A DNA stretch of 64,000 bases, from the NCBI GenBank assembly GCA_027063305.1, contig JAMORY010000002.1, positions 1 through 64,000 on the forward strand. The letters are read 5' to 3'. The notes under the pieces were generated by a model. The model searched no databases. It was not told the origin of the DNA and saw only the letters and a program-made list of their open reading frames with translations. Position 1 is the first letter of the stretch, and each line of letters starts with the position of its first letter. A program made the translations under genes and the position numbers. Source of the DNA: Sulfurovum sp. (GTDB taxonomy: Bacteria > Campylobacterota > Campylobacteria > Campylobacterales > Sulfurovaceae). Below are positions 1 through 64,000 of the stretch, one piece after another.

Positions 1-126
1 AACCTCTTCTTGGCTACTGTTTTTATGGCAAGAATATATCTCATCTCTTGCTATCTTACCCATATCAAGTTAGAAGAGAGAAAAAAATATGCCGATATTT
101 ATCTGATGATTTACAGGTTGTGGTAG
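1..126 (+). CDS. C-terminal fragment of an unknown, possibly membrane, protein truncated by the window edge (...NLFLATVFMARIYLISCYLTHIKLEERKKYADIYLMIYRLW*)
   Basis: Open frame 1 from the first base to TAG at 124-126 with a protein-like hydrophobic/charged pattern; too short to identify. Confidence 0.3.
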   Translation, partial: NLFLATVFMARIYLISCYLTHIKLEERKKYADIYLMIYRLW

Positions 127-208
127 AGTTGGAGTGTTAGAATAAAGTACCTTGAAACGGTGGTAGGTTTTTCAGGGGCGACTATTTATACTGAATCAAT
201 CTGCAGAA

Positions 209-226
209 GGTAGGCTGAAGCCTACC
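209..226. repeat. Short hairpin GGTAGGC-TGAA-GCCTACC (REP-like or terminator-like)
   Basis: Perfect 7-bp inverted repeat with a 4-nt loop in an intergenic region. Confidence 0.5.
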
Positions 227-572
227 CTACGAGATAATACAGCAATAATTAACTTATCCTCCATATGCTAATATACCCCTTAGTTTGTACGTGTCATCTA
301 TTTATAGCTTTTTAAACTTGTCTATAATAAAGCTTTACTCTTGATCTGTCTTCGTGCTAAACGCTGATTTTTGCATATGCTTTACTTATGAATTTAACAC
401 AGCTACTTTATGATTTTATGTTTTATTTAGATAAAAGTAATATAAAGTATAACAATTTATTAAATTAATTAATAATTTATTCAATCTTTTACAAATTAAG
501 TATCTACTTAGGAATTCTATTCTAAACTTGTTTCACATGTTTTTGGACACATTAAAAATAAAGGAGTAAAAC

Positions 573-2051
573 ATGACTAAAATCATTCGTACATCGCTTG
601 TAGCAGGACTGATGCTAACTGGTGCTAATGCAGCCGCATCCAATGCTTCTCTCGAAGCTAAGTTGAATACTTTGGAGCAAGAGCTCGCAACGGTAAAGAA
701 GCAGCTAAAATCTCAAAAGAAAAAACTTAATAAAGTAAAAGCACATGATGCAAACGATAATCTTAAGTGGGGTGTTGATCTTAGAACGGCAGTAGACCAT
801 TTAAGTTATGATATGGCAGATAGTTCTACAAGGGATAACAATGCGCTTATGTCTTTAAGATTATGGTTGAATATGGCATATGCACCGGATAGCCATAATA
901 TCTTCAAAGGACAATTGTCTATGAACAAAGCCTTTGGAGCGGATTTTGGTACGGTTAATGGTGACTATAGAGCGTTCAGTATGGGATCACTATTTGACTG
1001 GACAGGAAACGAAGCTCTTTCTGACAATACACTCAAAGTGAAAGAGGCGTATTGGCTTTACTTGGGTGATAACCTCTTTGGTACGGATATTCCTTGGACA
1101 TTCAGTGTTGGACGTAGACCATCTGTTGGTGGATTCTTAGCGAACTTTAGAGAAGACGATGCTGCGAAATCTCCACTTGGTCATAACATCAATGTTGAAT
1201 TTGACGGTTTGAGCTCTATGGTGAAGTTGGAGAATGTCACAGGTGTTAGCGGAATGAGTTTTAAAGTGTGTATCGGTCGTGGTTCTACTAATGCAACACC
1301 ACTTTTCAGTGATGCAACGTCATATGCTGAGGATAACGGACTTGATAGTGTCGATCTGGTTGGATTTATCTTCGTACCATATGATGATGGGCAATTTGTT
1401 GTGAAAACGAATTGGTTCAAGGCATTTAATCTTCCTGGTGCAACGATGGATCAAAATATGACTATTACTGGTTTCCAGGAAGAGGGTGATATGCAAGGTG
1501 CTGCCATCTCCGTATTGGTTGACGGTATTACAGAGGATGGATACTTCTCTGATGTCAAGGCATTTGCATCATTTGCGTGGAGCCAGACACAGCCGGATGC
1601 CGGAAATGCAATGCTTGGCTCAACTGATGACGAGAGTGGTACTTCTTATTGGTTAGGTGCATTACTTCCCGTAGTCGAAGATGGCGTTCTAGGTGTGGAG
1701 TATAACCATGGTAGTAAATACTGGAGATCGTTCACGTACGGTGAAGATACAATGATCGGTTCGAAGCTGGCTGCACGTGGTGATGCATATGAAGCATACT
1801 TTACATATAAGATCAATAAAGCTCTATCTGCACAGATCAGATATACAAGAATCGATTACGACTATACTGGAAGTAACGGATTCTTTGGGAATACCACGGG
1901 AAATGCTATGAAAATTGATGATGTTAAACGTGGTGCAGCTGCATATGATGCTGGTTATATTACACCTGAAACAACAATGGCAAAAAATATGCTACCTAAC
2001 ATTGTTGAGTCAGCACAGGATCTAAGATTTTATATTCGTTATAGATTCTAA
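573..2051 (+). CDS. Outer-membrane porin-like protein (DUF3373 type)
   Basis: Signal peptide, N-terminal coiled coil (LEAKLNTLEQELATVKKQLK), beta-rich body, C-terminal ...RFYIRYRF with terminal aromatic residue. Confidence 0.75.
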   Translation: MTKIIRTSLVAGLMLTGANAAASNASLEAKLNTLEQELATVKKQLKSQKKKLNKVKAHDANDNLKWGVDLRTAVDHLSYDMADSSTRDNNALMSLRLWLNMAYAPDSHNIFKGQLSMNKAFGADFGTVNGDYRAFSMGSLFDWTGNEALSDNTLKVKEAYWLYLGDNLFGTDIPWTFSVGRRPSVGGFLANFREDDAAKSPLGHNINVEFDGLSSMVKLENVTGVSGMSFKVCIGRGSTNATPLFSDATSYAEDNGLDSVDLVGFIFVPYDDGQFVVKTNWFKAFNLPGATMDQNMTITGFQEEGDMQGAAISVLVDGITEDGYFSDVKAFASFAWSQTQPDAGNAMLGSTDDESGTSYWLGALLPVVEDGVLGVEYNHGSKYWRSFTYGEDTMIGSKLAARGDAYEAYFTYKINKALSAQIRYTRIDYDYTGSNGFFGNTTGNAMKIDDVKRGAAAYDAGYITPETTMAKNMLPNIVESAQDLRFYIRYRF

Positions 2052-2060
2052 GAAGTTTCT

Positions 2061-2089
2061 ATATGAAGAGAAGATTTTTCTCTTCATAT
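2061..2089 (+). terminator. Strong hairpin terminator after porin
   Basis: Perfect 12-bp stem ATATGAAGAGAA/TTCTCTTCATAT directly downstream of the stop codon. Confidence 0.8.
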
Positions 2090-2210
2090 ATCATTTTACC
2101 TCATTTCTATTTTCAGAAAAAATGATTTAAAATCATTTTTTTTCACTTTTTTCCTCATTTTTTCTTTTTATAATCCTTTATATTTTATTATAGTTCACTA
2201 TTCAAAGCAG

Positions 2211-2222
2211 TTTTGCTATAAT
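2211..2222 (+). promoter_or_regulatory. Sigma70-type extended -10 (ttttgcTATAAT)
   Basis: Consensus TATAAT preceded by TTTTGC, about 33 bp upstream of the DUF302 ORF. Confidence 0.55.
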
Positions 2223-2254
2223 AGAGTTACTTTAAATATAAACAAAGGAATACA

Positions 2255-3199
2255 ATGAAAGTAATAAAAAACTTACTTATCGCTTTGATGGTTATTAGTG
2301 GATTGAGTGCTGCTGATAAAGCATTTAAAACAGATGTCCGTGTATGGCAGGCAGATAACAGTGATGGGAAGATCACACCAAAAACAGTGGAAGAGGCATT
2401 TGCCAAAGCCGGGTTTGTGATCGCTGCAAATAACGATATGAACTTCCCGTTCAAAAGAGACTTTAAAAAGACACATATGGATGTATATAACCTGATGGTT
2501 GTATTTAGAAAAGACACGGCATTGGCATTGGCTGAGAAGTATCCTGATATTGGACTCTTTACGCCACTAAGTATGTCTATCTATACACCAAAAGGTGAGA
2601 AGACGATCTCAGTTGCAACACTGAGACCAGAAGTAATGGCGGAGATGATGAATATCCCTGCGGATAATCCGGAGATGGTCAAACTTGGAAAGAAGATTGA
2701 AGAAGCATTGAAAGCAGCAATGCCTCATGGTAAGTTTATCGAGTTACCATATACATCTAAAAAGTCGGATAAAGAGGTTATCACGCGTATTACCATGCAA
2801 CAGCAAGGTGATGATTGGGAAGATGCTAAAGATGACTTTGAAACGGCATTTGAAGAGAAACTGGCACCGAATGGATTTGTTATGGCAGGCTTTACGGATC
2901 TAAATTATGATTTTGATGAACATGATAAAGATTGGTATCTTTTCTATGATGTATATTCGATCTGTAAGATAGCTGTTATTTATGAAGTATCCAAACTTCA
3001 TCCTGAAGCCGGTGCATTTGCCCCATGTTCTGCATATAAGTATCAGAAAAAAGATGAGAAGACCATTCATATGGCATTCCCGAATGTCTATAAATGGATC
3101 TCCTCTTTGGATATTAAGGACAAAGCCTCTTTAGATGTTCTTATGGATGCACAGACAAGATTTGAGAAGATGCTTGAAGAGTTGAAGGCTGGGGAGTAA
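2255..3199 (+). CDS. Exported protein with two DUF302-like domains
   Basis: Signal peptide; duplicated pattern EEAFAKAGFVIAANNDMNFPFKRDF / ETAFEEKLAPNGFVMAGFTDLNYDF. Confidence 0.7.
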   Translation: MKVIKNLLIALMVISGLSAADKAFKTDVRVWQADNSDGKITPKTVEEAFAKAGFVIAANNDMNFPFKRDFKKTHMDVYNLMVVFRKDTALALAEKYPDIGLFTPLSMSIYTPKGEKTISVATLRPEVMAEMMNIPADNPEMVKLGKKIEEALKAAMPHGKFIELPYTSKKSDKEVITRITMQQQGDDWEDAKDDFETAFEEKLAPNGFVMAGFTDLNYDFDEHDKDWYLFYDVYSICKIAVIYEVSKLHPEAGAFAPCSAYKYQKKDEKTIHMAFPNVYKWISSLDIKDKASLDVLMDAQTRFEKMLEELKAGE

Positions 3200-3243
3200 T
3201 CCCTCGGTCTTTCTGAAGTTAAGTTCAGATCCAAGAGAAGGTA

Positions 3244-3678
3244 TTACTTGATATAGATATCTTCTCCTGACGTGATCTCTCCCCCTTTTACTACTTTTGC
3301 AAAAATACCCCTATCATCCTTTAGTAGTTTTGGAATACGTTTATCAAGTGTTGCAAGATGTTTGCATAGTGTACATCCTTGTGTGATCTCCAGAATGGTC
3401 TCTCCCATAGAGAGCTGCGTACCGGGCTCAAGATGATATGGAGATTCAGATACAAGAAGGTTCTCTCCCAGGTAGCCTTTAGGAAGGGTAATGCCCAGTT
3501 CTCTTTCGACCAAACGATAACTGTCGCTTGCTGTGATCAGGATCGCACGTTCATTGTTCTTATCGTAATGTTTATCATCCAGTATACCTTTTGTATCGAC
3601 AAGAAGCGTATCTGTGGCTACCTGCTCTTTATCATCAGATACTTTAAAAAGAGAAAGGATCGTACCCAGCTTTTTCAT
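3244..3678 (-). CDS. MOSC domain-containing protein
   Basis: MKKLGTILSLFKVS...LGENLLVSE...LSMGETILEITQGCTLCKHL...DDRGIFAKVVKGGEI is MOSC-like; ATG at 3678 preferred over the longer ORF start. Confidence 0.75.
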   Translation of the reverse strand: MKKLGTILSLFKVSDDKEQVATDTLLVDTKGILDDKHYDKNNERAILITASDSYRLVERELGITLPKGYLGENLLVSESPYHLEPGTQLSMGETILEITQGCTLCKHLATLDKRIPKLLKDDRGIFAKVVKGGEITSGEDIYIK

Positions 3679-4027
3679 ATAAATGGTCCTTGATGCACTT
3701 AGTGATATAAGCAACAATTCTAACATATTATCATTAGCGCACTATTAACATGGATGGAACTAATGGTGTGGTAATGTTATTTAGCTATACTCCCGCCTTG
3801 AAGACCATAAAAAGATGGATTGGACTGATGATTGAAATCTATTTAATTGATTTTTCTAAGTAAAAGATAAAAATTTGTATATATATTGTGAATAGTTTAT
3901 AAAAAATTATAGTATTTTAATCAAATCCTTGACATTTTCAATTGGTTTCTAATACAATCAAATACATTGGCATTTCTCCTTTGTTCGGCAGAGGTGGGTG
4001 TTACAAAAAGTACAATAAGGAGGTAAT

Positions 4028-5350
4028 ATGACGAAGATAAGTAAAGCTTCTGAGACAGAGAATATCGTCTCCGGAAGAAGAGACTTTTTTAGAAAGTCAG
4101 CCGTATTTTCAGTCAGTGCGATGGCGGCCGCAAGTGTGATGGCACCGGTAAAGATTGATGCAGAAGAGCTGAAAGGTGACCCTGCGATTTTGGAAGAACA
4201 ACCATGGGGGACAACATTTGGATTTCCTGTAACCCATAACCTGTATGGACAGCCTTCACCGTATGAGCATAATGTTACGAGAAGAAACACAAAGCTACTC
4301 TCTTCAGGGAACTGGTATGCATCTATCGCGATGTGTCCGATCCAAGATATGAACGGGATCATTACTCCTAACGGTCTATTCTTCAGCCGTAGCCACGGGG
4401 GTACGGCCGAGATCGATCCAAATAAACATCGTTTGATGATCCATGGGCTTGTTGAAAAGACCTTGGTGTTGACAATGGATGAGTTGAAGCGTTATCCAAG
4501 TGTAAGTCGTATTCACTTTATCGAATGTCCGGCCAACGGTGGACCTGAGTGGAGAAACCCGCAATTCCCATCGATCCAGTTTGCAAAAGGGATGATGAGT
4601 TGTGCGGAGTGGACAGGTGTTTACATTAAAGACATTCTCAAAGATCTCGGTCTTAAACCAAATGCAAGATGGATGCTTGCCGAAGGTGCGGATAACTCGC
4701 ATATGGGTAGAACGATCCCTATCGATAAAGTACTTGACGATGCAATGATCGTATGGGCACAGAACGGTGAAGCGCTTAGGCCAGAGCAAGGGTATCCTAT
4801 CAGACTGCTTGTCCCGGGATGGGAAGGAAACCTTTGTGTCAAATGGCTTTGTCGTCTTGAATTTGCAGATGAGCCTTTCTATGCAAAAGAAGAGACAGCT
4901 AAATATACAGCATTGAAGAAATCGGGTAAAGCGATCCAGCACTTCTATGCGAACGAAGTAAACTCAGTGATCACCTCTCCTTGTCCTGAGAAACCATGGA
5001 CAGACTTGAAAAAAGGTGACATTGTGGAGATCGAAGGTCTTGCATGGTCAGGTATGGGTACGATCGAAGGTGTTGATATTACGTTCGACGGTGGTAAGAA
5101 CTGGGTTGAAGCAAGTCTTAAAGGTCTTGTATTGCCAAAAGCATGGACACGTTTCAGCTTTATCTACAAGTGGGACGGTAAGCCGATCATTCTCGGAAGC
5201 CGTGCAAGAGATGATGCAGGACATATCCAGCCTACTGTCAAGCATGAGAGAGAAGTCATGGGTGTTGAGTCGGTATACCATAGAAACGGTATCCATACAT
5301 GGGAAGTAACAGCAAAAGGGGAGGTGAACAATGTTCAAGTCTTATCGTAA
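4028..5350 (+). CDS. soxC: Sulfite dehydrogenase / sulfane dehydrogenase molybdopterin subunit SoxC
   Basis: Tat signal RRDFFRK; sulfite-oxidase fold motifs (HFIECPANGGPEW, LVPGWEGNLCVKWL); followed by diheme SoxD. Confidence 0.93.
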   Translation: MTKISKASETENIVSGRRDFFRKSAVFSVSAMAAASVMAPVKIDAEELKGDPAILEEQPWGTTFGFPVTHNLYGQPSPYEHNVTRRNTKLLSSGNWYASIAMCPIQDMNGIITPNGLFFSRSHGGTAEIDPNKHRLMIHGLVEKTLVLTMDELKRYPSVSRIHFIECPANGGPEWRNPQFPSIQFAKGMMSCAEWTGVYIKDILKDLGLKPNARWMLAEGADNSHMGRTIPIDKVLDDAMIVWAQNGEALRPEQGYPIRLLVPGWEGNLCVKWLCRLEFADEPFYAKEETAKYTALKKSGKAIQHFYANEVNSVITSPCPEKPWTDLKKGDIVEIEGLAWSGMGTIEGVDITFDGGKNWVEASLKGLVLPKAWTRFSFIYKWDGKPIILGSRARDDAGHIQPTVKHEREVMGVESVYHRNGIHTWEVTAKGEVNNVQVLS

Positions 5351-6461
5351 TATTTTGTTGTCCGCAGCGATTATAGCAGCTGCTTCAACAACACTGTTTG
5401 CAGGAAGTGATGCGTCACGTACCTATGCAAACGGGAAAAAGGTTATTGACGGAGGTTCTACCTACCCTGTCAAGAAAGGCAAAACCTCTTCTTACTATGT
5501 GAATGAAAAAGCACATAAGACAGCGTTTCATATGGGAAGACCTGCTACGGCAGACGAGATCAAAGCATGGAATATCGATATAATGCCTGATGGTACCGGA
5601 CTTCCTGAAGGAAAAGGTACGGTAGAAGAAGGTGATGCGATCTATGAAGAGAAGTGTGCGGCTTGTCACTTTGACTTTGGTACAGGTGGTGCAGGGTATC
5701 CGGCACTTCAAAAGGGTAATGCATATGAGGGACAAAAGTCACTGACAAACCAACGTGTTGACGGTAACGATGAAGGTCCTATCAGAGTATTTGGAACCTA
5801 CTGGCCAAGAGCGAGTACGCTATGGTGGTATATTAAAACAGGTATGCCTCATCCGGCACCTCTATCTTTGAGTGATGATGAAGTCTATGCATTGTGTGCA
5901 TATATCATCTCTATCAATGAGCTTGAGATTGATGGTGAAGAGTTGGATGATGAGTATGAACTTAACAGAGAGAAGTTCTTGAAGCTCGTTATGCCGAACA
6001 AAGATGGGTTTATTCCAAAGATCGACGGCAAGAACGGATTGGAGAATACGCGTAAGTTCTTTAATGACTTCAGTAATTACGGTAACGGTACACGTTGTAT
6101 GAAGAACTGTTTTGACGGTGAGCCGAAGATCGCAAGGATCCAAGGTGTAGGTATCAGTGACTACCAACCGCCGTTGTCGAACAAAAAAGACCTTCCTCCG
6201 AAAAAAGAGGGTGCAGGTGGAGAACATCCTGGAAAGAAAGCCTATGAAGCATCATGTTCTGTCTGTCATGGTACCGATGCAATGGGTGCACCGATGGTAG
6301 GAAACAAAAAAGCCTGGGAAGCTATCTTGAAGAAAGGGATCGATAAGGTATATCATAATGCGATCCACGGAATTAACGGTATGCCTCCTAAAGGTGGAAC
6401 ATCACTTCCGGATGAGAAGATCAAAGAGATCGTAGATTATATGGTAAGTGAGGCGAAATAA
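5331..6461 (+). CDS. soxD: SoxD diheme cytochrome c
   Basis: Signal peptide, two CXXCH motifs (CAACH, CSVCH), overlaps soxC. Confidence 0.9.
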   Translation: MFKSYRNILLSAAIIAAASTTLFAGSDASRTYANGKKVIDGGSTYPVKKGKTSSYYVNEKAHKTAFHMGRPATADEIKAWNIDIMPDGTGLPEGKGTVEEGDAIYEEKCAACHFDFGTGGAGYPALQKGNAYEGQKSLTNQRVDGNDEGPIRVFGTYWPRASTLWWYIKTGMPHPAPLSLSDDEVYALCAYIISINELEIDGEELDDEYELNREKFLKLVMPNKDGFIPKIDGKNGLENTRKFFNDFSNYGNGTRCMKNCFDGEPKIARIQGVGISDYQPPLSNKKDLPPKKEGAGGEHPGKKAYEASCSVCHGTDAMGAPMVGNKKAWEAILKKGIDKVYHNAIHGINGMPPKGGTSLPDEKIKEIVDYMVSEAK

Positions 6462-6523
6462 CTTCACAGTTATTTCACAATATGAAAGGTATAATTACAT
6501 AGAAGGGATCCAGACCCTTTTAT

Positions 6524-7018
6524 GTGATACTAACTCAGCTAATTCAGAGAAAAGGAATGAGAATGAACAGAAGAAATTTTATTGGTTTTGGTGTGTTGGC
6601 TATGGCGACATTGCCGGCAACATTGAGCGCATTGAGCAGCATCGACTTCAGAAAAGAGAAGCCGGATGTATGGACAGCACATACAGTAGATGATGCGATC
6701 AAAGCAATGTACGGTGATATCAAGCCGGCAGAAAGCGGTGTAACGGTTAAAGCACCAAAAGTAGCAAGTAACGGTGGTGCGATCCCTGTGACCGTAAAAT
6801 CAGATATCCCTGCAAAAACAGTAGCGCTTTTCCAAGATGCGAACCCTGAAGCGACCGTATGTGTCTATAACTGTGATAAAGATTCTATCATCGACTATTT
6901 CTGTAAGATCAAGATGAAAAAATCCGGTACGATCATTGCAATCCTTGAAGGTCAGGACGGAAAATTCTATAAAGGTTCTATCTCGCTAGAAGTGGCACTT
7001 GGTGGATGTGAAGGTTAA
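6524..7018 (+). CDS. soxY: Thiosulfate oxidation carrier protein SoxY
   Basis: Tat-like signal (NRRNFIGFG), SoxY fold, C-terminal swinging-arm Cys (VALGGCEG*); soxZ follows. Start likely at ATG 6536 or 6542. Confidence 0.9.
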   Translation: MILTQLIQRKGMRMNRRNFIGFGVLAMATLPATLSALSSIDFRKEKPDVWTAHTVDDAIKAMYGDIKPAESGVTVKAPKVASNGGAIPVTVKSDIPAKTVALFQDANPEATVCVYNCDKDSIIDYFCKIKMKKSGTIIAILEGQDGKFYKGSISLEVALGGCEG

Positions 7019-7064
7019 TCCTTACAACAGATAAAGAAATAGAAAAGATAAAGGAATATCAATC

Positions 7065-7367
7065 ATGGGTAATATGAAAATCAAAGCAAAAGAGAAAAAC
7101 GGGATCGTAAAAGTTAAAGTCATGGCAAAGCATGACATGCTTACATATGATCAAGCAAAGAAAAAAGGTAAAGAGGCGAACTTTATTACGCACATTACCG
7201 CAAAAGTAGAAGATAGGGTCGTTTACGATGTCTCTACAAGTCAGTTCTGGTCAAAGAACCCTATGTGGAAGTTTAAGTTCAGAGGGAATGATAAAGGGAA
7301 AAAACTTACTATTACATGGACAGACCTTTCCGGTAAGAGTGTAACAGAAAGTAAAAAGATCAAGTAA
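7065..7367 (+). CDS. soxZ: Thiosulfate oxidation carrier complex protein SoxZ
   Basis: Typical 100-aa SoxZ (FITHITAKVEDRVVYDVSTSQFWSKNPMWKFKF). Confidence 0.93.
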   Translation: MGNMKIKAKEKNGIVKVKVMAKHDMLTYDQAKKKGKEANFITHITAKVEDRVVYDVSTSQFWSKNPMWKFKFRGNDKGKKLTITWTDLSGKSVTESKKIK

Positions 7368-7377
7368 TCTTTTTCTT

Positions 7378-7403
7378 CAGAACGGGGAATCTCCCCCATT
7401 CTG
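7378..7403 (+). terminator. Hairpin terminator after soxZ
   Basis: Inverted repeat CAGAACGGGGA/TCCCCCATTCTG (one mismatch). Confidence 0.6.
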
Positions 7404-7414
7404 AGCGATGTGTA

Positions 7415-7882
7415 CTAAACTAGTGCACTCACTTCGAACCAGTAAGGTTCATGGCGGATCAGTGTCGCCTCTTTTCTTCGTTGGAAGTGTGCTTCCATAT
7501 CAAAATCATCCGATCCATACCCCTCTTTATACTCTTCTATGAATGTGGCATAGTCACTCTCTTTCATCGCACTGATCTCATAGATGACCCTATGGTAGCA
7601 TCGGTCATGTTCTGTGATCGTTTCCCGCTCTTTCTCATTGAGGTTGATACTGCCGTAGCGTTGGGGTTCGGGTTGTGTGATACTCATTTCCAAATAGGCG
7701 CGCATGGATGCGAGCATGTGTTCGATCTGGGAGAGTGGCAGGTTATTGGGATTGCTTTGGATGATCGTAGCATCGTCTTTGTGGTACCCCCACCCCCCAA
7801 CTACTGGAAGTTTCGTATCGAAAGCTGCCTCGATAAGTGTGGCTATCTTTTCATCGCTTGATATGGGAGTAAATGGTGACAT
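7415..7882 (-). CDS. Conserved hypothetical protein
   Basis: 155-aa ORF, good coding pattern; antisense ORFs in the same interval look spurious. Confidence 0.55.
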   Translation of the reverse strand: MSPFTPISSDEKIATLIEAAFDTKLPVVGGWGYHKDDATIIQSNPNNLPLSQIEHMLASMRAYLEMSITQPEPQRYGSINLNEKERETITEHDRCYHRVIYEISAMKESDYATFIEEYKEGYGSDDFDMEAHFQRRKEATLIRHEPYWFEVSALV

Positions 7883-7988
7883 AAGTATCCTTTTTAATCG
7901 TGATAGAATATGAATGGGTGGAATTTCATAGTTTGTATACTATTATAACGTATAGACTCAAACAAAAGAGGATAGCAGGAGTAGTAGG

Positions 7989-8951
7989 ATGAATAATATA
8001 CATAGGTATTGGTTGATCTTGGTTATAGTGGTCTATGGGTATGGTTTTGAGCTTGGAAAGTATGGAAATTTCGCGTTTGAACGTGTACACAAGAACGTTT
8101 ATGTGATGCATGGGCCAGTAACGGAACCTAACAAAGAGAACGAGGGGTTCATGAACAACCCTGCCATCATAGAGGGGAAGCATGGATTGATCGTGGTTGA
8201 CCCCGGAGGGAACTACCGTGTAGGGAAGAAAGTATTGGCAGAGATTATAAATGTAAGCCAAAAGCCGATCATGGCGATCTTTAATACCCATAAGCATGGT
8301 GATCATTGGTTTGCCAATAAAGCGATGGTAGAGGCGTATCCTCATGCTGTGATCTATGCGGATGAACATATGATCGAAGAGGCAAAGGCGGGTGAGGCGG
8401 AGAAGTGGTATCGTATTCTTGATAGAATGACGGGGAATCTTGAAGGAACCAAAGCCTTTGCCTATCCGACCAAAGCATTGAAGATGGGTGATCGTATTGA
8501 GATAGATGGAGAAATGTTCGTGGTTAGGCATCCTAAAGCAGCACATACCGATACCGATCTTTTGATCGAACATGTCAACTCCGGTACGCTCTTCTTAGGT
8601 GATAATGTCATGGTTGGGCGTTTTGGGGCGTTTGATGCCTCTTCAAGTATTCTTGGTAACAAGGAGTTACTTGAAGAGATCATGCAGGAGAAGGAGATGG
8701 CATATTATATCCCCGGGCATGGGATATCGGGAGAGAGAGGTCGTGTGGTCGAACCATATTTGACCTATCTGCGAACGATCACGGAGGAGATGAAGCGTGC
8801 CTATGTGGATGAGGTGGAGCCTTATGAAGTGATAGACCGTGTAAAGAGCCGCTTGAAAGTATATGAGAACTGGGATGGAATAGGGCATACATTGGGAAGG
8901 CATTTGGATAAAGTCTATGCAGAGATAGAGGAGCAGGATGATGCGTCATAG
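7989..8951 (+). CDS. Metallo-beta-lactamase fold hydrolase (SoxH-like)
   Basis: N-terminal hydrophobic signal; THKHGDHW metal-binding motif, FLGDNVMVGRFGAFD, YIPGHG. Confidence 0.85.
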   Translation: MNNIHRYWLILVIVVYGYGFELGKYGNFAFERVHKNVYVMHGPVTEPNKENEGFMNNPAIIEGKHGLIVVDPGGNYRVGKKVLAEIINVSQKPIMAIFNTHKHGDHWFANKAMVEAYPHAVIYADEHMIEEAKAGEAEKWYRILDRMTGNLEGTKAFAYPTKALKMGDRIEIDGEMFVVRHPKAAHTDTDLLIEHVNSGTLFLGDNVMVGRFGAFDASSSILGNKELLEEIMQEKEMAYYIPGHGISGERGRVVEPYLTYLRTITEEMKRAYVDEVEPYEVIDRVKSRLKVYENWDGIGHTLGRHLDKVYAEIEEQDDAS

Positions 8952-8980
8952 ATTGGGGCTATCCCAACCGTAAGGTGTTT

Positions 8981-10048
8981 TTAGAGTCCTGCTTCTTGGA
9001 TCGCTTCGGCTTGTGCATGTGCAATAAGCGGATCGATAACGAGTTTGAGATTCCCATTGTTCATAACATCGTCCAGTGCGTAGAGTGTCAATCCGATACG
9101 GTGGTCGGTAAGACGGTTTTGCGGGTAGTTGTAGGTTCTGATCTTCTCGGAGCGATCTCCCGAACCTACTTGTAGTTTACGCTGTCCTGCCGTCTCGTCA
9201 AGCTGTTTTTGAAGCTCAGCTTCATAAACACGTGCTTTAAGCACCTTCATCGCTTTATCACGGTTTTTATGCTGAGACTTTTCATCCTGTATCGCAACGA
9301 CTATACCGGTAGGGATATGGGTTAGACGTACGGCAGAGTCAGTGGTGTTGACCGATTGCCCTCCACATCCGCTTGAGCGGTAGACATCCATCTTGATCTC
9401 GTTGGGTTTGATGTCCACTTCGACATCATCGACTTCGGGGATGACAGCAACTGTAATAGCGGAGGTGTGGACACGCCCTTGTGTTTCGGTGTCAGGAACA
9501 CGTTGTACACGGTGAGTTCCCGCTTCATATTTGAGCTTGGAGTAGACCCCGTCCCCTTTGATCATGGCGATGAGCTCTTTATAGCCACCTGCCGTTCCGT
9601 CACTGGAACTGACGATCTCTACCTTCCATCCCATCTGCTCGGCAAAACGGCTGTACATTCTAAAGACATCGGCAACAAAGAGTGCACTCTCATCCCCGCC
9701 TGCACCGGCACGTAGCTCAAGGTAGATGTTCTTATCATCATTCTTGTCTTTAGGGATCATCAATACCTTGATCTCATCTTCAAGTTTCGGTAGCATGGGT
9801 TCAAGTTCGGAGAGCTCCTCTTTTGCCAAGTCTCCCAGTTCAGGATCGCCCAAAAGCTCTTTATTCTCTTCGATCGCTTCGGAGGTTTCGATATAGAGCT
9901 TGGCCTTCTCTACAAGTTCCGTCAGCCCTGACTGCTCTTTGCTAAGTTCGGTCATACGGTTGATATCTGAAGCGATATCGGGAGAACTTAGAAGTTCGCT
10001 GATCTCATTGTATCGGTCTATAAATGGTTGAAGTTTTTCTTTGAACAT
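8981..10048 (-). CDS. prfA: Peptide chain release factor 1
   Basis: GGQ motif in [24 protein letters not shown]; full-length RF1. Confidence 0.97.
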
Positions 10049-10116
10049 AGGCGTTCTTTGTATTGAATTTTAAATTATTTAGTGTTTAGAAAGGGCGAGA
10101 GGGGTTCGAAGACTGC

Positions 10117-10386
10117 TTACGCAGCTTCGATACTGTTTACCATTTTGTGAAGACGGCTTACTTTTCTTGAAGCGGTTTGCTTTTTGATGAAACCTTTGCT
10201 AACCATAGCGTGGATTTTTTTGTTCGCTACTTTGAAAGCTTCTACCGCTGCTGCTTTGTCACCAGCTTCTACCGCTTCAGTAACCGCTTTTACGATATTT
10301 TTGAAACGTGTTCTGTAGTATCTGTTTCTTTCCGTTCTCTTTGCCGTTTGTAAAATACGCTTTTTCGCTGACTTGTTGTGTGCCAT
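10117..10386 (-). CDS. rpsT: 30S ribosomal protein S20
   Basis: [30 protein letters not shown]. Confidence 0.97.
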
Positions 10387-10557
10387 AGTTAGGATTCCTT
10401 TTGGATTATGATAATGTTATCACCCAAATAAAGAGTGAAAATAGTTCGCGAATAATATCCAAAAAAAGATTAAATATATATTAAGAGATGGAAATGAAGG
10501 GAGGTTAATGATATTTCGATAAAATTAAGCCTATAGAATATTGAATAAGGATGAAAT

Positions 10558-11895
10558 GTGACACTATTTGGAACAGACGGTGTGCGGGGGAAGGCCGGTA
10601 AGAAAGTGAGTGCAGTAAGTGCAATGCGTTTAGCGATGGCAACAGGGATCTACTTCAAGCAGTTTTCAAAGACCAATAAAATATTGGTAGGAAAAGATAC
10701 CAGAAGAAGCGGATATATGATAGAGAATGCGATCGTTTCTGGCTTGACAGCAGTAGGGTTCGATGTAATTCAGATCGGTCCTATGCCGACACCTGCGATC
10801 GCTTTTTTGACAGAGAATATGCGTTGTGATGCGGGGATCATGATCTCGGCAAGCCATAATCCGTTCTATGACAATGGGATAAAATTCTTTGATAATGAGG
10901 GGAATAAGCTTAATCGGGAAGAGGAGATAGAGATAGAAAAGATCTATGAGAATGACCAACTTCTTGAAGAAGCTCAAGCAACAGGAAAGTATATCGGGCG
11001 TTCAAAGCGTATTGATGATGTGATCGGACGTTATATTGTCCATATTAAGAACTCTTTTCCTAAAAAGTTGACACTTGCAGGAAAGCGTATCGTTATTGAC
11101 TGTGCTAACGGTGCGGGGTACATTGTCGGACCTACGATCCTTCAGGAGCTTGGAGCCGAGGTTTTTGTGATAGGAAATGAGCCTAACGGTTTCAATATTA
11201 ATGAAGGGTGTGGTGCCATGCATCCGGAGAATTTGGCAAAGGTCGTACTGGATAAGCGTGCCGATGTCGGAATTGCGCTCGATGGTGATGCGGACAGGCT
11301 TGTCATGGTCGATGAGAAGGGTGAGGTGATAGATGGTGATAAGCTAATGGGTGTACTTGCCGTACATCTTCAGAAACAACAGTCTCTAAAAGGAGATGGA
11401 ATGGTTGCTACGGTCATGAGCAATCAAGGACTTGACGAGTATCTGGCAAAACATGGATTGTCACTTTACCGTTCGGCTGTGGGAGATAAGAATGTTGTAA
11501 AGTTGATGCAGGAGAAGGGGATCAATTTTGGTGGAGAACAGAGTGGGCATATTATCTTTAGCGATTATGCCAAGACCGGAGACGGTATCTCCAGTGCGCT
11601 ACAGGCACTTGCATATTTGGTGACTACGGGACAGAAAGCAAGTGAGGCGTTCAACCCGTATGAATCCTATCCTCAAATGTTGGTGAACCTTTTGGTTGAC
11701 GAGAAGCGTCCTTTTGAGGAGATAGAAGGGCTGGATGCACTTAAAGCAGAAGTTGAAGCAGCAGGGATGCGGCATCTTTTCCGCTATTCGGGAACAGAGA
11801 ACAAGATACGTCTACTGCTTGAAGGGAAAGATGAGAAGGTGTTGGAGAAGATGATGGAGCAGTGTACGGACTTCTTTAAAGGTGCATTGGTTTGA
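10558..11895 (+). CDS. glmM: Phosphoglucosamine mutase
   Basis: FGTDGVRG, active-site [24 protein letters not shown] start. Confidence 0.97.
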
Positions 11896-12347
11896 TACGT
11901 CAATGGTCTGTTTTTATTATTGTCGTTTTGCTTACATTCGGTATCGATCAGTGGATCAAGCAGTTTTTCTTGTCAGGTTTTATGCAACATGGAGAATGTA
12001 TCGATCTGGTATTGCATCTGAATAAGGGGGTCGCATTTTCCATGTTTGCATCGCTTGGCCCTTATTTGAAGTGGATCCAGGCACTTCTGGTCATCGCTAT
12101 TCTCTTTTATATCGTTAAAGAGGGATATGTACGTCGCTATGCCGTTCCGGTAGGTCTTTTGCTTGGTGGTGCTCTTGGGAATCTTTACGACCGGTTCGTT
12201 CATGATGGGGTTGTTGATTATATTGCATGGCATTGCGGTTTTCGGTTTGCAGTGTTTAATTATGCTGATATTGCCATTGATCTTGCTGTGGTGTGGATCG
12301 TTTGGTTACTCTATAGGCACGAGGGTATAAAGAAGGTATCTGAATGA
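11892..12347 (+). CDS. lspA: Signal peptidase II (lipoprotein)
   Basis: [54 protein letters not shown] start overlapping glmM stop. Confidence 0.95.
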
Positions 12348-13294
12348 GGATCTGGCTGATATGGGCAGTGGTCTATGGTTTGGTATGGGGAGGTATAAGT
12401 AGTGTGGACATCATTTCTCCTACATATGCACAAAGTGATCAACCTATAAAGATACTGGATCAAAAAGTACTCTCTTTTTCTCAGATAAACGGTGTGAAGT
12501 TCAGCGAGGTCTCCGACCTTGCATACGATAAAAAGAGCCATCGTCTCTATATGGTCAGTGATGAGGGAGGACTGTTCGTCTTTCGTGCCCGTTTCAGTAA
12601 AGACAGGATCGAAGAACTAAAACCGATCGAAGCGGCTTACCTAACTAAAAGAGAGGGAAAACCCTTTAAGAAATGGGCACGTGACAGTGAGGGGATGACA
12701 CTTGACGGAAGAGGACGGCTGCTTGTCTCTTTTGAGGGGAAAGCGAAGATAGGATGGTTCCATAAAGACGATAGTAAGATCGGTCAGCGTATTCAAAAAT
12801 ATAAGCTTCCCAAGCGGTTACGCAGTACCAAAAACTATCGCAGTAAGAACAAGTCGCTTGAGGCGCTGGCATGGCATCCTCGTTATGGGGTATTGACCGT
12901 AGCTGAGTGGCCTTTAAAAGGGGATGAGAAGAAGCTACAGACCATCTATGCGCTCAATGGCAAGAGGTGGCACTTTAAAGCAGAACCTGAAGGACGAAGT
13001 GCCGTAGCGGCCATAGAAGTGATGGATGATGGGAACTTGTTGGTACTTGAACGCTCTTTTACAGGGATGCTTGAACCTTTTGTTGTGACATTGAAGAAAG
13101 TTTATATTCAAGGATGTCATACGCGGGTGTGCCGCAGTAAAGTACTTTTGAAGATGAACTCCCATAAAGGCTGGGCAGTTGACAACTTCGAAGGGTTGAC
13201 ACGTGTTGACAAACATCGTTATCTGATGGTCAGTGATGATAATGACAACTTCTTCCAGCAGACACTGTTGATCTATTTTGAGGTGTTGGAGTGA
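12344..13294 (+). CDS. Esterase-like activity of phytase family protein
   Basis: Beta-propeller-like: EVSDLAYDKKSHRLYMVSDEGGLF, DSEGMTLDGRGRLLVSFEG, NFEGLTRVDKHRYLMVSDDN. Confidence 0.7.
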   Translation: MRIWLIWAVVYGLVWGGISSVDIISPTYAQSDQPIKILDQKVLSFSQINGVKFSEVSDLAYDKKSHRLYMVSDEGGLFVFRARFSKDRIEELKPIEAAYLTKREGKPFKKWARDSEGMTLDGRGRLLVSFEGKAKIGWFHKDDSKIGQRIQKYKLPKRLRSTKNYRSKNKSLEALAWHPRYGVLTVAEWPLKGDEKKLQTIYALNGKRWHFKAEPEGRSAVAAIEVMDDGNLLVLERSFTGMLEPFVVTLKKVYIQGCHTRVCRSKVLLKMNSHKGWAVDNFEGLTRVDKHRYLMVSDDNDNFFQQTLLIYFEVLE

Positions 13295-14109
13295 AACGTA
13301 TAGTGATCTATATATGGGTAACGGTGCTTCTTGGCGGCATGGTCTTTTTTGGGTTACGCTCATTTGGTGAAGCGAAACAGTATGAGTCTGCGACCCTTGC
13401 ACAGGTGAAGATGATGTCGGCAAAGGCACTGGTGACACTACAGGCAAAATCGTTGATGGAGACGCTCTCTTTTGGGCTCTATAAGAATAAGATGCGAAAG
13501 AAGTTGGAAAAAATAGAACGATCACGCAAACTACACCGAAGTAAAAGTATGCGGTGGCTGTACTATAGTATGGGATTTTTAGTACTTTTTCTATGCTCTT
13601 TTTGGTTGCTTTCTGCCAGAGAGTTCACCTTCTTTGGTGCATTGTCCGCGGGGATCATGCTCTGGCTGGGACTCTTTAGTCCTATATTGACCGTAACGAT
13701 CCATAAAGAGATAGAGTATCTTGGTGATGTAGTACTCTCTTTTGAGTCTAAAGGGATATTGGGCTCTGTAGAGAAACTCTATGTACATGGAGATATGGTC
13801 ATAGCCGGAGCGATCTTGCTATTTTCTGTTTTGGTACCGTTGATGAAGATTCTCTCTATGGTGGTCATTTCACTTGTGATGGAGAGCCGGTTCGCACACG
13901 GGATCGTTCATTTTTTCAAGTGGATCGGTAAATGGTCAATGCTTGATGTCTTTGTGGTTGCGACATTCTTGGTCTATTTGAGTACCAACAAAGGGGATGT
14001 CAGCCGCGCGGAGGTGGGGGTAGGACTTTATTTCTTTCTTGCTTATGTGATTGTCTCTATGCTAGTAAGTTTGAGTGCGGAGAAAATGCTTGAGAGGGTT
14101 GAGGGATAA
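13291..14109 (+). CDS. PqiA-family (paraquat-inducible protein A-like) membrane protein
   Basis: Multi-TM with PqiA signature VPLMKILSMVVIS...GKWSMLDVFVVATFLVYL. Confidence 0.75.
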   Translation: MKRIVIYIWVTVLLGGMVFFGLRSFGEAKQYESATLAQVKMMSAKALVTLQAKSLMETLSFGLYKNKMRKKLEKIERSRKLHRSKSMRWLYYSMGFLVLFLCSFWLLSAREFTFFGALSAGIMLWLGLFSPILTVTIHKEIEYLGDVVLSFESKGILGSVEKLYVHGDMVIAGAILLFSVLVPLMKILSMVVISLVMESRFAHGIVHFFKWIGKWSMLDVFVVATFLVYLSTNKGDVSRAEVGVGLYFFLAYVIVSMLVSLSAEKMLERVEG

Positions 14110-14114
14110 AGAGG

Positions 14115-15230
14115 CTAAAGCCGGCTCTTTACCACCTCTATAATCTCTGGATGAGCGTTGAGGTAGAAGATGGCTCCGGTTATCAGGGCTGCTGTAGTGA
14201 CGGCAAGGGCTATCTTGATCCATGAGTAGGGGCGTTCGCCCGATACTTTACCCGTTTGCGCATTGACCGCGTAGCGGTAGGTTTTGTTGTTCCATGTAAA
14301 TGAAGCGACCCAGACAGGCAGTAGTACATTCTTGTAGGTGGTGTTGAGGTAGCGGGTGTTGACCGCGGTGATCTGCTGCTGATCCCCACCGATATCACGT
14401 CGTATTGCTCCCTCAATAGTATGACTCATCTTCACTTTGGCATACTCAAATCCGTTATCAAGCCCTATGGTATACTCTTCTGCTTCGAATCCGGCCATGT
14501 ACTTTTCATCGAACGGAACCAGAGCAGCGGTATTCCATGGTTCAAGCGATTGCAGGATGGTGCGGGTTACGGTATTGCTGGCACCAATGGTGACATCATC
14601 AAAAGAGAGGGTGACCCTGCCGCTAACGGGAGTCCAGCGAATACGGCTCTCTTGTACCTGTACCTGTCGGCTTCTGCCCTGTTCGTCCCTTACTGTACGG
14701 GTAACGGTGACGTAGTAGATGTCTCCTCTTTGTCCCTGGTAGTTTGTAAGCGTGTCACTATCGTAGGTCCAGTAGGGTAGGTAGTAGCCTGTGAGTCTGT
14801 TATCGCCGTCGAGATATTTGGTAAAGGCAGTCGGGGCGAACCAGAGTGAACTGACCCATGCTTTAAATCGCATCTGCGCCTCTTTGTGGGAGAGTTTGAA
14901 AGGAATGAGCGATTGCGGGGTGATCTCCTTGACAAACTCGGTCACTGCCGGAGTGCCGCAGTAGGGGCAGTTGGTGGAGAATGTGTAGGGTGTAAGTGTG
15001 AACGCTCCACCACACTTTTTACAGTGTACCTGTTTTTCAATATTTTGGTTGGGGGTCTTATCGAGCTTTTGCAGTGCTTCTGTGAGGTTATGCTCCCGAA
15101 TGGGGGTATCGGCCTTCTCGATGGGAACCTCTTTATGACAGAACTCACAGTTGAGCTTTCCTGTTGCCGGTGAGAACTTGAGCGGTGCCCCGCAGGAGGG
15201 GCAGGTGAAGTTGATGGCGGTAAACTGCAT
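14115..15230 (-). CDS. Zn-ribbon domain membrane protein (TFIIB-type / YdjG-like)
   Basis: Two zinc ribbons (CPSCGAPLKF..CEFCHKE; CKKCGGAFTL..CPYCG), large beta domain, C-terminal TM helix. Confidence 0.7.
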   Translation of the reverse strand: MQFTAINFTCPSCGAPLKFSPATGKLNCEFCHKEVPIEKADTPIREHNLTEALQKLDKTPNQNIEKQVHCKKCGGAFTLTPYTFSTNCPYCGTPAVTEFVKEITPQSLIPFKLSHKEAQMRFKAWVSSLWFAPTAFTKYLDGDNRLTGYYLPYWTYDSDTLTNYQGQRGDIYYVTVTRTVRDEQGRSRQVQVQESRIRWTPVSGRVTLSFDDVTIGASNTVTRTILQSLEPWNTAALVPFDEKYMAGFEAEEYTIGLDNGFEYAKVKMSHTIEGAIRRDIGGDQQQITAVNTRYLNTTYKNVLLPVWVASFTWNNKTYRYAVNAQTGKVSGERPYSWIKIALAVTTAALITGAIFYLNAHPEIIEVVKSRL

Positions 15231-15233
15231 GGC

Positions 15234-16319
15234 TTAAGAGAGTGGCGGCGGTGTCTGCATGAAGTGGCTGCCAAGGATCGTCTCTGCACGCTCCCACTGT
15301 GCCATACCCTGTGTCCAGACCAGTGTCTCTTTGGTGATCTCGCCTTGTTGTATCATCTGTGTGATGGCATCGAAAGAGAAAGGGCCTTGCTGTTTTCCGT
15401 CAATGGCGATGAAGTACTGCGGCAGCTGATTGGGAAGCGGCGGCGGGGTCTCTGTACTTTGTGTTGTCTGTGATCCGCTCATGCTCTGTGCCATCTGCTG
15501 CCCCATGGCAATGCCTGCTCCCATGCCGATCATATCGCCCATGCTTCCGCCTGTTGCGCTACCCATCGCATTACCGGTTTGGTATTTGAGGTGGGCATCG
15601 AGATCTCCGGTGATCTCTCTACTGGTGCGGGTGTCGATGGCTTTTTCGACTTCATCGGGAAGCGAGATGTTCTCAATGAGCATCTTGGTCAGTTCGAGTC
15701 CGTACTCTTCGAAATAGGGTGCGATGTGCTCGGTGATGTAGTCGCCAAAACGCTCATAGTTACGCGCCATATCGAGTACGGGAGTGGTGTCCTCACTCAG
15801 AACGGTCGCCAGTTTGGAGACGATGAGGTTGGTAAGCTGATCCTCTATCTCATCGGTGGTAAAGTGAGCGTCAGTACCGACGATCTCTTTGAGGAATGTT
15901 TCAGGATCGCTGATACGGATCTCGTAGGTTCCGTAGGCGCGCAGTCTGACCATGGCAAATTCGGGGTCACGTACCATGATGGGGTTTTTCGTCCCCCACT
16001 TCAGATCGGTGAAGCGTTTGGTGTTGAGAAAATAAACTTCTGCTTTGAACGGAGAGTTGAAGCCGTGATCCCAGTGTTGCAGGGTGGTCAAGATGGGCAG
16101 GTTCTTGGTCTCCAGCGCATAGATACCCGGTTCAAGTATATCGGCGATCTCCCCTTCGTTGACAAAGACGGCCACTTGAGATTCGCGTACGATGAGCTTG
16201 GCACCGTATTTGATCTCGTTGCCCTGTCGGTTGAAGCGGTAGACCATCGTATCATGAGAGTTGTCCGTCCACTCGATGACATCGATGAACTGCCCGCTGA
16301 TCCAGTCAAAAAGTCCCAT
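15234..16319 (-). CDS. SPFH-domain protein with C-terminal GYF_2 domain (virion-core/YdjI-like)
   Basis: MGLFDWISGQFIDVIEWTD..., Gly/Met/Gln-rich linker, C-terminal YFIAIDGKQQGPFSFDAITQMIQQGEITKETLVW (GYF_2). Confidence 0.8.
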   Translation of the reverse strand: MGLFDWISGQFIDVIEWTDNSHDTMVYRFNRQGNEIKYGAKLIVRESQVAVFVNEGEIADILEPGIYALETKNLPILTTLQHWDHGFNSPFKAEVYFLNTKRFTDLKWGTKNPIMVRDPEFAMVRLRAYGTYEIRISDPETFLKEIVGTDAHFTTDEIEDQLTNLIVSKLATVLSEDTTPVLDMARNYERFGDYITEHIAPYFEEYGLELTKMLIENISLPDEVEKAIDTRTSREITGDLDAHLKYQTGNAMGSATGGSMGDMIGMGAGIAMGQQMAQSMSGSQTTQSTETPPPLPNQLPQYFIAIDGKQQGPFSFDAITQMIQQGEITKETLVWTQGMAQWERAETILGSHFMQTPPPLS

Positions 16320-17471
16320 TTACGCCTCCTTTGGGGTTGCTGTCATTTCCGTAGCTTCAGGCAGTGCTTCGGCTTTGGCTTTGACCGAAAGCAGGGCATC
16401 TTTAAGCTCCTGCTCTGTTTTCTTGAGCTCTTCTTGTGCTTTGGCTCTTGCCTCTTTACCCTCTTGTGCAATGCGGAGTGAGTCGTTGAGGGTTTCGATG
16501 AATGTCTGGTTGGCTTTTTTGATGCTCTCGATGTCAAAGATACCACGCTCCATCTGGCGGCGTACTTCGGCATTGGCCTCTCTAAGCCCTTCGGCATTCT
16601 TCTCAAGCAGTTCGTTGGTCAGATCCGCGGCTTCTTTGGTGGCGATGGCGGCATCGTGGCTGCGGAAGATGGCAACGGTCTGTGCGAGCTGGTTACGCCA
16701 GAGCGGTACGGTGTTGACCAGTGTTGAGGTGATCTTGGAGATGAGCGACTTGTCATTTTCTTGAATGAGGCGGATGCTTGGCAGTGACTGCATCGTTACC
16801 TGACGGGAGAGTTTGAGGTCGTGGACACGGCGCTCCAGTTCGTCACGGAAACCGCGTATCTCTTTAAGCTCCTGTATCGCCATCATATCATCGTCACTCT
16901 CTTGTACCTTCTTCTCATACTCGGGGATGATCTTCTCTTCAAGCTCTTCGAGTTTGGTCTCTCCGGCTTTGATGTAGAGCTCAAGCTTTCTGAAGTACTC
17001 CAGATTGGCATCGTAGAGCTTGTCAAGGGCTACGATGTCGCTCATGAGCTGGCTTTTGTGCTTTTCAAGGTCGTTGGAGATGAGGTCGATCTGGTCGCGT
17101 ACCTTCTCGTACTCCTGTACGAACTTCACAAGCGGGTTTGCCGCACCAAAAAGCTTTTTCCACCACGGGATATCTTTGTTGGGGTTGAACTCGTCGATGT
17201 CGAAACCGCGAATGGATGCGACCATTTTGCTCAGGGCATCTCCCGCTGCACCGATATCTTTGTTCTGAACTCCGTCGATCATACGGTTGGAGATCTCATC
17301 GAGCTTCTCCTGTGCGGAGGAGCCGAAGTAGATGATGGACTTTCTGTCATGAATATCCAGCTCATTCAGGGCATCTTGCAAGGCTGTGACCTCATTCTCC
17401 ATGATCTCGGGGATCTGTGCTTCTTGGTTGACGATCGCTTTTTCGATGACCTCTTTGGTTTGTGTTTCCAT
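16320..17471 (-). CDS. telA: Toxic anion resistance protein, TelA family
   Basis: FGSSAQEKLDEISNRMIDGVQNKD, NPLVKFVQEYEKVRDQID, TLVNTVPLWRNQLAQTVAIFRS. Confidence 0.88.
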   Translation of the reverse strand: METQTKEVIEKAIVNQEAQIPEIMENEVTALQDALNELDIHDRKSIIYFGSSAQEKLDEISNRMIDGVQNKDIGAAGDALSKMVASIRGFDIDEFNPNKDIPWWKKLFGAANPLVKFVQEYEKVRDQIDLISNDLEKHKSQLMSDIVALDKLYDANLEYFRKLELYIKAGETKLEELEEKIIPEYEKKVQESDDDMMAIQELKEIRGFRDELERRVHDLKLSRQVTMQSLPSIRLIQENDKSLISKITSTLVNTVPLWRNQLAQTVAIFRSHDAAIATKEAADLTNELLEKNAEGLREANAEVRRQMERGIFDIESIKKANQTFIETLNDSLRIAQEGKEARAKAQEELKKTEQELKDALLSVKAKAEALPEATEMTATPKEA

Positions 17472-17492
17472 TCTTCTTCCTTTATGTTGGTT

Positions 17493-18320
17493 TTAATGAT
17501 TGATCTGTGCTTTGAGCGTGTCGATGTGAACATCGAGATCGAACCGGTTGTTGTTCTTGAGCCGTTCGAGCTCTTTTTCAAAACGGTTTTGAACATCGTC
17601 CATCAGACTGTGCAGACGTGCTTTGGTCGACGCGTCGATATGGGCTTCATCCATTTCGGTATAGGACTCGGTGACTTTGGCGATACCGTCGATGTAGACA
17701 ATGAGGAACTTGCGTGCGACGCGTATATCTTTGGGGTCTTCTTCGATGGTTCTGAGGATCGCTTCTGCCTGTGTCAGTGCAGTGGTAAGCTTCTGGTGCA
17801 GTGTGCTGTCGTGGATCTGCTTCATGTGCTCTTTGATGGCATTCAGCTTACCCTCTGCTTCTTGAATGGTCTCCAGAACGAACTCGGCGGAGATGTCACC
17901 CAGATTTTCCAGTTTGTCCGCTTTGGGGTCGCCACCATAGTAGAGGAACCAGCCGATAACAGCGATAACGGCAAGAAAGAGCGACTTGAAAAGCCCCTCA
18001 CCGCCGGTAAGGTATGCGCTGTAGAAGGTAACGATACCAAGCAGTATACCCGCCATGCTCTTGTAGGGTGTTTTGGGTGCTTTGGCAAGGGTGCTTGCAT
18101 GATATTCCGCTTCCTGCACAAAGCCTCTCTTTGCCAGTGTGATGACCCCCATGAAGAGCAGGAAGCCTATGGTGTTGAGCGCAAAGGCTTTAATGTTGGT
18201 CTGAAAGAGTGCGATGACCACACTGAGAAAGAGCGGAAATGCAAAAAGGTAGAGGAGTATCCCTTTGGTCGCTTTGATCTCCGTGGTCTCTTTGGGTACA
18301 TAGCGTTTTGCCGATGACAT
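17493..18320 (-). CDS. xpaC: XpaC-like 5-bromo-4-chloroindolyl phosphate hydrolysis protein
   Basis: N-terminal TM helices, DIRVARKFLIVYIDGIAKVTESYTEM; adjacent to telA. Confidence 0.75.
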   Translation of the reverse strand: MSSAKRYVPKETTEIKATKGILLYLFAFPLFLSVVIALFQTNIKAFALNTIGFLLFMGVITLAKRGFVQEAEYHASTLAKAPKTPYKSMAGILLGIVTFYSAYLTGGEGLFKSLFLAVIAVIGWFLYYGGDPKADKLENLGDISAEFVLETIQEAEGKLNAIKEHMKQIHDSTLHQKLTTALTQAEAILRTIEEDPKDIRVARKFLIVYIDGIAKVTESYTEMDEAHIDASTKARLHSLMDDVQNRFEKELERLKNNNRFDLDVHIDTLKAQINH

Positions 18321-18329
18321 GGATGCCTC

Positions 18330-18425
18330 CTAAAAGAGGTCGGCAAGCGGATACCACACCGCAAAGCCGACCGAGAAGAGCAGAAAGAGAAAACCGAACA
18401 CTTTTTTCATAGCGGGGGATAACAT
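18330..18425 (-). CDS. 31-aa single-TM miniprotein MLSPAMKKVFGFLFLLFSVGFAVWYPLADLF upstream of xpaC
   Basis: Own AGGAG ribosome-binding site; its TAG stop is embedded in the TAGGAGG RBS of xpaC; not in the supplied ORF track because of its length. Confidence 0.65.
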   Translation of the reverse strand: MLSPAMKKVFGFLFLLFSVGFAVWYPLADLF

Positions 18426-18544
18426 ACGCACTCCTCTTGATGCTTTATTTTGTAGATTGTATCATGAAATTATGAAGTAAATGTGAAAAAAAGAAAAACT
18501 AAAAGAAAGATTTTTGATAGTAGCGGTGCGTATGAAATGGTGAG

Positions 18545-18814
18545 TTAGATCACCATTTCCACATCATCATGATCTTGAAAAGATTTAAAGATACGGTCGC
18601 GTTCCGCTTCATCGGCTACTTCACATGAAGCGTTATAGCTGTGGAATTTGCCTGTTTTGGAGGCATTCCCGCTGGAGCTAAGATGCTCTTTGTCACCCAT
18701 CACCTCTTTAATGCAGGCTTTGAGCTTCTCTTTGTCTCTTCCGATAATTTTAAATCCCCAGTTTGTCGGATAGTCGATTTTGGGTTTCTCTTGTGTATTG
18801 TTGTCTAAAACCAT
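18545..18814 (-). CDS. YbeD/DUF493-like regulatory protein
   Basis: YPTNWGFKIIGRDKEKLKACIKEVMGD...SKTGKFHSYNASCEVADEAERDRIFKSFQDHDDVEMVI; start at internal ATG (MVLDNN). Confidence 0.75.
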   Translation of the reverse strand: MVLDNNTQEKPKIDYPTNWGFKIIGRDKEKLKACIKEVMGDKEHLSSSGNASKTGKFHSYNASCEVADEAERDRIFKSFQDHDDVEMVI

Positions 18815-18883
18815 AGCACACTCCTTTTCTAAACGCTTTATAATCAATATTATACACTATCTTCCCCTGAAGACGATGCAACT

Positions 18884-19357
18884 TTAGTTTCTGTTGAAGT
18901 CTCCGGATTTTCCGCCGCTTTTATGTTCGAGCTGAACGTTTCGGATGACCATCCCTTTATCGATGGCTTTAAGCATATCGTAAATGGTCAGCAGTCCGAC
19001 GCTTACACCGGTGAGTGCTTCCATCTCCACACCGGTCTTTCCTGTCAGTTTTGCCGTAACGGTGAGTTTGAAGCCCGGAAGTTCAGGGAGCTCTTCAATA
19101 TCCGTTTTGACAGAAGTGAGCATGAGTGGATGGCACATCGGAATAAGGGTGCTTGTCTGTTTTGTTCCTTGAATAGCGGCGATAACGGCTGTTTGCAGTA
19201 CGGGGCCTTTCTTGGCGGTATTGGCGACAACTGCCTCGTACGCCTCTCTTGTTACTTCAATAATACCGCTTGCTGTGGCGATACGTGTCGTGTTGTCTTT
19301 GTCCGAGACGTCGACCATTTTAGGTTTGTTCTGCTCATCTAAATGGGTAAGGTTCAT
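18884..19357 (-). CDS. moaC: Cyclic pyranopterin monophosphate synthase MoaC
   Basis: [49 protein letters not shown]. Confidence 0.96.
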
Positions 19358-19511
19358 AGCGATTCCTTAAGAAGTTTTTTGCATTCTAACATAAATAGTG
19401 ACGAAAATAAATACAGCCTGACGGTAAAAAATAAAAAATGACGATAATATTTAAAAATCCATTGACTTTTAACATCAAAAAGAGTAGAATTAGTTCAAAT
19501 GAGAAAGGAGA

Positions 19512-20168
19512 ATGATGACCTATGCATACTTAAGACAGATGCCAAGCTTTAGTACTCTGTCCGAACAGCAGCGGAACATTCTCTCTTTTGCATTGACACA
19601 AGGACTGCATATCGACAAAGAGGTGATCGAGTACAGCACGAAGAATCGTCCGATCGAGGAGCGTGAGGAGTTTGAAAAGTTCCTGCGAAGCCTTGAGAAC
19701 GGCGATACGATCGTGGTGGAGCACTTGGCGATCCTCAGTGACGTGGTAGAGGAGATCGTGAAGGTGATCAACTGTATGTTGAGCCGAGGGATCACTCTGT
19801 ATGTTGCAGGGTCGAGAGCGGCTGTAAGGAAGGAGACCCCACTAGTCGAGGTATTCCCTCTGTTGAATGACCTTAGAGAGGCGCAAAAGGCCAAAACAGG
19901 TCAGATCGGCCGTCCGAAAGGAAGCCGCTCCTCCTCTAAGTTCGATGTCCATCAAGCCCGTATCATTGAATTGCTCAAAGAGGGCTTGAGCGTAAGTGCG
20001 ATCGCAAGAGAGTTGAATGTAAGCCGGAGTTCGCTGAAGGACTATATCGAGTCACGCGGCATTCGGGAACTGGTGAATGGATCATGGATGGAGATCGTCT
20101 CTCCGCAACAGATCACAGGTGTGGACAATACGGTATTGATCTGTCCATTTGAACAAGAGAAACATTAA
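19512..20168 (+). CDS. Serine-recombinase-like protein (resolvase N-terminal fold plus HTH) lacking recognisable catalytic residues; putative DNA-binding regulator
   Basis: YAYLRQMPSFSTLSEQQRN vs YxRVSTxxQ..QRN; FLRSLENGDTIVVEHLAIL; C-terminal GRPKGSRS...SVSAIARELNVSRSSLKDYI HTH. Confidence 0.75.
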   Translation: MMTYAYLRQMPSFSTLSEQQRNILSFALTQGLHIDKEVIEYSTKNRPIEEREEFEKFLRSLENGDTIVVEHLAILSDVVEEIVKVINCMLSRGITLYVAGSRAAVRKETPLVEVFPLLNDLREAQKAKTGQIGRPKGSRSSSKFDVHQARIIELLKEGLSVSAIARELNVSRSSLKDYIESRGIRELVNGSWMEIVSPQQITGVDNTVLICPFEQEKH

Positions 20169-20188
20169 AACCAAAAGAAAGGAAAACG

Positions 20189-21655
20189 ATGGAAACGACA
20201 GTGGAAGTTGAAGAGAAGAAGCCGAAGAAGAACATGGCTAAAGAGTATTTGAAGGGGTGGATCCCGTATCGAATTAAGCGTTACTGGATGTATGTAGCGA
20301 TCACGATCTTTGCATTGGTGATGCCGTGGATCAAGATCAACGGAAATCATTTGTTCCTATTGAGCTTCGACCATAAAAAATTACACCTTGCGGGTGTGGC
20401 ATTTGATATGCAAGAGCTCTATTTGATGCCATTCTTGCTGATGTTGCTCTTCCTTGGTATTTTTGCCGTAACGGCAGTGGGTGGTAGAGCATGGTGTGGA
20501 TGGGCTTGTCCTCAGACGATCTTCCGTGTGATCTACAGAGACCTTATCGAGACTAAATTGCTAGGACTTCGTAAGCGTATCAAGAACAAACAGAAAGAGC
20601 CTGACTACTCCAAGCCTGAGAATCAGGTGAAACGTTTGATCGCCATTGCGATCTGGTTTGTCCTTTCGCTTATCGCTGCTGCGGACTTTATGTGGTTCTT
20701 CGTACCGCCAGAAGAGTTCTTCCAGTATCTACAGAACCCTTCCGAGCATATGGTGATGATCGGGTTCGTTGTGGGAGTATCGCTCTTCTTGGTTGCGGAT
20801 GTTGTCTTCATTAAAGAGAACTTCTGTATTTATATCTGTCCCTACAGCCGTGTTCAGTCGGTACTTTACGATGATGATACGCTTATGGCGATCTACGATC
20901 CGATCCGTGGTGGTGAGATCTATGAGGGGCATGGACCTGATAGACATAAGAAGTATAATAAGCAAAAAGAGCTGCTTGCGGATAACCCTAATGCCGAGTG
21001 TACGACCTGTGAGAGCTGTGTGACGGTCTGTCCTACGCATATCGATATCCGTAAGGGACTGCAGCTTGAGTGTATCAACTGTCTTGAGTGTGTGGATGCC
21101 TGTACACAAGTTATGGGTGCGCTTGGTAAACCGAGCCTTGTTCAGTGGTCAAGTGTGATCGAGACGGAAAAACATGAAAGAAAGACCAAGATCTTCAGAC
21201 CGAAGGTCATTGCGTACTTTACCGTACTTGCGATCGTACTTGTCTCTCTCTTTGTCATGGGAAGCAAGAAAGAGCATATGTTGCTGAACATCAACAAAAC
21301 GACCAGACTCTATAAAGTGTTGGATGATGGAAGTGTTGAGAACGACTACGTATTCTTGTTCGCCAATACCGATCAGAAGAAACATACATACTACTTTGAG
21401 ATCGAAGGTGACCTTAAAGACAAGATCCAGATCGTCAGACCTAAAGAGCCGTTTAGTATCGCTCCGGGTAAAAAACGTAAAAAGGTCGTTGTTCTTAGAG
21501 CGGTTGAGCAACTTGCGAACAATACGAGAAAAGATGTGCCGATCCCGGTTACGATCAAAGCATATGCCTTGGATGACAAGAAAAAGATCGCCGTTATCAG
21601 ACATACCGTATTTGTCTATCCGCGTGCCGATCAGCTGAAGAAAAAGTCGAAATAA
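20189..21655 (+). CDS. ccoG: Cytochrome c oxidase accessory protein CcoG (FixG/RdxA)
   Basis: GGRAWCGWACPQTIFR, CTTCESCVTVCPTHIDIRKGLQLECINCLECVDAC, C-terminal Ig-like domain. Confidence 0.95.
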   Translation: METTVEVEEKKPKKNMAKEYLKGWIPYRIKRYWMYVAITIFALVMPWIKINGNHLFLLSFDHKKLHLAGVAFDMQELYLMPFLLMLLFLGIFAVTAVGGRAWCGWACPQTIFRVIYRDLIETKLLGLRKRIKNKQKEPDYSKPENQVKRLIAIAIWFVLSLIAAADFMWFFVPPEEFFQYLQNPSEHMVMIGFVVGVSLFLVADVVFIKENFCIYICPYSRVQSVLYDDDTLMAIYDPIRGGEIYEGHGPDRHKKYNKQKELLADNPNAECTTCESCVTVCPTHIDIRKGLQLECINCLECVDACTQVMGALGKPSLVQWSSVIETEKHERKTKIFRPKVIAYFTVLAIVLVSLFVMGSKKEHMLLNINKTTRLYKVLDDGSVENDYVFLFANTDQKKHTYYFEIEGDLKDKIQIVRPKEPFSIAPGKKRKKVVVLRAVEQLANNTRKDVPIPVTIKAYALDDKKKIAVIRHTVFVYPRADQLKKKSK

Positions 21656-21673
21656 GAAAGGAGTTGTGAACGA

Positions 21674-22843
21674 ATGAAAAAAGTATTGGTCCTAGGAGGA
21701 GGGTTCGCCGGTGTGGAAGCGGCGATCTTCCTTCGTAAACATGATCTTGATGTGACACTGGTCAGTGACAGAGACTATTTCTATATCTATCCGACCTCTA
21801 TCTGGATCCCGACAGGGGATGCGACACGTGAAGATGTGAGCGTTCCGTTGGCGGACCTTGCATTCAAGCATGGGTTTGAGCTGATTGTCGACCCTGTAAC
21901 TGCATTCGATGCATCAGCAAAGAGAGTAACGCTTGAGAGCGGACGTGTACTGGACGAGTATGAATATATTGTCGTTGCACTCGGACAGGATAAGATCCAG
22001 ATCGAGGGTATGGATCATACGCTCTCTATCTGCGGTAAACCCGAAGAAGCAACCCAGATGTACGAGCGTTTGAATGCATTGGTAGAGAAGGGAAGCGGAA
22101 AGATCGCTATGGGATTTGGCGGAAATCCGCATGATTCCTCTGCCGTACGTGGCGGCCCGGCATTCGAAGTGCTCTTTAACGTACACAACTTCTTGAAGAA
22201 AAAAGGCTTGCGTGACAAGTTCGAGCTGACATTCTTCGCACCGATGGAGAAGCCGGGTCAAAAAATGGGTGACAAGGCCTTGGTGATGATGGATAAGATG
22301 TTCGCTATGACCGATATCAAGAAGAAGGTCGGAAGCAAGATCGTCTCATTTGATGCCGAAGGTGTCAACTTTGAAGACGGTACGAAGCTTGAGTCTGACC
22401 TGACCATGTTCATTTCGGCGGGAACGGGACATAAGATACTCAGAGAGTCCGGACTTCCGTTGAGTGAAGCGGGATTTGTCGTAACGGACTACTACAATGA
22501 GATCGAAGGTTTCGAAGGGATCTACGTCATCGGTGACAGTGTATCACTTATGGGGCCTGAGTGGAGAGCGAAGCAAGGACACGTGGCTGAGGTGATGGCA
22601 CGAAACGTCGCTTATAACATCTTCCAGAAGATGCAGCGTATCGATTCCAAGCAAAGCTATGAGCATCACCTGAACATTCTGTGTGTGATGGACATCGGGA
22701 ACGGTGCGGCATTTGTCTACCGTGACAACAAACGCGGTTTGATGATCCCGATGCCGGTGATCGGACACTGGATGAAACAGGGTTGGGGCTGGTACTGCAA
22801 AAACTCCAAACTAGACAAAATCCCAAGACTACCTGGGATGTGA
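21674..22843 (+). CDS. FAD-dependent pyridine nucleotide-disulfide oxidoreductase, sulfide:quinone oxidoreductase-like
   Basis: Rossmann GGGFAGVEAA, DRDYFYIYPTSIW, GIYVIGDSVSLMGPEWRAKQGHVAEVMA; C-terminal Cys-containing NILCVMDIG. Confidence 0.8.
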   Translation: MKKVLVLGGGFAGVEAAIFLRKHDLDVTLVSDRDYFYIYPTSIWIPTGDATREDVSVPLADLAFKHGFELIVDPVTAFDASAKRVTLESGRVLDEYEYIVVALGQDKIQIEGMDHTLSICGKPEEATQMYERLNALVEKGSGKIAMGFGGNPHDSSAVRGGPAFEVLFNVHNFLKKKGLRDKFELTFFAPMEKPGQKMGDKALVMMDKMFAMTDIKKKVGSKIVSFDAEGVNFEDGTKLESDLTMFISAGTGHKILRESGLPLSEAGFVVTDYYNEIEGFEGIYVIGDSVSLMGPEWRAKQGHVAEVMARNVAYNIFQKMQRIDSKQSYEHHLNILCVMDIGNGAAFVYRDNKRGLMIPMPVIGHWMKQGWGWYCKNSKLDKIPRLPGM

Positions 22844-22847
22844 GAAC

Positions 22848-22958
22848 CGTAAAGCAAACGACACCTGCGTGTCGTTTGTAGGTTCGAAACCGGAGCGGTC
22901 ATAGCGAAGCGGAGCCGTGGAGGCCGGGAGATCGTAAAGCAAACGATACCTGCGGGTA
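22848..22958. repeat. Intergenic repeat: two copies of CGTAAAGCAAACGAYACCTGCGKG spaced 85 bp, the first forming a perfect hairpin
   Basis: Direct copies at 22848 and 22933; hairpin CAAACGACAC-ctgc-GTGTCGTTTG at 22855-22878. Confidence 0.7.
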
Positions 22959-23063
22959 GAATATAGATTTATTTTATAGATATTTGTATTTATTATAAAA
23001 GTTATAAGCACGACTTCAACTAATCAAGTTACAATTCCAAAAAAACAATAAAGGCTACTATAG

Positions 23064-23453
23064 ATGAAACAGATCACAGTAATGGAAAAATATCCGGTAT
23101 ATACACTACGTATTGAGAAGAGTGATACAGAGTATCAGTCGGTCGATGAGATCATGACCTACTTTAAAGTACAAGTGGATCTTCATCCGATCGCAACCTA
23201 TATCGGAGAGTTTGACCACTATGCGCACACCTCTTCTCTTGAAGTGGGTGAGATCGCAGACGATATCAAAGCAGCGAAGAACTTTATCTGCTGTTTCGGT
23301 AAGGCATTGCCAAAACCTGAAGTTATGGCGGTTCGTCCAAGAGCGATCGGTGTGGCGGAGTTGGAAGATGCATTTGTCGTCAGCTTTATGGAAGCACCGA
23401 ATCCTGATGCGAACAAAGCGATGGAGCAGTGGGTCAAAGGTCTGCTCAAATAA
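23064..23453 (+). CDS. Conserved hypothetical protein
   Basis: 129-aa ORF with RBS and downstream terminator. Confidence 0.65.
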   Translation: MKQITVMEKYPVYTLRIEKSDTEYQSVDEIMTYFKVQVDLHPIATYIGEFDHYAHTSSLEVGEIADDIKAAKNFICCFGKALPKPEVMAVRPRAIGVAELEDAFVVSFMEAPNPDANKAMEQWVKGLLK

Positions 23454-23457
23454 TGTA

Positions 23458-23478
23458 GAAGCGGGGCACTCCCGCTTC
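23458..23478 (+). terminator. Hairpin terminator
   Basis: GAAGCGGG-gcact-CCCGCTTC followed by T-rich stretch. Confidence 0.75.
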
Positions 23479-23688
23479 ACCTTCTTTTCTCTTTTTATTC
23501 AAAATCTCTCTTTTTATCATACTGTTACTAAAATGCACATATACTATAGGGCTCACGCTATATAGGGTATTTGTTATAGATAAATGAGATAATATCTGTA
23601 CAAAATTACACAATTTTTTCTAATTAAGACTAATTTTATCCTATTTAAGTCATAATGCGGTTATCAAAAATTAATTAAAGGATATTAA

Positions 23689-24210
23689 ATGGCAACAGTA
23701 ACATTTAAAAATGACATCGTATGTAACCTCGCAGGAAATGAAGTAAACGTTGGAGATACAGCTCCGGAAGTAACAGTAGTAAACTGCGATCCAATGCTTC
23801 AAGATGAAAAAGTAGGTGGAGAAGGTCAAGTTCAACTTGTAGTAGCAGTACCTTCACTTGACACTGGTGTATGTGATGCAGAAACAAGAAGATTCAACCA
23901 AGAGGCAGCAGGTCTTGAAGGTGTTGAAGTGATCACTGTATCTATGGACCTTCCATTCGCAGCGGCAAGATGGTGTGGTGCGGCAGGTATCGAGAATCTA
24001 AAAGTATGTTCAGACTTTAGAAACAAAGACTTCGGTAACGCTTACGGTGTACTTTTGGCTGACGGACCACTTGCCGGTGTACTTGCAAGAGTGATCTTCG
24101 TTATCGGTAAAGACGGAAAAGTTGTATATAAGCAAGTTGTTCCGGAGATCACAGAAGAACCAAACTACGAAGAAGCGATCGAAGCTGCAAAAGCTGCTGC
24201 AAACGCGTAA
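23689..24210 (+). CDS. tpx: Thiol peroxidase (peroxiredoxin Tpx)
   Basis: VVAVPSLDTGVCDAETRRFN, SMDLPFAAARWCGAAGIEN, LADGPLAGVLARVIFVI. Confidence 0.95.
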   Translation: MATVTFKNDIVCNLAGNEVNVGDTAPEVTVVNCDPMLQDEKVGGEGQVQLVVAVPSLDTGVCDAETRRFNQEAAGLEGVEVITVSMDLPFAAARWCGAAGIENLKVCSDFRNKDFGNAYGVLLADGPLAGVLARVIFVIGKDGKVVYKQVVPEITEEPNYEEAIEAAKAAANA

Positions 24211-24347
24211 TTCTTCTTCGAGGCCTTCGGGCTTCGAGCTTCATCTATCTTCCCCTTTCTTTCTATTTCATTCATCCTTAGTGTGACATAATTCAATTTT
24301 TGCTAAAATCCTTTTATATGCAAGATCACGTTATATAAGGAAACACT

Positions 24348-24734
24348 ATTAGATATACACAAAAGCAGATAGACAAATACAATCGTCAAAAATATATTAC
24401 AGAGCTTGAAAAGATCAGCAAGAACCTTTTTCGGATGCTTCGTGACGCTACAGTGACTTCTCAACAATTTTCGGTAAAATTTGAACAGCTTAAGCAGAAG
24501 TTCGATGAGAGGGAGAGCGTTCATCTTGATTCTGAGTACCATCATCAGTTAAAGTCATACATTGAACGTCTATATCGCGATACTGTACATGATGAGAATT
24601 TCAATGATAAGCAACTTGACGATATACGAGAAGCGGAGATGAGTAACCTCAATCGTTTGCAAAAGCTAAAAAATGCGACATCCTATAAGAAAGAGAAGCA
24701 TAGATCCAAATCCCAGAATGAAGATTGGGGTTGA
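24348..24734 (+). CDS. Hypothetical coiled-coil-rich protein, uncertain start (possible ATT at 24348; ATG only at 24435)
   Basis: Frame is open from 24339; AAGGA about 7 nt upstream of ATT; Lys/Glu-rich helical sequence. Confidence 0.45.
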   Translation: MRYTQKQIDKYNRQKYITELEKISKNLFRMLRDATVTSQQFSVKFEQLKQKFDERESVHLDSEYHHQLKSYIERLYRDTVHDENFNDKQLDDIREAEMSNLNRLQKLKNATSYKKEKHRSKSQNEDWG

Positions 24735-24759
24735 AACACATATAAAGGACAGATATATT

Positions 24760-25356
24760 ATGAAATGGTATTTAAGTTTATTGACAATGGTCATCGGTTT
24801 TTTATTGATGATGACAGGGTGTGAGAAAGAACCGACCTATACGGGGAAAGCAGATCATACGCCTTATGACATCAAACAGTGTCTGCGTGAGCTCTCTACG
24901 GGTGCGGAGTTCCGCGAAGATCAGCGTATTGATCGTTTGGTCGCTTATAAATCAAGACGTATTCTTGAAGGATATAGAGATGGGAAAAAGGTCTTTGAAT
25001 CCCGCATGTCCCTAGGAAAGAACGGGGATAAGGGGAACAAGATCCAAGCAGGAGACTACCGAACACCTGAGGGAAGCTATACGATCGTACGTAAAAAGTG
25101 TGATCCAAGACTCTATCGCTCTTTGATGATCTCCTATCCGAATAAAGAGGATATCGCACGTGCAAAAGCTAGAGGTGTGAAACCGGGAGGCTACATTACG
25201 ATCCACGGTCAACCTAAATGGAATGCCGACGGAAGAGGTGATGCATATACGCTTGCACACGATTGGACGGAAGGATGTATGGCCGTACCGAATAAAAAAA
25301 TGGCGCTACTTTGGGCAGGGGTAAAGAATGGAGTTCCGATCACGATCCATCCATAA
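24760..25356 (+). CDS. L,D-transpeptidase (YkuD/YafK-like) lipoprotein
   Basis: Lipoprotein-type signal (LLMMTGC), GNKIQAGDYRTPEGSYTI, ITIHGQPK...HDWTEGCMAVPN catalytic motif. Confidence 0.88.
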   Translation: MKWYLSLLTMVIGFLLMMTGCEKEPTYTGKADHTPYDIKQCLRELSTGAEFREDQRIDRLVAYKSRRILEGYRDGKKVFESRMSLGKNGDKGNKIQAGDYRTPEGSYTIVRKKCDPRLYRSLMISYPNKEDIARAKARGVKPGGYITIHGQPKWNADGRGDAYTLAHDWTEGCMAVPNKKMALLWAGVKNGVPITIHP

Positions 25357-25445
25357 GGTATGAAAGAAGTAATACAATTTAGCTAAAATTGAGAAATGTT
25401 ATAATATGATATTGAATAATATTGGGCAGAACAAAGGAGAAGTCT

Positions 25446-25940
25446 ATGAAAAACAAGGTAATCGGATTTGGTATGGTTTGTGCTATCTCTTTGGCTTTTG
25501 GTGGAGGAACGTTCGTTCCTCCGGCATCCAAGGTTGCAAAGATCAAAGCACCATGCCATAATGATAAGGTCTATGTAGACCATGAAACAAAACTGATGTG
25601 GCAAGATGCACTCTATACAGATGCAGAAGACGGTGCTTATGCAAGAGGGATCTCTTTTGGAAAAGCCGGAAATTTGAACCATGCGGTCAATTACTGCCGT
25701 ACACTTGATTATGCCGGGTATAATGACTGGAGACTTCCTACAGTAGATGAGCTTATGAAGGTACACCATGATGTAGGGCAACACTTCAACCACTCAAGAG
25801 ACAAAGATTTCTGGAGCTCAACTCCTACGGTAGACCATAGATACTATGTGGTCTATCCTGCGGATGCTTACCGATATAAACGTTCTCCAAAAGAGAGTAA
25901 CTACATTCGCTGTGTCAGATGTAACGCGTCTGACGAGTAG
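25446..25940 (+). CDS. DUF1566/Lcl-domain exported protein
   Basis: LMWQDA, AVNYCRTLDYAGYNDWRLPTVDELM, FWSSTP, YIRCVR. Confidence 0.85.
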   Translation: MKNKVIGFGMVCAISLAFGGGTFVPPASKVAKIKAPCHNDKVYVDHETKLMWQDALYTDAEDGAYARGISFGKAGNLNHAVNYCRTLDYAGYNDWRLPTVDELMKVHHDVGQHFNHSRDKDFWSSTPTVDHRYYVVYPADAYRYKRSPKESNYIRCVRCNASDE

Positions 25941-25952
25941 TATCTTGTAGCA

Positions 25953-26729
25953 CTAGAGGAGCTTGATCTCCTCTTGTAGTCTTACCCCAAACATATCGAA
26001 TACCCTCTTTTTTGCCAATGTCAATAGTTCAAGTGCCTCTTGATAGGTACCGTTATCCTTATTGACCAGAAAGTTCGCATGCGCTTCACTCCATGCCATT
26101 CCGCCAAGACGATACCCTTTCAGCCCTACTGCTTCGATGAGCCTGCCTGCCGAGTCTTTGGGCGGGTTCTTGAATGCGGAACCGGCACTGGGGTCTTTGG
26201 GTTGGTTGCTTCGAAGCTTTGCAAGATTTTCAAGCAACATAGGGTCAAAGCCATTTTGTACTTTAAATCGTACGGCAGTAACGATACCGCCTAGTTTGGC
26301 AAAGCGGTATCCGTATTCGATCTCTGCTTTTTCAACCCATTTCCCGTCTACTTGTATGCTATGAAGAATATTGAATATCTCATACGCTTTTACTCCCGCA
26401 TTCATTGCTACCATTCCCCCCAGTGTTCCGGGTAGTTTTGCACAGAACTCAAAGCCACCTATGTCATGCTTTTTGGTATAGCTGACAATACGTCCTGTGG
26501 GCATTGCCGCACCGATCTGTAAAAAGCTATCCTCCTCTTTGATATAGGCAAAATCTTTACTGAGCATCATCAGTGGTGGTGGAGCAGGAGAGATGAGCAG
26601 GTTGTTCGCACCGCCGATAAGGTAGCGGTCTGTTGGAATGGTATCGCCTTTTTCGATCATCAGTACTTCGGTAGGCTGTCCGATTTTGATGCTGGAGTAT
26701 TTGGAGAAATCGATGATCTTAGTATACAC
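25953..26729 (-). CDS. murB: UDP-N-acetylenolpyruvoylglucosamine reductase
   Basis: IGGANNLLISP, AKLPGTLGGMVAMNAGVKAYEI, DPSAGSAFKNP, GLKGYRLGGMAWSEAHANFLVN. Confidence 0.93.
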   Translation of the reverse strand: MYTKIIDFSKYSSIKIGQPTEVLMIEKGDTIPTDRYLIGGANNLLISPAPPPLMMLSKDFAYIKEEDSFLQIGAAMPTGRIVSYTKKHDIGGFEFCAKLPGTLGGMVAMNAGVKAYEIFNILHSIQVDGKWVEKAEIEYGYRFAKLGGIVTAVRFKVQNGFDPMLLENLAKLRSNQPKDPSAGSAFKNPPKDSAGRLIEAVGLKGYRLGGMAWSEAHANFLVNKDNGTYQEALELLTLAKKRVFDMFGVRLQEEIKLL

Positions 26730-26750
26730 GGATCGCTCCGTATTTTTCAG

Positions 26751-26784
26751 GTAGGAGTGAGGAGGTAGGAGTGAGGAGTGAAGG
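26751..26784. repeat. Degenerate GTAGGAGTGAGGAGGTAGGAGTGAGGAGTGAAGG repeat
   Basis: Imperfect tandem GGAGTGA units in an intergenic region; similar tract at 40881-40914. Confidence 0.6.
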
Positions 26785-26856
26785 TATGTTTTTCTGCGAA
26801 AAACTTTTATTTTTTAAGATATCTTTTATACTTTTTCCTATTATCATTCCTAAATC

Positions 26857-27723
26857 CTAATTCGCACGCAGTGCGCTGTACTCTTTGGGGATCAGGTAGT
26901 CCTCTGTTTTGATAGGGCACTCCCATAAACCGTGTTCGAAGCCTATTTGGTAGAGTTTGTCGAGCGCTTTGAGCTGAAGTTTGGAGAGTTCGACCGATTC
27001 GTTTGAAGCATACATATCGAGATATTTTTTAAGCATCTTATCAGAGATACGCACGAGGTTGTCCGCTTCAAGCTTGGCACACAGCTCCTCTTTTTTCTCA
27101 TTGGCGACCTTTACACCGTCGATGAGAATGTTCTCGATGTCAATAGCACGATTGAGCGGTAGGCTTCTGCGTATCGCCATACCGCCAAGTGGTAACGGTA
27201 GTCCTTCTCCTGCCAGTTCAACCCAGATATCCCAGATCTCCTTTTCTACTTCGAGGCTTTCGTCAAAATCGAGAATAGACTCATGAATGAGCACACCCGC
27301 ATCGACCTCACCCTCTACTACAGCCTGTTCGATCTCAAGAAAGTCCATATAGACAGGACGCGCTTCGGGGTAGAAGATGCGAAAGAGCATAGCGTTAGTA
27401 GTGTATTGCCCTGAGAGTGCCACTTTAAAACGGCGTTTGAGCTTCTCACCTTTACGTTTAATGAGCTTTGGTCCGTACCCTTCACCGAAACTAACAGCAG
27501 TACGTAGCAGTGCATACTCATCTTTAATAAGCGGATACATCCCGAAACTGATGGCACTGACATCATATGTACCTTTCAACGCTTCGACATTTAGTGTTTC
27601 GATGTCAAGTCCAATATTCTCGAACGATAACCCTTTGGTATCGACCCAGCCGAACTTAATGGCGTAGTACATAAAGATATCATCCGCATCGGGTGAGTGG
27701 GCTAGTTGGATAGTATTTGGCAT
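26857..27723 (-). CDS. mqnD: Futalosine-pathway menaquinone biosynthesis protein, MqnD-like (1,4-dihydroxy-6-naphthoate synthase)
   Basis: IQLAHSPDADDIFMYYAI, VSAISFGMYPLI, VDAGVLIHESILDF, GLPLPLGGMAI. Confidence 0.85.
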   Translation of the reverse strand: MPNTIQLAHSPDADDIFMYYAIKFGWVDTKGLSFENIGLDIETLNVEALKGTYDVSAISFGMYPLIKDEYALLRTAVSFGEGYGPKLIKRKGEKLKRRFKVALSGQYTTNAMLFRIFYPEARPVYMDFLEIEQAVVEGEVDAGVLIHESILDFDESLEVEKEIWDIWVELAGEGLPLPLGGMAIRRSLPLNRAIDIENILIDGVKVANEKKEELCAKLEADNLVRISDKMLKKYLDMYASNESVELSKLQLKALDKLYQIGFEHGLWECPIKTEDYLIPKEYSALRAN

Positions 27724-27910
27724 GGTTTCTCTCTTGCTAATAATTGATGGTGCTATTTTAACATAAGGGGGCAAAGAGGTAAGTAAGAGAAAAAATATGA
27801 CAATTTGAAATATTTTTACCGATTTGGCATAATTTATATTAAACTGCCGGTATGACTAAATAACTAATGATTATTTAGATAAAATTCATTGAGTATAAAG
27901 GTAAAGGAAT

Positions 27911-28963
27911 ATGACAATGGCAATGGATCCACAAAAACAAAAAGCACTCGATATGGCGATCAAGCAGATCGATAAGACATTCGGAAAAGGGACGCTGATG
28001 CGTTTGGGGGATAAAGAGTTCGAACCGATCGAGTCGATCTCTACGGGTTCTTTGGGGCTTGATATGGCGTTGGGGATCGGTGGTATTCCGCAAGGGCGTA
28101 TCATTGAGATCTACGGGCCGGAGTCTTCAGGAAAGACAACACTCTCTTTACAGACCATCGCTTCCGCACAGAAGAAAGATATGATCTGTGCATTCATCGA
28201 TGCGGAGCATGCACTTGATGTTGTCTATGCAAAGAACCTTGGTGTTGACACGGACAACCTGCTTGTCTCTCAGCCCGATTTTGGAGAGCAGGCGCTTGAC
28301 GTATTGGAAACATTGGCGCGTTCGGGTGCAGTTGACTTGATCGTTGTCGACTCGGTTGCGGCATTGACACCCAAAACGGAGATCGAGGGTGATATGGGAG
28401 ACCAGCATGTAGGGCTTCAGGCACGTTTGATGTCGCAAGCGCTCAGAAAGTTGACAGGACTTTTACACAAGACCAATACAACGGTGATCTTCATTAACCA
28501 GATCCGTATGAAGATCGGAACGATGGGATACGGTTCGCCGGAAACGACTACGGGTGGTAATGCATTGAAGTTCTACTGTTCGGTGCGTATTGATGTTAGA
28601 CGTATCGCAACGCTCAAGCAGGGAGAGAACCAGATCGGTAACCGTGTCAAGGCGAAGGTTGTCAAGAACAAAGTAGCACCACCGTTCAGACAGGCGGAGT
28701 TTGACATTATGTTCGGTGAAGGGATCAGCTTTGAGGGTGAGCTTATCGATTATGGTGTCAAGCTTGACATTATTGACAAGTCGGGCGCATGGTTCAGTTA
28801 CGGTACGGAGAAACTCGGTCAAGGAAAAGAGAATGCGAAGCTGACTATTAAAGAGAACCCTGAGCTCAAAGCTGAGATCGAAGCGAAGATCAAAGAAGCA
28901 CTTGGTTTTGGTGAAGGGCTTGCAATGGATCAAAAAGAGATCGCAGAGAGCGATGAGGTATAA
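27911..28963 (+). CDS. recA: Recombinase RecA
   Basis: [57 protein letters not shown]. Confidence 0.98.
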
Positions 28964-28967
28964 ATAA

Positions 28968-28994
28968 AAAGTGTAGAGTGTCACTCTACACTTT
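28968..28994 (+). terminator. recA terminator
   Basis: AAAGTGTAGAGTG-t-CACTCTACACTTT near-perfect palindrome. Confidence 0.8.
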
Positions 28995-29057
28995 AAGCTA
29001 AAATCTTCTATACTGTCACTAATTTAACAAAAGGGCAACGCTAATGACCCGAAAGGA

Positions 29058-29726
29058 TTGGTGATGGCACTTAAAATGAAAGAGTTGATGCTCGCCACAG
29101 GCGAGAGCAAATCGACCATACTCTACTATGTCAAAGAGGGCTTGCTCCCCCAACCGCAAAAACCCAAACCCAATGTACACCTCTATGATGAGAGTGCCGT
29201 GGATATTATCCGTTTTATCAAATACCTCCAGCACAACTTCTCCTACTCCATTTCAGAGATCAAAGCGATCTTTGCCGAGAACAACTTCCGATCGGGTGAG
29301 AGTTTTGAGATGATGGTCAATGCACTCGAACTTATCTCCGGAGCAAAAGAGAACCGGTGGTATAGCCGTGAAGATTTTCTTGAAGTTGCAGAGCTGAGTG
29401 AATCGGAGCTTGCGCACTATGTGAAGAAGGGGTTGCTCTTTGAACGTGCCAAAGGCTTTAGTGCCAAAGAGCTTGAAGTGGTCGAGATACTCAAAAGAGC
29501 CAAAGCGCTCGGTCTGGACGGATCGTTGCTCGATCACTACGTGCAGGCGGCACAAACACTGGCACGTGAGGAGTTTGCTATGGGAGCAAAAATGATGAAA
29601 GCGAACCCCGATGCACATACACAGCACTACGAACTCTTTTTTGATCTTCTTTTAACGCTTAAGCCCTATCTGTGCAATATGCATACGGTAAGAGAGTATC
29701 AAAAACAGTATCAAGAGGAGAAGTAG
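29058..29726 (+). CDS. MerR-family transcriptional regulator
   Basis: N-terminal MerR HTH (KMKELMLATGESKSTILYYVKEGLLP); likely start ATG 29064. Confidence 0.8.
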   Translation: MVMALKMKELMLATGESKSTILYYVKEGLLPQPQKPKPNVHLYDESAVDIIRFIKYLQHNFSYSISEIKAIFAENNFRSGESFEMMVNALELISGAKENRWYSREDFLEVAELSESELAHYVKKGLLFERAKGFSAKELEVVEILKRAKALGLDGSLLDHYVQAAQTLAREEFAMGAKMMKANPDAHTQHYELFFDLLLTLKPYLCNMHTVREYQKQYQEEK

Positions 29727-29728
29727 CT

Positions 29729-32700
29729 ATGAAAGCTCTCTTTAGCATTGCAGGGTTTGGTTCGTATATTTTGATCGTCTTCTTAAATGCTATGACCGAT
29801 CTGGGACATAAGATCATTTTGCAAAACACCATCTTTAAAGCCTATGAGGGTTCGGAGCTGATCGTCCTGACAGCCATTGTCAATGCCCTGATCCTTCTGC
29901 CGTTCATTTTTCTTTTCTCTCCGGCAGGATATATCTCTGATAAATACCCTAAGGTCAAAGTGGTGGAGTATGCCTCCGCAGCGGCAATAGGTATTACGAT
30001 GCTTATCCTTTTTTCTTACATGATGGGCTGGTTCTGGTTCGCATTTGCCATGACCTTCATCCTTGCGGCTCAGAGTGCGATCTATTCTCCTGCCAAATAC
30101 GGCTTGATCAAAGAGATGACGGGTAACGATATGCTTGCACAGGCAAATGCCGCCGTACAGGCGGTGACCATTGTCTCCATTTTAACCGGAGCGGTAGTCT
30201 ACTCCGTATTCTTCGAGCAGCTTTTAGGTGACCGTTCGACAGCACCTTCGGAGATACTGCGCTATATCGCACCGGTAGGCTATCTGCTTATTGGGGCGAG
30301 TCTTCTGGAGTTCTTGTTGGCAAAGCGTCTGGTCAGACGGTTCAAAAAGGTGCATATCGATGAGGAGATGCACTTTGAGATGGGTGAATACCGAAACCTG
30401 CATTACCTCAAAGAGAACTTTGCCGTACTTAGAAGGGAGAAGGTGGTCTGGGCAAGTATCTTGGGGCTTGGTCTGCTCTGGGGAATCTCGCAGATCCTGG
30501 TAGCGATCTTCGGAGAGTACCTCAAGGGTAAGCTTGGTATCACCGATACGGTGGTTGCACAAGGGCTTTTGTCTCTTAGCGGTGTGGGTCTTGTTGTCGG
30601 TTCAATCGTTGCGGGGAGGGTGAGCCGCAACTTTATCGAGACGGGGATCGTGCCTATCGGAGCACTGGGGATCTCAGTGGTGCTCTACACGATACCGACA
30701 CTTCAGAGTTTAGCTATGCTTGGAAGTGCGCTCTTTGCATTCGGCTTCTTCTCAGGGCTTATTATCGTGCCGCTCAATGCGTTGATCCAGTTTGCCACCC
30801 CGACCCCTATTTTGGGGAAGGTGCTTGCAGGGAACAACTTCGTGCAGAATGTAGTGATGTTCGTTGCCTTGATGCTAACAGCACTCTTTGGCTACTTTCA
30901 ACTCTCTTCGACAGGCCTTTTTTATATGATCGCGCTAGTTGCCATGGCGGGAACATTCGCTGCACTCTGGAAACTGCCGCAGTCGATGATCCGCTATTTG
31001 GTCAAGATGATCATCAGTTTCCGTTATACGCTACAAGTAGAGGGGCTTAAGCATATCGATGCAAAAAAAGGGGTGCTGCTTCTTGGGAACCATGTCTCCT
31101 TTCTTGATTGGGCGATCTTGCAGATGGCATACCCCAAACAGATCCGCTTTGTGATGGAGCGCAGTTATTATGAGATATGGTATCTCAAGCCTTTTTTCCG
31201 TTTCTTCGGTGCCATTCCCATCTCAAGCAGAGGTGGAAAGAATGCGCTCTCTTTGGTGACCGAAGCGCTCAACAACGGCGAGACGGTCGCGATATTCCCG
31301 GAGGGGCATTTGTCTCGTAACGGACACTTAGGCGTGTTCCAGCGTGGATTTGAGATCGCCTGTAAAGAGGTGGACAATGAAGCGGTGATCGTGCCTTTCT
31401 ATCTGCGAGGGCTTTGGGAGGGGGACTTCTCTCATGCATCCAAGAAGATGAAGCGCAAAAAGGGCAAAGATGTCAGCGTCAGCTTTGGGGAGATGATGGA
31501 TATCCATGCAAGTGCACCTGAGGTGAAAAAGGCGGTCTTCGATCTCTCCATAGAGAGCTGGAGAGCCTATGCAAGAACGCTGCCGAGCATTCAAGAAGCA
31601 TGGATAGAGAGTGCCAAAGAGGTGGGAGGAGACCTCTGTATGGCTGACTCGACAGGGGTGGAGCTAAGCGGAAACCGTTTTATTACCGGTACGCTTCTAA
31701 TGGCAAACAAGCTCAAACCAAAGATCGGTCATATGCCAAATATCGGTGTGATACTGCCTACATCCGTAGGCGGTTCCATGGGCAATATGGCACTCTTGTC
31801 TCTGGGAAGGACCATCGTGAACCTGAACTACTCCAGCGGTACGCCAAGCCTGCTGCATGCGATCAAAGCGGCGAATATCGAAACAGTAGTGACCTCCAAG
31901 CAGTTTATTGCCAAGCTCAAAGCCAAAGGGTTCGACCTTACAGAAGTATTGGATAGAGTCGAAGTGATCTATCTTGAGGAGACCAAGGAGAAGATAGGCA
32001 AACTAGAGAGCATCACAAAGCTCTTAGCGGTCAAGCTGATGCCTGCATGGATGCTGAAGCTCTTTTATATTCATGCAAGAGAGAGTAACGACACCGCTGC
32101 TATTCTCTTCTCCAGCGGAAGCGAAGGCAATCCCAAAGGGATCGAGCTAACACATAAGAACATCATGGGGAACATCAAGCAGATCACAACGCTTATCAAC
32201 CCGACCGATGAGGATGTGATGCTAGGCACCTTGCCTATCTTTCACAGTTTCGGTTTGACCGTAACGACACTCATGCCGCTGATCGAGGGTATTCCCGTGG
32301 TGTGTCACCCCGACCCGACCGATGGGTTCGGCATAGGGAAGATCGCAGCGAAGTATGAGGCGACCATGCTCTTTGCCACGGCAACCTTCTTTAGGCTCTA
32401 TACGCGAAACCGTAAGCTTCACCCGTTGATGTTCAAGGACTTACGCATCATCATCGCAGGTGCGGAGAAGCTGCCTGAAGAGATACGCAAAGCCTTCAAA
32501 GAAAAGTTCGGACATGAGATCTTCGAAGGGTATGGTGCGACGGAAACCACACCCGTAGCCTCGGTGAATATCCCCGATGTACTGCTGCCCGATACATGGA
32601 AACCGCAGATAGGGAACAAGCCTGGAACAGTCGGACTGCCTGTTCCCGGAAGCAGCTTCAAGATCGTCGATCCGGAAACATTCGAGGAGTTGTCTATGGG

Positions 32701-33181
32701 TGAGGATGGGATGGTGCTCATCGGCGGTACGCAGATCATGAAGGGGTATCTGGGTGATCCGGAAAAGACTGCTTCGGTCATCAAAGAGATAGAGGGTATC
32801 CGATGGTATGTCACGGGAGATAAAGGGCGGCTTGATGAGGATGGGTTCCTGACCATCGTCGACCGCTACAGCCGCTTTGCCAAGATCGGTGGTGAGATGG
32901 TAAGCCTTGGTCTGGTCGAGCAGGAGATCAATAAAGTCATTACCGAAGAGGAGAAGATCGCCGTAACTGCCATCCCTGATGAAAAGAAAGGTGAAGCGGT
33001 GGTACTGCTCTTTGAAGGGGAACGCGAGATCGATGAGGTGATGCACGCTATCGGTTCGTTGGGGATGAACCCGCTCTTTGTCCCCTCCAAAGCCTATAAG
33101 GTCGATGAGATACCCGTACTTGGTACGGGAAAAGCGGACTTTAAGGGGGCGAAAAAACTAGCGCAGGAGTTGAGTCAATAG
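29729..33181 (+). CDS. aas: Acyl-[ACP]-phospholipid O-acyltransferase fusion (MFS transporter + PlsC acyltransferase + AMP-ligase)
   Basis: MFS TM region; GNHVSFLDWAILQ and FPEGHLSRNG acyltransferase motifs; AAILFSSGSEGNPKGIELTHKN and YGATETTPVAS AMP-ligase motifs. Confidence 0.9.
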   Translation: MKALFSIAGFGSYILIVFLNAMTDLGHKIILQNTIFKAYEGSELIVLTAIVNALILLPFIFLFSPAGYISDKYPKVKVVEYASAAAIGITMLILFSYMMGWFWFAFAMTFILAAQSAIYSPAKYGLIKEMTGNDMLAQANAAVQAVTIVSILTGAVVYSVFFEQLLGDRSTAPSEILRYIAPVGYLLIGASLLEFLLAKRLVRRFKKVHIDEEMHFEMGEYRNLHYLKENFAVLRREKVVWASILGLGLLWGISQILVAIFGEYLKGKLGITDTVVAQGLLSLSGVGLVVGSIVAGRVSRNFIETGIVPIGALGISVVLYTIPTLQSLAMLGSALFAFGFFSGLIIVPLNALIQFATPTPILGKVLAGNNFVQNVVMFVALMLTALFGYFQLSSTGLFYMIALVAMAGTFAALWKLPQSMIRYLVKMIISFRYTLQVEGLKHIDAKKGVLLLGNHVSFLDWAILQMAYPKQIRFVMERSYYEIWYLKPFFRFFGAIPISSRGGKNALSLVTEALNNGETVAIFPEGHLSRNGHLGVFQRGFEIACKEVDNEAVIVPFYLRGLWEGDFSHASKKMKRKKGKDVSVSFGEMMDIHASAPEVKKAVFDLSIESWRAYARTLPSIQEAWIESAKEVGGDLCMADSTGVELSGNRFITGTLLMANKLKPKIGHMPNIGVILPTSVGGSMGNMALLSLGRTIVNLNYSSGTPSLLHAIKAANIETVVTSKQFIAKLKAKGFDLTEVLDRVEVIYLEETKEKIGKLESITKLLAVKLMPAWMLKLFYIHARESNDTAAILFSSGSEGNPKGIELTHKNIMGNIKQITTLINPTDEDVMLGTLPIFHSFGLTVTTLMPLIEGIPVVCHPDPTDGFGIGKIAAKYEATMLFATATFFRLYTRNRKLHPLMFKDLRIIIAGAEKLPEEIRKAFKEKFGHEIFEGYGATETTPVASVNIPDVLLPDTWKPQIGNKPGTVGLPVPGSSFKIVDPETFEELSMGEDGMVLIGGTQIMKGYLGDPEKTASVIKEIEGIRWYVTGDKGRLDEDGFLTIVDRYSRFAKIGGEMVSLGLVEQEINKVITEEEKIAVTAIPDEKKGEAVVLLFEGEREIDEVMHAIGSLGMNPLFVPSKAYKVDEIPVLGTGKADFKGAKKLAQELSQ

Positions 33182-33191
33182 GGGGAATTAT

Positions 33192-33431
33192 CTACTTGTG
33201 ATAAGAGGGGTTGCAGATCTTGCGCCCTTCGAACCATCCGTCGTGATAGTCGCTGTCACTTCTGAACTTTTCGCTGTCTTTGGTGTAGGTTCCGTGTGCA
33301 GTGCTGCATCCGTCCTTCTCTCCGGCTTTGAACGACTCGCTTTTGGGAAGTGACGGTGCGCTTGGCTGGGAGCAGGCGCTTAGAAGCAGTGTGCTTGTAA
33401 TAAGTGTATATTTGATGATAGAAGATGCCAT
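33192..33431 (-). CDS. Small putative lipoprotein
   Basis: Lipobox LLLSAC; ATG at 33431. Confidence 0.65.
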   Translation of the reverse strand: MASSIIKYTLITSTLLLSACSQPSAPSLPKSESFKAGEKDGCSTAHGTYTKDSEKFRSDSDYHDGWFEGRKICNPSYHK

Positions 33432-33541
33432 TTGGATGATCCTTTGCTTGTATGAAGTAAATGGAAAAGTATAACCTATGATAGGTTTCTTAATGATAAA
33501 TCGTCTATACTTCATCAAAGAACAAAGTAAAGGAAGCAAAG

Positions 33542-34198
33542 ATGAAACAGATAATACAAATAATAACAGTACTTATTTTAGGAAGTTTGCTCGTACAAGC
33601 AGGAGACCCTGAAAGTAGGGTATTCCCTTTGAGTAAAAGTAAGTTTACTGTAGTCAATAAAGCAGGAGATGAGAAGGTTGTAGATTTGAGCGGGCAAGAC
33701 TATATTGTCGTCTCGCTCAGAGAAAAAGGTGCGGATGGTTTGGCATATGCCATTGACCGTGACGGGGTATTGTGGTGGGCGGCAGTGATCTCTTCGGGCG
33801 CCAAAGGGCATGAGACCCCCTCGGGTATCTTCCCTATTTGGCGAAAAGAGCGCTTCTATATGTCCAAGGCCCACCCCGACCCAAGAGGGATCAACAATAT
33901 GGATTTCTCCCTCTGGTTCACCCATCAAGGGCATGCGATCCATATGGGGAATGACGATGCGATGTCGCACGGCTGTATCCATGTAGGAAGAAAAGGGGCG
34001 GAGAGTATGTTCAACTGGGCACAAAAAGATAAGACCAAGGTGGTCATTACCCGAGAACACTACCTGCCGTTTGTCTATGATGACTTGAAAAAAGCAGGAT
34101 ATAAAGAGAATGATCAGACTCCGGCACATATTAAAGCATATCTTAAAACCATGGTACCTGTCGCACCGAACAGTGGAGAAAGCCACCCTTCCCATTGA
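33542..34198 (+). CDS. L,D-transpeptidase family protein
   Basis: Signal peptide; GHETPSGIFPIW; HQGHAIHMGNDDAMSHGCIHVG. Confidence 0.88.
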   Translation: MKQIIQIITVLILGSLLVQAGDPESRVFPLSKSKFTVVNKAGDEKVVDLSGQDYIVVSLREKGADGLAYAIDRDGVLWWAAVISSGAKGHETPSGIFPIWRKERFYMSKAHPDPRGINNMDFSLWFTHQGHAIHMGNDDAMSHGCIHVGRKGAESMFNWAQKDKTKVVITREHYLPFVYDDLKKAGYKENDQTPAHIKAYLKTMVPVAPNSGESHPSH

Positions 34199-34272
34199 GC
34201 GAAAAGAGAAACTCATTTAAGTATAGGGTAAATTTTGATAAAATAGTAACTATAATGTAAATAAATGATTAA

Positions 34273-35556
<1,284 letters not shown>

Positions 35557-35570
35557 TGTGAGTATAGAGC

Positions 35571-35822
35571 GTGTCTAATGCAAAGGGGGCTATCGGGTTA
35601 GCAGGGCTGTCGCTCAAAGCGCTACTGCTGACAATGATCGCTATTTTGCTGTTTGGCATCTATGTGGGTGTTTTGATGTACGGCGAGAACTCTCTGACCG
35701 TACTCCTTCATCTTCGAGAAAAGAAGTCGGCACTTCAAGAAGAGGCGCGTATGTTAAAGTCGCAGAACCAAAAACTTCAAAAAGAGTATTTTGAGCTGAA
35801 ACAATTAGAACCCAAGGAGTAG
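35571..35822 (+). CDS. FtsB/FtsL-like septum formation initiator-type protein
   Basis: Single TM then coiled coil (LREKKSALQEEARMLKSQNQKLQKEYFELKQ), GTG start, downstream of eno. Confidence 0.6.
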   Translation: MSNAKGAIGLAGLSLKALLLTMIAILLFGIYVGVLMYGENSLTVLLHLREKKSALQEEARMLKSQNQKLQKEYFELKQLEPKE

Positions 35823-35825
35823 AAG

Positions 35826-36638
35826 ATGAAACAATATATATGGGCAGTTGTAGCCGTCACAGTAAGCGTATGTGCTTCCGATAACCCTTTTGCCGTTAAG
35901 GATAATTTTAAAAAACTTGAGCGGGAGCAACAAACCCTTCTTGAAGAGCTGAAGAGCGTAGCGCAGACACAAGAGGATGATGATCTGGACCTGGAGCTTG
36001 AAGAGGATACTATAGTCCAAACAGCAGTGAAGAAAGAAGAGAAATCCTCTGTAGCAAAAGTGGAGACACCGCAGTCTAAAGAAGAGGTAGAAGTAGTCGT
36101 TGTGGAAACAGAAGCCGCTCCTGAGCCAGATACTCCGAAAGAGGAAGTGGTCGAGGTCGCAAAGATACAGGAAGTTCCGGTCGAGGAGAGTATTGTTGTT
36201 GAAGTACCGGAGAAAGAGGTGACTGCAACAACCGTTGTTGTCGATACCGAAGCCCAAAAAGCAGCGGAGATCAAGGCAAAAGAAGAAGCTACCCGTCAAG
36301 CTAAAGAGGCGGAAGCAAGAGCTTTAGCGCAAAAAAAGCGTGAGGAGCAAGAGCGTATTGCCAAGGAAAAAGCGGCACAAGCCAAACTTGCCGCAGTAAG
36401 AGAAGCAGCCAAGAAGCGTGAAGAAGAGGCGCGTTTGGCACGTAATAAAGCACAAAAGCTTTTAGAGGCAAGAGAAGCGGCTGAACGTGCCAAAGCGGCA
36501 CGGAAAAAAGAGGCTAAAAAGGTTGCTGCTGTCGTAAGTGGTGTTGATATCAATATTACACGTGAAGAGATAGAAGCACAGAAACGCGCGGAAGAGGAGC
36601 TTCGTAAAGCGATCGCTGCGGTCGATCAAGAGGATTGA
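35826..36638 (+). CDS. Exported low-complexity Ala/Lys/Glu-rich coiled-coil protein (TolA-like composition)
   Basis: Signal peptide; acidic Val/Glu-rich segment followed by long K/E/A/R helix. Confidence 0.6.
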   Translation: MKQYIWAVVAVTVSVCASDNPFAVKDNFKKLEREQQTLLEELKSVAQTQEDDDLDLELEEDTIVQTAVKKEEKSSVAKVETPQSKEEVEVVVVETEAAPEPDTPKEEVVEVAKIQEVPVEESIVVEVPEKEVTATTVVVDTEAQKAAEIKAKEEATRQAKEAEARALAQKKREEQERIAKEKAAQAKLAAVREAAKKREEEARLARNKAQKLLEAREAAERAKAARKKEAKKVAAVVSGVDINITREEIEAQKRAEEELRKAIAAVDQED

Positions 36639-37796
36639 TCACAACTCTCTCCCATTCTCTTTCTGCAATACCTTGATCGTGATCATCACGATCAAGATCT
36701 CAAATATACTTGCCAAAATCAATTGATAATAACTTAACAGATCAAGTAGTGCTGTCTCGTATCCGATCGTAGCAACTGCAATAAGCAGAGTAAGTGGCAT
36801 CGAGAGTGAAAGTGCGACCAGTAATGCACTTTGTGTGCCACAGATATGCTTTAGAACGATCGCAGCAAAGATACGGGAGAGGATCATTAGCACAGTAATA
36901 ATCAAAGCGCCACCTACAACGCCATCTATGGCAAGTGATGTAATATCAAAAGATGCTCCGACATGAATAAAGAAAAGAGGGACAAGGAAGCCGAACCCTA
37001 GGCTTGACATTTTTGTCTCCAGATCTTTTTCATGATGAAAGAAAGCGGAGATAGCCATTCCTGCGATAAATGCCCCCAGTGCCAACTCCAGATGCAGTAC
37101 GAGCATCACAGCGATCATAATAAAAAAGAGTGCCATTGCAAGACGGATATCTTGATCGGAGGTATCAAATTTCGGAACGAGGATACTTTTAAGTTCTGGA
37201 AACCACCAAAAGAGAAGATGCAAGAAGCGATAGGTAAAATAGACAGAGGCTAAAAATGCTGAAAGGTATCCTATCTTTTCTAGGAGTTCTAGTGTAATAC
37301 CTGTCGTTGATGCCGCATCATAAATGGTAAGTACGGCGATGGAGATAAGCTCACCGAGTATCCCTGCGATAAATGCCAACTTGATCCATGGTCGCTCTTT
37401 TCCATAGGTCTTTGCCAAAGAGGCGAGCAATCCGATCGATATCAAAGGCATAGAGATAATAATAATGGTATTCAAGCCAAAAACAATACCTGAACCGATA
37501 GCAAAAAGTGCCATGAGAAGAAGAAAAAGCATACTTTTCCGAATGATCTCTTTCGGACTTTTTGCGATCTGCTTAAGGTCGACCTCCATACCGGCAAGGA
37601 ACATTAAGTAGAGGAACCCAACCTCTGCTATCATATCGAAATAGGGGTTGTGTGTGACAAATCCAAAGTAGGTAAAGAAGGATCCTAACATGATCTCCAC
37701 GGCAGGGATGGGGAGTCTTAGTATTTTGGAGACAAAAGGACTCCCCCATATCAGTAACGAGAGAGTAAGGATCAGTCCGATGCTAGTCTGTTCCAC
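36639..37796 (-). CDS. Cation:proton antiporter (CPA2/KefB-like)
   Basis: 12-TM-like protein: LPIPAVEIMLGSFFTYFGF, LGFGFLVPLFFIHVGASFDI. Confidence 0.85.
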   Translation of the reverse strand: MEQTSIGLILTLSLLIWGSPFVSKILRLPIPAVEIMLGSFFTYFGFVTHNPYFDMIAEVGFLYLMFLAGMEVDLKQIAKSPKEIIRKSMLFLLLMALFAIGSGIVFGLNTIIIISMPLISIGLLASLAKTYGKERPWIKLAFIAGILGELISIAVLTIYDAASTTGITLELLEKIGYLSAFLASVYFTYRFLHLLFWWFPELKSILVPKFDTSDQDIRLAMALFFIMIAVMLVLHLELALGAFIAGMAISAFFHHEKDLETKMSSLGFGFLVPLFFIHVGASFDITSLAIDGVVGGALIITVLMILSRIFAAIVLKHICGTQSALLVALSLSMPLTLLIAVATIGYETALLDLLSYYQLILASIFEILIVMITIKVLQKENGREL

Positions 37797-38631
37797 AGCT
37801 TACAGCAACCTCATAGCCCAATGCTTCTAGCATCTGTCTATCCTTGTCAGGTGCTTCGCCTGAAGTAGTCAGGTAGTTTCCGATAACAATGGCATTGGCT
37901 CCCGCTTCGAACATTTTGCGTTCATCTGAGCTAAAGAGCAGTTCCCTTCCTCCTGCAACCATGAGCAGACGCTCTTTGCCCAGTAATCTGTGGGCTTTCT
38001 GAATGATCTCTAGAGCCTCATCCTGTTCGATATTGCGTGTTTTAATGGGGAGTGCAGGGTTGGGATGATAGAAGTTCAGCGGTGTGGATTCTGGTGACAA
38101 AGAAGCAATGGCTTTTAGCAGGTCGTCTCTATCCTGTGCTGTCTCTCCCATACCGAAGATCCCTCCGCTACAGAGTGCTAGACCGACAGACCTGACATTT
38201 TCGCATGTCTCATACCGTTCATCCCATCTGTGTGTCTGACAGATCTGGGGGTAGTAGCGCTCTGAAGTCTCAAGGTTATGATTGTAGCTGTCGATACCGT
38301 GCTCTTTGAGATAACGAAGCTGCTCTTTGTTCGCTGTACCGTTACAGGCGATAAGGTTCAAGCCTTCCACTTCGGCTTTGATCGCCTGTGCCGTGCGTGC
38401 GACAAAGTCGGTTTTTTTGTCGTCGAGCCCTTTGCCTGCGGTGACAAGGCAGTACCCCAGTGCGCCGTTGGCTCTTGCCTCTTTGGCTTCGGAGACGATC
38501 TGGTCGATCGCTTTGTAGCTGTAGCGTTCAATGTCTGCATGGTAGCGTACGCTTTGGGTGCAGAACTTGCAATCCTCCTTGCATGTACCGCTGAGGATAT
38601 TGTTGATCGCACATAGAAAGATCTGCTTCAT
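37783..38631 (-). CDS. bioB: Biotin synthase
   Basis: Radical SAM CKEDCKFCTQS; YNHNLETSERYYP; GGIFGMGET. Confidence 0.95.
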   Translation of the reverse strand: MKQIFLCAINNILSGTCKEDCKFCTQSVRYHADIERYSYKAIDQIVSEAKEARANGALGYCLVTAGKGLDDKKTDFVARTAQAIKAEVEGLNLIACNGTANKEQLRYLKEHGIDSYNHNLETSERYYPQICQTHRWDERYETCENVRSVGLALCSGGIFGMGETAQDRDDLLKAIASLSPESTPLNFYHPNPALPIKTRNIEQDEALEIIQKAHRLLGKERLLMVAGGRELLFSSDERKMFEAGANAIVIGNYLTTSGEAPDKDRQMLEALGYEVAVSCGTD

Positions 38632-40829
38632 TATTTCACTTCTTCTTTATGTTTACATTTGAAGCACTCATAGACTTCCTTGCCACGAAGCGTCTTTTTA
38701 CCCATGAGGTAGTCACACTCAGGACACTTTTTGTCCACCGGTTCAAAGTTGCCGATGAACTTACACTTAGGGTAGTTGGTACAGCCGTAGAACTTTCCTC
38801 GTCTTCCTTCACGCTCTTGTAGTTTCCCTCCACACTCCGGACATGGTACTGCGATCTCCTTAGGTGGGGTAAGCGGCTTGGCATTTTTGCATTTAGGGTA
38901 TGCCGAACAGGCAAGGAATTTCCCGCGTTTGGAGTTCTTGATGACCATTGGTGAGCCGCACTTGTCACACTTCTCATCGGTCTCTTCAGGTTGTTCTGGT
39001 TCAGTACCGTCTGTATTTTTAGTGTATTTACACTTAGGGAAGTTCGAACAGGCGATGAACTCGCCGTAGCGACCTTTTCTAAGGAGTAGTTCCGAACCAC
39101 ATTTAGGACACATCTCACCGGTAGGAGTTGCAACTTTAAGTGATTTGATATTCTTTTTCCCCTCTTCGATCTTCTGCATGAAAGGGGTATAGAAATCCTT
39201 GAGGATCTTTTGCCAGTTCTCTTCACCTGAAGCGACCTTGTCAAGTGTCTCTTCCATCTGTGCGGTAAAGTTACTGTCGACGATCTCGGGGAAGTGCTTT
39301 TCGAGCATCTCTATGACGGTAAAAGCGATCTCGGTCGGGTGGATGCGCTTCTTTTCTATCTCAATGTATTTACGCTGCTGCAAGATGGTAATGGTCGGTG
39401 CATAGGTACTTGGACGACCGATACCGAGGCTTTCGAGCTTTTTAATAAGGCTTGCTTCATTATATCGTGCCGGCGGCTCGGTGAAGTGCTGTGCCTTTTC
39501 GATCTTGTCAAGTGAGACAGGCTCACCCTCTTTGAGCTCAGGAAGCAACTTGTCCTTCTCTCCATACCCTGTAACCTTATAGAACCCGTCAAAGAGAAGT
39601 TTTCTTCCGCTGGCTTTGAAGGTACATTTGTCCCCTTTAAAGAGTATGCTTTGTGACTCAAGGAGCGCTTCGGTCATCTGACATGCCAAAAAGCGGTTGT
39701 AGATGAGGCGGTAGAGTTTGAGCTCATCTACCGTTAGGTAATCTGCCGCCATCTTCGCATCGAAGTCCACACGGGTAGGACGGATCGCTTCATGCGCTTC
39801 TTGCGCCCCTTTGGATTTGGTCGCATAGTTCTTCGGCTTAGCGGGAAGATACTTCTCCCCGTATCTCTCTTGAATGTAGTCGCGTGCGGCAGTAACCGCC
39901 TCTTTGGCAAGGTTGAGAGAGTCGGTTCTCATATAGGTGATGACCCCCATCACCCCTTTGTCGGTCTTGACGCCCTCGTAGAGCTTCTGTGCGACCATCA
40001 TGGTCTTTTTCGGAGAGAAGCCAAGTTGTGTGGAGGCTGCCTGCTGGAGTGTCGATGTCATGAACGGTGGTGGAGTTTTGGTCTTACGCTGTGTCTTCTC
40101 AATGGAAGTGACCTTGAACGATTCGCTCTTTGCACTGTTGACGATCTCGGTTGCGTCCGCTTCGGTCTTGATGGTGAGCTTTTCGATCTTCAGACCGTTG
40201 TAGTCATAGATGGATGCATCGATGTTCTTTTGGAAGAGTGCATCGATCGTCCAGTACTCTTCGGGCTTGAAGGCTTTGATCTCACGTTCCCTGTCAACGA
40301 CAAGTTTGAGTGTTGCACTCTGCACACGTCCCGCACTCAAGCCCTTTTGGATCTTGCTTGCAAGCAGTGGAGAGAGCTTGTACCCCACGATACGGTCGAG
40401 CAAACGGCGTGTCTGCTGGGCATCGACCGAGTCCATATCGACTTTGCGTGGGTTCTCCAATGCGTGATGAATGGCACTTTTGGTGATCTCATGAAAGACG
40501 ATACGCGGCAATTCGGTAGGCTCTTTGCCGATGGCTTTAGCAATGTGGTATCCGATCGCCTCTCCCTCTCGGTCCTCATCGGTTGCGATATAGACGGTCT
40601 CAGCCTCTTTAGCAAGCTTTTTGAGTTCCTTGACCGTAGGGTTGGCATCTCTGGGGATGGAGTATTTGGGGATCAGATCTCCCGTTTCATCATCGATGGT
40701 GATACCGAAGGTACTCTTGGGAAGGTCACGGATGTGTCCTTTTGAGGCGATGACCTTGTAGTCTTTGCCAAGAAAGTTGCTGATAGTACGCGCTTTTGCC
40801 GGTGATTCGACGATAATTAGATTTTTCAT
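38631..40829 (-). CDS. topA: DNA topoisomerase I with four C-terminal zinc-ribbon motifs
   Basis: Toprim LIIVESPAKARTI, TDEDREGEAIGYH, GVITYMRTDS active site, four CxxC..C type fingers. Confidence 0.97.
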   Translation of the reverse strand: MKNLIIVESPAKARTISNFLGKDYKVIASKGHIRDLPKSTFGITIDDETGDLIPKYSIPRDANPTVKELKKLAKEAETVYIATDEDREGEAIGYHIAKAIGKEPTELPRIVFHEITKSAIHHALENPRKVDMDSVDAQQTRRLLDRIVGYKLSPLLASKIQKGLSAGRVQSATLKLVVDREREIKAFKPEEYWTIDALFQKNIDASIYDYNGLKIEKLTIKTEADATEIVNSAKSESFKVTSIEKTQRKTKTPPPFMTSTLQQAASTQLGFSPKKTMMVAQKLYEGVKTDKGVMGVITYMRTDSLNLAKEAVTAARDYIQERYGEKYLPAKPKNYATKSKGAQEAHEAIRPTRVDFDAKMAADYLTVDELKLYRLIYNRFLACQMTEALLESQSILFKGDKCTFKASGRKLLFDGFYKVTGYGEKDKLLPELKEGEPVSLDKIEKAQHFTEPPARYNEASLIKKLESLGIGRPSTYAPTITILQQRKYIEIEKKRIHPTEIAFTVIEMLEKHFPEIVDSNFTAQMEETLDKVASGEENWQKILKDFYTPFMQKIEEGKKNIKSLKVATPTGEMCPKCGSELLLRKGRYGEFIACSNFPKCKYTKNTDGTEPEQPEETDEKCDKCGSPMVIKNSKRGKFLACSAYPKCKNAKPLTPPKEIAVPCPECGGKLQEREGRRGKFYGCTNYPKCKFIGNFEPVDKKCPECDYLMGKKTLRGKEVYECFKCKHKEEVK

Positions 40830-40880
40830 ATATTACTTACTTTATATAGAGAAATTTTTTGGCATTGTAGCACAAATTAG

Positions 40881-40914
40881 TTAGGAATGAGGAGTGAGGA
40901 GTGAAGAGTGAAGG
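40881..40914. repeat. Degenerate TTAGGAATGAGGAGTGAGGAGTGAAGAGTGAAGG repeat
   Basis: Second intergenic tract of imperfect GGAGTGA units (cf. 26751-26784). Confidence 0.6.
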
Positions 40915-40953
40915 TAAAAAAGGCACGATCGTGCCTAAAATTGTGAGTATCTG

Positions 40954-41520
40954 TTACCCTTTTTTGAGAATCCGTGGTAAAGTGATCCCTGTCTGGCTTT
41001 GGTACTTCCCTTTTCTATCTGAGTAGGTTGTCTCACACTGCTCATCTCCTTGTAAAAAGAGCACCTGAGCGATCCCCTCGTTGGCATAGATCTTTGCCGG
41101 AAGCGGGGTTGTATTGGAGATCTCGATGGTGATATGCCCTTCAAAACCGGGCTCGAACGGGGTGACGTTGACGATGATCCCACAGCGTGCATAGGTACTT
41201 TTCCCCAGACAGATAGCCAATGTATCTTTTGGCATTTTGAAGTATTCGACGGTACGTGCAAGGGCAAAGGAGTTGGGTGGTACGATGCAGACATCCCCTT
41301 TGAAGTCTACAACATTGTTCTCGTTAAAGTCTTTAGGATCGACCACTTCGGCATTGATGTTGGTGAAGATCTTGAACTCATCACTTACCCGGATGTCGTA
41401 CCCGTATGAGCTCAGTCCGTAACTGACCACACCTTCTCCGACCAATCCCTCGCAAAAGGGGCTGATCATCTCTTCATTGAGTGATTTCTCACGTATCCAT
41501 TTGTCTGATTTTAATCCCAT
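40954..41520 (-). CDS. dcd: dCTP deaminase
   Basis: [64 protein letters not shown]. Confidence 0.95.
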
Positions 41521-41529
41521 GATTCCTCT

Positions 41530-42339
41530 TTATCGTAATATTTTAATGTTCGCTTCTGTGCGCATTTTCTGGAAGTAGTCCTTGACCGCTTGTGTCTGCT
41601 GTTGTTGTCTCCATCTTGCGGCAACCGCACCTTTTGCTGCTTCGAAAGGCATGGTACGTTTACCATTTTTTGCACGTATTTTATATGTGACATATCGATC
41701 ACCTGCATTGATAGGTGCAGTAAAGCTTCCGATCGGTGTTTGGAGGAACATATCCAAAAGCGCAGGGTTCATCCCTTTGGTACTTTTATTCTCTTTTTTG
41801 CCTCTAAGTCCTTTTTGCTTTTTGATAAAAGCCTTGATCGCAGATTCTGAAGGTGCGGAGTATTCTGTTACGGTAATAGTTGCCGGGATAACGAATAGTG
41901 ACTGGTGTGTTTGGTAGAATTGCTTGAGCTCATCTTCCGATGGAGCAGGAATGGTCGGAGCTACTTTCTGTTTGAAAAAAGCACGCTTTTTAAGTGCTTC
42001 ACGTACAGTTTTGCGATATTTACTCCATCGTATTCCCTGTTTTTTGAGAAGTTTTTGCATTTTAGGAACACTGAGTCCATTTTGCTTGGCAATACGTGCT
42101 ATTTCAGAATCGACCTGTGATTCCGGTATGACAATATCTTTCATCGCGGCTTTTTGCAGTCTATCCTGTATCAGCAGGTCGATCGCCTGTTGTTTTGAGA
42201 TATGTGCTTGAGACTGTATGGTTCTTATCTCCGCTGTAGTGATAGGTTCACCTTCTACGATCATTGCGATCGCATCCATCATTTTAGCATGGGTGAACGT
42301 AGCCATAAAAAGTAGAGATAAAAGTATGATTTTTTTCAT
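41530..42339 (-). CDS. SurA/PpiC-like periplasmic peptidyl-prolyl isomerase
   Basis: Signal peptide, VEGEPITTAEI SurA-N pattern, C-terminal PPIase-like region. Confidence 0.7.
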   Translation of the reverse strand: MKKIILLSLLFMATFTHAKMMDAIAMIVEGEPITTAEIRTIQSQAHISKQQAIDLLIQDRLQKAAMKDIVIPESQVDSEIARIAKQNGLSVPKMQKLLKKQGIRWSKYRKTVREALKKRAFFKQKVAPTIPAPSEDELKQFYQTHQSLFVIPATITVTEYSAPSESAIKAFIKKQKGLRGKKENKSTKGMNPALLDMFLQTPIGSFTAPINAGDRYVTYKIRAKNGKRTMPFEAAKGAVAARWRQQQQTQAVKDYFQKMRTEANIKILR

Positions 42340-42448
42340 AGTGGGAATTCCAATTACTAGATTGATTTCAAAAATTATAGCATAAGCATAGATAGAATAA
42401 GGTTTTTGGGTATAATAATTCCTCTAATCCACTGAACAAGGTTTCTAT

Positions 42449-44863
42449 ATGCTCCGAAAAAGTCTGCTCTGGATGGTGCTTCTGTTTTCATTCCTTCATG
42501 GGGAAATTGAAAACAGCTGTCTAGAGTGCCATAAAGGTATTGAACCCATCCGTGAACAGCAGTCTAAAATGATGCAGGAGATATTCAAGGTTGCAAAGAG
42601 AGCAGGAGCCGAAGGGAATGACTGTATCGTTTGTCATGGCGGAAACCCTCATGTGCTTAATAAAGATTTGGCACATGAGGGAACGTTGCCCTACTTCAAA
42701 TCACATAAAGGTCCCAAAGCCTTCTACCCCTACCCAGGAAGCCCGTGGATCAACGAACACACCTGCGGTATGTGCCACCCCAAACAGGTCGCCGCGCAGG
42801 AGAATAACCTCATGGCGACAGAGCAGGGTAAAATTCACGGTGCGCTGTGGGGATTTGGTGCCAAGGACGGATACAACCACTCCTTTACCAACTTCGGCGG
42901 AAAGTCTCCCGCATTACATGAGCGGCTGGGTAGTGAAACCTACAAAAAATATATGCAGAAGCTTGCCAAAATAGAGCCGCAGGGGTTTTTGGAAGAGACC
43001 AAAGAACTACCTCCTGCACCCACGGCAGAAGAGGTGGAGAAAGACCCCTCGCTTTCAGTCTATACCTATCTACGGCAAGAGTGCCTACGCTGCCATACGG
43101 GCGGCAAAGGGCGCTATCGTCGTGGAGACTACCGTGGTATCGGGTGTGCTTCGTGCCATGTGCCCTACTCCAATGAGGGGTACTATGAAGGAAACGATGC
43201 ATCTATCCCCAAAGACAAACCCGGACATATGCTCGTACACAGCATCCAATCTTCCAGTAAAGTGCATGTGCAGGTACACGATGTCAACTACACGGGTATT
43301 CCGGTCGAGACCTGCACGACCTGTCATAACCGCGGAAAGCGGATCGGGGTGAGCTATCAGGGGCTGATGGAGACGGAGTACAAGGCGACATTTGATGCGC
43401 AGGGGAACGGACAGCCCAAACTCCATACCAAACGCTATTTGCACCTGACCGAAGATATTCACTACTCTAAAGGGATGCTCTGTCAGGACTGCCACACCTC
43501 CAACGATATGCACGGAGACGGATTTTTCAGAGGAGCAAACCTCGGGGCAGTGGAGATCGAGTGTCAAGATTGCCACGGCACAACAAAGCAGTACCCGTGG
43601 GAGCTGCCGCTTGGGTACTCGGATGAGTTTGATATCAAACCCAAAATGGGCAAAGCCAGAGGGACGACCAAGTCGTTGGCGGCGTATTTGAAACAGGGGG
43701 ATATCCCTCAAGATAGTGGGGACGGCTTCCTGCTCTCTGCGCGCGGTAATCCGTTGACAAAAGCTGTCAAACAAGGCAACAAGGTTGTCATGCATCTTGC
43801 TTCAGGTAAAACACTCGAACTTAAGCCGCTTAAGCTTCTTAAAGAGGAAAAGAAGATCTCCGAGGAGGGGCTCATTGCTATGGACCAGATAGCAGCCCAT
43901 ACCGACCGAATGGAGTGCTACACCTGTCATGCGACTTGGGCGCCGCAGTGTTACGGCTGTCATGTCAAGATAGACTACTCCGGCGGTAAACAGAACCCTG
44001 ACTTTTTGGCAGCCTCCAAGCACCATGTTAACGGCAAGACAGGGGATGTTGACAGCTTGAAAGATTTTCTGGTTGACGGAAAAGTGACTGAAACACGCTC
44101 CTACTTACGGTGGGAGAACCCGGCACTGAGCCAGAACGGGGAGGGGCGTATCTCTCCGACCATTCCGGGGTGTCAGGTGACGTTGACGGTTATTGGTAAA
44201 AACGGCAACGCATTGCTGCAAAACCACATTTGGAAACTCAAAGGGGTTGAGCAAGGCAGGGGTGTCAAAACCCCCAAAGAGGGTGTCAACTCCATTACGA
44301 TGAGTCCTGTGCATCCGCATACGGTGAGCAAACGTTCGCGCACCTGTGAGAGTTGCCACAATGACCCCAAAGCGATGGGGTACGGCATTGGGGAGGGCAA
44401 ATACTTCTCAGACCAGACCAAAACAACCGTTGTCGACTTGATGACCGCTTCGAAAAAAGTATTGCCAAAAAAGGTTGATGAGCAGATCCCTGCCATAGAG
44501 AACCTCAACCACGACTACTCCAGTATGCTCGATGCCAACGGTACACAGCTGCAGACGGTCGGGAATCACTGGAAACTCTCACAGGCACTGGGCAACCAGA
44601 CCCGGGACAAACTCGACCGCCGCGGTACCTGTCTGGCGTGTCACAAAGAGATGCCAAGTGAAGATCTTGCTGTTTCCCTGCTGGTACATACGGCGAAGTA
44701 TGCCGGTATCAACATTGACAACCGTATGCACAAAATACTGGTGAACAAAAGTATCTTGCTTAGCGCATGGGTGCAGGTACTTGGCGGTCTGCTTGCGGGG
44801 GCGCTCATCGTGTTCTGGTGGTTCAGACGAAAACAACAAACAAAACAAAGGAGAAAACAATGA
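42449..44863 (+). CDS. Dodecaheme membrane-anchored cytochrome c
   Basis: Signal peptide; 12 CXXCH motifs (CLECH, CIVCH, CGMCH, CLRCH, CASCH, CTTCH, CQDCH x2, CYTCH, CYGCH, CESCH, CLACH); C-terminal TM helix and basic tail. Confidence 0.9.
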   Translation: MLRKSLLWMVLLFSFLHGEIENSCLECHKGIEPIREQQSKMMQEIFKVAKRAGAEGNDCIVCHGGNPHVLNKDLAHEGTLPYFKSHKGPKAFYPYPGSPWINEHTCGMCHPKQVAAQENNLMATEQGKIHGALWGFGAKDGYNHSFTNFGGKSPALHERLGSETYKKYMQKLAKIEPQGFLEETKELPPAPTAEEVEKDPSLSVYTYLRQECLRCHTGGKGRYRRGDYRGIGCASCHVPYSNEGYYEGNDASIPKDKPGHMLVHSIQSSSKVHVQVHDVNYTGIPVETCTTCHNRGKRIGVSYQGLMETEYKATFDAQGNGQPKLHTKRYLHLTEDIHYSKGMLCQDCHTSNDMHGDGFFRGANLGAVEIECQDCHGTTKQYPWELPLGYSDEFDIKPKMGKARGTTKSLAAYLKQGDIPQDSGDGFLLSARGNPLTKAVKQGNKVVMHLASGKTLELKPLKLLKEEKKISEEGLIAMDQIAAHTDRMECYTCHATWAPQCYGCHVKIDYSGGKQNPDFLAASKHHVNGKTGDVDSLKDFLVDGKVTETRSYLRWENPALSQNGEGRISPTIPGCQVTLTVIGKNGNALLQNHIWKLKGVEQGRGVKTPKEGVNSITMSPVHPHTVSKRSRTCESCHNDPKAMGYGIGEGKYFSDQTKTTVVDLMTASKKVLPKKVDEQIPAIENLNHDYSSMLDANGTQLQTVGNHWKLSQALGNQTRDKLDRRGTCLACHKEMPSEDLAVSLLVHTAKYAGINIDNRMHKILVNKSILLSAWVQVLGGLLAGALIVFWWFRRKQQTKQRRKQ

Positions 44864-45146
44864 CCATAACCAAACGTGTCACATTTATTGCAAAAAGGGA
44901 TGTGAGGAGAAGATGAAAGAGCTGCTCAGTGTGATGGTAGTACCGAGCAAGGCGGAGAAGGGATGCATTTTCTATGAGATCTTTCAGTATGAGAACAATC
45001 CGCGAAAGTTCATGACAGTAGAGACATGGGAGAATGAAGCAGCATTGGACGGACATAAAGCTTCGGCACACTATGCGGTCTACAAATCAAGCTATGAGCC
45101 CTACAGTGAGCACAAATATACCGATGAACTGATCGTACTGGGGTAG
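44860..45146 (+). pseudogene. Antibiotic biosynthesis monooxygenase (ABM/LsrG-like) domain protein, frameshifted at A5 tract 44892-44896
   Basis: MTITKRVTFIAK in one frame, KGCEEKMKELLSVMVV...DELIVLG in the -1 frame; ATGA overlap with upstream cytochrome stop. Confidence 0.75.
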
Positions 45147-45148
45147 CG

Positions 45149-46329
45149 ATGGAGAATCTCTGGAATGAAACGGAAGCGGCATCGTGCAGCAGTAATCTGG
45201 ACCTAAGGGTCTACACCTCCAATCTGCTTGGACGCAGTGATGATCTGGTACTGCACGGCGGCGGGAACACATCGGTCAAAAGTGTGGTAGAGGGAGAGGA
45301 TATCCTCTTTGTCAAAGGGAGCGGGTGGGACCTTGTCTCCATTAAAGCCGAAGACTTCGCACCTGTGAAGCTTGAGGTGCTCAAGCAGATGGCGACCCTG
45401 GAGCATTTGAGCGATACGCAGATGGTTGCACAGCAGAAAGCGGCAATGATCGACAAAAGTGCCCCCATCCTTCTGTAGAGGCGATCTTGCATGCGATCAT
45501 CCCTTTCAAGTTCGTCGACCATACCCATGCCGATGCGGTGGTGACACTCTCGAACTCTCTTGGTGGGGAACAGCTGATCTCTGAGATTTATGATGATTTT
45601 CTCATCGTGCCCTATGTGATGCCCGGCTTTGTGCTGGCGCAGAAGATCCATGAGCTGACAAAGTCAGGGGTTGACTGGGAAAAGTGCGGTGGGATCATCT
45701 TGCATAACCACGGTATTTTTACCTTTGATGACGATGCCAAGCGCTCTTACGAGAAGATGATAGAGGCAGTCAGCCGTGCCGAGGCGTACCTCGATGCGCA
45801 TGCCCCGCTGCAGCTGGATGAAGCAATGCCCAAAGCATACCCTTTTGAAAGGCTTGGGGAAGCGGTTTCCAGAGTAAAAGGGGTTGATGTGGTCATGAAA
45901 ACAGACCAGAGTCCGCTAGCGCTGACCTATGCATCCAAGCCGGATCTTGAAACATTTGCGACACGCGGCGTGCTGACCCCTGAGCATATTATCCGTACCA
46001 AGCGGATACCGCTGGTATTTGAGGGCGAAGATATGGAAGCGGCGCTTGATACGTATGTAGATGCCTATAAAGCCTACTTCAACCGCTATGCGACCGATGA
46101 GGTGATGCTCAACCCCGCACCCAACTATGCGGTCATCAAAGATGTCGGTGTGGTGATGTTCGGGAAAAATGAAAAAGAGGCATCGGTGATGGCGGACATT
46201 GTCTCCCATACGATGCGTGCGGTACTCAGAGCCGATGCACTTGGCGGTTACCGAAGCATCGGCGAGGCGGAGAGCTTTGCGATGGAGTACTGGGAACTTG
46301 AACAGGCAAAACTGAAAAAGCAGGAGTAG
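45149..46329 (+). pseudogene. Class II aldolase/adducin family protein, frameshifted at C5 tract 45462-45466
   Basis: ...AAMIDKSAP then (HPS)VEAILHAIIPFKFVDHTHADAVVTLSN in a different frame; adding one C restores a ~393-aa ORF. Confidence 0.85.
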
Positions 46330-47867
46330 CAGATGCAGTATCTTATGGCGATCGATGCGGGTACGGGCAGTGTCCGTGCGGTGATCTTCGATGCAAACGG
46401 AAAGCAGATTGCAGTAGAGGACAGCGTGAATGGGTGCATTTTGAAGAGGAGGGGGTTGCCAACTCCATGACCTTTGATGTGGCACACAACTGGGAACTGA
46501 CCGCAGCGGTGATTCGCGAAGCGATCCACATGCCGGTATCAGCGGTGATGAGATCGCTGCGGTGAGTGCGACCAGTATGCGTGAGGGGATCGTTGTCTAT
46601 GACGAGAACGGCAAGGCGCTCTGGGGTGTTGCCAATGTCGATGCCAGAGCGGATGTCCAGGTGCACTATCTCAAAGATGCATTTGATGCGATGGAGGCGG
46701 AAGATTATGCCATGAGCGGACAGACCTTTGCTCTGGGTGCACTGCCCAGACTGATGTGGCTGAAGACCCACCGTCCCGGGATCTATGAAAAGATGCATAG
46801 GGTCTCGATGATCGGTGACTGGGTGCTTGCCTCACTGTGCGGCACAGTTGCGACCGATCCGAGCAATGCGGGGACCACAGGGATATTCTCTTTGAAAGAG
46901 AGACAATGGGCACCGCAGATGGCAACACGTATGGGGATCAAGGACACTATCTTCCCGCCTGTACTGGAACCCGGATGCGTGATGGGAACAGTCTCCCCTG
47001 AAACGGCAGCACAAACAGGGCTCTCAACACAGACAAAGGTGGTGATGGGCGGTGGGGATGTCCAGCTTGGTGCTGCCGGTCTGGGTGTGGTCAAAGAGGG
47101 GTAGGTCGCCATACTGGGCGGTTCGTTCTGGCAGCAGGTGGTCAATATTCAAAACAGTGTTGTACCGCCTGAAGATATGAGCGTACGGGTCAACCCGCAT
47201 GTCATCGACGGGCTCTCTCAGGCAGAGGGGATCACCTTCTTCTCCGGGCTCATCATGCGCTGGTTCAGAGATACGTTCTGTGATATGGAGAAGCACGAAG
47301 CGGCAGAGCAAGGAGTGGATGTCTATGCGATACTCGAAGCCAAAGCTGCCAAAGTGCCGGCTGGATCACACGGTATCCTCCCCATCTTCTCCGACAGTAT
47401 GAAGTACGGCAAGTGGTACCATGCCGCCCCCTCGTTCATCAACCTCTCCATCGACCCTGAAGTGTGCAACAAAGCCTCCATGTTCCGAAGTCTGCAGGAG
47501 AATGCCTGTATCGTCTCTGCGATCAATCTGGAGAAGGTCAAAGCCTTTACCAGGCTTGATTTTGAAGAGGTCGTCTTTGCCGGAGGTGCAAGCAAGGGGC
47601 CGCTCTGGTGCCAGATCCTTGCCGATGTGACCGGATGCCGCATCAAAGTGCCTGAAGTCAAAGAGGCGACCGCACTTGGCGCTGCAATGTGCGCAGCAGT
47701 AGGTGCGGGATTGTATGAAAGCATCGAAACGGCAAGCGATGCATGGGTGGCATGGGAGCATACCTGCCTTCCAAATGGTGTAAATACGGCAACCTATGAA
47801 ACGGTGAAAAAAACGGTAGCAGAAGGTGTATGAAAAACAGCTGGCACTGGTGGATGACGGCTGGTTG

Positions 47868-49319
47868 CCCAAATCCCGAAATAGAAATTCAAACTTCACA
47901 AAATAATCCAAGAACAGTCAATACAACAGTGAGTTTTTGCCTGTATTTCATAGATCAATGGAAAGTTGTATCAAGATACTGTATAAAAGGACAGTTTTGA
48001 AGTATTTCTCTATTTTTAAGACAGAACTATCCTGTTGGAAGTGGTAATGAATAAAAGGATTCAGTTAAGATACTTGTGGGTGGCTGTCATTCCAAACTGA
48101 TCTCATAGTTCTTCTGCCGTATGGTATTGAGTATCTCTACAAACTGATCATTGATCTTGAGGATGGTTTGTCTTGCATGGGTGATCACCTTTCCTGCAAT
48201 GTGATAGAGTTTGTAGCGAATGGTCTGTATGGTATGTTTCTGCCAGCTGCTGTGCAGTATCTGTCTAAAGAGGATGAAGAGATTGTATGCCAGTGTTCCG
48301 ATATGAAAGTAGAGTGCATTGGCTTTGAAGTGTGAGGTAGGCAGATACTTCAGATTGAAACCGTTTTTGAGCTCTTTGATACGGTTTTCACTGGTGTCTC
48401 CCCGTTGTCTGTAGAAGTGCACAAGCTCTTCAGGTGTCATGGTATTGTCATTGGGTAATTTCACCTATTGAAGCAAGAACCCTTTGATCCAAATGCGCAC
48501 CGATCACATAGGTGATATTGTTCTTATCACAGTAGTTGAACAACGCTGCTTGATACGATGCTGCATCGGCTCTAAGATAATGTATCTTCCGGTCTTTAGG
48601 CAGTTGTGATTCACACTGTTGCACGAAAGCAAGGTTATGGTCTGCAGGTGCTATATTACCCGCTCTGAACGCCTGATGTATCACATAGCCACCGTTGATA
48701 TGACCAAGTATAGGTGTGAAGCCGGGAAACATCTTATAGGTTGTCCGTGCTATGGACTTATGGCTCTCTATGACAGTTACATCGATATCCACTACCAGAG
48801 GCTCTTCGATCTTTGAGAGATAGCGTTTAAGCAGAATACGGTTGATCTTCTCCATGGCAGTAATTTTATCTTCTGTATTACGTTTAAGCCACTTACCTAT
48901 ACTGTCTGCTACAGGTATTCTCTTTATCCCAAGCAGTGTACACAATGCTTTATCTGAAGCAATCATTCGTATATCTTCGAGGTATCTGCCGCCGCTATGG
49001 AGCATCAACAGCAAAGGCTGGATAAATGTGTAGGGATCGTAACTGTGATTACTTTGGGAAGCAGGAAGATATCTGTTGCATAATCGATCTAAACGTATCG
49101 CTTTAAGAAATTCTCCGAAAACAACTTCCCCCGCTCTAGGTGTCAGTCTCTCATCGGTGTTTTCTACAGTAAAGTTTAAAAGTCTCTGTGTCATACTTCA
49201 CTCCTCGGCAGGAGCCTCACCCGTTGGGTGAAAGTGACAGGTGGGCTTCTGTTGGCTTCTTTTCTCGTATTTTACGCCATCTCCGCTTATCTTATTATTT
49301 TTCTATTTCGATTCTTGGG
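47868..49319 (-). mobile_element. IS1380-family-like insertion sequence, internally deleted (about 1.45 kb)
   Basis: Imperfect 20-bp terminal inverted repeats CCCAAATCCCGAAATAGAAA (47868-47887) / CCCAAGAATCGAAATAGAAA (complement of 49300-49319), 16/20 matching; 5-bp direct repeat GGTTG at 47863-47867 and 49320-49324. Confidence 0.85.
48087..49194 (-). pseudogene. IS1380-type transposase split in two frames with an apparent internal deletion
   Basis: N-part 49194..48448 (GGRYLEDIRMIASD, VVDIDVTVIESHKSIARTTYKMFPGFTPILGHI, YLRADAASYQ) ends at GEITQ*; C-part 48464..48087 starts at KLPNDNTMTPEELVHFYRQRGDTSENRIKELKNGF. Confidence 0.85.
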
Positions 49320-49371
49320 GGTTGAGGCGATGTGGAAAGCACCGGGAGTTTAGGTATAATATATAAATTAG

Positions 49372-50379
<1,008 letters not shown>

Positions 50380-51510
50380 ATGCAGTTTATCCCTTATGGC
50401 AGGCAAACAGTCGATGACAATGATGTTGCATCTGTAGTAGAGGTGCTTCAGTCAGACTATTTGACTACAGGATCAAAGGTTGAAGCGTTTGAAACGGCAA
50501 TTGCCGCTTATTGTGGAGCAGACTACTGTGTGGCTGTTTCAAATGGAACGGCTGCTTTGCATTTAGCCTCTTTGGTACTATTGGAAAAAGGTGAAAAGGT
50601 GCTTACCACTCCCAACTCCTTTCTTGCTACATCAAATGCCATTTTGTATGCAGGAGCAATTCCTGTTTTTGTTGATATCACTGAAAATGGAAATATTGAT
50701 CTTGATCTGTGTGAAGAGGCTTTAAAAAATGATCCTGACATCAAGGCTATTTACGGTGTTGCATTTAGCGGACATATGCTTGATCAGGAGAAGTTAAAGC
50801 ATCTTAAAGAGACTTATGGTGTCACTATAGTGGAAGATTGTGCCCATGCCATTGGCGCAGAGGAGAATGCCATTAAAGCAGCTTCCTGTACCAACAGCGA
50901 TATATCTATCCTCTCTTTTCACCCTGTTAAACATATGACTACCGGTGAAGGTGGTGCGGTTACAACCAACTCCAAAACATTTTATGAAAAACTGTTGATC
51001 TTGAGAAATCATGGGATGGTGAAGAGCTCTGAAATGAAGCCCTGGGAGTATGAGATGAGAGAGCTGGGGTTTAACTATCGTATAACAGATATACAGTGTG
51101 CCCTTGGGATTTCTCAGCTTCGGAAACTTGATGGGTTCATTCAAAAGCGTCAGCAGATCGCTGAACGTTATGATAAAGCATTTAAAGGCAGTATGGTAAA
51201 ACCTCTTTATCTGTTTGACGAAAAATCCTCTTATCATCTCTATGTAGTGCAAGTGGACTTTGAACAACTGACTATTTCCAAAGAAGAACTTTTTGTTAAA
51301 ATGAGAGAGAAAAAAATCGGACTTCAGCTTCACTATATGCCAATCAACAAGCAACCCTACTATCGAAAACTTGGTTACGGAAATGAGTTCACGCCTGTAA
51401 TGGATAGGTATTACAAGAGATGTTTTTCTCTACCGATCTATCCCTTACTGAGTAATGAGGAACAAAACTATGTGATTGAATCTCTCTTTGAGGTGTTAGA
51501 TGGAAAATAA
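50380..51510 (+). CDS. pseC: UDP-4-amino-4,6-dideoxy-N-acetyl-beta-L-altrosamine transaminase, PseC
   Basis: DegT/AHBA aminotransferase: YGRQTVDDNDVASVVEVLQSDYLTTG, SFHPVKHMTTGEGGAVTTN; follows pseB. Confidence 0.94.
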   Translation: MQFIPYGRQTVDDNDVASVVEVLQSDYLTTGSKVEAFETAIAAYCGADYCVAVSNGTAALHLASLVLLEKGEKVLTTPNSFLATSNAILYAGAIPVFVDITENGNIDLDLCEEALKNDPDIKAIYGVAFSGHMLDQEKLKHLKETYGVTIVEDCAHAIGAEENAIKAASCTNSDISILSFHPVKHMTTGEGGAVTTNSKTFYEKLLILRNHGMVKSSEMKPWEYEMRELGFNYRITDIQCALGISQLRKLDGFIQKRQQIAERYDKAFKGSMVKPLYLFDEKSSYHLYVVQVDFEQLTISKEELFVKMREKKIGLQLHYMPINKQPYYRKLGYGNEFTPVMDRYYKRCFSLPIYPLLSNEEQNYVIESLFEVLDGK

Positions 51511-52219
51511 AGCAGTATGTATTATTCCTGCAAGAGGAGGCAGCAAAAGAATTCCGCGGAAAAATATTAAAGATTTTTTGGGGAAGCCTCTGATCGCATA
51601 TTCGATTGAAACCGCACTTGCTTCCAATCTCTTTGACCAGGTGATTGTAAGTACGGATGATGAGGAGATTGTAGCAGTAGCTAAAAAATATGGAGCGGAG
51701 GTTCCTTTTATGCGTCCTTCCGAGTTGGCAGATGATTTTACAGGAACAGGCAAAGTTGTTGCGCATGCTATAGAGTATTTGAAACAAAGAGGTAAAAAAT
51801 ACGACTATGTATGTACAATTTATGCGACAGCCCCTTTTTTACAGGAAAAATATTTGATAAAGGGGTTCAATGCTTTGGTTGATACCGATGCTCATATGGC
51901 ATTTTCAGTAACAAGTATGCCTTTCCCTATTCAGCGAACATTTAAAATAACTGAGGAAGGAAGATGCCAAATGTTTTTTCCTGAACATTTTCAAAGTAGA
52001 AGCCAAGATCTTGATGAAGCATATCAGGATGCGGGACAGTTTTATTGGGAAAGTTTACATCGTGAAGCAACAGATATTCCTTTTGGTCAAGACAGCATAC
52101 CTGTTATTCTACCTCGATACCTGGTACAGGATATTGATACTTTGGAAGATTGGGAAAGAGCAGAGGTAATGTATCGTGTTTTGTTGGAAATGAAAAAAGA
52201 AGAGAAGTTATATGTTTAA
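51500..52219 (+). CDS. pseF: Pseudaminic acid cytidylyltransferase, PseF
   Basis: CIIPARGGSKRIPRKNIKDFLGKPLIAYSIE; context. Confidence 0.93.
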   Translation: MENKAVCIIPARGGSKRIPRKNIKDFLGKPLIAYSIETALASNLFDQVIVSTDDEEIVAVAKKYGAEVPFMRPSELADDFTGTGKVVAHAIEYLKQRGKKYDYVCTIYATAPFLQEKYLIKGFNALVDTDAHMAFSVTSMPFPIQRTFKITEEGRCQMFFPEHFQSRSQDLDEAYQDAGQFYWESLHREATDIPFGQDSIPVILPRYLVQDIDTLEDWERAEVMYRVLLEMKKEEKLYV

Positions 52220-53255
52220 TAAAAGATTTAAAATTGATAATGTTGAAATAGGGGAAGGGTGTAAACCTTATATTATTGCAGAAATGTCTGCGAACCATGG
52301 AAATAAAATAGAAAATGCTATAGAAATTATTCAAACAGCCAAAGCTTGTGGTGCAGATGCAGTAAAGATCCAAACGTATACGGCGGATACTTTAACCTTG
52401 AACTGTCAAATAGACGCTTTTAAAGCTAAAGGAGCATGGGAGGGAGTTTATTTGTATGATTTGTACAAAGATGCAGCTATGCCATGGGAATGGATTCCAA
52501 AGCTCCAAAAAGTTGCAGCTGATGTAGGAATTACACTTTTTTCATCTCCTTTTGATTTTTCATCTGTTGCATTTTTGGAAAAACTTGATATGCCTGCATA
52601 TAAAATAGCGTCTCCTGAGATTATTGATCTTCCCTTAGTTAGGCGTATTGCCCAAACAGGAAAGCCTATTATATTGTCGACAGGAAATGCAACAATCGGT
52701 CAGATCAATGAAGCTTGTGCTGTATTGATAGAAGAAGGTGTGAAAGATGTTGCCATTCTTAAATGTACCAGTGAGTATCCTGCTTCTCCTAAAGGGATTA
52801 ATTTAAGAACAATTGCAAATTTGAAAGAGGTATTTCAGTGTCCTGTAGGTTTATCCGATCATACATTAGGATCAGCAGTGCCTATAGGTGCCATTGCATT
52901 AGGGGCAAACATCATTGAAAAACATTTTATTGTTGATAGAACAGAGACAACAGCAGATAGTTTTTTCTCTGCTACACCGGAAGAGTTAAAGATGATTGTA
53001 GATGGAGGGAAAATGGTCTATGACGCGGTTGGGGATATATCCTATCCTGTGAAAGCACTTCCTCCACAACGCTCTTTGATTGCAGTTGATGATATTGATA
53101 TTGGAGAATTACTGATAGAAAATAAGAACTTCAAGAGTTTAAGACCCGGTGGTGGTATTGAGCCAAAATATGTAAATCTTGTTGAAAATAGAAAAGCTTC
53201 TCAATTGATATTAAAGGGTACTCTCTTGACATGGGATATGATTGGTGGGAAGTGA
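52212..53255 (+). CDS. pseI: Pseudaminic acid synthase, PseI
   Basis: NeuB family with SAF domain: PYIIAEMSANHGNKIENA, LGANIIEKHFIVDRTETTADSFFSATPEEL. Confidence 0.95.
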   Translation: MFNKRFKIDNVEIGEGCKPYIIAEMSANHGNKIENAIEIIQTAKACGADAVKIQTYTADTLTLNCQIDAFKAKGAWEGVYLYDLYKDAAMPWEWIPKLQKVAADVGITLFSSPFDFSSVAFLEKLDMPAYKIASPEIIDLPLVRRIAQTGKPIILSTGNATIGQINEACAVLIEEGVKDVAILKCTSEYPASPKGINLRTIANLKEVFQCPVGLSDHTLGSAVPIGAIALGANIIEKHFIVDRTETTADSFFSATPEELKMIVDGGKMVYDAVGDISYPVKALPPQRSLIAVDDIDIGELLIENKNFKSLRPGGGIEPKYVNLVENRKASQLILKGTLLTWDMIGGK

Positions 53256-53261
53256 TAATTT

Positions 53262-54194
53262 ATGGATAGGTTAAAAGTTGCATTTTTTACAGAAGCAGGT
53301 TCAAAAAGAGGTATGGGACATTTGGTTCGTTGTCATACGATTAGCCAGGAGTTTAAAAAACATCAACACGCTATCTTTTTTAATCTTGTAAGTGACATTA
53401 GATATGACAGCAGATTTAAAAACATTAACTATATAACGTGGGAAAACTTTACGCTGACAGAAACATACGATATTGTGTTTATTGACAGTTATGAAGCAGA
53501 GCAAAAGGTATATGAAGCAATTTCTAAACATTGTAAAGTGGCAGTTTATATAGATGACTATGGAAGGTTGATATATCCTAATGGGATAGTAGTCAATTTC
53601 GCACCGGAAGCAAAGGCATACTTTAAAACGTGCAATAATAAGTATTTGTTGGGACTAAAGTATTTGCCACTCAGAAAAAAGCTAGTACAAACCAACAAGC
53701 AGAGTGGCAACGCCATTTTTATAATGCTGGGGGGAAGTGATACAGGTGGGTTAACATTGTCTGTACTAAAGGTGCTAAAAAATAATACATTAAAAAAGTA
53801 TGTAGTTATTAATAAAAAGAGTGACCTTTTGGAAGCAAAAAAATATAAAAACTGCTCTATTCTTTACAAGCCAACAGATAATATATTATTTGATGCCATG
53901 AGTAAAAGTTCTGTTGCTATTACCACAGCAAGTATGAGTGTATATGAACTTGCATATTTGAAAATACCAACGATTATATTGGCAGTGGCAGAAAATCAAT
54001 ATAAAGGTGTAAATCAGTTTTTGAAGTTTAATTTAGCACAGCAAAATATAAATATTCTTAATAAAAATTGGAAACAAAAATTACGATATAGTTTTGAGAA
54101 AGTTTGTCAAATTAAACGAACAAGAGCCGTAGTTGGGAAAAATGGAAATAATTGTATCTATCAACAAGTGATGAGAGTATTTAATGAAAAGTAA
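53262..54194 (+). CDS. pseG: PseG-like UDP-sugar hydrolase / GT-B fold protein
   Basis: FFTEAGSKRGMGHLVRCHTISQEF resembles the PseG N-terminus; IFIMLGGSDTGGLTLSVLK; position in pse cluster. Confidence 0.75.
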   Translation: MDRLKVAFFTEAGSKRGMGHLVRCHTISQEFKKHQHAIFFNLVSDIRYDSRFKNINYITWENFTLTETYDIVFIDSYEAEQKVYEAISKHCKVAVYIDDYGRLIYPNGIVVNFAPEAKAYFKTCNNKYLLGLKYLPLRKKLVQTNKQSGNAIFIMLGGSDTGGLTLSVLKVLKNNTLKKYVVINKKSDLLEAKKYKNCSILYKPTDNILFDAMSKSSVAITTASMSVYELAYLKIPTIILAVAENQYKGVNQFLKFNLAQQNINILNKNWKQKLRYSFEKVCQIKRTRAVVGKNGNNCIYQQVMRVFNEK

Positions 54195-55329
54195 AAAAGT
54201 ATTAATCCTAGGTGGAAGTCATAGAGATATCCCTCTAATAAAGGCTGCACAGGCATTGGGGTATTTTGTAATTACATTAGGTAGTAAGGCGTACTATAAA
54301 GGGCACGCTTATGCGAATAAATATTTTTTGGTTAACTTTAATAACCTAGAAAAAGTTCGGAAAGTTATTAAAGATGAAAAAATTAACTATTTGATTCCAG
54401 GTTCAGGAGAAGAATCATATTTAAATACCGTTTTATTGGCAAAAGAATTTAATATAGGAAATTTTGACAAGATAGAAGTAGCAAGATTGATTCATAATAA
54501 ATGGAAATTTAAAGATTTTTGCTTACAACATGGTATTTCTACACCAAAAGGTATATATTATCAAAACAACCAAGATTTATCTGTATTGACTTTTCCTGTT
54601 GTTATAAAACCCACAAGTCTATCAGGTGGACGAGGTGTGGATATCGTGTATAATGAAAATGAACTCCGAAAATCACTCAAAAAGACCACTGAGATTACGA
54701 ATGAAATATTTCTTGAAGAGTATATTCATGGACAATTAATTGCTTATAGTATATTTTTGCAAGATCAAAAAATAAAATACGCATTCAGTGGGGTAGATGA
54801 AACATATCTTAATCCTTATCTTATAACAACAGCATATCCATTAACACTAGATAATGAAGTAGAAGAAATATTAAGTAGAGATATTGAAAAAATTGCAAAA
54901 ATACTAAGTTTGGTAGATGGTATGTTTCATTTACAGGTTATTATTAAAGAGAGTATTCCTTATATAATAGATGTAACAAGAAGAATCCCTGGAGACTTTT
55001 ACCCCTTTCTTATAGAAGAAGCCAATGATGTAGAATATAGCAAGGCAGTAGTCAAAGCGTATTTAGGAGACAATATAGCAGAAGAGTTGGTAAAGAAAGA
55101 AGATAACTTTGTTATCAGATATGTAGTTATGCCATCAAAAAATGGAATCTATAAGGGAATAAAAATAGATCCAGCTATTGAAAATAATATTATTTACAGG
55201 TTTGACTTATTGGATAAAGGAGATATAATAAGTGACTATATAAATACACAAGTAGCGGTAATTTTGATAAAAAATTATCAAGAAACAGATAGTTTGGACC
55301 AAGTAGTTGTTGTTGAAATTGATACATAA
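54184..55329 (+). CDS. ATP-grasp domain ligase
   Basis: FPVVIKPTSLSGGRGVDIVYNENEL, FLEEYIHGQLIAYSIFL, YIIDVTRRIPGDFYPF. Confidence 0.85.
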   Translation: MKSKKVLILGGSHRDIPLIKAAQALGYFVITLGSKAYYKGHAYANKYFLVNFNNLEKVRKVIKDEKINYLIPGSGEESYLNTVLLAKEFNIGNFDKIEVARLIHNKWKFKDFCLQHGISTPKGIYYQNNQDLSVLTFPVVIKPTSLSGGRGVDIVYNENELRKSLKKTTEITNEIFLEEYIHGQLIAYSIFLQDQKIKYAFSGVDETYLNPYLITTAYPLTLDNEVEEILSRDIEKIAKILSLVDGMFHLQVIIKESIPYIIDVTRRIPGDFYPFLIEEANDVEYSKAVVKAYLGDNIAEELVKKEDNFVIRYVVMPSKNGIYKGIKIDPAIENNIIYRFDLLDKGDIISDYINTQVAVILIKNYQETDSLDQVVVVEIDT

Positions 55330-55361
55330 CTTTATTATCGAGAAGAAAAAAGTGAGAATAA

Positions 55362-56429
55362 ATGTATAAATTAGCATTTTTGGGTGGTGGAACAGAATCT
55401 ATTGCGGGGTATGTACACCTAATAGCTTCACAAATGGATAGAAAGTTTGAAGTAGTAGGTGGTATTTTCAGTAGAGAGAGTCAAAAGTCGCAAATGGCAG
55501 CACAAGAGTATAAAGTTAAACATTTTGATTCTATTGCAGAAATGTGTGAGCAAGTAGATATTGTTGTTGTGCTGACACCTACCCCTGAACATTATAGAAA
55601 TATAACAGAGTTATTAAGGTTTGATGTTGGTATTATCGTAGATAAGCCAATTGTGAGTGAACTTAGTGAAACATTAATAGATGAAAATAAATTTATAGTA
55701 GTAACGCATAATTATAGTGGATATCCATTAGTGAGAGAACTTAAAGAACTAATCAGGCATGCACACTTAGGTGAAATAAAAAAAATTAAAATTAATATGC
55801 CTCAAGAGAGTTTTTTTAAACCAATGAAGCCAGGATACCCTCAACAGTGGCGGATACAGGATAAAAGTATTCCAACAATTTCTCTTGATTTAGGTGTGCA
55901 TGTTTTTCACTTATTGGAGTTTTTATATCCGGATGATATTGTAGAAGTCTTTGCGGAGTGTAGCAGCTTTTCACGTTTTGATGTGATTGATGATTATGAT
56001 ATTTTAGTTCGATCAAAAAATATCAAAGCAGTACTTAGTTTTAGTAAAATATCTTTAGGAAATAGGAATGAATTAAGTATTGAAGTTTATGGAAACCATG
56101 CTGGTGCAAAATGGGAGCATTCAAATCCGGAAGAGTTGATTATTGCATATACAGATGGAAAAAGAGAAGTATTTTCACGAGGGTATGCTCCATATGAAGC
56201 ATATAAAAAACGTTATAACCGAATGGCTCCTGGACATATGGCAGGCTTTATAGAAGCATTTGCAAATCTTTATGTTGATATTGAAGAAGCCTTCACCCAC
56301 TTTAAAAGTACAGGAGTGTTTCAGTCAAATGCGTTTGTCTATGATGCAGCACATTCCTATAAAAGTTTAAAGTTTTTAGATCTGGCAAAAGAAAGTACAC
56401 AAAAGGGAAAATGGATTGAGTGGAAGTAG
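55362..56429 (+). CDS. Gfo/Idh/MocA family oxidoreductase
   Basis: LAFLGGGTESIAGYVHLIA, VVLTPTPEHY, IIVDKPIVSEL, LDLGVHVFHLLEFL. Confidence 0.88.
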   Translation: MYKLAFLGGGTESIAGYVHLIASQMDRKFEVVGGIFSRESQKSQMAAQEYKVKHFDSIAEMCEQVDIVVVLTPTPEHYRNITELLRFDVGIIVDKPIVSELSETLIDENKFIVVTHNYSGYPLVRELKELIRHAHLGEIKKIKINMPQESFFKPMKPGYPQQWRIQDKSIPTISLDLGVHVFHLLEFLYPDDIVEVFAECSSFSRFDVIDDYDILVRSKNIKAVLSFSKISLGNRNELSIEVYGNHAGAKWEHSNPEELIIAYTDGKREVFSRGYAPYEAYKKRYNRMAPGHMAGFIEAFANLYVDIEEAFTHFKSTGVFQSNAFVYDAAHSYKSLKFLDLAKESTQKGKWIEWK

Positions 56430-56506
56430 TGTATAATTAGCAGAATTATCTAAAATATATAGTTGGGAAAACAGTTGAGTAATATAAATAAAATAAGGTT
56501 TAGAGA

Positions 56507-58819
56507 GTGAAACGTATAAAAATTCTAGACTGTACATTACGAGATGGCGGATATGTGAATAATTGGCAGTTTTCCAATATGCAAATCAGCAGGATCTCTT
56601 CTGCTTTGGAAGCGGCAGGTATTGATATCGTCGAATATGGATACCTTAATCAGAAAAAAGGAAATGCTGACAATACTACACTTTTTGATAAGATACAAAG
56701 CATTAAGGAGAAATGTAACGCGGTAGCCAAAAATGGAAAAGTAGTCATGATCAATTATGGAGACTATCCTATTGATCTTCTTCCCCATCAAAAAGAAAGT
56801 GTTATTGACGGAATCCGGTTGGCATTTCACAAAAAAGATCTACAATCGGCATTGGAGATGGCTACAGAGATCATACAGCGGGGATATAAACTTTACCTTC
56901 AACCCATGGTAACCAAAACGTATACACAAAAAGAGTTCCGAGAGATGCTGGATGCAGTAAATCATCTGATGCCGTATGCTTTTTATATTGTAGACAGTTT
57001 TGGTTCAATGACACTGACAGAGTTCAGAACCTACCTGTTATCTGCGGATGAAGTATTGTATCCGAAAATTGTTCTGGGATATCATGCTCATAATAATATG
57101 CAGCTGGCATTTTCAAATACGATCGATATGTGTCATGCCAAACTGCAAAGAGATATCATTATTGATGCCAGTATCTATGGTATGGGAAGAGGAGCGGGAA
57201 ATCTCAATACAGAATTGATCGCTGATTATTTGAATACCACGTTTCATGCATCATACAATACGTTGCCGCTACTTGAAATAATAGATCTGTATCTCTCCTC
57301 ATATATGAAACAGAACCCATGGGGATTTTCACCGGCACAGTATCTCTCCGCACGCTTTGACTGTCACCCGAACTATGCAACCTACCTGATAGGAAAAAAT
57401 ACCAATCATATTGTGAATATCAGGAATATTTTGGCACGTTTACCTCAAGAGGAAAAAGTATCTTTTAATGAAACACTTGCAGAAAAACTTTATATTGATG
57501 CATTGGTGGAAGAACGAACGCCAATCAAAAAAGTACTGCATCTGGATATGGCGAAGCATATCCTGTTGATCGCTTCAGGAAAAAGTGTAAGATCTTACCA
57601 GGCAATACTGGAGGAAAAGTCGAAAAGAAAAGAGTATCTTCTGATTGCCCTGAATCATATTCCGGAGATGACATGTGATTACTACTTCTTCTCAAACCAG
57701 AAAAGGTTCAATGAGTTTTATATGTCTGTACCATCTGATAAATTGGTGGTGAGTAATAATATAGATACGGATGGAAGGGAGTGTTATGTTTTTCCTTTTC
57801 AACAGTTTGCTTTTGTTGAAAAACAGTTTATCCCCAATATCGCAGTTGTGGTATTGCAATATCTTATTTCCCAAGGATTCGCTGAAGTTGAAGTGGCAGG
57901 ATTGGACGGATATGACCTGAAAAGCCTGGAAAACTATAGTTATAACGAGAGTACTGTTATTACGGATGTCAAAGCGATGAAAGAAGAGAATACACGTTTG
58001 GCATTTGCAATAGAGAAATTGAGCAGGAATATCCATATTCTATTTGTAACACCGTCTCAATTTCAAAAAAGTATACCGCTTAAAATTATTGGAGTGATCC
58101 CGGCTCGATACAGGTCGAGCCGTTTTGAGGGGAAACCACTATGCATGATAGCCGGAGTCCCAATGATCAAAAGAACCTATATGCAGGCAAAACAGTCTCA
58201 GTTGCTGGATAGGTTGGTTGTAGCAACAGATGATCCAAAAATAGAAGAGTACTGCAAAAAAGAACATATACCGGTGATAATGACAAGCAGTAACTGCCTG
58301 ACCGGAACCGATAGGATCGCAGAGGTAGCACAACGGGAGTCATTTGATTTATACGTCAATATCCAAGGGGATGAACCGGTGATCGATCCTGGAACCATTG
58401 ACAGTATTGTGGAAGAGTATAGGCGATATGGAAATAGATATATTGCTTATAATCTCTATAAAGTTATTGATGATATGCAGGAAGTAAAGAGTAATACGAT
58501 CATTAAAACAGTGGTGAATGAAAAGGATGAATTGATCTATATGTCCAGACATCCAATTCCATTTTCCAAAATGCAGGAAACACCTGCATATAAAAAACAG
58601 GTATGTGTGTATGGTTTTACCAAAAGAGCCCTCTCTTTGTTTGCATCACGGGACAAAACATTGAATGAGAAGTATGAGGATATTGAAATCTTGCGTTTTG
58701 TGGATATGGGCTATAAAGTAAAGATGAGAGAGACTAATGCCGATTCTATAGCGGTAGATATTCCGGATGATGTTCAAAAGGTTGAGCGCTATCTTCAGCA
58801 GAAAGGTTTGGAGTCGTGA
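56507..58819 (+). CDS. Fusion protein: HMGL-like aldolase domain + middle domain + KdsB-like CMP-ulosonate cytidylyltransferase
   Basis: N: ILDCTLRDGGYVNNWQF, GYHAHNNMQLAFSNTI, IYGMGRGAGNLNTELI; C (from about aa 526): IGVIPARYRSSRFEGKPLCMIAGVPMIKRTYMQ, NIQGDEPVIDP, YGFTKRAL. Confidence 0.88.
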   Translation: MKRIKILDCTLRDGGYVNNWQFSNMQISRISSALEAAGIDIVEYGYLNQKKGNADNTTLFDKIQSIKEKCNAVAKNGKVVMINYGDYPIDLLPHQKESVIDGIRLAFHKKDLQSALEMATEIIQRGYKLYLQPMVTKTYTQKEFREMLDAVNHLMPYAFYIVDSFGSMTLTEFRTYLLSADEVLYPKIVLGYHAHNNMQLAFSNTIDMCHAKLQRDIIIDASIYGMGRGAGNLNTELIADYLNTTFHASYNTLPLLEIIDLYLSSYMKQNPWGFSPAQYLSARFDCHPNYATYLIGKNTNHIVNIRNILARLPQEEKVSFNETLAEKLYIDALVEERTPIKKVLHLDMAKHILLIASGKSVRSYQAILEEKSKRKEYLLIALNHIPEMTCDYYFFSNQKRFNEFYMSVPSDKLVVSNNIDTDGRECYVFPFQQFAFVEKQFIPNIAVVVLQYLISQGFAEVEVAGLDGYDLKSLENYSYNESTVITDVKAMKEENTRLAFAIEKLSRNIHILFVTPSQFQKSIPLKIIGVIPARYRSSRFEGKPLCMIAGVPMIKRTYMQAKQSQLLDRLVVATDDPKIEEYCKKEHIPVIMTSSNCLTGTDRIAEVAQRESFDLYVNIQGDEPVIDPGTIDSIVEEYRRYGNRYIAYNLYKVIDDMQEVKSNTIIKTVVNEKDELIYMSRHPIPFSKMQETPAYKKQVCVYGFTKRALSLFASRDKTLNEKYEDIEILRFVDMGYKVKMRETNADSIAVDIPDDVQKVERYLQQKGLES

Positions 58820-59436
58820 TACGTGTTGTTCTTTGGGATTTTGATGGAGTTATTATAGACAGTATGGCAGTAAGAGATCAGGGGTTTCGCCAGATTTTTA
58901 ATTGCTACCCAACGGGTATGGTGGAAGACCTGATACGGTATCACCGACAAAATGCCGGTCTTTCAAGGTTTCACAAGATCAGATATTTTTATACACATAT
59001 TCTTGGTAAGGAGATTACTGATGAAAAGGTATATGACTATGCAGAGCAGTTTTCTCAAACCATGAGAAAGATCCTGATCAATCATCAATATTTAATAGAT
59101 GAGACCATAGCATATATTGAGAAAAACCATACATACTACCAGTTTCATATTGTCTCCGGTTCTGAAGAGAAAGAACTTAATTATCTTTGTCAGGAATTGG
59201 GAATTGATCAATATTTTAAAACAATAGAAGGGTCTCCTATGCCCAAGAAACAACTTGTTGAAAATATTTTAAAAGTATATGGATATGATCGTTCGGAGTC
59301 AATATTAATTGGGGATAGCATAAATGACTATGAAGCAGCGGTAGAGAATGGTATTTCATTTTATGGCTATAACAACCCTGAACTTAAAGTAGTAGCCGAA
59401 AGATATATCGATACGTTTCGGTCATGGGAACTGTAA
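58816..59436 (+). CDS. HAD-superfamily phosphatase
   Basis: VVLWDFDGVIIDSMAVRDQGF, IVSGSEEKEL, ILIGDSINDYEAAVENGI. Confidence 0.87.
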   Translation: MIRVVLWDFDGVIIDSMAVRDQGFRQIFNCYPTGMVEDLIRYHRQNAGLSRFHKIRYFYTHILGKEITDEKVYDYAEQFSQTMRKILINHQYLIDETIAYIEKNHTYYQFHIVSGSEEKELNYLCQELGIDQYFKTIEGSPMPKKQLVENILKVYGYDRSESILIGDSINDYEAAVENGISFYGYNNPELKVVAERYIDTFRSWEL

Positions 59437-60687
59437 ATGGCAGGTTTACTTTCGCCAAGAATACTCAATTTGGGACTAAGAACAGTATCGATGGCAGGCA
59501 GATTTGTCCTGATCCTTTCAATTGCAAAACTGCTTTCAGCAGAAGAGTTGGGGCTGTTTGGACTATTGAGCACAACGATCGGTTTTTTTGTTTTGCTTTT
59601 TGGATTTGATTTCTATGGATATGCCAACAGAGAGATGCTGGCGGCTGGACATGAAAACCTTTTTAATATACTGATAAATCAGTTATATGCCTATATCCCG
59701 CTCTATATGGTTTTTATGCCGTTTGCCATAGGTGTTTTTTGGAAAGAAGTGCTTCCCTGGAGTTATGCAGGATGGTTTTTGACCCTTGTGTTTATTGAAC
59801 ATCTTTCAACAGAGTTTAACAGGGCTTTGAACATGATGCAGCATCCTCTTGCTGCAACGGTAGTACTGTTTTTGAGAAGTGCCTCCTGGGTACTTTTTGT
59901 GCTGCCGTTAATGTATTTTGAAGCACAATGGAGACATTTGGATATATTGCTTGGCGGATGGCTGTTTGGAGGGGTATTCTCTATACTTTTTGCTATTTGG
60001 TTTCTGTCAAAGCATATGATGGTGAAAAAAAACTTCAAGCTTGATACCACATGGATCCTTCGTGGTTATAAGGTAGGTATGATTTTTTTTCTGGGTACAC
60101 TCAGCCTGCAGGCAATTACGCTGCTTGACAAGTTTTGGCTAAAATACCTTTCTGGTGAAGCAATGGTAGGGGTTTATACATTTTACTGGACACTGGTGTT
60201 GGGGATGACAGCATTTATTCATGCAGGAATGATCGTATTTCTTTCTCCCAAAATTGTTAAAGCATTCCAGGAAAAACAGTTTGATGATTTTAATGCGCTG
60301 TTGTCACAGTTTCTGAAGGAGTTGGCAGTTGCAAGTGTGTTTATGGTGGTTGTTCTTTTTAGTATAATGCCTATTGTGGTAGGGTGGGTAGGAAAAGAGA
60401 TCTATACAGAACATTATCACATATTGTATCTGTTGGGGGTAACAGGAGTATTTATCGTATTGACAAATCATCCTCATACATTTCTATATGCCGCACGGAA
60501 AGACAAATATATGCTTCTTGCCAATATCTCTGCACTGTTGATATTCATATCAGGTATGTTTGTAATGAAACAGATGGAGGGGTATACGGCCATTGAACAG
60601 GTGACACTGGTGATGATGGGAACATACGGCTGGATGCTGGGTATTAAGTCGCTGGGGTATTTATATTATAGAAAAGAGTATTTATGA
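59437..60687 (+). CDS. Polysaccharide/O-antigen flippase (Wzx/MATE-like)
   Basis: Multi-TM protein; SAEELGLFGLLSTTIGFFVLLFGFDFYGYANREM. Confidence 0.85.
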   Translation: MAGLLSPRILNLGLRTVSMAGRFVLILSIAKLLSAEELGLFGLLSTTIGFFVLLFGFDFYGYANREMLAAGHENLFNILINQLYAYIPLYMVFMPFAIGVFWKEVLPWSYAGWFLTLVFIEHLSTEFNRALNMMQHPLAATVVLFLRSASWVLFVLPLMYFEAQWRHLDILLGGWLFGGVFSILFAIWFLSKHMMVKKNFKLDTTWILRGYKVGMIFFLGTLSLQAITLLDKFWLKYLSGEAMVGVYTFYWTLVLGMTAFIHAGMIVFLSPKIVKAFQEKQFDDFNALLSQFLKELAVASVFMVVVLFSIMPIVVGWVGKEIYTEHYHILYLLGVTGVFIVLTNHPHTFLYAARKDKYMLLANISALLIFISGMFVMKQMEGYTAIEQVTLVMMGTYGWMLGIKSLGYLYYRKEYL

Positions 60688-61919
60688 CCGGGAAAAAAAA
60701 TATTTTAGTTTATATTAATGATTCTTTGGGGGAACTGGACTGGGTCGCTCCATATATGCAATCGGAGGAAGCACGGGATTTTTGTTTCTATATATATTTG
60801 AATGGTCCTGGAAGTACCTATGATGAAAAAATAAAGATCCTTCAGCGCTATGGTTTGGGGAGTGCTGATAACATACACTGTGTGAACCGTCGTACAAGAC
60901 TGGAACCGTTCCTTTTTCAGATAGATATGTTTCTAAACAGGGTGCTTGGGCGGATTAAACTGGTTTCTTTCCATCTGTTTGAAATGTGTCGGAGTACTAT
61001 AGATGGGGTAAGATGGCTGCTGTCCCGACTTCCGTTGGTAAAAAGCAGTGTAGCATTTGATGTGATTTTCAGGGATTATAATCTCAAAGAGAGTTTTGCC
61101 ATGAATTGCTTTATCAGGCATAGCCCTCAGGCAAAGATCGTGATCTATCCCCATGCAGTTGGTCTGCAAAGAAAACATGAAATGTGCCCCCGTGAACCGG
61201 CTAAGCAGGTACAGGCAGACCTGTGGCTGGAAAATTCGGACTATTCAGATATTATGAAGTATGACCCATACTATCAAAAGATATTTTTTGCTTCCGGAGT
61301 ACCGGGATTCGATATAAACTATAAACGCCCGGCTCTTTTTGATGTCGCATCAAAAAAGGCGGTCATTATAACACGGGACTGCAGTATGACTTTTGGTTTT
61401 ACCTATGAAATGGCTATGAAAGCTTTTGACGAACTTTTGGAAAAACTTGGGGAACAGGGGTATCAAGCCTACATCAAGCATCATCCGAGAGATAGGGAGC
61501 TGAAGCGATGGAGAAAGATCCAGCAGAAGTATCAACACTGTTATGAACTTGAAGAGAGTTTGAATACGCTGACGATGGAACATGCTGTATGTTTTACACT
61601 CTTTTCAACAGCACCGCTTTTTTTGCTTTCCCGTGGTGTCCCGGTATTGGAGTTTTCCCCCTATAGGCAGTATGATGCATACCAGCAGCGTTTTCCGATG
61701 CATTATAAAAATGAAAATGGTGAGATGACACATGACCTTCTGTCTTTAAAGCTTTTTGATCGCATTGATGTATCTACAGATGATCTCTCTTCTTGTCTGG
61801 AAGCATCTTCTCTCAAGGATCTTGCTTTACGGCAGTATAAGGTATGTCAAACTATATTTCCTCCCGGAGCAAACCAAAAAATCACAATGAAACTTCAAGA
61901 GATAACAGATGGCCGGTAA
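60684..61919 (+). CDS. Putative surface-glycan glycosyltransferase (HP-motif, GT-B-like)
   Basis: IVIYPHAVGLQRKHE, AYIKHHPRDREL, FTLFSTAPLFLLSRGVPVLEF; glycan locus context. Confidence 0.6.
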   Translation: MTGKKNILVYINDSLGELDWVAPYMQSEEARDFCFYIYLNGPGSTYDEKIKILQRYGLGSADNIHCVNRRTRLEPFLFQIDMFLNRVLGRIKLVSFHLFEMCRSTIDGVRWLLSRLPLVKSSVAFDVIFRDYNLKESFAMNCFIRHSPQAKIVIYPHAVGLQRKHEMCPREPAKQVQADLWLENSDYSDIMKYDPYYQKIFFASGVPGFDINYKRPALFDVASKKAVIITRDCSMTFGFTYEMAMKAFDELLEKLGEQGYQAYIKHHPRDRELKRWRKIQQKYQHCYELEESLNTLTMEHAVCFTLFSTAPLFLLSRGVPVLEFSPYRQYDAYQQRFPMHYKNENGEMTHDLLSLKLFDRIDVSTDDLSSCLEASSLKDLALRQYKVCQTIFPPGANQKITMKLQEITDGR

Positions 61920-63078
61920 ACTATCCTTTGATGCATTGGTTGCTTTGGAAAAAAAATATGCTTTATGGGAGTATAGGCTGTTTGACTACCCGTTATGGAT
62001 CCATTGTCGGGAACCCTTGCTGGAAAAGGGAATTATGGCGGATAGAAAAATGACATACCCTGCTGTTTTGTCAATGTTAAAAAGTTTTTTTCAGACAGTC
62101 AGGTTTTTATTTTCCCAAAATCAATATGATATGGTCTACTTTTTAATGGAAAGAGCTGAAATATTAGAGATATATAAGCAGGAGAATTCGAAAAGAAAAA
62201 TACTTTTTTTAAATCGTGAACAAGAGCGTGTGTATGAAGAAAAAGATTATATTAGCAGTGACTTTTTTAATCTGCTTCGTTTTATAAGCCGCAAGACTGC
62301 TTATCTGATCTACCGAAAAAAATATAGATTTGTCATGCAACAACTGGATCGTATAGGATATGGGGATATGCTGGACAGTTACATACGAACTGCAATGGGA
62401 GATGCTTTTTTTTTAAAAATACTTTCATTCCTGTTGCGCAAAGGTACAAAAAAATTTTATTCAGGGTGTGTGATCCCCATTGGAGAGAAGTTTGTCAACC
62501 GGTTAAACTCCTACGAGGTACAACATGGCGTTATCTATCCTGAGCACATAGGGTATGCTGAAATACCTGAAGTACGAAATACGCTGGTTCTCTATTCAGA
62601 AAGATATCGAAATATTTTACAGCAATCCGGCTATAGAGGCAAGCTGCTTGTACAAGATTTTAAAAAATCATTTTTTGAAAGAGAATCAAGCAGACACTTC
62701 CCGATTGTAATCTATACACAGCCTTTACGGCAGATGCAAGAGGGGATCAATCAGTTTCTGAAAAAATATCAGCCTAAAGATGTCTATATCCAGAAGCATC
62801 CTAAGGATTATTTTGATTATGATATAGCGTCTCGGTTTTTGGTTACGGCAACGACACCTCATGAAGTCTCCTGTCCGATTGTATATACCAGTTCTATTGT
62901 AGAGAACTTTGCTTTATATGACCGAAAGTGTTATATATATGATGTGGCACATGCAGAGTTTGATCTTATGGCATTTCTAAAGATCTATACGGAGGGTTCA
63001 AAAGCAGAGCTTATTGTAAGAAAGAGCCTGGATGAGATATATGATGAAATAAAAAAGGAGATACTATTTTCAAAATAG
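61909..63078 (+). CDS. Putative polysialyltransferase-like glycosyltransferase (HP-motif)
   Basis: VQHGVIYPEHIGY, DVYIQKHPKDYFDY, CPIVYTSSIVENFALY. Confidence 0.6.
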   Translation: MAGKLSFDALVALEKKYALWEYRLFDYPLWIHCREPLLEKGIMADRKMTYPAVLSMLKSFFQTVRFLFSQNQYDMVYFLMERAEILEIYKQENSKRKILFLNREQERVYEEKDYISSDFFNLLRFISRKTAYLIYRKKYRFVMQQLDRIGYGDMLDSYIRTAMGDAFFLKILSFLLRKGTKKFYSGCVIPIGEKFVNRLNSYEVQHGVIYPEHIGYAEIPEVRNTLVLYSERYRNILQQSGYRGKLLVQDFKKSFFERESSRHFPIVIYTQPLRQMQEGINQFLKKYQPKDVYIQKHPKDYFDYDIASRFLVTATTPHEVSCPIVYTSSIVENFALYDRKCYIYDVAHAEFDLMAFLKIYTEGSKAELIVRKSLDEIYDEIKKEILFSK

Positions 63079-63080
63079 CC

Positions 63081-63875
63081 GTGATCATGTCCGTGTACCG
63101 TAATGATACACTGGTATATGTAAAGCAAGCACTGGAAAGTCTGTATAGTCAGAGCAGGAAGGCAGATATCTATATTCAGGAGGATGGATATGTTCCCAAA
63201 GAACTGTCTGATTATCTGAAAGAAGAGTTACATACGGGTAGAATTAAATATTTGGGAGAGAGAAGCGAGAACCTGGGGTTGGCAAAAAGTCTGAATGAAT
63301 TGCTGCAGATAGTCTCTGATAAATATGAATATATTGCACGCATGGATGCAGATGATATTGCAGTACCATATCGGCTGGAAATACAATATCAATATCTTCA
63401 AAAATATCAAAATATTGATATTGTAGGCGGATATATAGAAGAGTTTTCTGATGTTATAGACTATTGTAAAACTGTAACATACCCCCTTGAACATCATCAG
63501 ATGTTCTCTTTTTTTGCAAAACGGGTACCTCTGGCTCATGTTACCGTGATGTATCGAAGTCGATTTTTTGAAAAGGCAGGTTACTATCCGACAACATCCC
63601 CTACCAATGAAGATACACTCATGTGGGCAAAAGGGTTTAAAAACGGCTGTTTATTTGCGAATATTCCGGAGGTTTTGGTAAAAGTGAGGGTTTCTGAAGA
63701 CTTTTTTCAAAGACGTGGAGGAGTAAAAAAGGCATGGAGTGATCTCAAAGACAGAATATATGTTATACAAACTTTAGGGTATAATATCAGCGCTTATCTA
63801 TATGCATTGGCACTATTTTTTGTCAATATCGCACCGCCTAAGATAAAATTATTTTTATATAAGAGACTAAGATGA
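63081..63875 (+). CDS. Family 2 glycosyltransferase
   Basis: MSVYRNDTLVYVKQALESLYSQS, YIARMDADDIAVPYRLEIQ, VPLAHVTVMYR. Confidence 0.92.
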   Translation: MIMSVYRNDTLVYVKQALESLYSQSRKADIYIQEDGYVPKELSDYLKEELHTGRIKYLGERSENLGLAKSLNELLQIVSDKYEYIARMDADDIAVPYRLEIQYQYLQKYQNIDIVGGYIEEFSDVIDYCKTVTYPLEHHQMFSFFAKRVPLAHVTVMYRSRFFEKAGYYPTTSPTNEDTLMWAKGFKNGCLFANIPEVLVKVRVSEDFFQRRGGVKKAWSDLKDRIYVIQTLGYNISAYLYALALFFVNIAPPKIKLFLYKRLR

Positions 63876-64000
63876 AAACAAATCAGGTTACAACAAAACA
63901 GATGCTTGGACTTATGCTTATCGCATATCTCTTTTCTTTTGCCATACGGTTGATCTGGGTCTATCAATTCCAGAATGAACCCATGTTCCATTGGAACGGG
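63872..64000 (+). CDS. N-terminus of PglB/STT3-like oligosaccharyltransferase, truncated at the window end
   Basis: MKTNQVTTKQMLGLMLIAYLFSFAIRLIWVYQFQNEPMFHWNG resembles the PglB/STT3 first TM and start of the first loop; ATG overlaps upstream GT stop. Confidence 0.65.
   Translation, partial: MKTNQVTTKQMLGLMLIAYLFSFAIRLIWVYQFQNEPMFHWNG

Follow-up and report, generated by a model that had tools for sequence, protein, structure and literature searches.

Decay of an LsrK-family kinase operon in a Sulfurovum genome and its candidate role in DPD salvage among Campylobacterota

The stretch of DNA analysed here (the window, 64,000 nucleotides) forms part of contig 2 of the genome of a Sulfurovum sp. 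of deep-sea type, 2.03 Mb in size with a completeness of 99.96%. It was found to carry the remains of a three-gene operon coding for an ABM-domain protein, a class II aldolase and a kinase of the autoinducer-2 (AI-2) kinase family, LsrK. We consider it probable that this dead operon is of a type established in Campylobacterota, that it serves in the salvage of DPD, the AI-2 precursor, in relatives and that it has decayed in the window genome. The family membership, the lesions, the gene order, the distribution and the gene neighbours were all read directly from the genomes.

Lesions of the kinase gene and its operon

The main part of the lsrK-family kinase pseudogene was located at 46333–47867 on the forward strand by profile matches and by tblastn with intact homologues, with the ATG at 46333 as its start codon. 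Alignment of intact homologues to the DNA revealed three frame changes (near 46416–46422, 46526–46532 and 47808–47812), as well as a nonsense codon (TAG, 47102–47104) within an otherwise open piece. The 3′ end of the gene, reading EAMWKAPGV*, lies on the same strand beyond an insertion sequence (IS), at 49324–49353, and retains the xMWKAPG segment. Intact Sulfurovum kinases terminate in ...GLTESMWKAPGV or ...GLTQSMWKAPGI, with ESMWKAPGV, QSMWKAPGI and similar endings in intact relatives, and the last 8 residues of the Sulfurovum proteins align to 49324–49347 with 87.5% identity (tblastn), in agreement with the preliminary description, which had recognised the LsrK C-terminus here. The two pieces are confirmed as one LsrK-family gene interrupted by an IS. 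By coordinates, the tail is still out of frame with the preceding piece once the IS and one copy of its target duplication are discounted, and with the three frame changes, the TAG codon and the IS there is no intact kinase reading frame in the window genome. When 31 related kinases were compared, 7 of 203 otherwise invariant sites were found to be changed in the window kinase. Intact copies have a median of 1 such change, although one intact distant outlier likewise has 7, and the substitutions hint at a recent relaxation of constraint.

The IS occupies 47868–49319 on the reverse strand, within the last kinase codons as had been proposed, and was assigned to the IS1380 family. Like other members of this family it possesses transposase domains (NF033539), ends that match as inverted repeats (CCCAAATCCCGAAATAG / CCCAAGAATCGAAATAG) and a 5-bp target-site duplication, GGTTG, at 47863–47867 on the left and 49320–49324 on the right; it differs in that its transposase is split and internally deleted. 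The two transposase ORFs of 248 and 125 aa match NF033539 at 5.6e-51 and 1.7e-35, each remaining below the cut-off of 180 bits because the gene is split. Homologous copies occur on contigs 11 and 24 of the window genome. Compared with the copy on contig 11, the window element is without approximately 0.2 kb of the transposase region and is defective for this reason. The contig 11 copy (G000:C11:65568–67227) is larger and its transposase is also split; the IS1380 family in this genome looks decayed.

The ABM-domain (LsrG-like) gene (44860–45146, forward strand) is frameshifted near its start. Using an intact 95-aa homologue in tblastn, residues 1–20 were aligned to 44860–44919 and residues 12–95 to 44892–45143 in another frame, which places the change of frame within the first 20 residues. 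Its product matches Pfam ABM at 1.3e-13 and scores 24 bits against the LsrG model (NF007791), for which the cut-off is 135 bits and the intact homologue reaches 28 bits. The class II aldolase gene (45149–46329, forward strand; PRK08324-type, Pfam Aldolase_II) changes frame near 45463–45466, at about residue 106 of 390, its two frames aligning to an intact homologue with 66% identity. Since the ABM and aldolase genes are frameshifted in addition to the kinase, the whole three-gene operon is dead. The earlier account of a kinase split by an IS therefore stands as regards the interruption, but the insertion as the only cause of inactivation is ruled out by the additional lesions in the kinase and the operon.

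In total, six frame changes and one stop were counted in about 3 kb of the operon, with the indels known from one assembly. The damage is concentrated in the operon, given that the flanking genes are open and the remainder of the window is taken up by long open frames. The window genome was also searched for a functional second copy, and none was found of either the kinase or the aldolase. The pseudogene in itself is ordinary gene decay. Scans of the window with Rfam and for tRNA genes were empty. Upstream of the operon lies a gene for a multihaem c-type cytochrome distantly like ExtM (42449–44863), and several Sulfurovum genomes carry a homologue of about 78–80% identity, likewise 5′ of the operon. 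A surface-sugar gene cluster, beginning with PseB/PseC-like genes, is situated directly 3′ of the dead operon (49387–63875), and a polysaccharide cluster is also present 3′ of lsrK in the related genome G058.

Family assignment and distribution of the kinase

The AI-2 kinase model (NCBIfam NF008187) matches the pieces of the window kinase at 4.8e-12, 1.9e-78 and 7.6e-117. The strongest of the other FGGY models for the two long pieces were XylB (3.8e-29, against 1.9e-78) and ribulokinase (4.9e-18, against 7.6e-117), and all of them are weaker by tens of orders. A profile scan of the genome gave 683.8 bits for the main piece when read through, above the equivalog cut-off of 528 bits, and intact kinases of relatives scored 855–888 bits. 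The kinase of one intact relative aligns with E. coli LsrK (PDB 5YA0) over residues 3–520 with 624 bits, the next solved structure being glycerol kinase at 111 bits. In BLASTP comparisons the G058 kinase shares 53% identity with LsrK of E. coli, 56% with that of Klebsiella and 47–53% with those of alphaproteobacteria, Deinococcus and Lacticaseibacillus. These family scores rule out another FGGY kinase (xylulo-, fuculo- or glycero-) and uphold the original assignment to LsrK, as a best match to a non-LsrK kinase was not seen.

The preliminary description had regarded LsrK as atypical of Campylobacterota and the window gene as acquired and then destroyed, and neither view is borne out. AI-2 kinase matches were obtained in 27 of the 78 genomes of the genus, 20 of them above the family cut-off and mostly representing intact genes of ~520 aa, and the best 80 of about 480 confirmed LsrK places in public genomes are all, or nearly all, in Campylobacterota. 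Intact lsrK genes are found in many Sulfurovum, Sulfurimonas, Sulfurospirillum and Arcobacter genomes and form one clade. A supported branch in a tree of 90 kinases separates all Campylobacterota proteins from the enterobacterial, alphaproteobacterial, Deinococcus and Lacticaseibacillus proteins; a second tree with more genera gave the same split. The window kinase nests within Sulfurovum LsrK, beside L070, with strong support. An intact copy at the same locus is present in G058, where topA, dcd, surA, the multihaem cytochrome gene, ABM, aldolase and lsrK are all intact and follow one another as in the window, and this argues for the loss of an old operon rather than a failed recent acquisition. 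LsrK is thus patchy but established in free-living Campylobacterota, and the window shows the loss of an established operon.

Among 160 genomes sampled from the class (at least 95% complete), LsrK above the cut-off was detected in 11 and luxS in 130. All 11 LsrK genomes carry luxS, and most luxS-bearing relatives are without LsrK. A tie between LsrK and luxS based on this co-occurrence is weak alone, because luxS is so widespread in the class anyway. Other broken lsrK copies were noted in the genus at L030 (G071), L036 (G072) and L034 (G019); an intact lsrK occurs on the same contig as the broken copy in G071, and G019 gave no luxS match.

Gene neighbourhoods and comparison with known Lsr systems

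Of 80 Campylobacterota loci, 49 have both an ABM and an aldolase gene near lsrK, usually in the order ABM–aldolase–lsrK on the same strand. In 13 loci metK follows lsrK by 16–90 nt on the same strand, and mtnK and mtnA are located near lsrK in 7 and 6 loci, respectively, with each of these three neighbourhoods requiring at least five changes on the kinase tree. In one genome, G210, a single block (L138:6847–10549) holds luxS, the aldolase and ABM genes and a divergent lsrK, so that AI-2 synthase and AI-2 kinase are directly linked. This block adjoins oxoacid:ferredoxin oxidoreductase-like genes; the luxS gene of the window genome is intact (G000:C3:67427–67876; L144:4419–4928) and adjoins similar 2-oxoacid:ferredoxin oxidoreductase-like genes. 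At three loci (L066, L069 and L106) mtnK and mtnA lie 3′ of lsrK in an arrangement resembling methylthioribose/5-deoxyribose salvage, and in some loci a second class II aldolase gene, its product 47–51% identical, is found beside mtnK/mtnA. A small cupin gene occurs directly or closely 3′ of lsrK in distant phyla (L076, L082, L083, L094, L113 and L140, and also Salmonella L127 and Deinococcus L120), and its product is possibly an unrecognised AI-2 processing protein.

Searches for the remaining Lsr components were conducted with E. coli proteins as queries. The receptor/importer protein LsrB gave no match in the window genome, nor in any of 10 further genomes with LsrK; only three weak matches (20–24% identity) occur in the genus, compared with 43–80% for true LsrB recovered in control loci. 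For the thiolase LsrF there was no match in the window genome and no convincing one among the 78 genomes of the genus, 13 of which gave weak matches of 25–30% identity over about half the protein, while the control match in L123 reached 51%. The regulator LsrR had no match beside lsrK in the 80 loci and matched at 31–45% in control loci. Control by HPr, as in E. coli, is ruled out as a common feature because the HPr domain is absent from 10 other LsrK-bearing Campylobacterota tested. The domain was found only inside a reading frame of ~600 aa in the three Sulfurovum genomes tested; one such occurrence, in a frame of ~640 aa, was noted at G000:C15:6024–6254.

The enteric route begins with the phosphorylation of DPD at C5 by LsrK; LsrG then isomerises phospho-DPD, after which an acetyl group is passed to CoA by LsrF with the release of DHAP. 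The lsr operon of E. coli and Salmonella (lsrACDB-FG, lsrRK; PMC2728841) shares the kinase family with the operon described here. The Campylobacterota operon differs in being without LsrB, without a convincing LsrF (in the genus) and without LsrR beside the gene, in having an ABM protein that resembles LsrG only distantly, and in having a class II aldolase in LsrF's place. The lsr operons of alphaproteobacteria (Sinorhizobium, Paracoccus and Alloyangia) share LsrK, the same type of aldolase and an ABM gene. In these regions lsrACDB ends in a class II aldolase gene and the ABM gene comes after lsrRK, and lsrF was found in none of the four examined. The Sulfurovum aldolase is 35–41% identical, end to end, to these aldolases, and the ABM proteins are only 21–29% alike. 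The alphaproteobacterial operons encode an importer, LsrACDB, together with an LsrR-like regulator of the sugar-binding kind, whereas LsrB is missing from the Campylobacterota operon. There is no luxS in S. meliloti (PMC2561040), whereas the hosts of the Campylobacterota operon possess it. The salvage of methylthioribose/5-deoxyribose (MtnK–MtnA–aldolase) likewise employs a kinase and a class II aldolase on a SAM by-product, and its genes are neighbours of lsrK in several loci, but MtnK does not belong to the FGGY kinases, and an aldolase gene and an ABM gene are part of the LsrK operon itself.

An earlier survey reported luxS but no LsrB in epsilonproteobacteria (PMC2561040), and no paper on LsrK in Sulfurovum, Sulfurimonas or Arcobacter came up in our literature searches. 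This type of operon, a variant of the Lsr processing module, is not described for Campylobacterota in the literature searched.

Proposed function and alternative explanations

In relatives with an intact operon, LuxS would make DPD in the cytoplasm and LsrK would phosphorylate it, presumably at C5. The ABM protein may isomerise phospho-DPD as LsrG does, a step proposed by analogy given the low similarity of the ABM proteins and their position far under the LsrG cut-off. A metal-dependent class II aldolase, replacing LsrF, may then split the product to yield a triose phosphate, both step and products being predicted. The substrate and the order of these chemical steps are the parts of the model that we infer. 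The route would serve the activated-methyl cycle as an internal branch for salvage or disposal that operates without the Lsr importer. As there is no LsrB, the cell's own LuxS would be the natural source of DPD, and the neighbouring metK, mtnK, mtnA and luxS genes favour DPD as the substrate over an unrelated sugar. Counted against this model are the ABM scores far below the LsrG cut-off, the presence in the aldolase family of enzymes acting on other sugar phosphates, the related aldolase beside mtnK/mtnA in some loci and the absence of LsrK from most luxS-bearing relatives.

It is conceivable, though we think it unlikely, that the operon has a different five-carbon or deoxy sugar as its substrate, such as one derived from methylthioribose or 5-deoxyribose, and that the LsrK name is an inherited annotation. 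The rhamnulose-type enzymes in the aldolase family, the mtnK and mtnA genes beside some copies with their related aldolase, and the lack of an LsrB importer protein would all fit such a role. The kinase, however, shares 53% identity with E. coli LsrK along its length and stands well apart from all other FGGY kinases, the same type of aldolase and an ABM gene are also found inside true lsr operons with LsrB, and the operon adjoins metK and, once, luxS.

The state of the window operon itself could also be read differently. Were the frameshifts artefacts of sequencing or assembly, with the IS insertion alone being real, as might be suspected from the indel errors in those relatives that are metagenome assemblies, it would be difficult to account for so many lesions within about 3 kb when the window has long open frames elsewhere, for the changes at invariant sites (a hint tempered by the intact outlier), or for an IS with a clean duplication that is itself decayed; we judge this very unlikely. 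Harder still to credit is the recent acquisition of the kinase from another phylum followed by its destruction. Its patchy presence in the genus would be expected under such a history, but the strongly supported position of the window copy inside Sulfurovum LsrK and the locus shared with G058 led us to reject it.

Under the favoured reading, of an established salvage operon lost from this genome, decay would have involved several small indels, one nonsense mutation and the insertion of the IS1380 element in the last kinase codons. With luxS intact and the operon decayed, the cell should still make DPD but lack this route for it, and in this lineage DPD is presumably exported or left to decay.

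The broader proposal is that free-living Campylobacterota use an importer-less ABM/aldolase/LsrK operon, with the aldolase in place of LsrF, to degrade their own LuxS-made DPD as a form of SAM-cycle salvage, and here we find the case for and against evenly balanced. If true, LsrK would serve metabolism or signal restraint in these bacteria and not signal uptake, and lineages that have lost the operon, such as that of the window, would become net exporters of AI-2. On the question of whether the LuxS products of Campylobacterota are signal or waste, the LsrK operon offers a testable metabolic fate for DPD, of relevance to the chemolithotrophs of vents and sediments, and strains in which the operon is intact, broken or absent provide a natural comparison of AI-2 release.

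Follow-up and report, generated by a model that had tools for sequence, protein, structure and literature searches.

A fused aldolase, middle domain and KdsB-type CMP-transferase in Sulfurovum suggests a pyruvate-based route to CMP-activated keto-sugars

We identified a gene in Sulfurovum sp. whose single product joins a DmpG-like metal aldolase domain (ALD), a middle domain (MID) and a KdsB-like CMP-transferase domain. The gene lies within a 64,000-nucleotide stretch of contig JAMORY010000002.1, referred to below as the window (Table 1). The module of which this protein is one form, ALD-MID coupled to a CMP-transferase, is widespread. The protein probably makes and CMP-activates an acidic keto-sugar by a pyruvate route that would run parallel to the PEP-dependent KdsA and NeuB routes. 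Judging from sequence comparison, we favor this reading because of the domains and residues present, the exchange of partners beside the aldolase, the existence of viral fusions, the position of the KdsB domain in its tree, the host's own KdsA and KdsB, the linkage to a HAD-family phosphatase, the link to ThDP enzymes, and a kinase found in five loci.

Table 1. Coordinates of the fusion gene, its domains and neighboring genes in the window
Feature	Position	Strand	Basis and remarks
Three-domain ALD-MID-KdsB protein	56507..58819	+	770 aa, GTG start; Pfam/NCBIfam domains; AlphaFold2 model
ALD, DmpG/HOA-like DRE-TIM metal aldolase domain	56507..57496	+	residues ~1-330; Pfam, NCBIfam, PDB matches
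MID, MptE-like/DUF115/Maf/sialyltransferase-type fold domain	57542..58081	+	residues ~346-525 (~180 aa); AlphaFold2 + Foldseek
KdsB-like CMP-transferase domain	58082..58816	+	residues 526-770; Pfam, NCBIfam, tree, alignment
HAD-family phosphatase, candidate ulosonate-phosphate phosphatase	58816..59436	+	Pfam/NCBIfam; GTG start 58816
Wzx-type polysaccharide flippase (context)	59437..60687	+	PF01943 6.4e-8
Polysialyltransferase-like glycosyltransferase, candidate CMP-sugar user	60684..61919	+	PF07388 5.4e-5, at cut-off
PseB, PseC, PseF, PseI, PseG-like: pseudaminic acid genes, same glycan island (context)	49387..54194	+	NCBIfam

The reading frame runs for 770 codons without a stop, compared with a maximum of 167 stop-free codons when this stretch was mononucleotide-shuffled 200 times. 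An AAGG is found approximately 8 nt 5' of the GTG start codon, and the start position is the same in homologues. Pfam recognizes an HMGL-like domain (1.1e-18) and a CTP_transf_3 domain (2.4e-43), in agreement with an earlier note on this sequence that had called a three-part fusion with an HMGL-type aldolase at its N-terminus and a KdsB-like cytidylyltransferase. The Pfam search gave no match to the region between the two. The AlphaFold2 model of the full-length fusion has a mean pLDDT of 91.9 and a pTM of 0.83. Relatives with the whole three-domain layout occur in other genomes at 40–60% identity, which rules out a unique or chimeric ORF or an assembly artefact. Since the three domains are alike in GC content (0.38–0.40) and full-length relatives exist, the fusion is a genuine gene. 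The earlier note had left room for its being already characterized; neither a described fusion nor HMGL-type aldolases in glycan loci were found in the open-access papers searched.

The closest PDB chain to ALD is 3dxi, a 'putative aldolase' (6.8e-31) and the nearest solved relative, whose 320-aa chain contains neither MID nor KdsB. The next matches are 4-hydroxy-2-oxovalerate aldolases. ALD shares with this family (DmpG/BphI; PDB 1nvm, 4lrs, 8ih7) the fold, the LRDG motif, the paired histidine metal ligands and the expected reaction class. The motif residues R12 and D13 and the metal-ligand histidines H193 and H195 are kept in 80 of 80 aligned sequences, which answers the concern in the earlier note that the N-terminal domain might lack catalytic or metal residues. 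However, ALD is distant from DmpG and BphI in sequence. The NCBIfam match to 4-hydroxy-2-oxovalerate aldolase (3.4e-25) is under the cut-off, and the HOA models score 80 bits against 286 (TIGR03217) and 88.8 against 229 (NF006049); ALD is therefore a relative of this enzyme rather than the enzyme itself. The two also differ in location, with ALD in glycan loci and DmpG/BphI in aromatic degradation. Additionally, Tyr16 in the alignment occupies the place of the histidine after LRDG that is catalytic in DmpG. From its family and its conserved residues we infer that ALD is a metal-dependent pyruvate aldolase.

Because Tyr16 replaces the DmpG histidine, Claisen or other chemistry is still compatible with the sequence. 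ALD might condense an acyl-CoA or cleave a metabolite, leaving the KdsB domain to activate an ulosonate of other origin, for example from PseI. Such chemistries do occur among the DRE-TIM enzymes, isopropylmalate and homocitrate synthases are among the weak matches to ALD, and PseI and PseF are encoded upstream. However, these matches are far weaker than those to aldolases, which rank at the top, and the window has its own PseF. In many bacteria and phages, moreover, ALD and KdsB are neighbors or parts of one protein, and most of these loci have no NeuB-type cluster next to the gene. We consider this alternative very unlikely.

The KdsB domain scores above the cut-off of the NCBIfam subfamily model NF009905 (260.9 bits versus 255). 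It passes only this and a second subfamily model, NF003952, and fails the equivalog models TIGR00466 (135 versus 155) and NF003948 (134.5 versus 281). The alignment shows that K543, D622 and D751 of the two-metal mechanism are kept, in line with the assignment to the KdsB-type cytidylyltransferases. In KdsB the lysine and the two aspartates are needed for CTP and two metals (PMC3149649). Three positions that are invariant in ten canonical KdsBs from relatives are altered in the fusion, namely histidine to Q698, glutamine to I728 and lysine to D725. The capsule enzyme 1gq9, unlike the fusion, has the canonical histidine and glutamine at the first two. In a tree of KdsB sequences the fusion domain clusters with aldolase-associated KdsBs, apart from canonical KdsBs including that of its own genome (split support 79/96), and the fusions and their near neighbors form a group with support of 99/97. 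The KdsB domains of two divergent fusions (G055/L033 and G084) fall on the canonical side of the tree, possibly a long-branch effect.

We scanned genomes for the module and kept the best 80 of a larger number of matches, so that the frequencies given here describe only those 80. The ALD-MID gene could be delimited in 79 of these loci, and in 72 of the 79 a CMP-transferase (KdsB- or NeuA/PseF-type) or a YerE-like ThDP enzyme is fused to it or adjacent. KdsB is fused in 6 of these 79 loci and adjacent in 22, a NeuA/PseF-type partner is present in 25, a ThDP enzyme in 17 and a combination in 2; the remaining 7 have none. The partner labels change repeatedly along the ALD-MID tree (KdsB 15, NeuA 14 and ThDP 3 times), and the switching of the first two indicates that KdsB and NeuA types stand in for each other. 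This recurrent adjacency, recurrent fusion and exchange of partners argues for the functional coupling of aldolase and CMP-transferase that the earlier note had suggested. Around half of the CMP-type loci among the best 80 matches have a HAD gene no more than 8 genes away. A survey of the phylum identified MID in 12 of 398 genomes, in loci with KdsB- or NeuA-type partners and often a HAD gene. A kinase near the 2-keto-3-deoxygluconate/galactonate kinases adjoins ALD-MID in five of the 79 loci (L035, L037, L047, L067 and L070). In none of these five does ALD-MID adjoin a HAD gene from either of the two usual clusters.

The module is also found in viral contigs. ALD is fused directly to KdsB, without MID, in 36 of them, several of which are near-copies, and in three others (L138, L158 and L159) MID, ALD and KdsB occur as separate close genes. 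Pairs of ALD and a ThDP enzyme occur in 8 viral contigs, several with RfbH. Phages may thus make their own CMP-ulosonate. Among the phage-borne two-domain fusions (L119-L156), some, including L119 and L154, are near MptE/GT29-like genes.

Canonical KdsA and KdsB are encoded elsewhere in the Sulfurovum genome, and KdsA was found in all 7 genomes tested, this one included. Replacement of the Kdo pathway by the fusion is ruled out by the presence of both. The fusion could instead provide a second, pyruvate-based route to Kdo itself that feeds WaaA, the Kdo transferase. In two Campylobacterota genomes the three-domain fusion and a HAD gene are directly downstream of WaaA (G011, locus L025, and L032), and the C-terminal domain does reach a KdsB subfamily cut-off. 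However, KdsA and a canonical KdsB are present in the host, and Q698, I728 and D725 depart from the canonical pattern. The module is also common in Bacillota among the best 80 matches of the genome scan. Bacillota mostly lack Kdo. We regard Kdo as an improbable product.

An AlphaFold2 model of MID from an alignment of 80 homologues has a pLDDT of 94.1. The conserved residues are G358, N383, F394, N397, R400, N418, G465, D467, G468 and T515. In Foldseek searches of the PDB the model matches Maf (5mu5, probability 0.95) and human sialyltransferases (0.90–0.95), weakly in both cases (E ~0.01, TM ~0.5), and among viral models (BFVD) it matches an MptE-like protein (1.3e-6, probability 1.00, TM 0.66). 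The lowest E-value against the PDB belongs to an SDR-type protein, 6jkg, but with a TM of only ~0.33 compared with ~0.5 for Maf and the sialyltransferases, and we rejected the assignment of MID as a Rossmann dehydrogenase. The MID of the window does not match PF01973 (MptE-like/DUF115) in Pfam; 12 of the 80 homologues match it weakly at E<=0.01, the best at 1.1e-4. A profile search retrieved 6-hydroxymethylpterin pyrophosphokinase and CMP-Neu5Ac transferase, both at sub-significant E-values. MID thus resembles the MptE-like/DUF115 proteins, Maf flagellin glycosyltransferases and GT29/GT42 sialyltransferases in its predicted fold and its glycine-rich and G-x-D motifs, whereas the sequence similarity of the window copy to them is near noise. 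The earlier note had described the domain as unknown and guessed that it was DUF115-like; the guess agrees with the fold match, and with the fold recognizable the description as unknown no longer applies.

From the predicted fold and conserved residues, the ligand of MID is probably a nucleotide or nucleotide-sugar, and the domain would act either as a transferase or in assisting the aldolase. The same residues are kept in loci with a CMP-transferase and in ThDP loci without one, so the ligand is probably common to the two pathway types; a cytidine nucleotide would be compatible with this, though that is a guess. If MID were a transferase, a single chain would make, activate and transfer the sugar. 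The matches to Maf, human sialyltransferases and MptE-like proteins are consistent with this, as are the MptE/GT29-looking genes near the phage ALD-KdsB genes L119 and L154. However, the fold matches in the PDB are weak, and conserved residues that do not change in loci lacking a CMP-transferase weaken the case for a dedicated CMP-ulosonate transferase. We therefore consider the transferase role possible but doubtful.

ThDP enzymes of the YerE/ErwE type, which belong to branched CDP-sugars (PMC12247030), adjoin ALD-MID in the 17 loci noted above; the fusion locus has none, its partner being KdsB. These ThDP partners resemble acetolactate synthase. Clusters of the RfbF/G/H type are enriched in the ThDP loci, and in one that was checked RfbF, RfbG and RfbH all score over their cut-offs. 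The preferred donors of the YerE-like enzyme ErwE to CDP-4-keto-3,6-dideoxyglucose are 4-hydroxy-2-oxo acids, not pyruvate (PMC12247030). Since these donors are the product class of a DmpG-like aldolase, they are a separate line of evidence in favor of the reaction that we propose for ALD. The pairing of ALD with a YerE-like enzyme and CDP-sugar genes in 17 loci also runs against the implication of the earlier note that the aldolase is tied to ulosonates.

The gene 3' of the fusion encodes a HAD-family phosphatase, and its start overlaps the TGA stop of the fusion by 4 bp (GTGA, 58816-58819), as had been noticed earlier. A HAD homologue is likewise found 3' of the fusion in G011, L031, L032, L033/G055, G084 and two further genomes. 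In the pathway that we propose, ALD would use a divalent metal held at D13, H193 and H195 to join the enolate of pyruvate to an aldehyde that is probably a sugar phosphate, as its family and residues suggest. The product would be a 3-deoxy-2-ulosonate, which is a 4-hydroxy-2-oxo acid. The linked HAD enzyme would then remove the phosphate. The KdsB domain, which is homologous to known CMP-transferases and keeps their catalytic residues, would convert the ulosonate and CTP to CMP-ulosonate, and a sialyltransferase-like enzyme, perhaps that encoded at 60684-61919, may add the sugar to a surface glycan. The route would run on pyruvate, not PEP, beside the normal Kdo and pseudaminate pathways of the host. 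The neighboring genes of the surveyed loci did not single out an acceptor aldehyde.

One specific form of this pathway would use glyceraldehyde or its phosphate, yielding a ulosonate with six carbons, akin to 2-keto-3-deoxygluconate, that is then CMP-activated. The kinase beside ALD-MID in five loci fits such a product, and the minimal loci with only WaaA, the fusion and HAD lack sugar-building genes, so that the aldehyde might come from central metabolism. However, the kinase is present in only 5 of 79 loci, sequence cannot separate short-chain from longer-chain products, and we know of no CMP-hexulosonate. The six-carbon form is on balance unlikely, if less so than Kdo.

In textbooks, CMP-ulosonates are reached through two types of PEP-dependent synthase, KdsA-like and NeuB-like. 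The proposed pathway follows the same logic as the KdsA/KdsC/KdsB route to CMP-Kdo and the NeuB/NeuA and PseI/PseF routes, in that a C-C bond is formed to a three-carbon keto acid unit, phosphate is removed where needed and the product is activated with CMP. A KdsB-family activating domain is common to the fusion and the CMP-Kdo route. However, the fusion has a pyruvate-type DRE-TIM metal aldolase in place of the PEP-using synthases, and the synthase is fused to the activator. No NeuB or KdsA synthase domain was found within the fusion protein using Pfam and NCBIfam, and the NeuB-type PseI is a separate gene (52212-53255). Together with the KdsA and canonical KdsB elsewhere in the genome and the split in the KdsB tree, the separate PseI is consistent with a CMP-activated ulosonate apart from the canonical NeuB and KdsA routes, and the comparison supports this interpretation of the earlier note. 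Each enzyme class is already known; we found no account of the combination in the open-access literature that was searched.

More broadly, the data may reflect a third route to CMP-3-deoxy-2-ulosonates, a proposal on which we are evenly divided. A metal-dependent pyruvate aldolase of the DmpG type would take the place of KdsA or NeuB in many bacterial phyla and in phages, some lineages having fused this synthase to the activator and to a domain with the sialyltransferase fold. The same aldolase family would also provide YerE-like enzymes with the 4-hydroxy-2-oxo acids that go into branched CDP-sugars. If so, ulosonates that have so far not been sought would be present in many surface glycans, among them the glycans of gut Bacillota without Kdo, and the aldolase would be a likely source of hydroxy-keto acids for ErwE-type enzymes. 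The fusion is a handy single polypeptide for studying this aldolase-based entry.

A homologue of the polysialyltransferase-like gene, with 30% identity over 412 aa, adjoins a detached KdsB gene in another genome (G034), and a phmmer search of the 79-locus neighbor set with the window gene gave no match. This detached KdsB, in the region 9007-13482 of L028, is 65% identical to the window domain, and its contig contains no aldolase and ends there. Its neighbors are a DHQ-synthase-like gene, an SDR gene, another nucleotidyltransferase-like gene and the polysialyltransferase-like homologue.

Among the pseudaminic acid genes of the window, the PseG-like one has a score of 106, short of its cut-off of 153.6. 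An ATP-grasp gene comes next (53262-55329), and no acetyltransferase is found among the annotated neighbors. On these grounds the pathway to pseudaminate may differ from the usual one. No Rfam elements were identified in 48-64 kb of the window. The glycan island is bordered on its left by two overlapping ORFs on the minus strand (248 and 125 aa; 48087-49194) that look like a split, probably frameshifted transposase, and the GC content falls from ~0.53 to 0.30–0.43 across this region.
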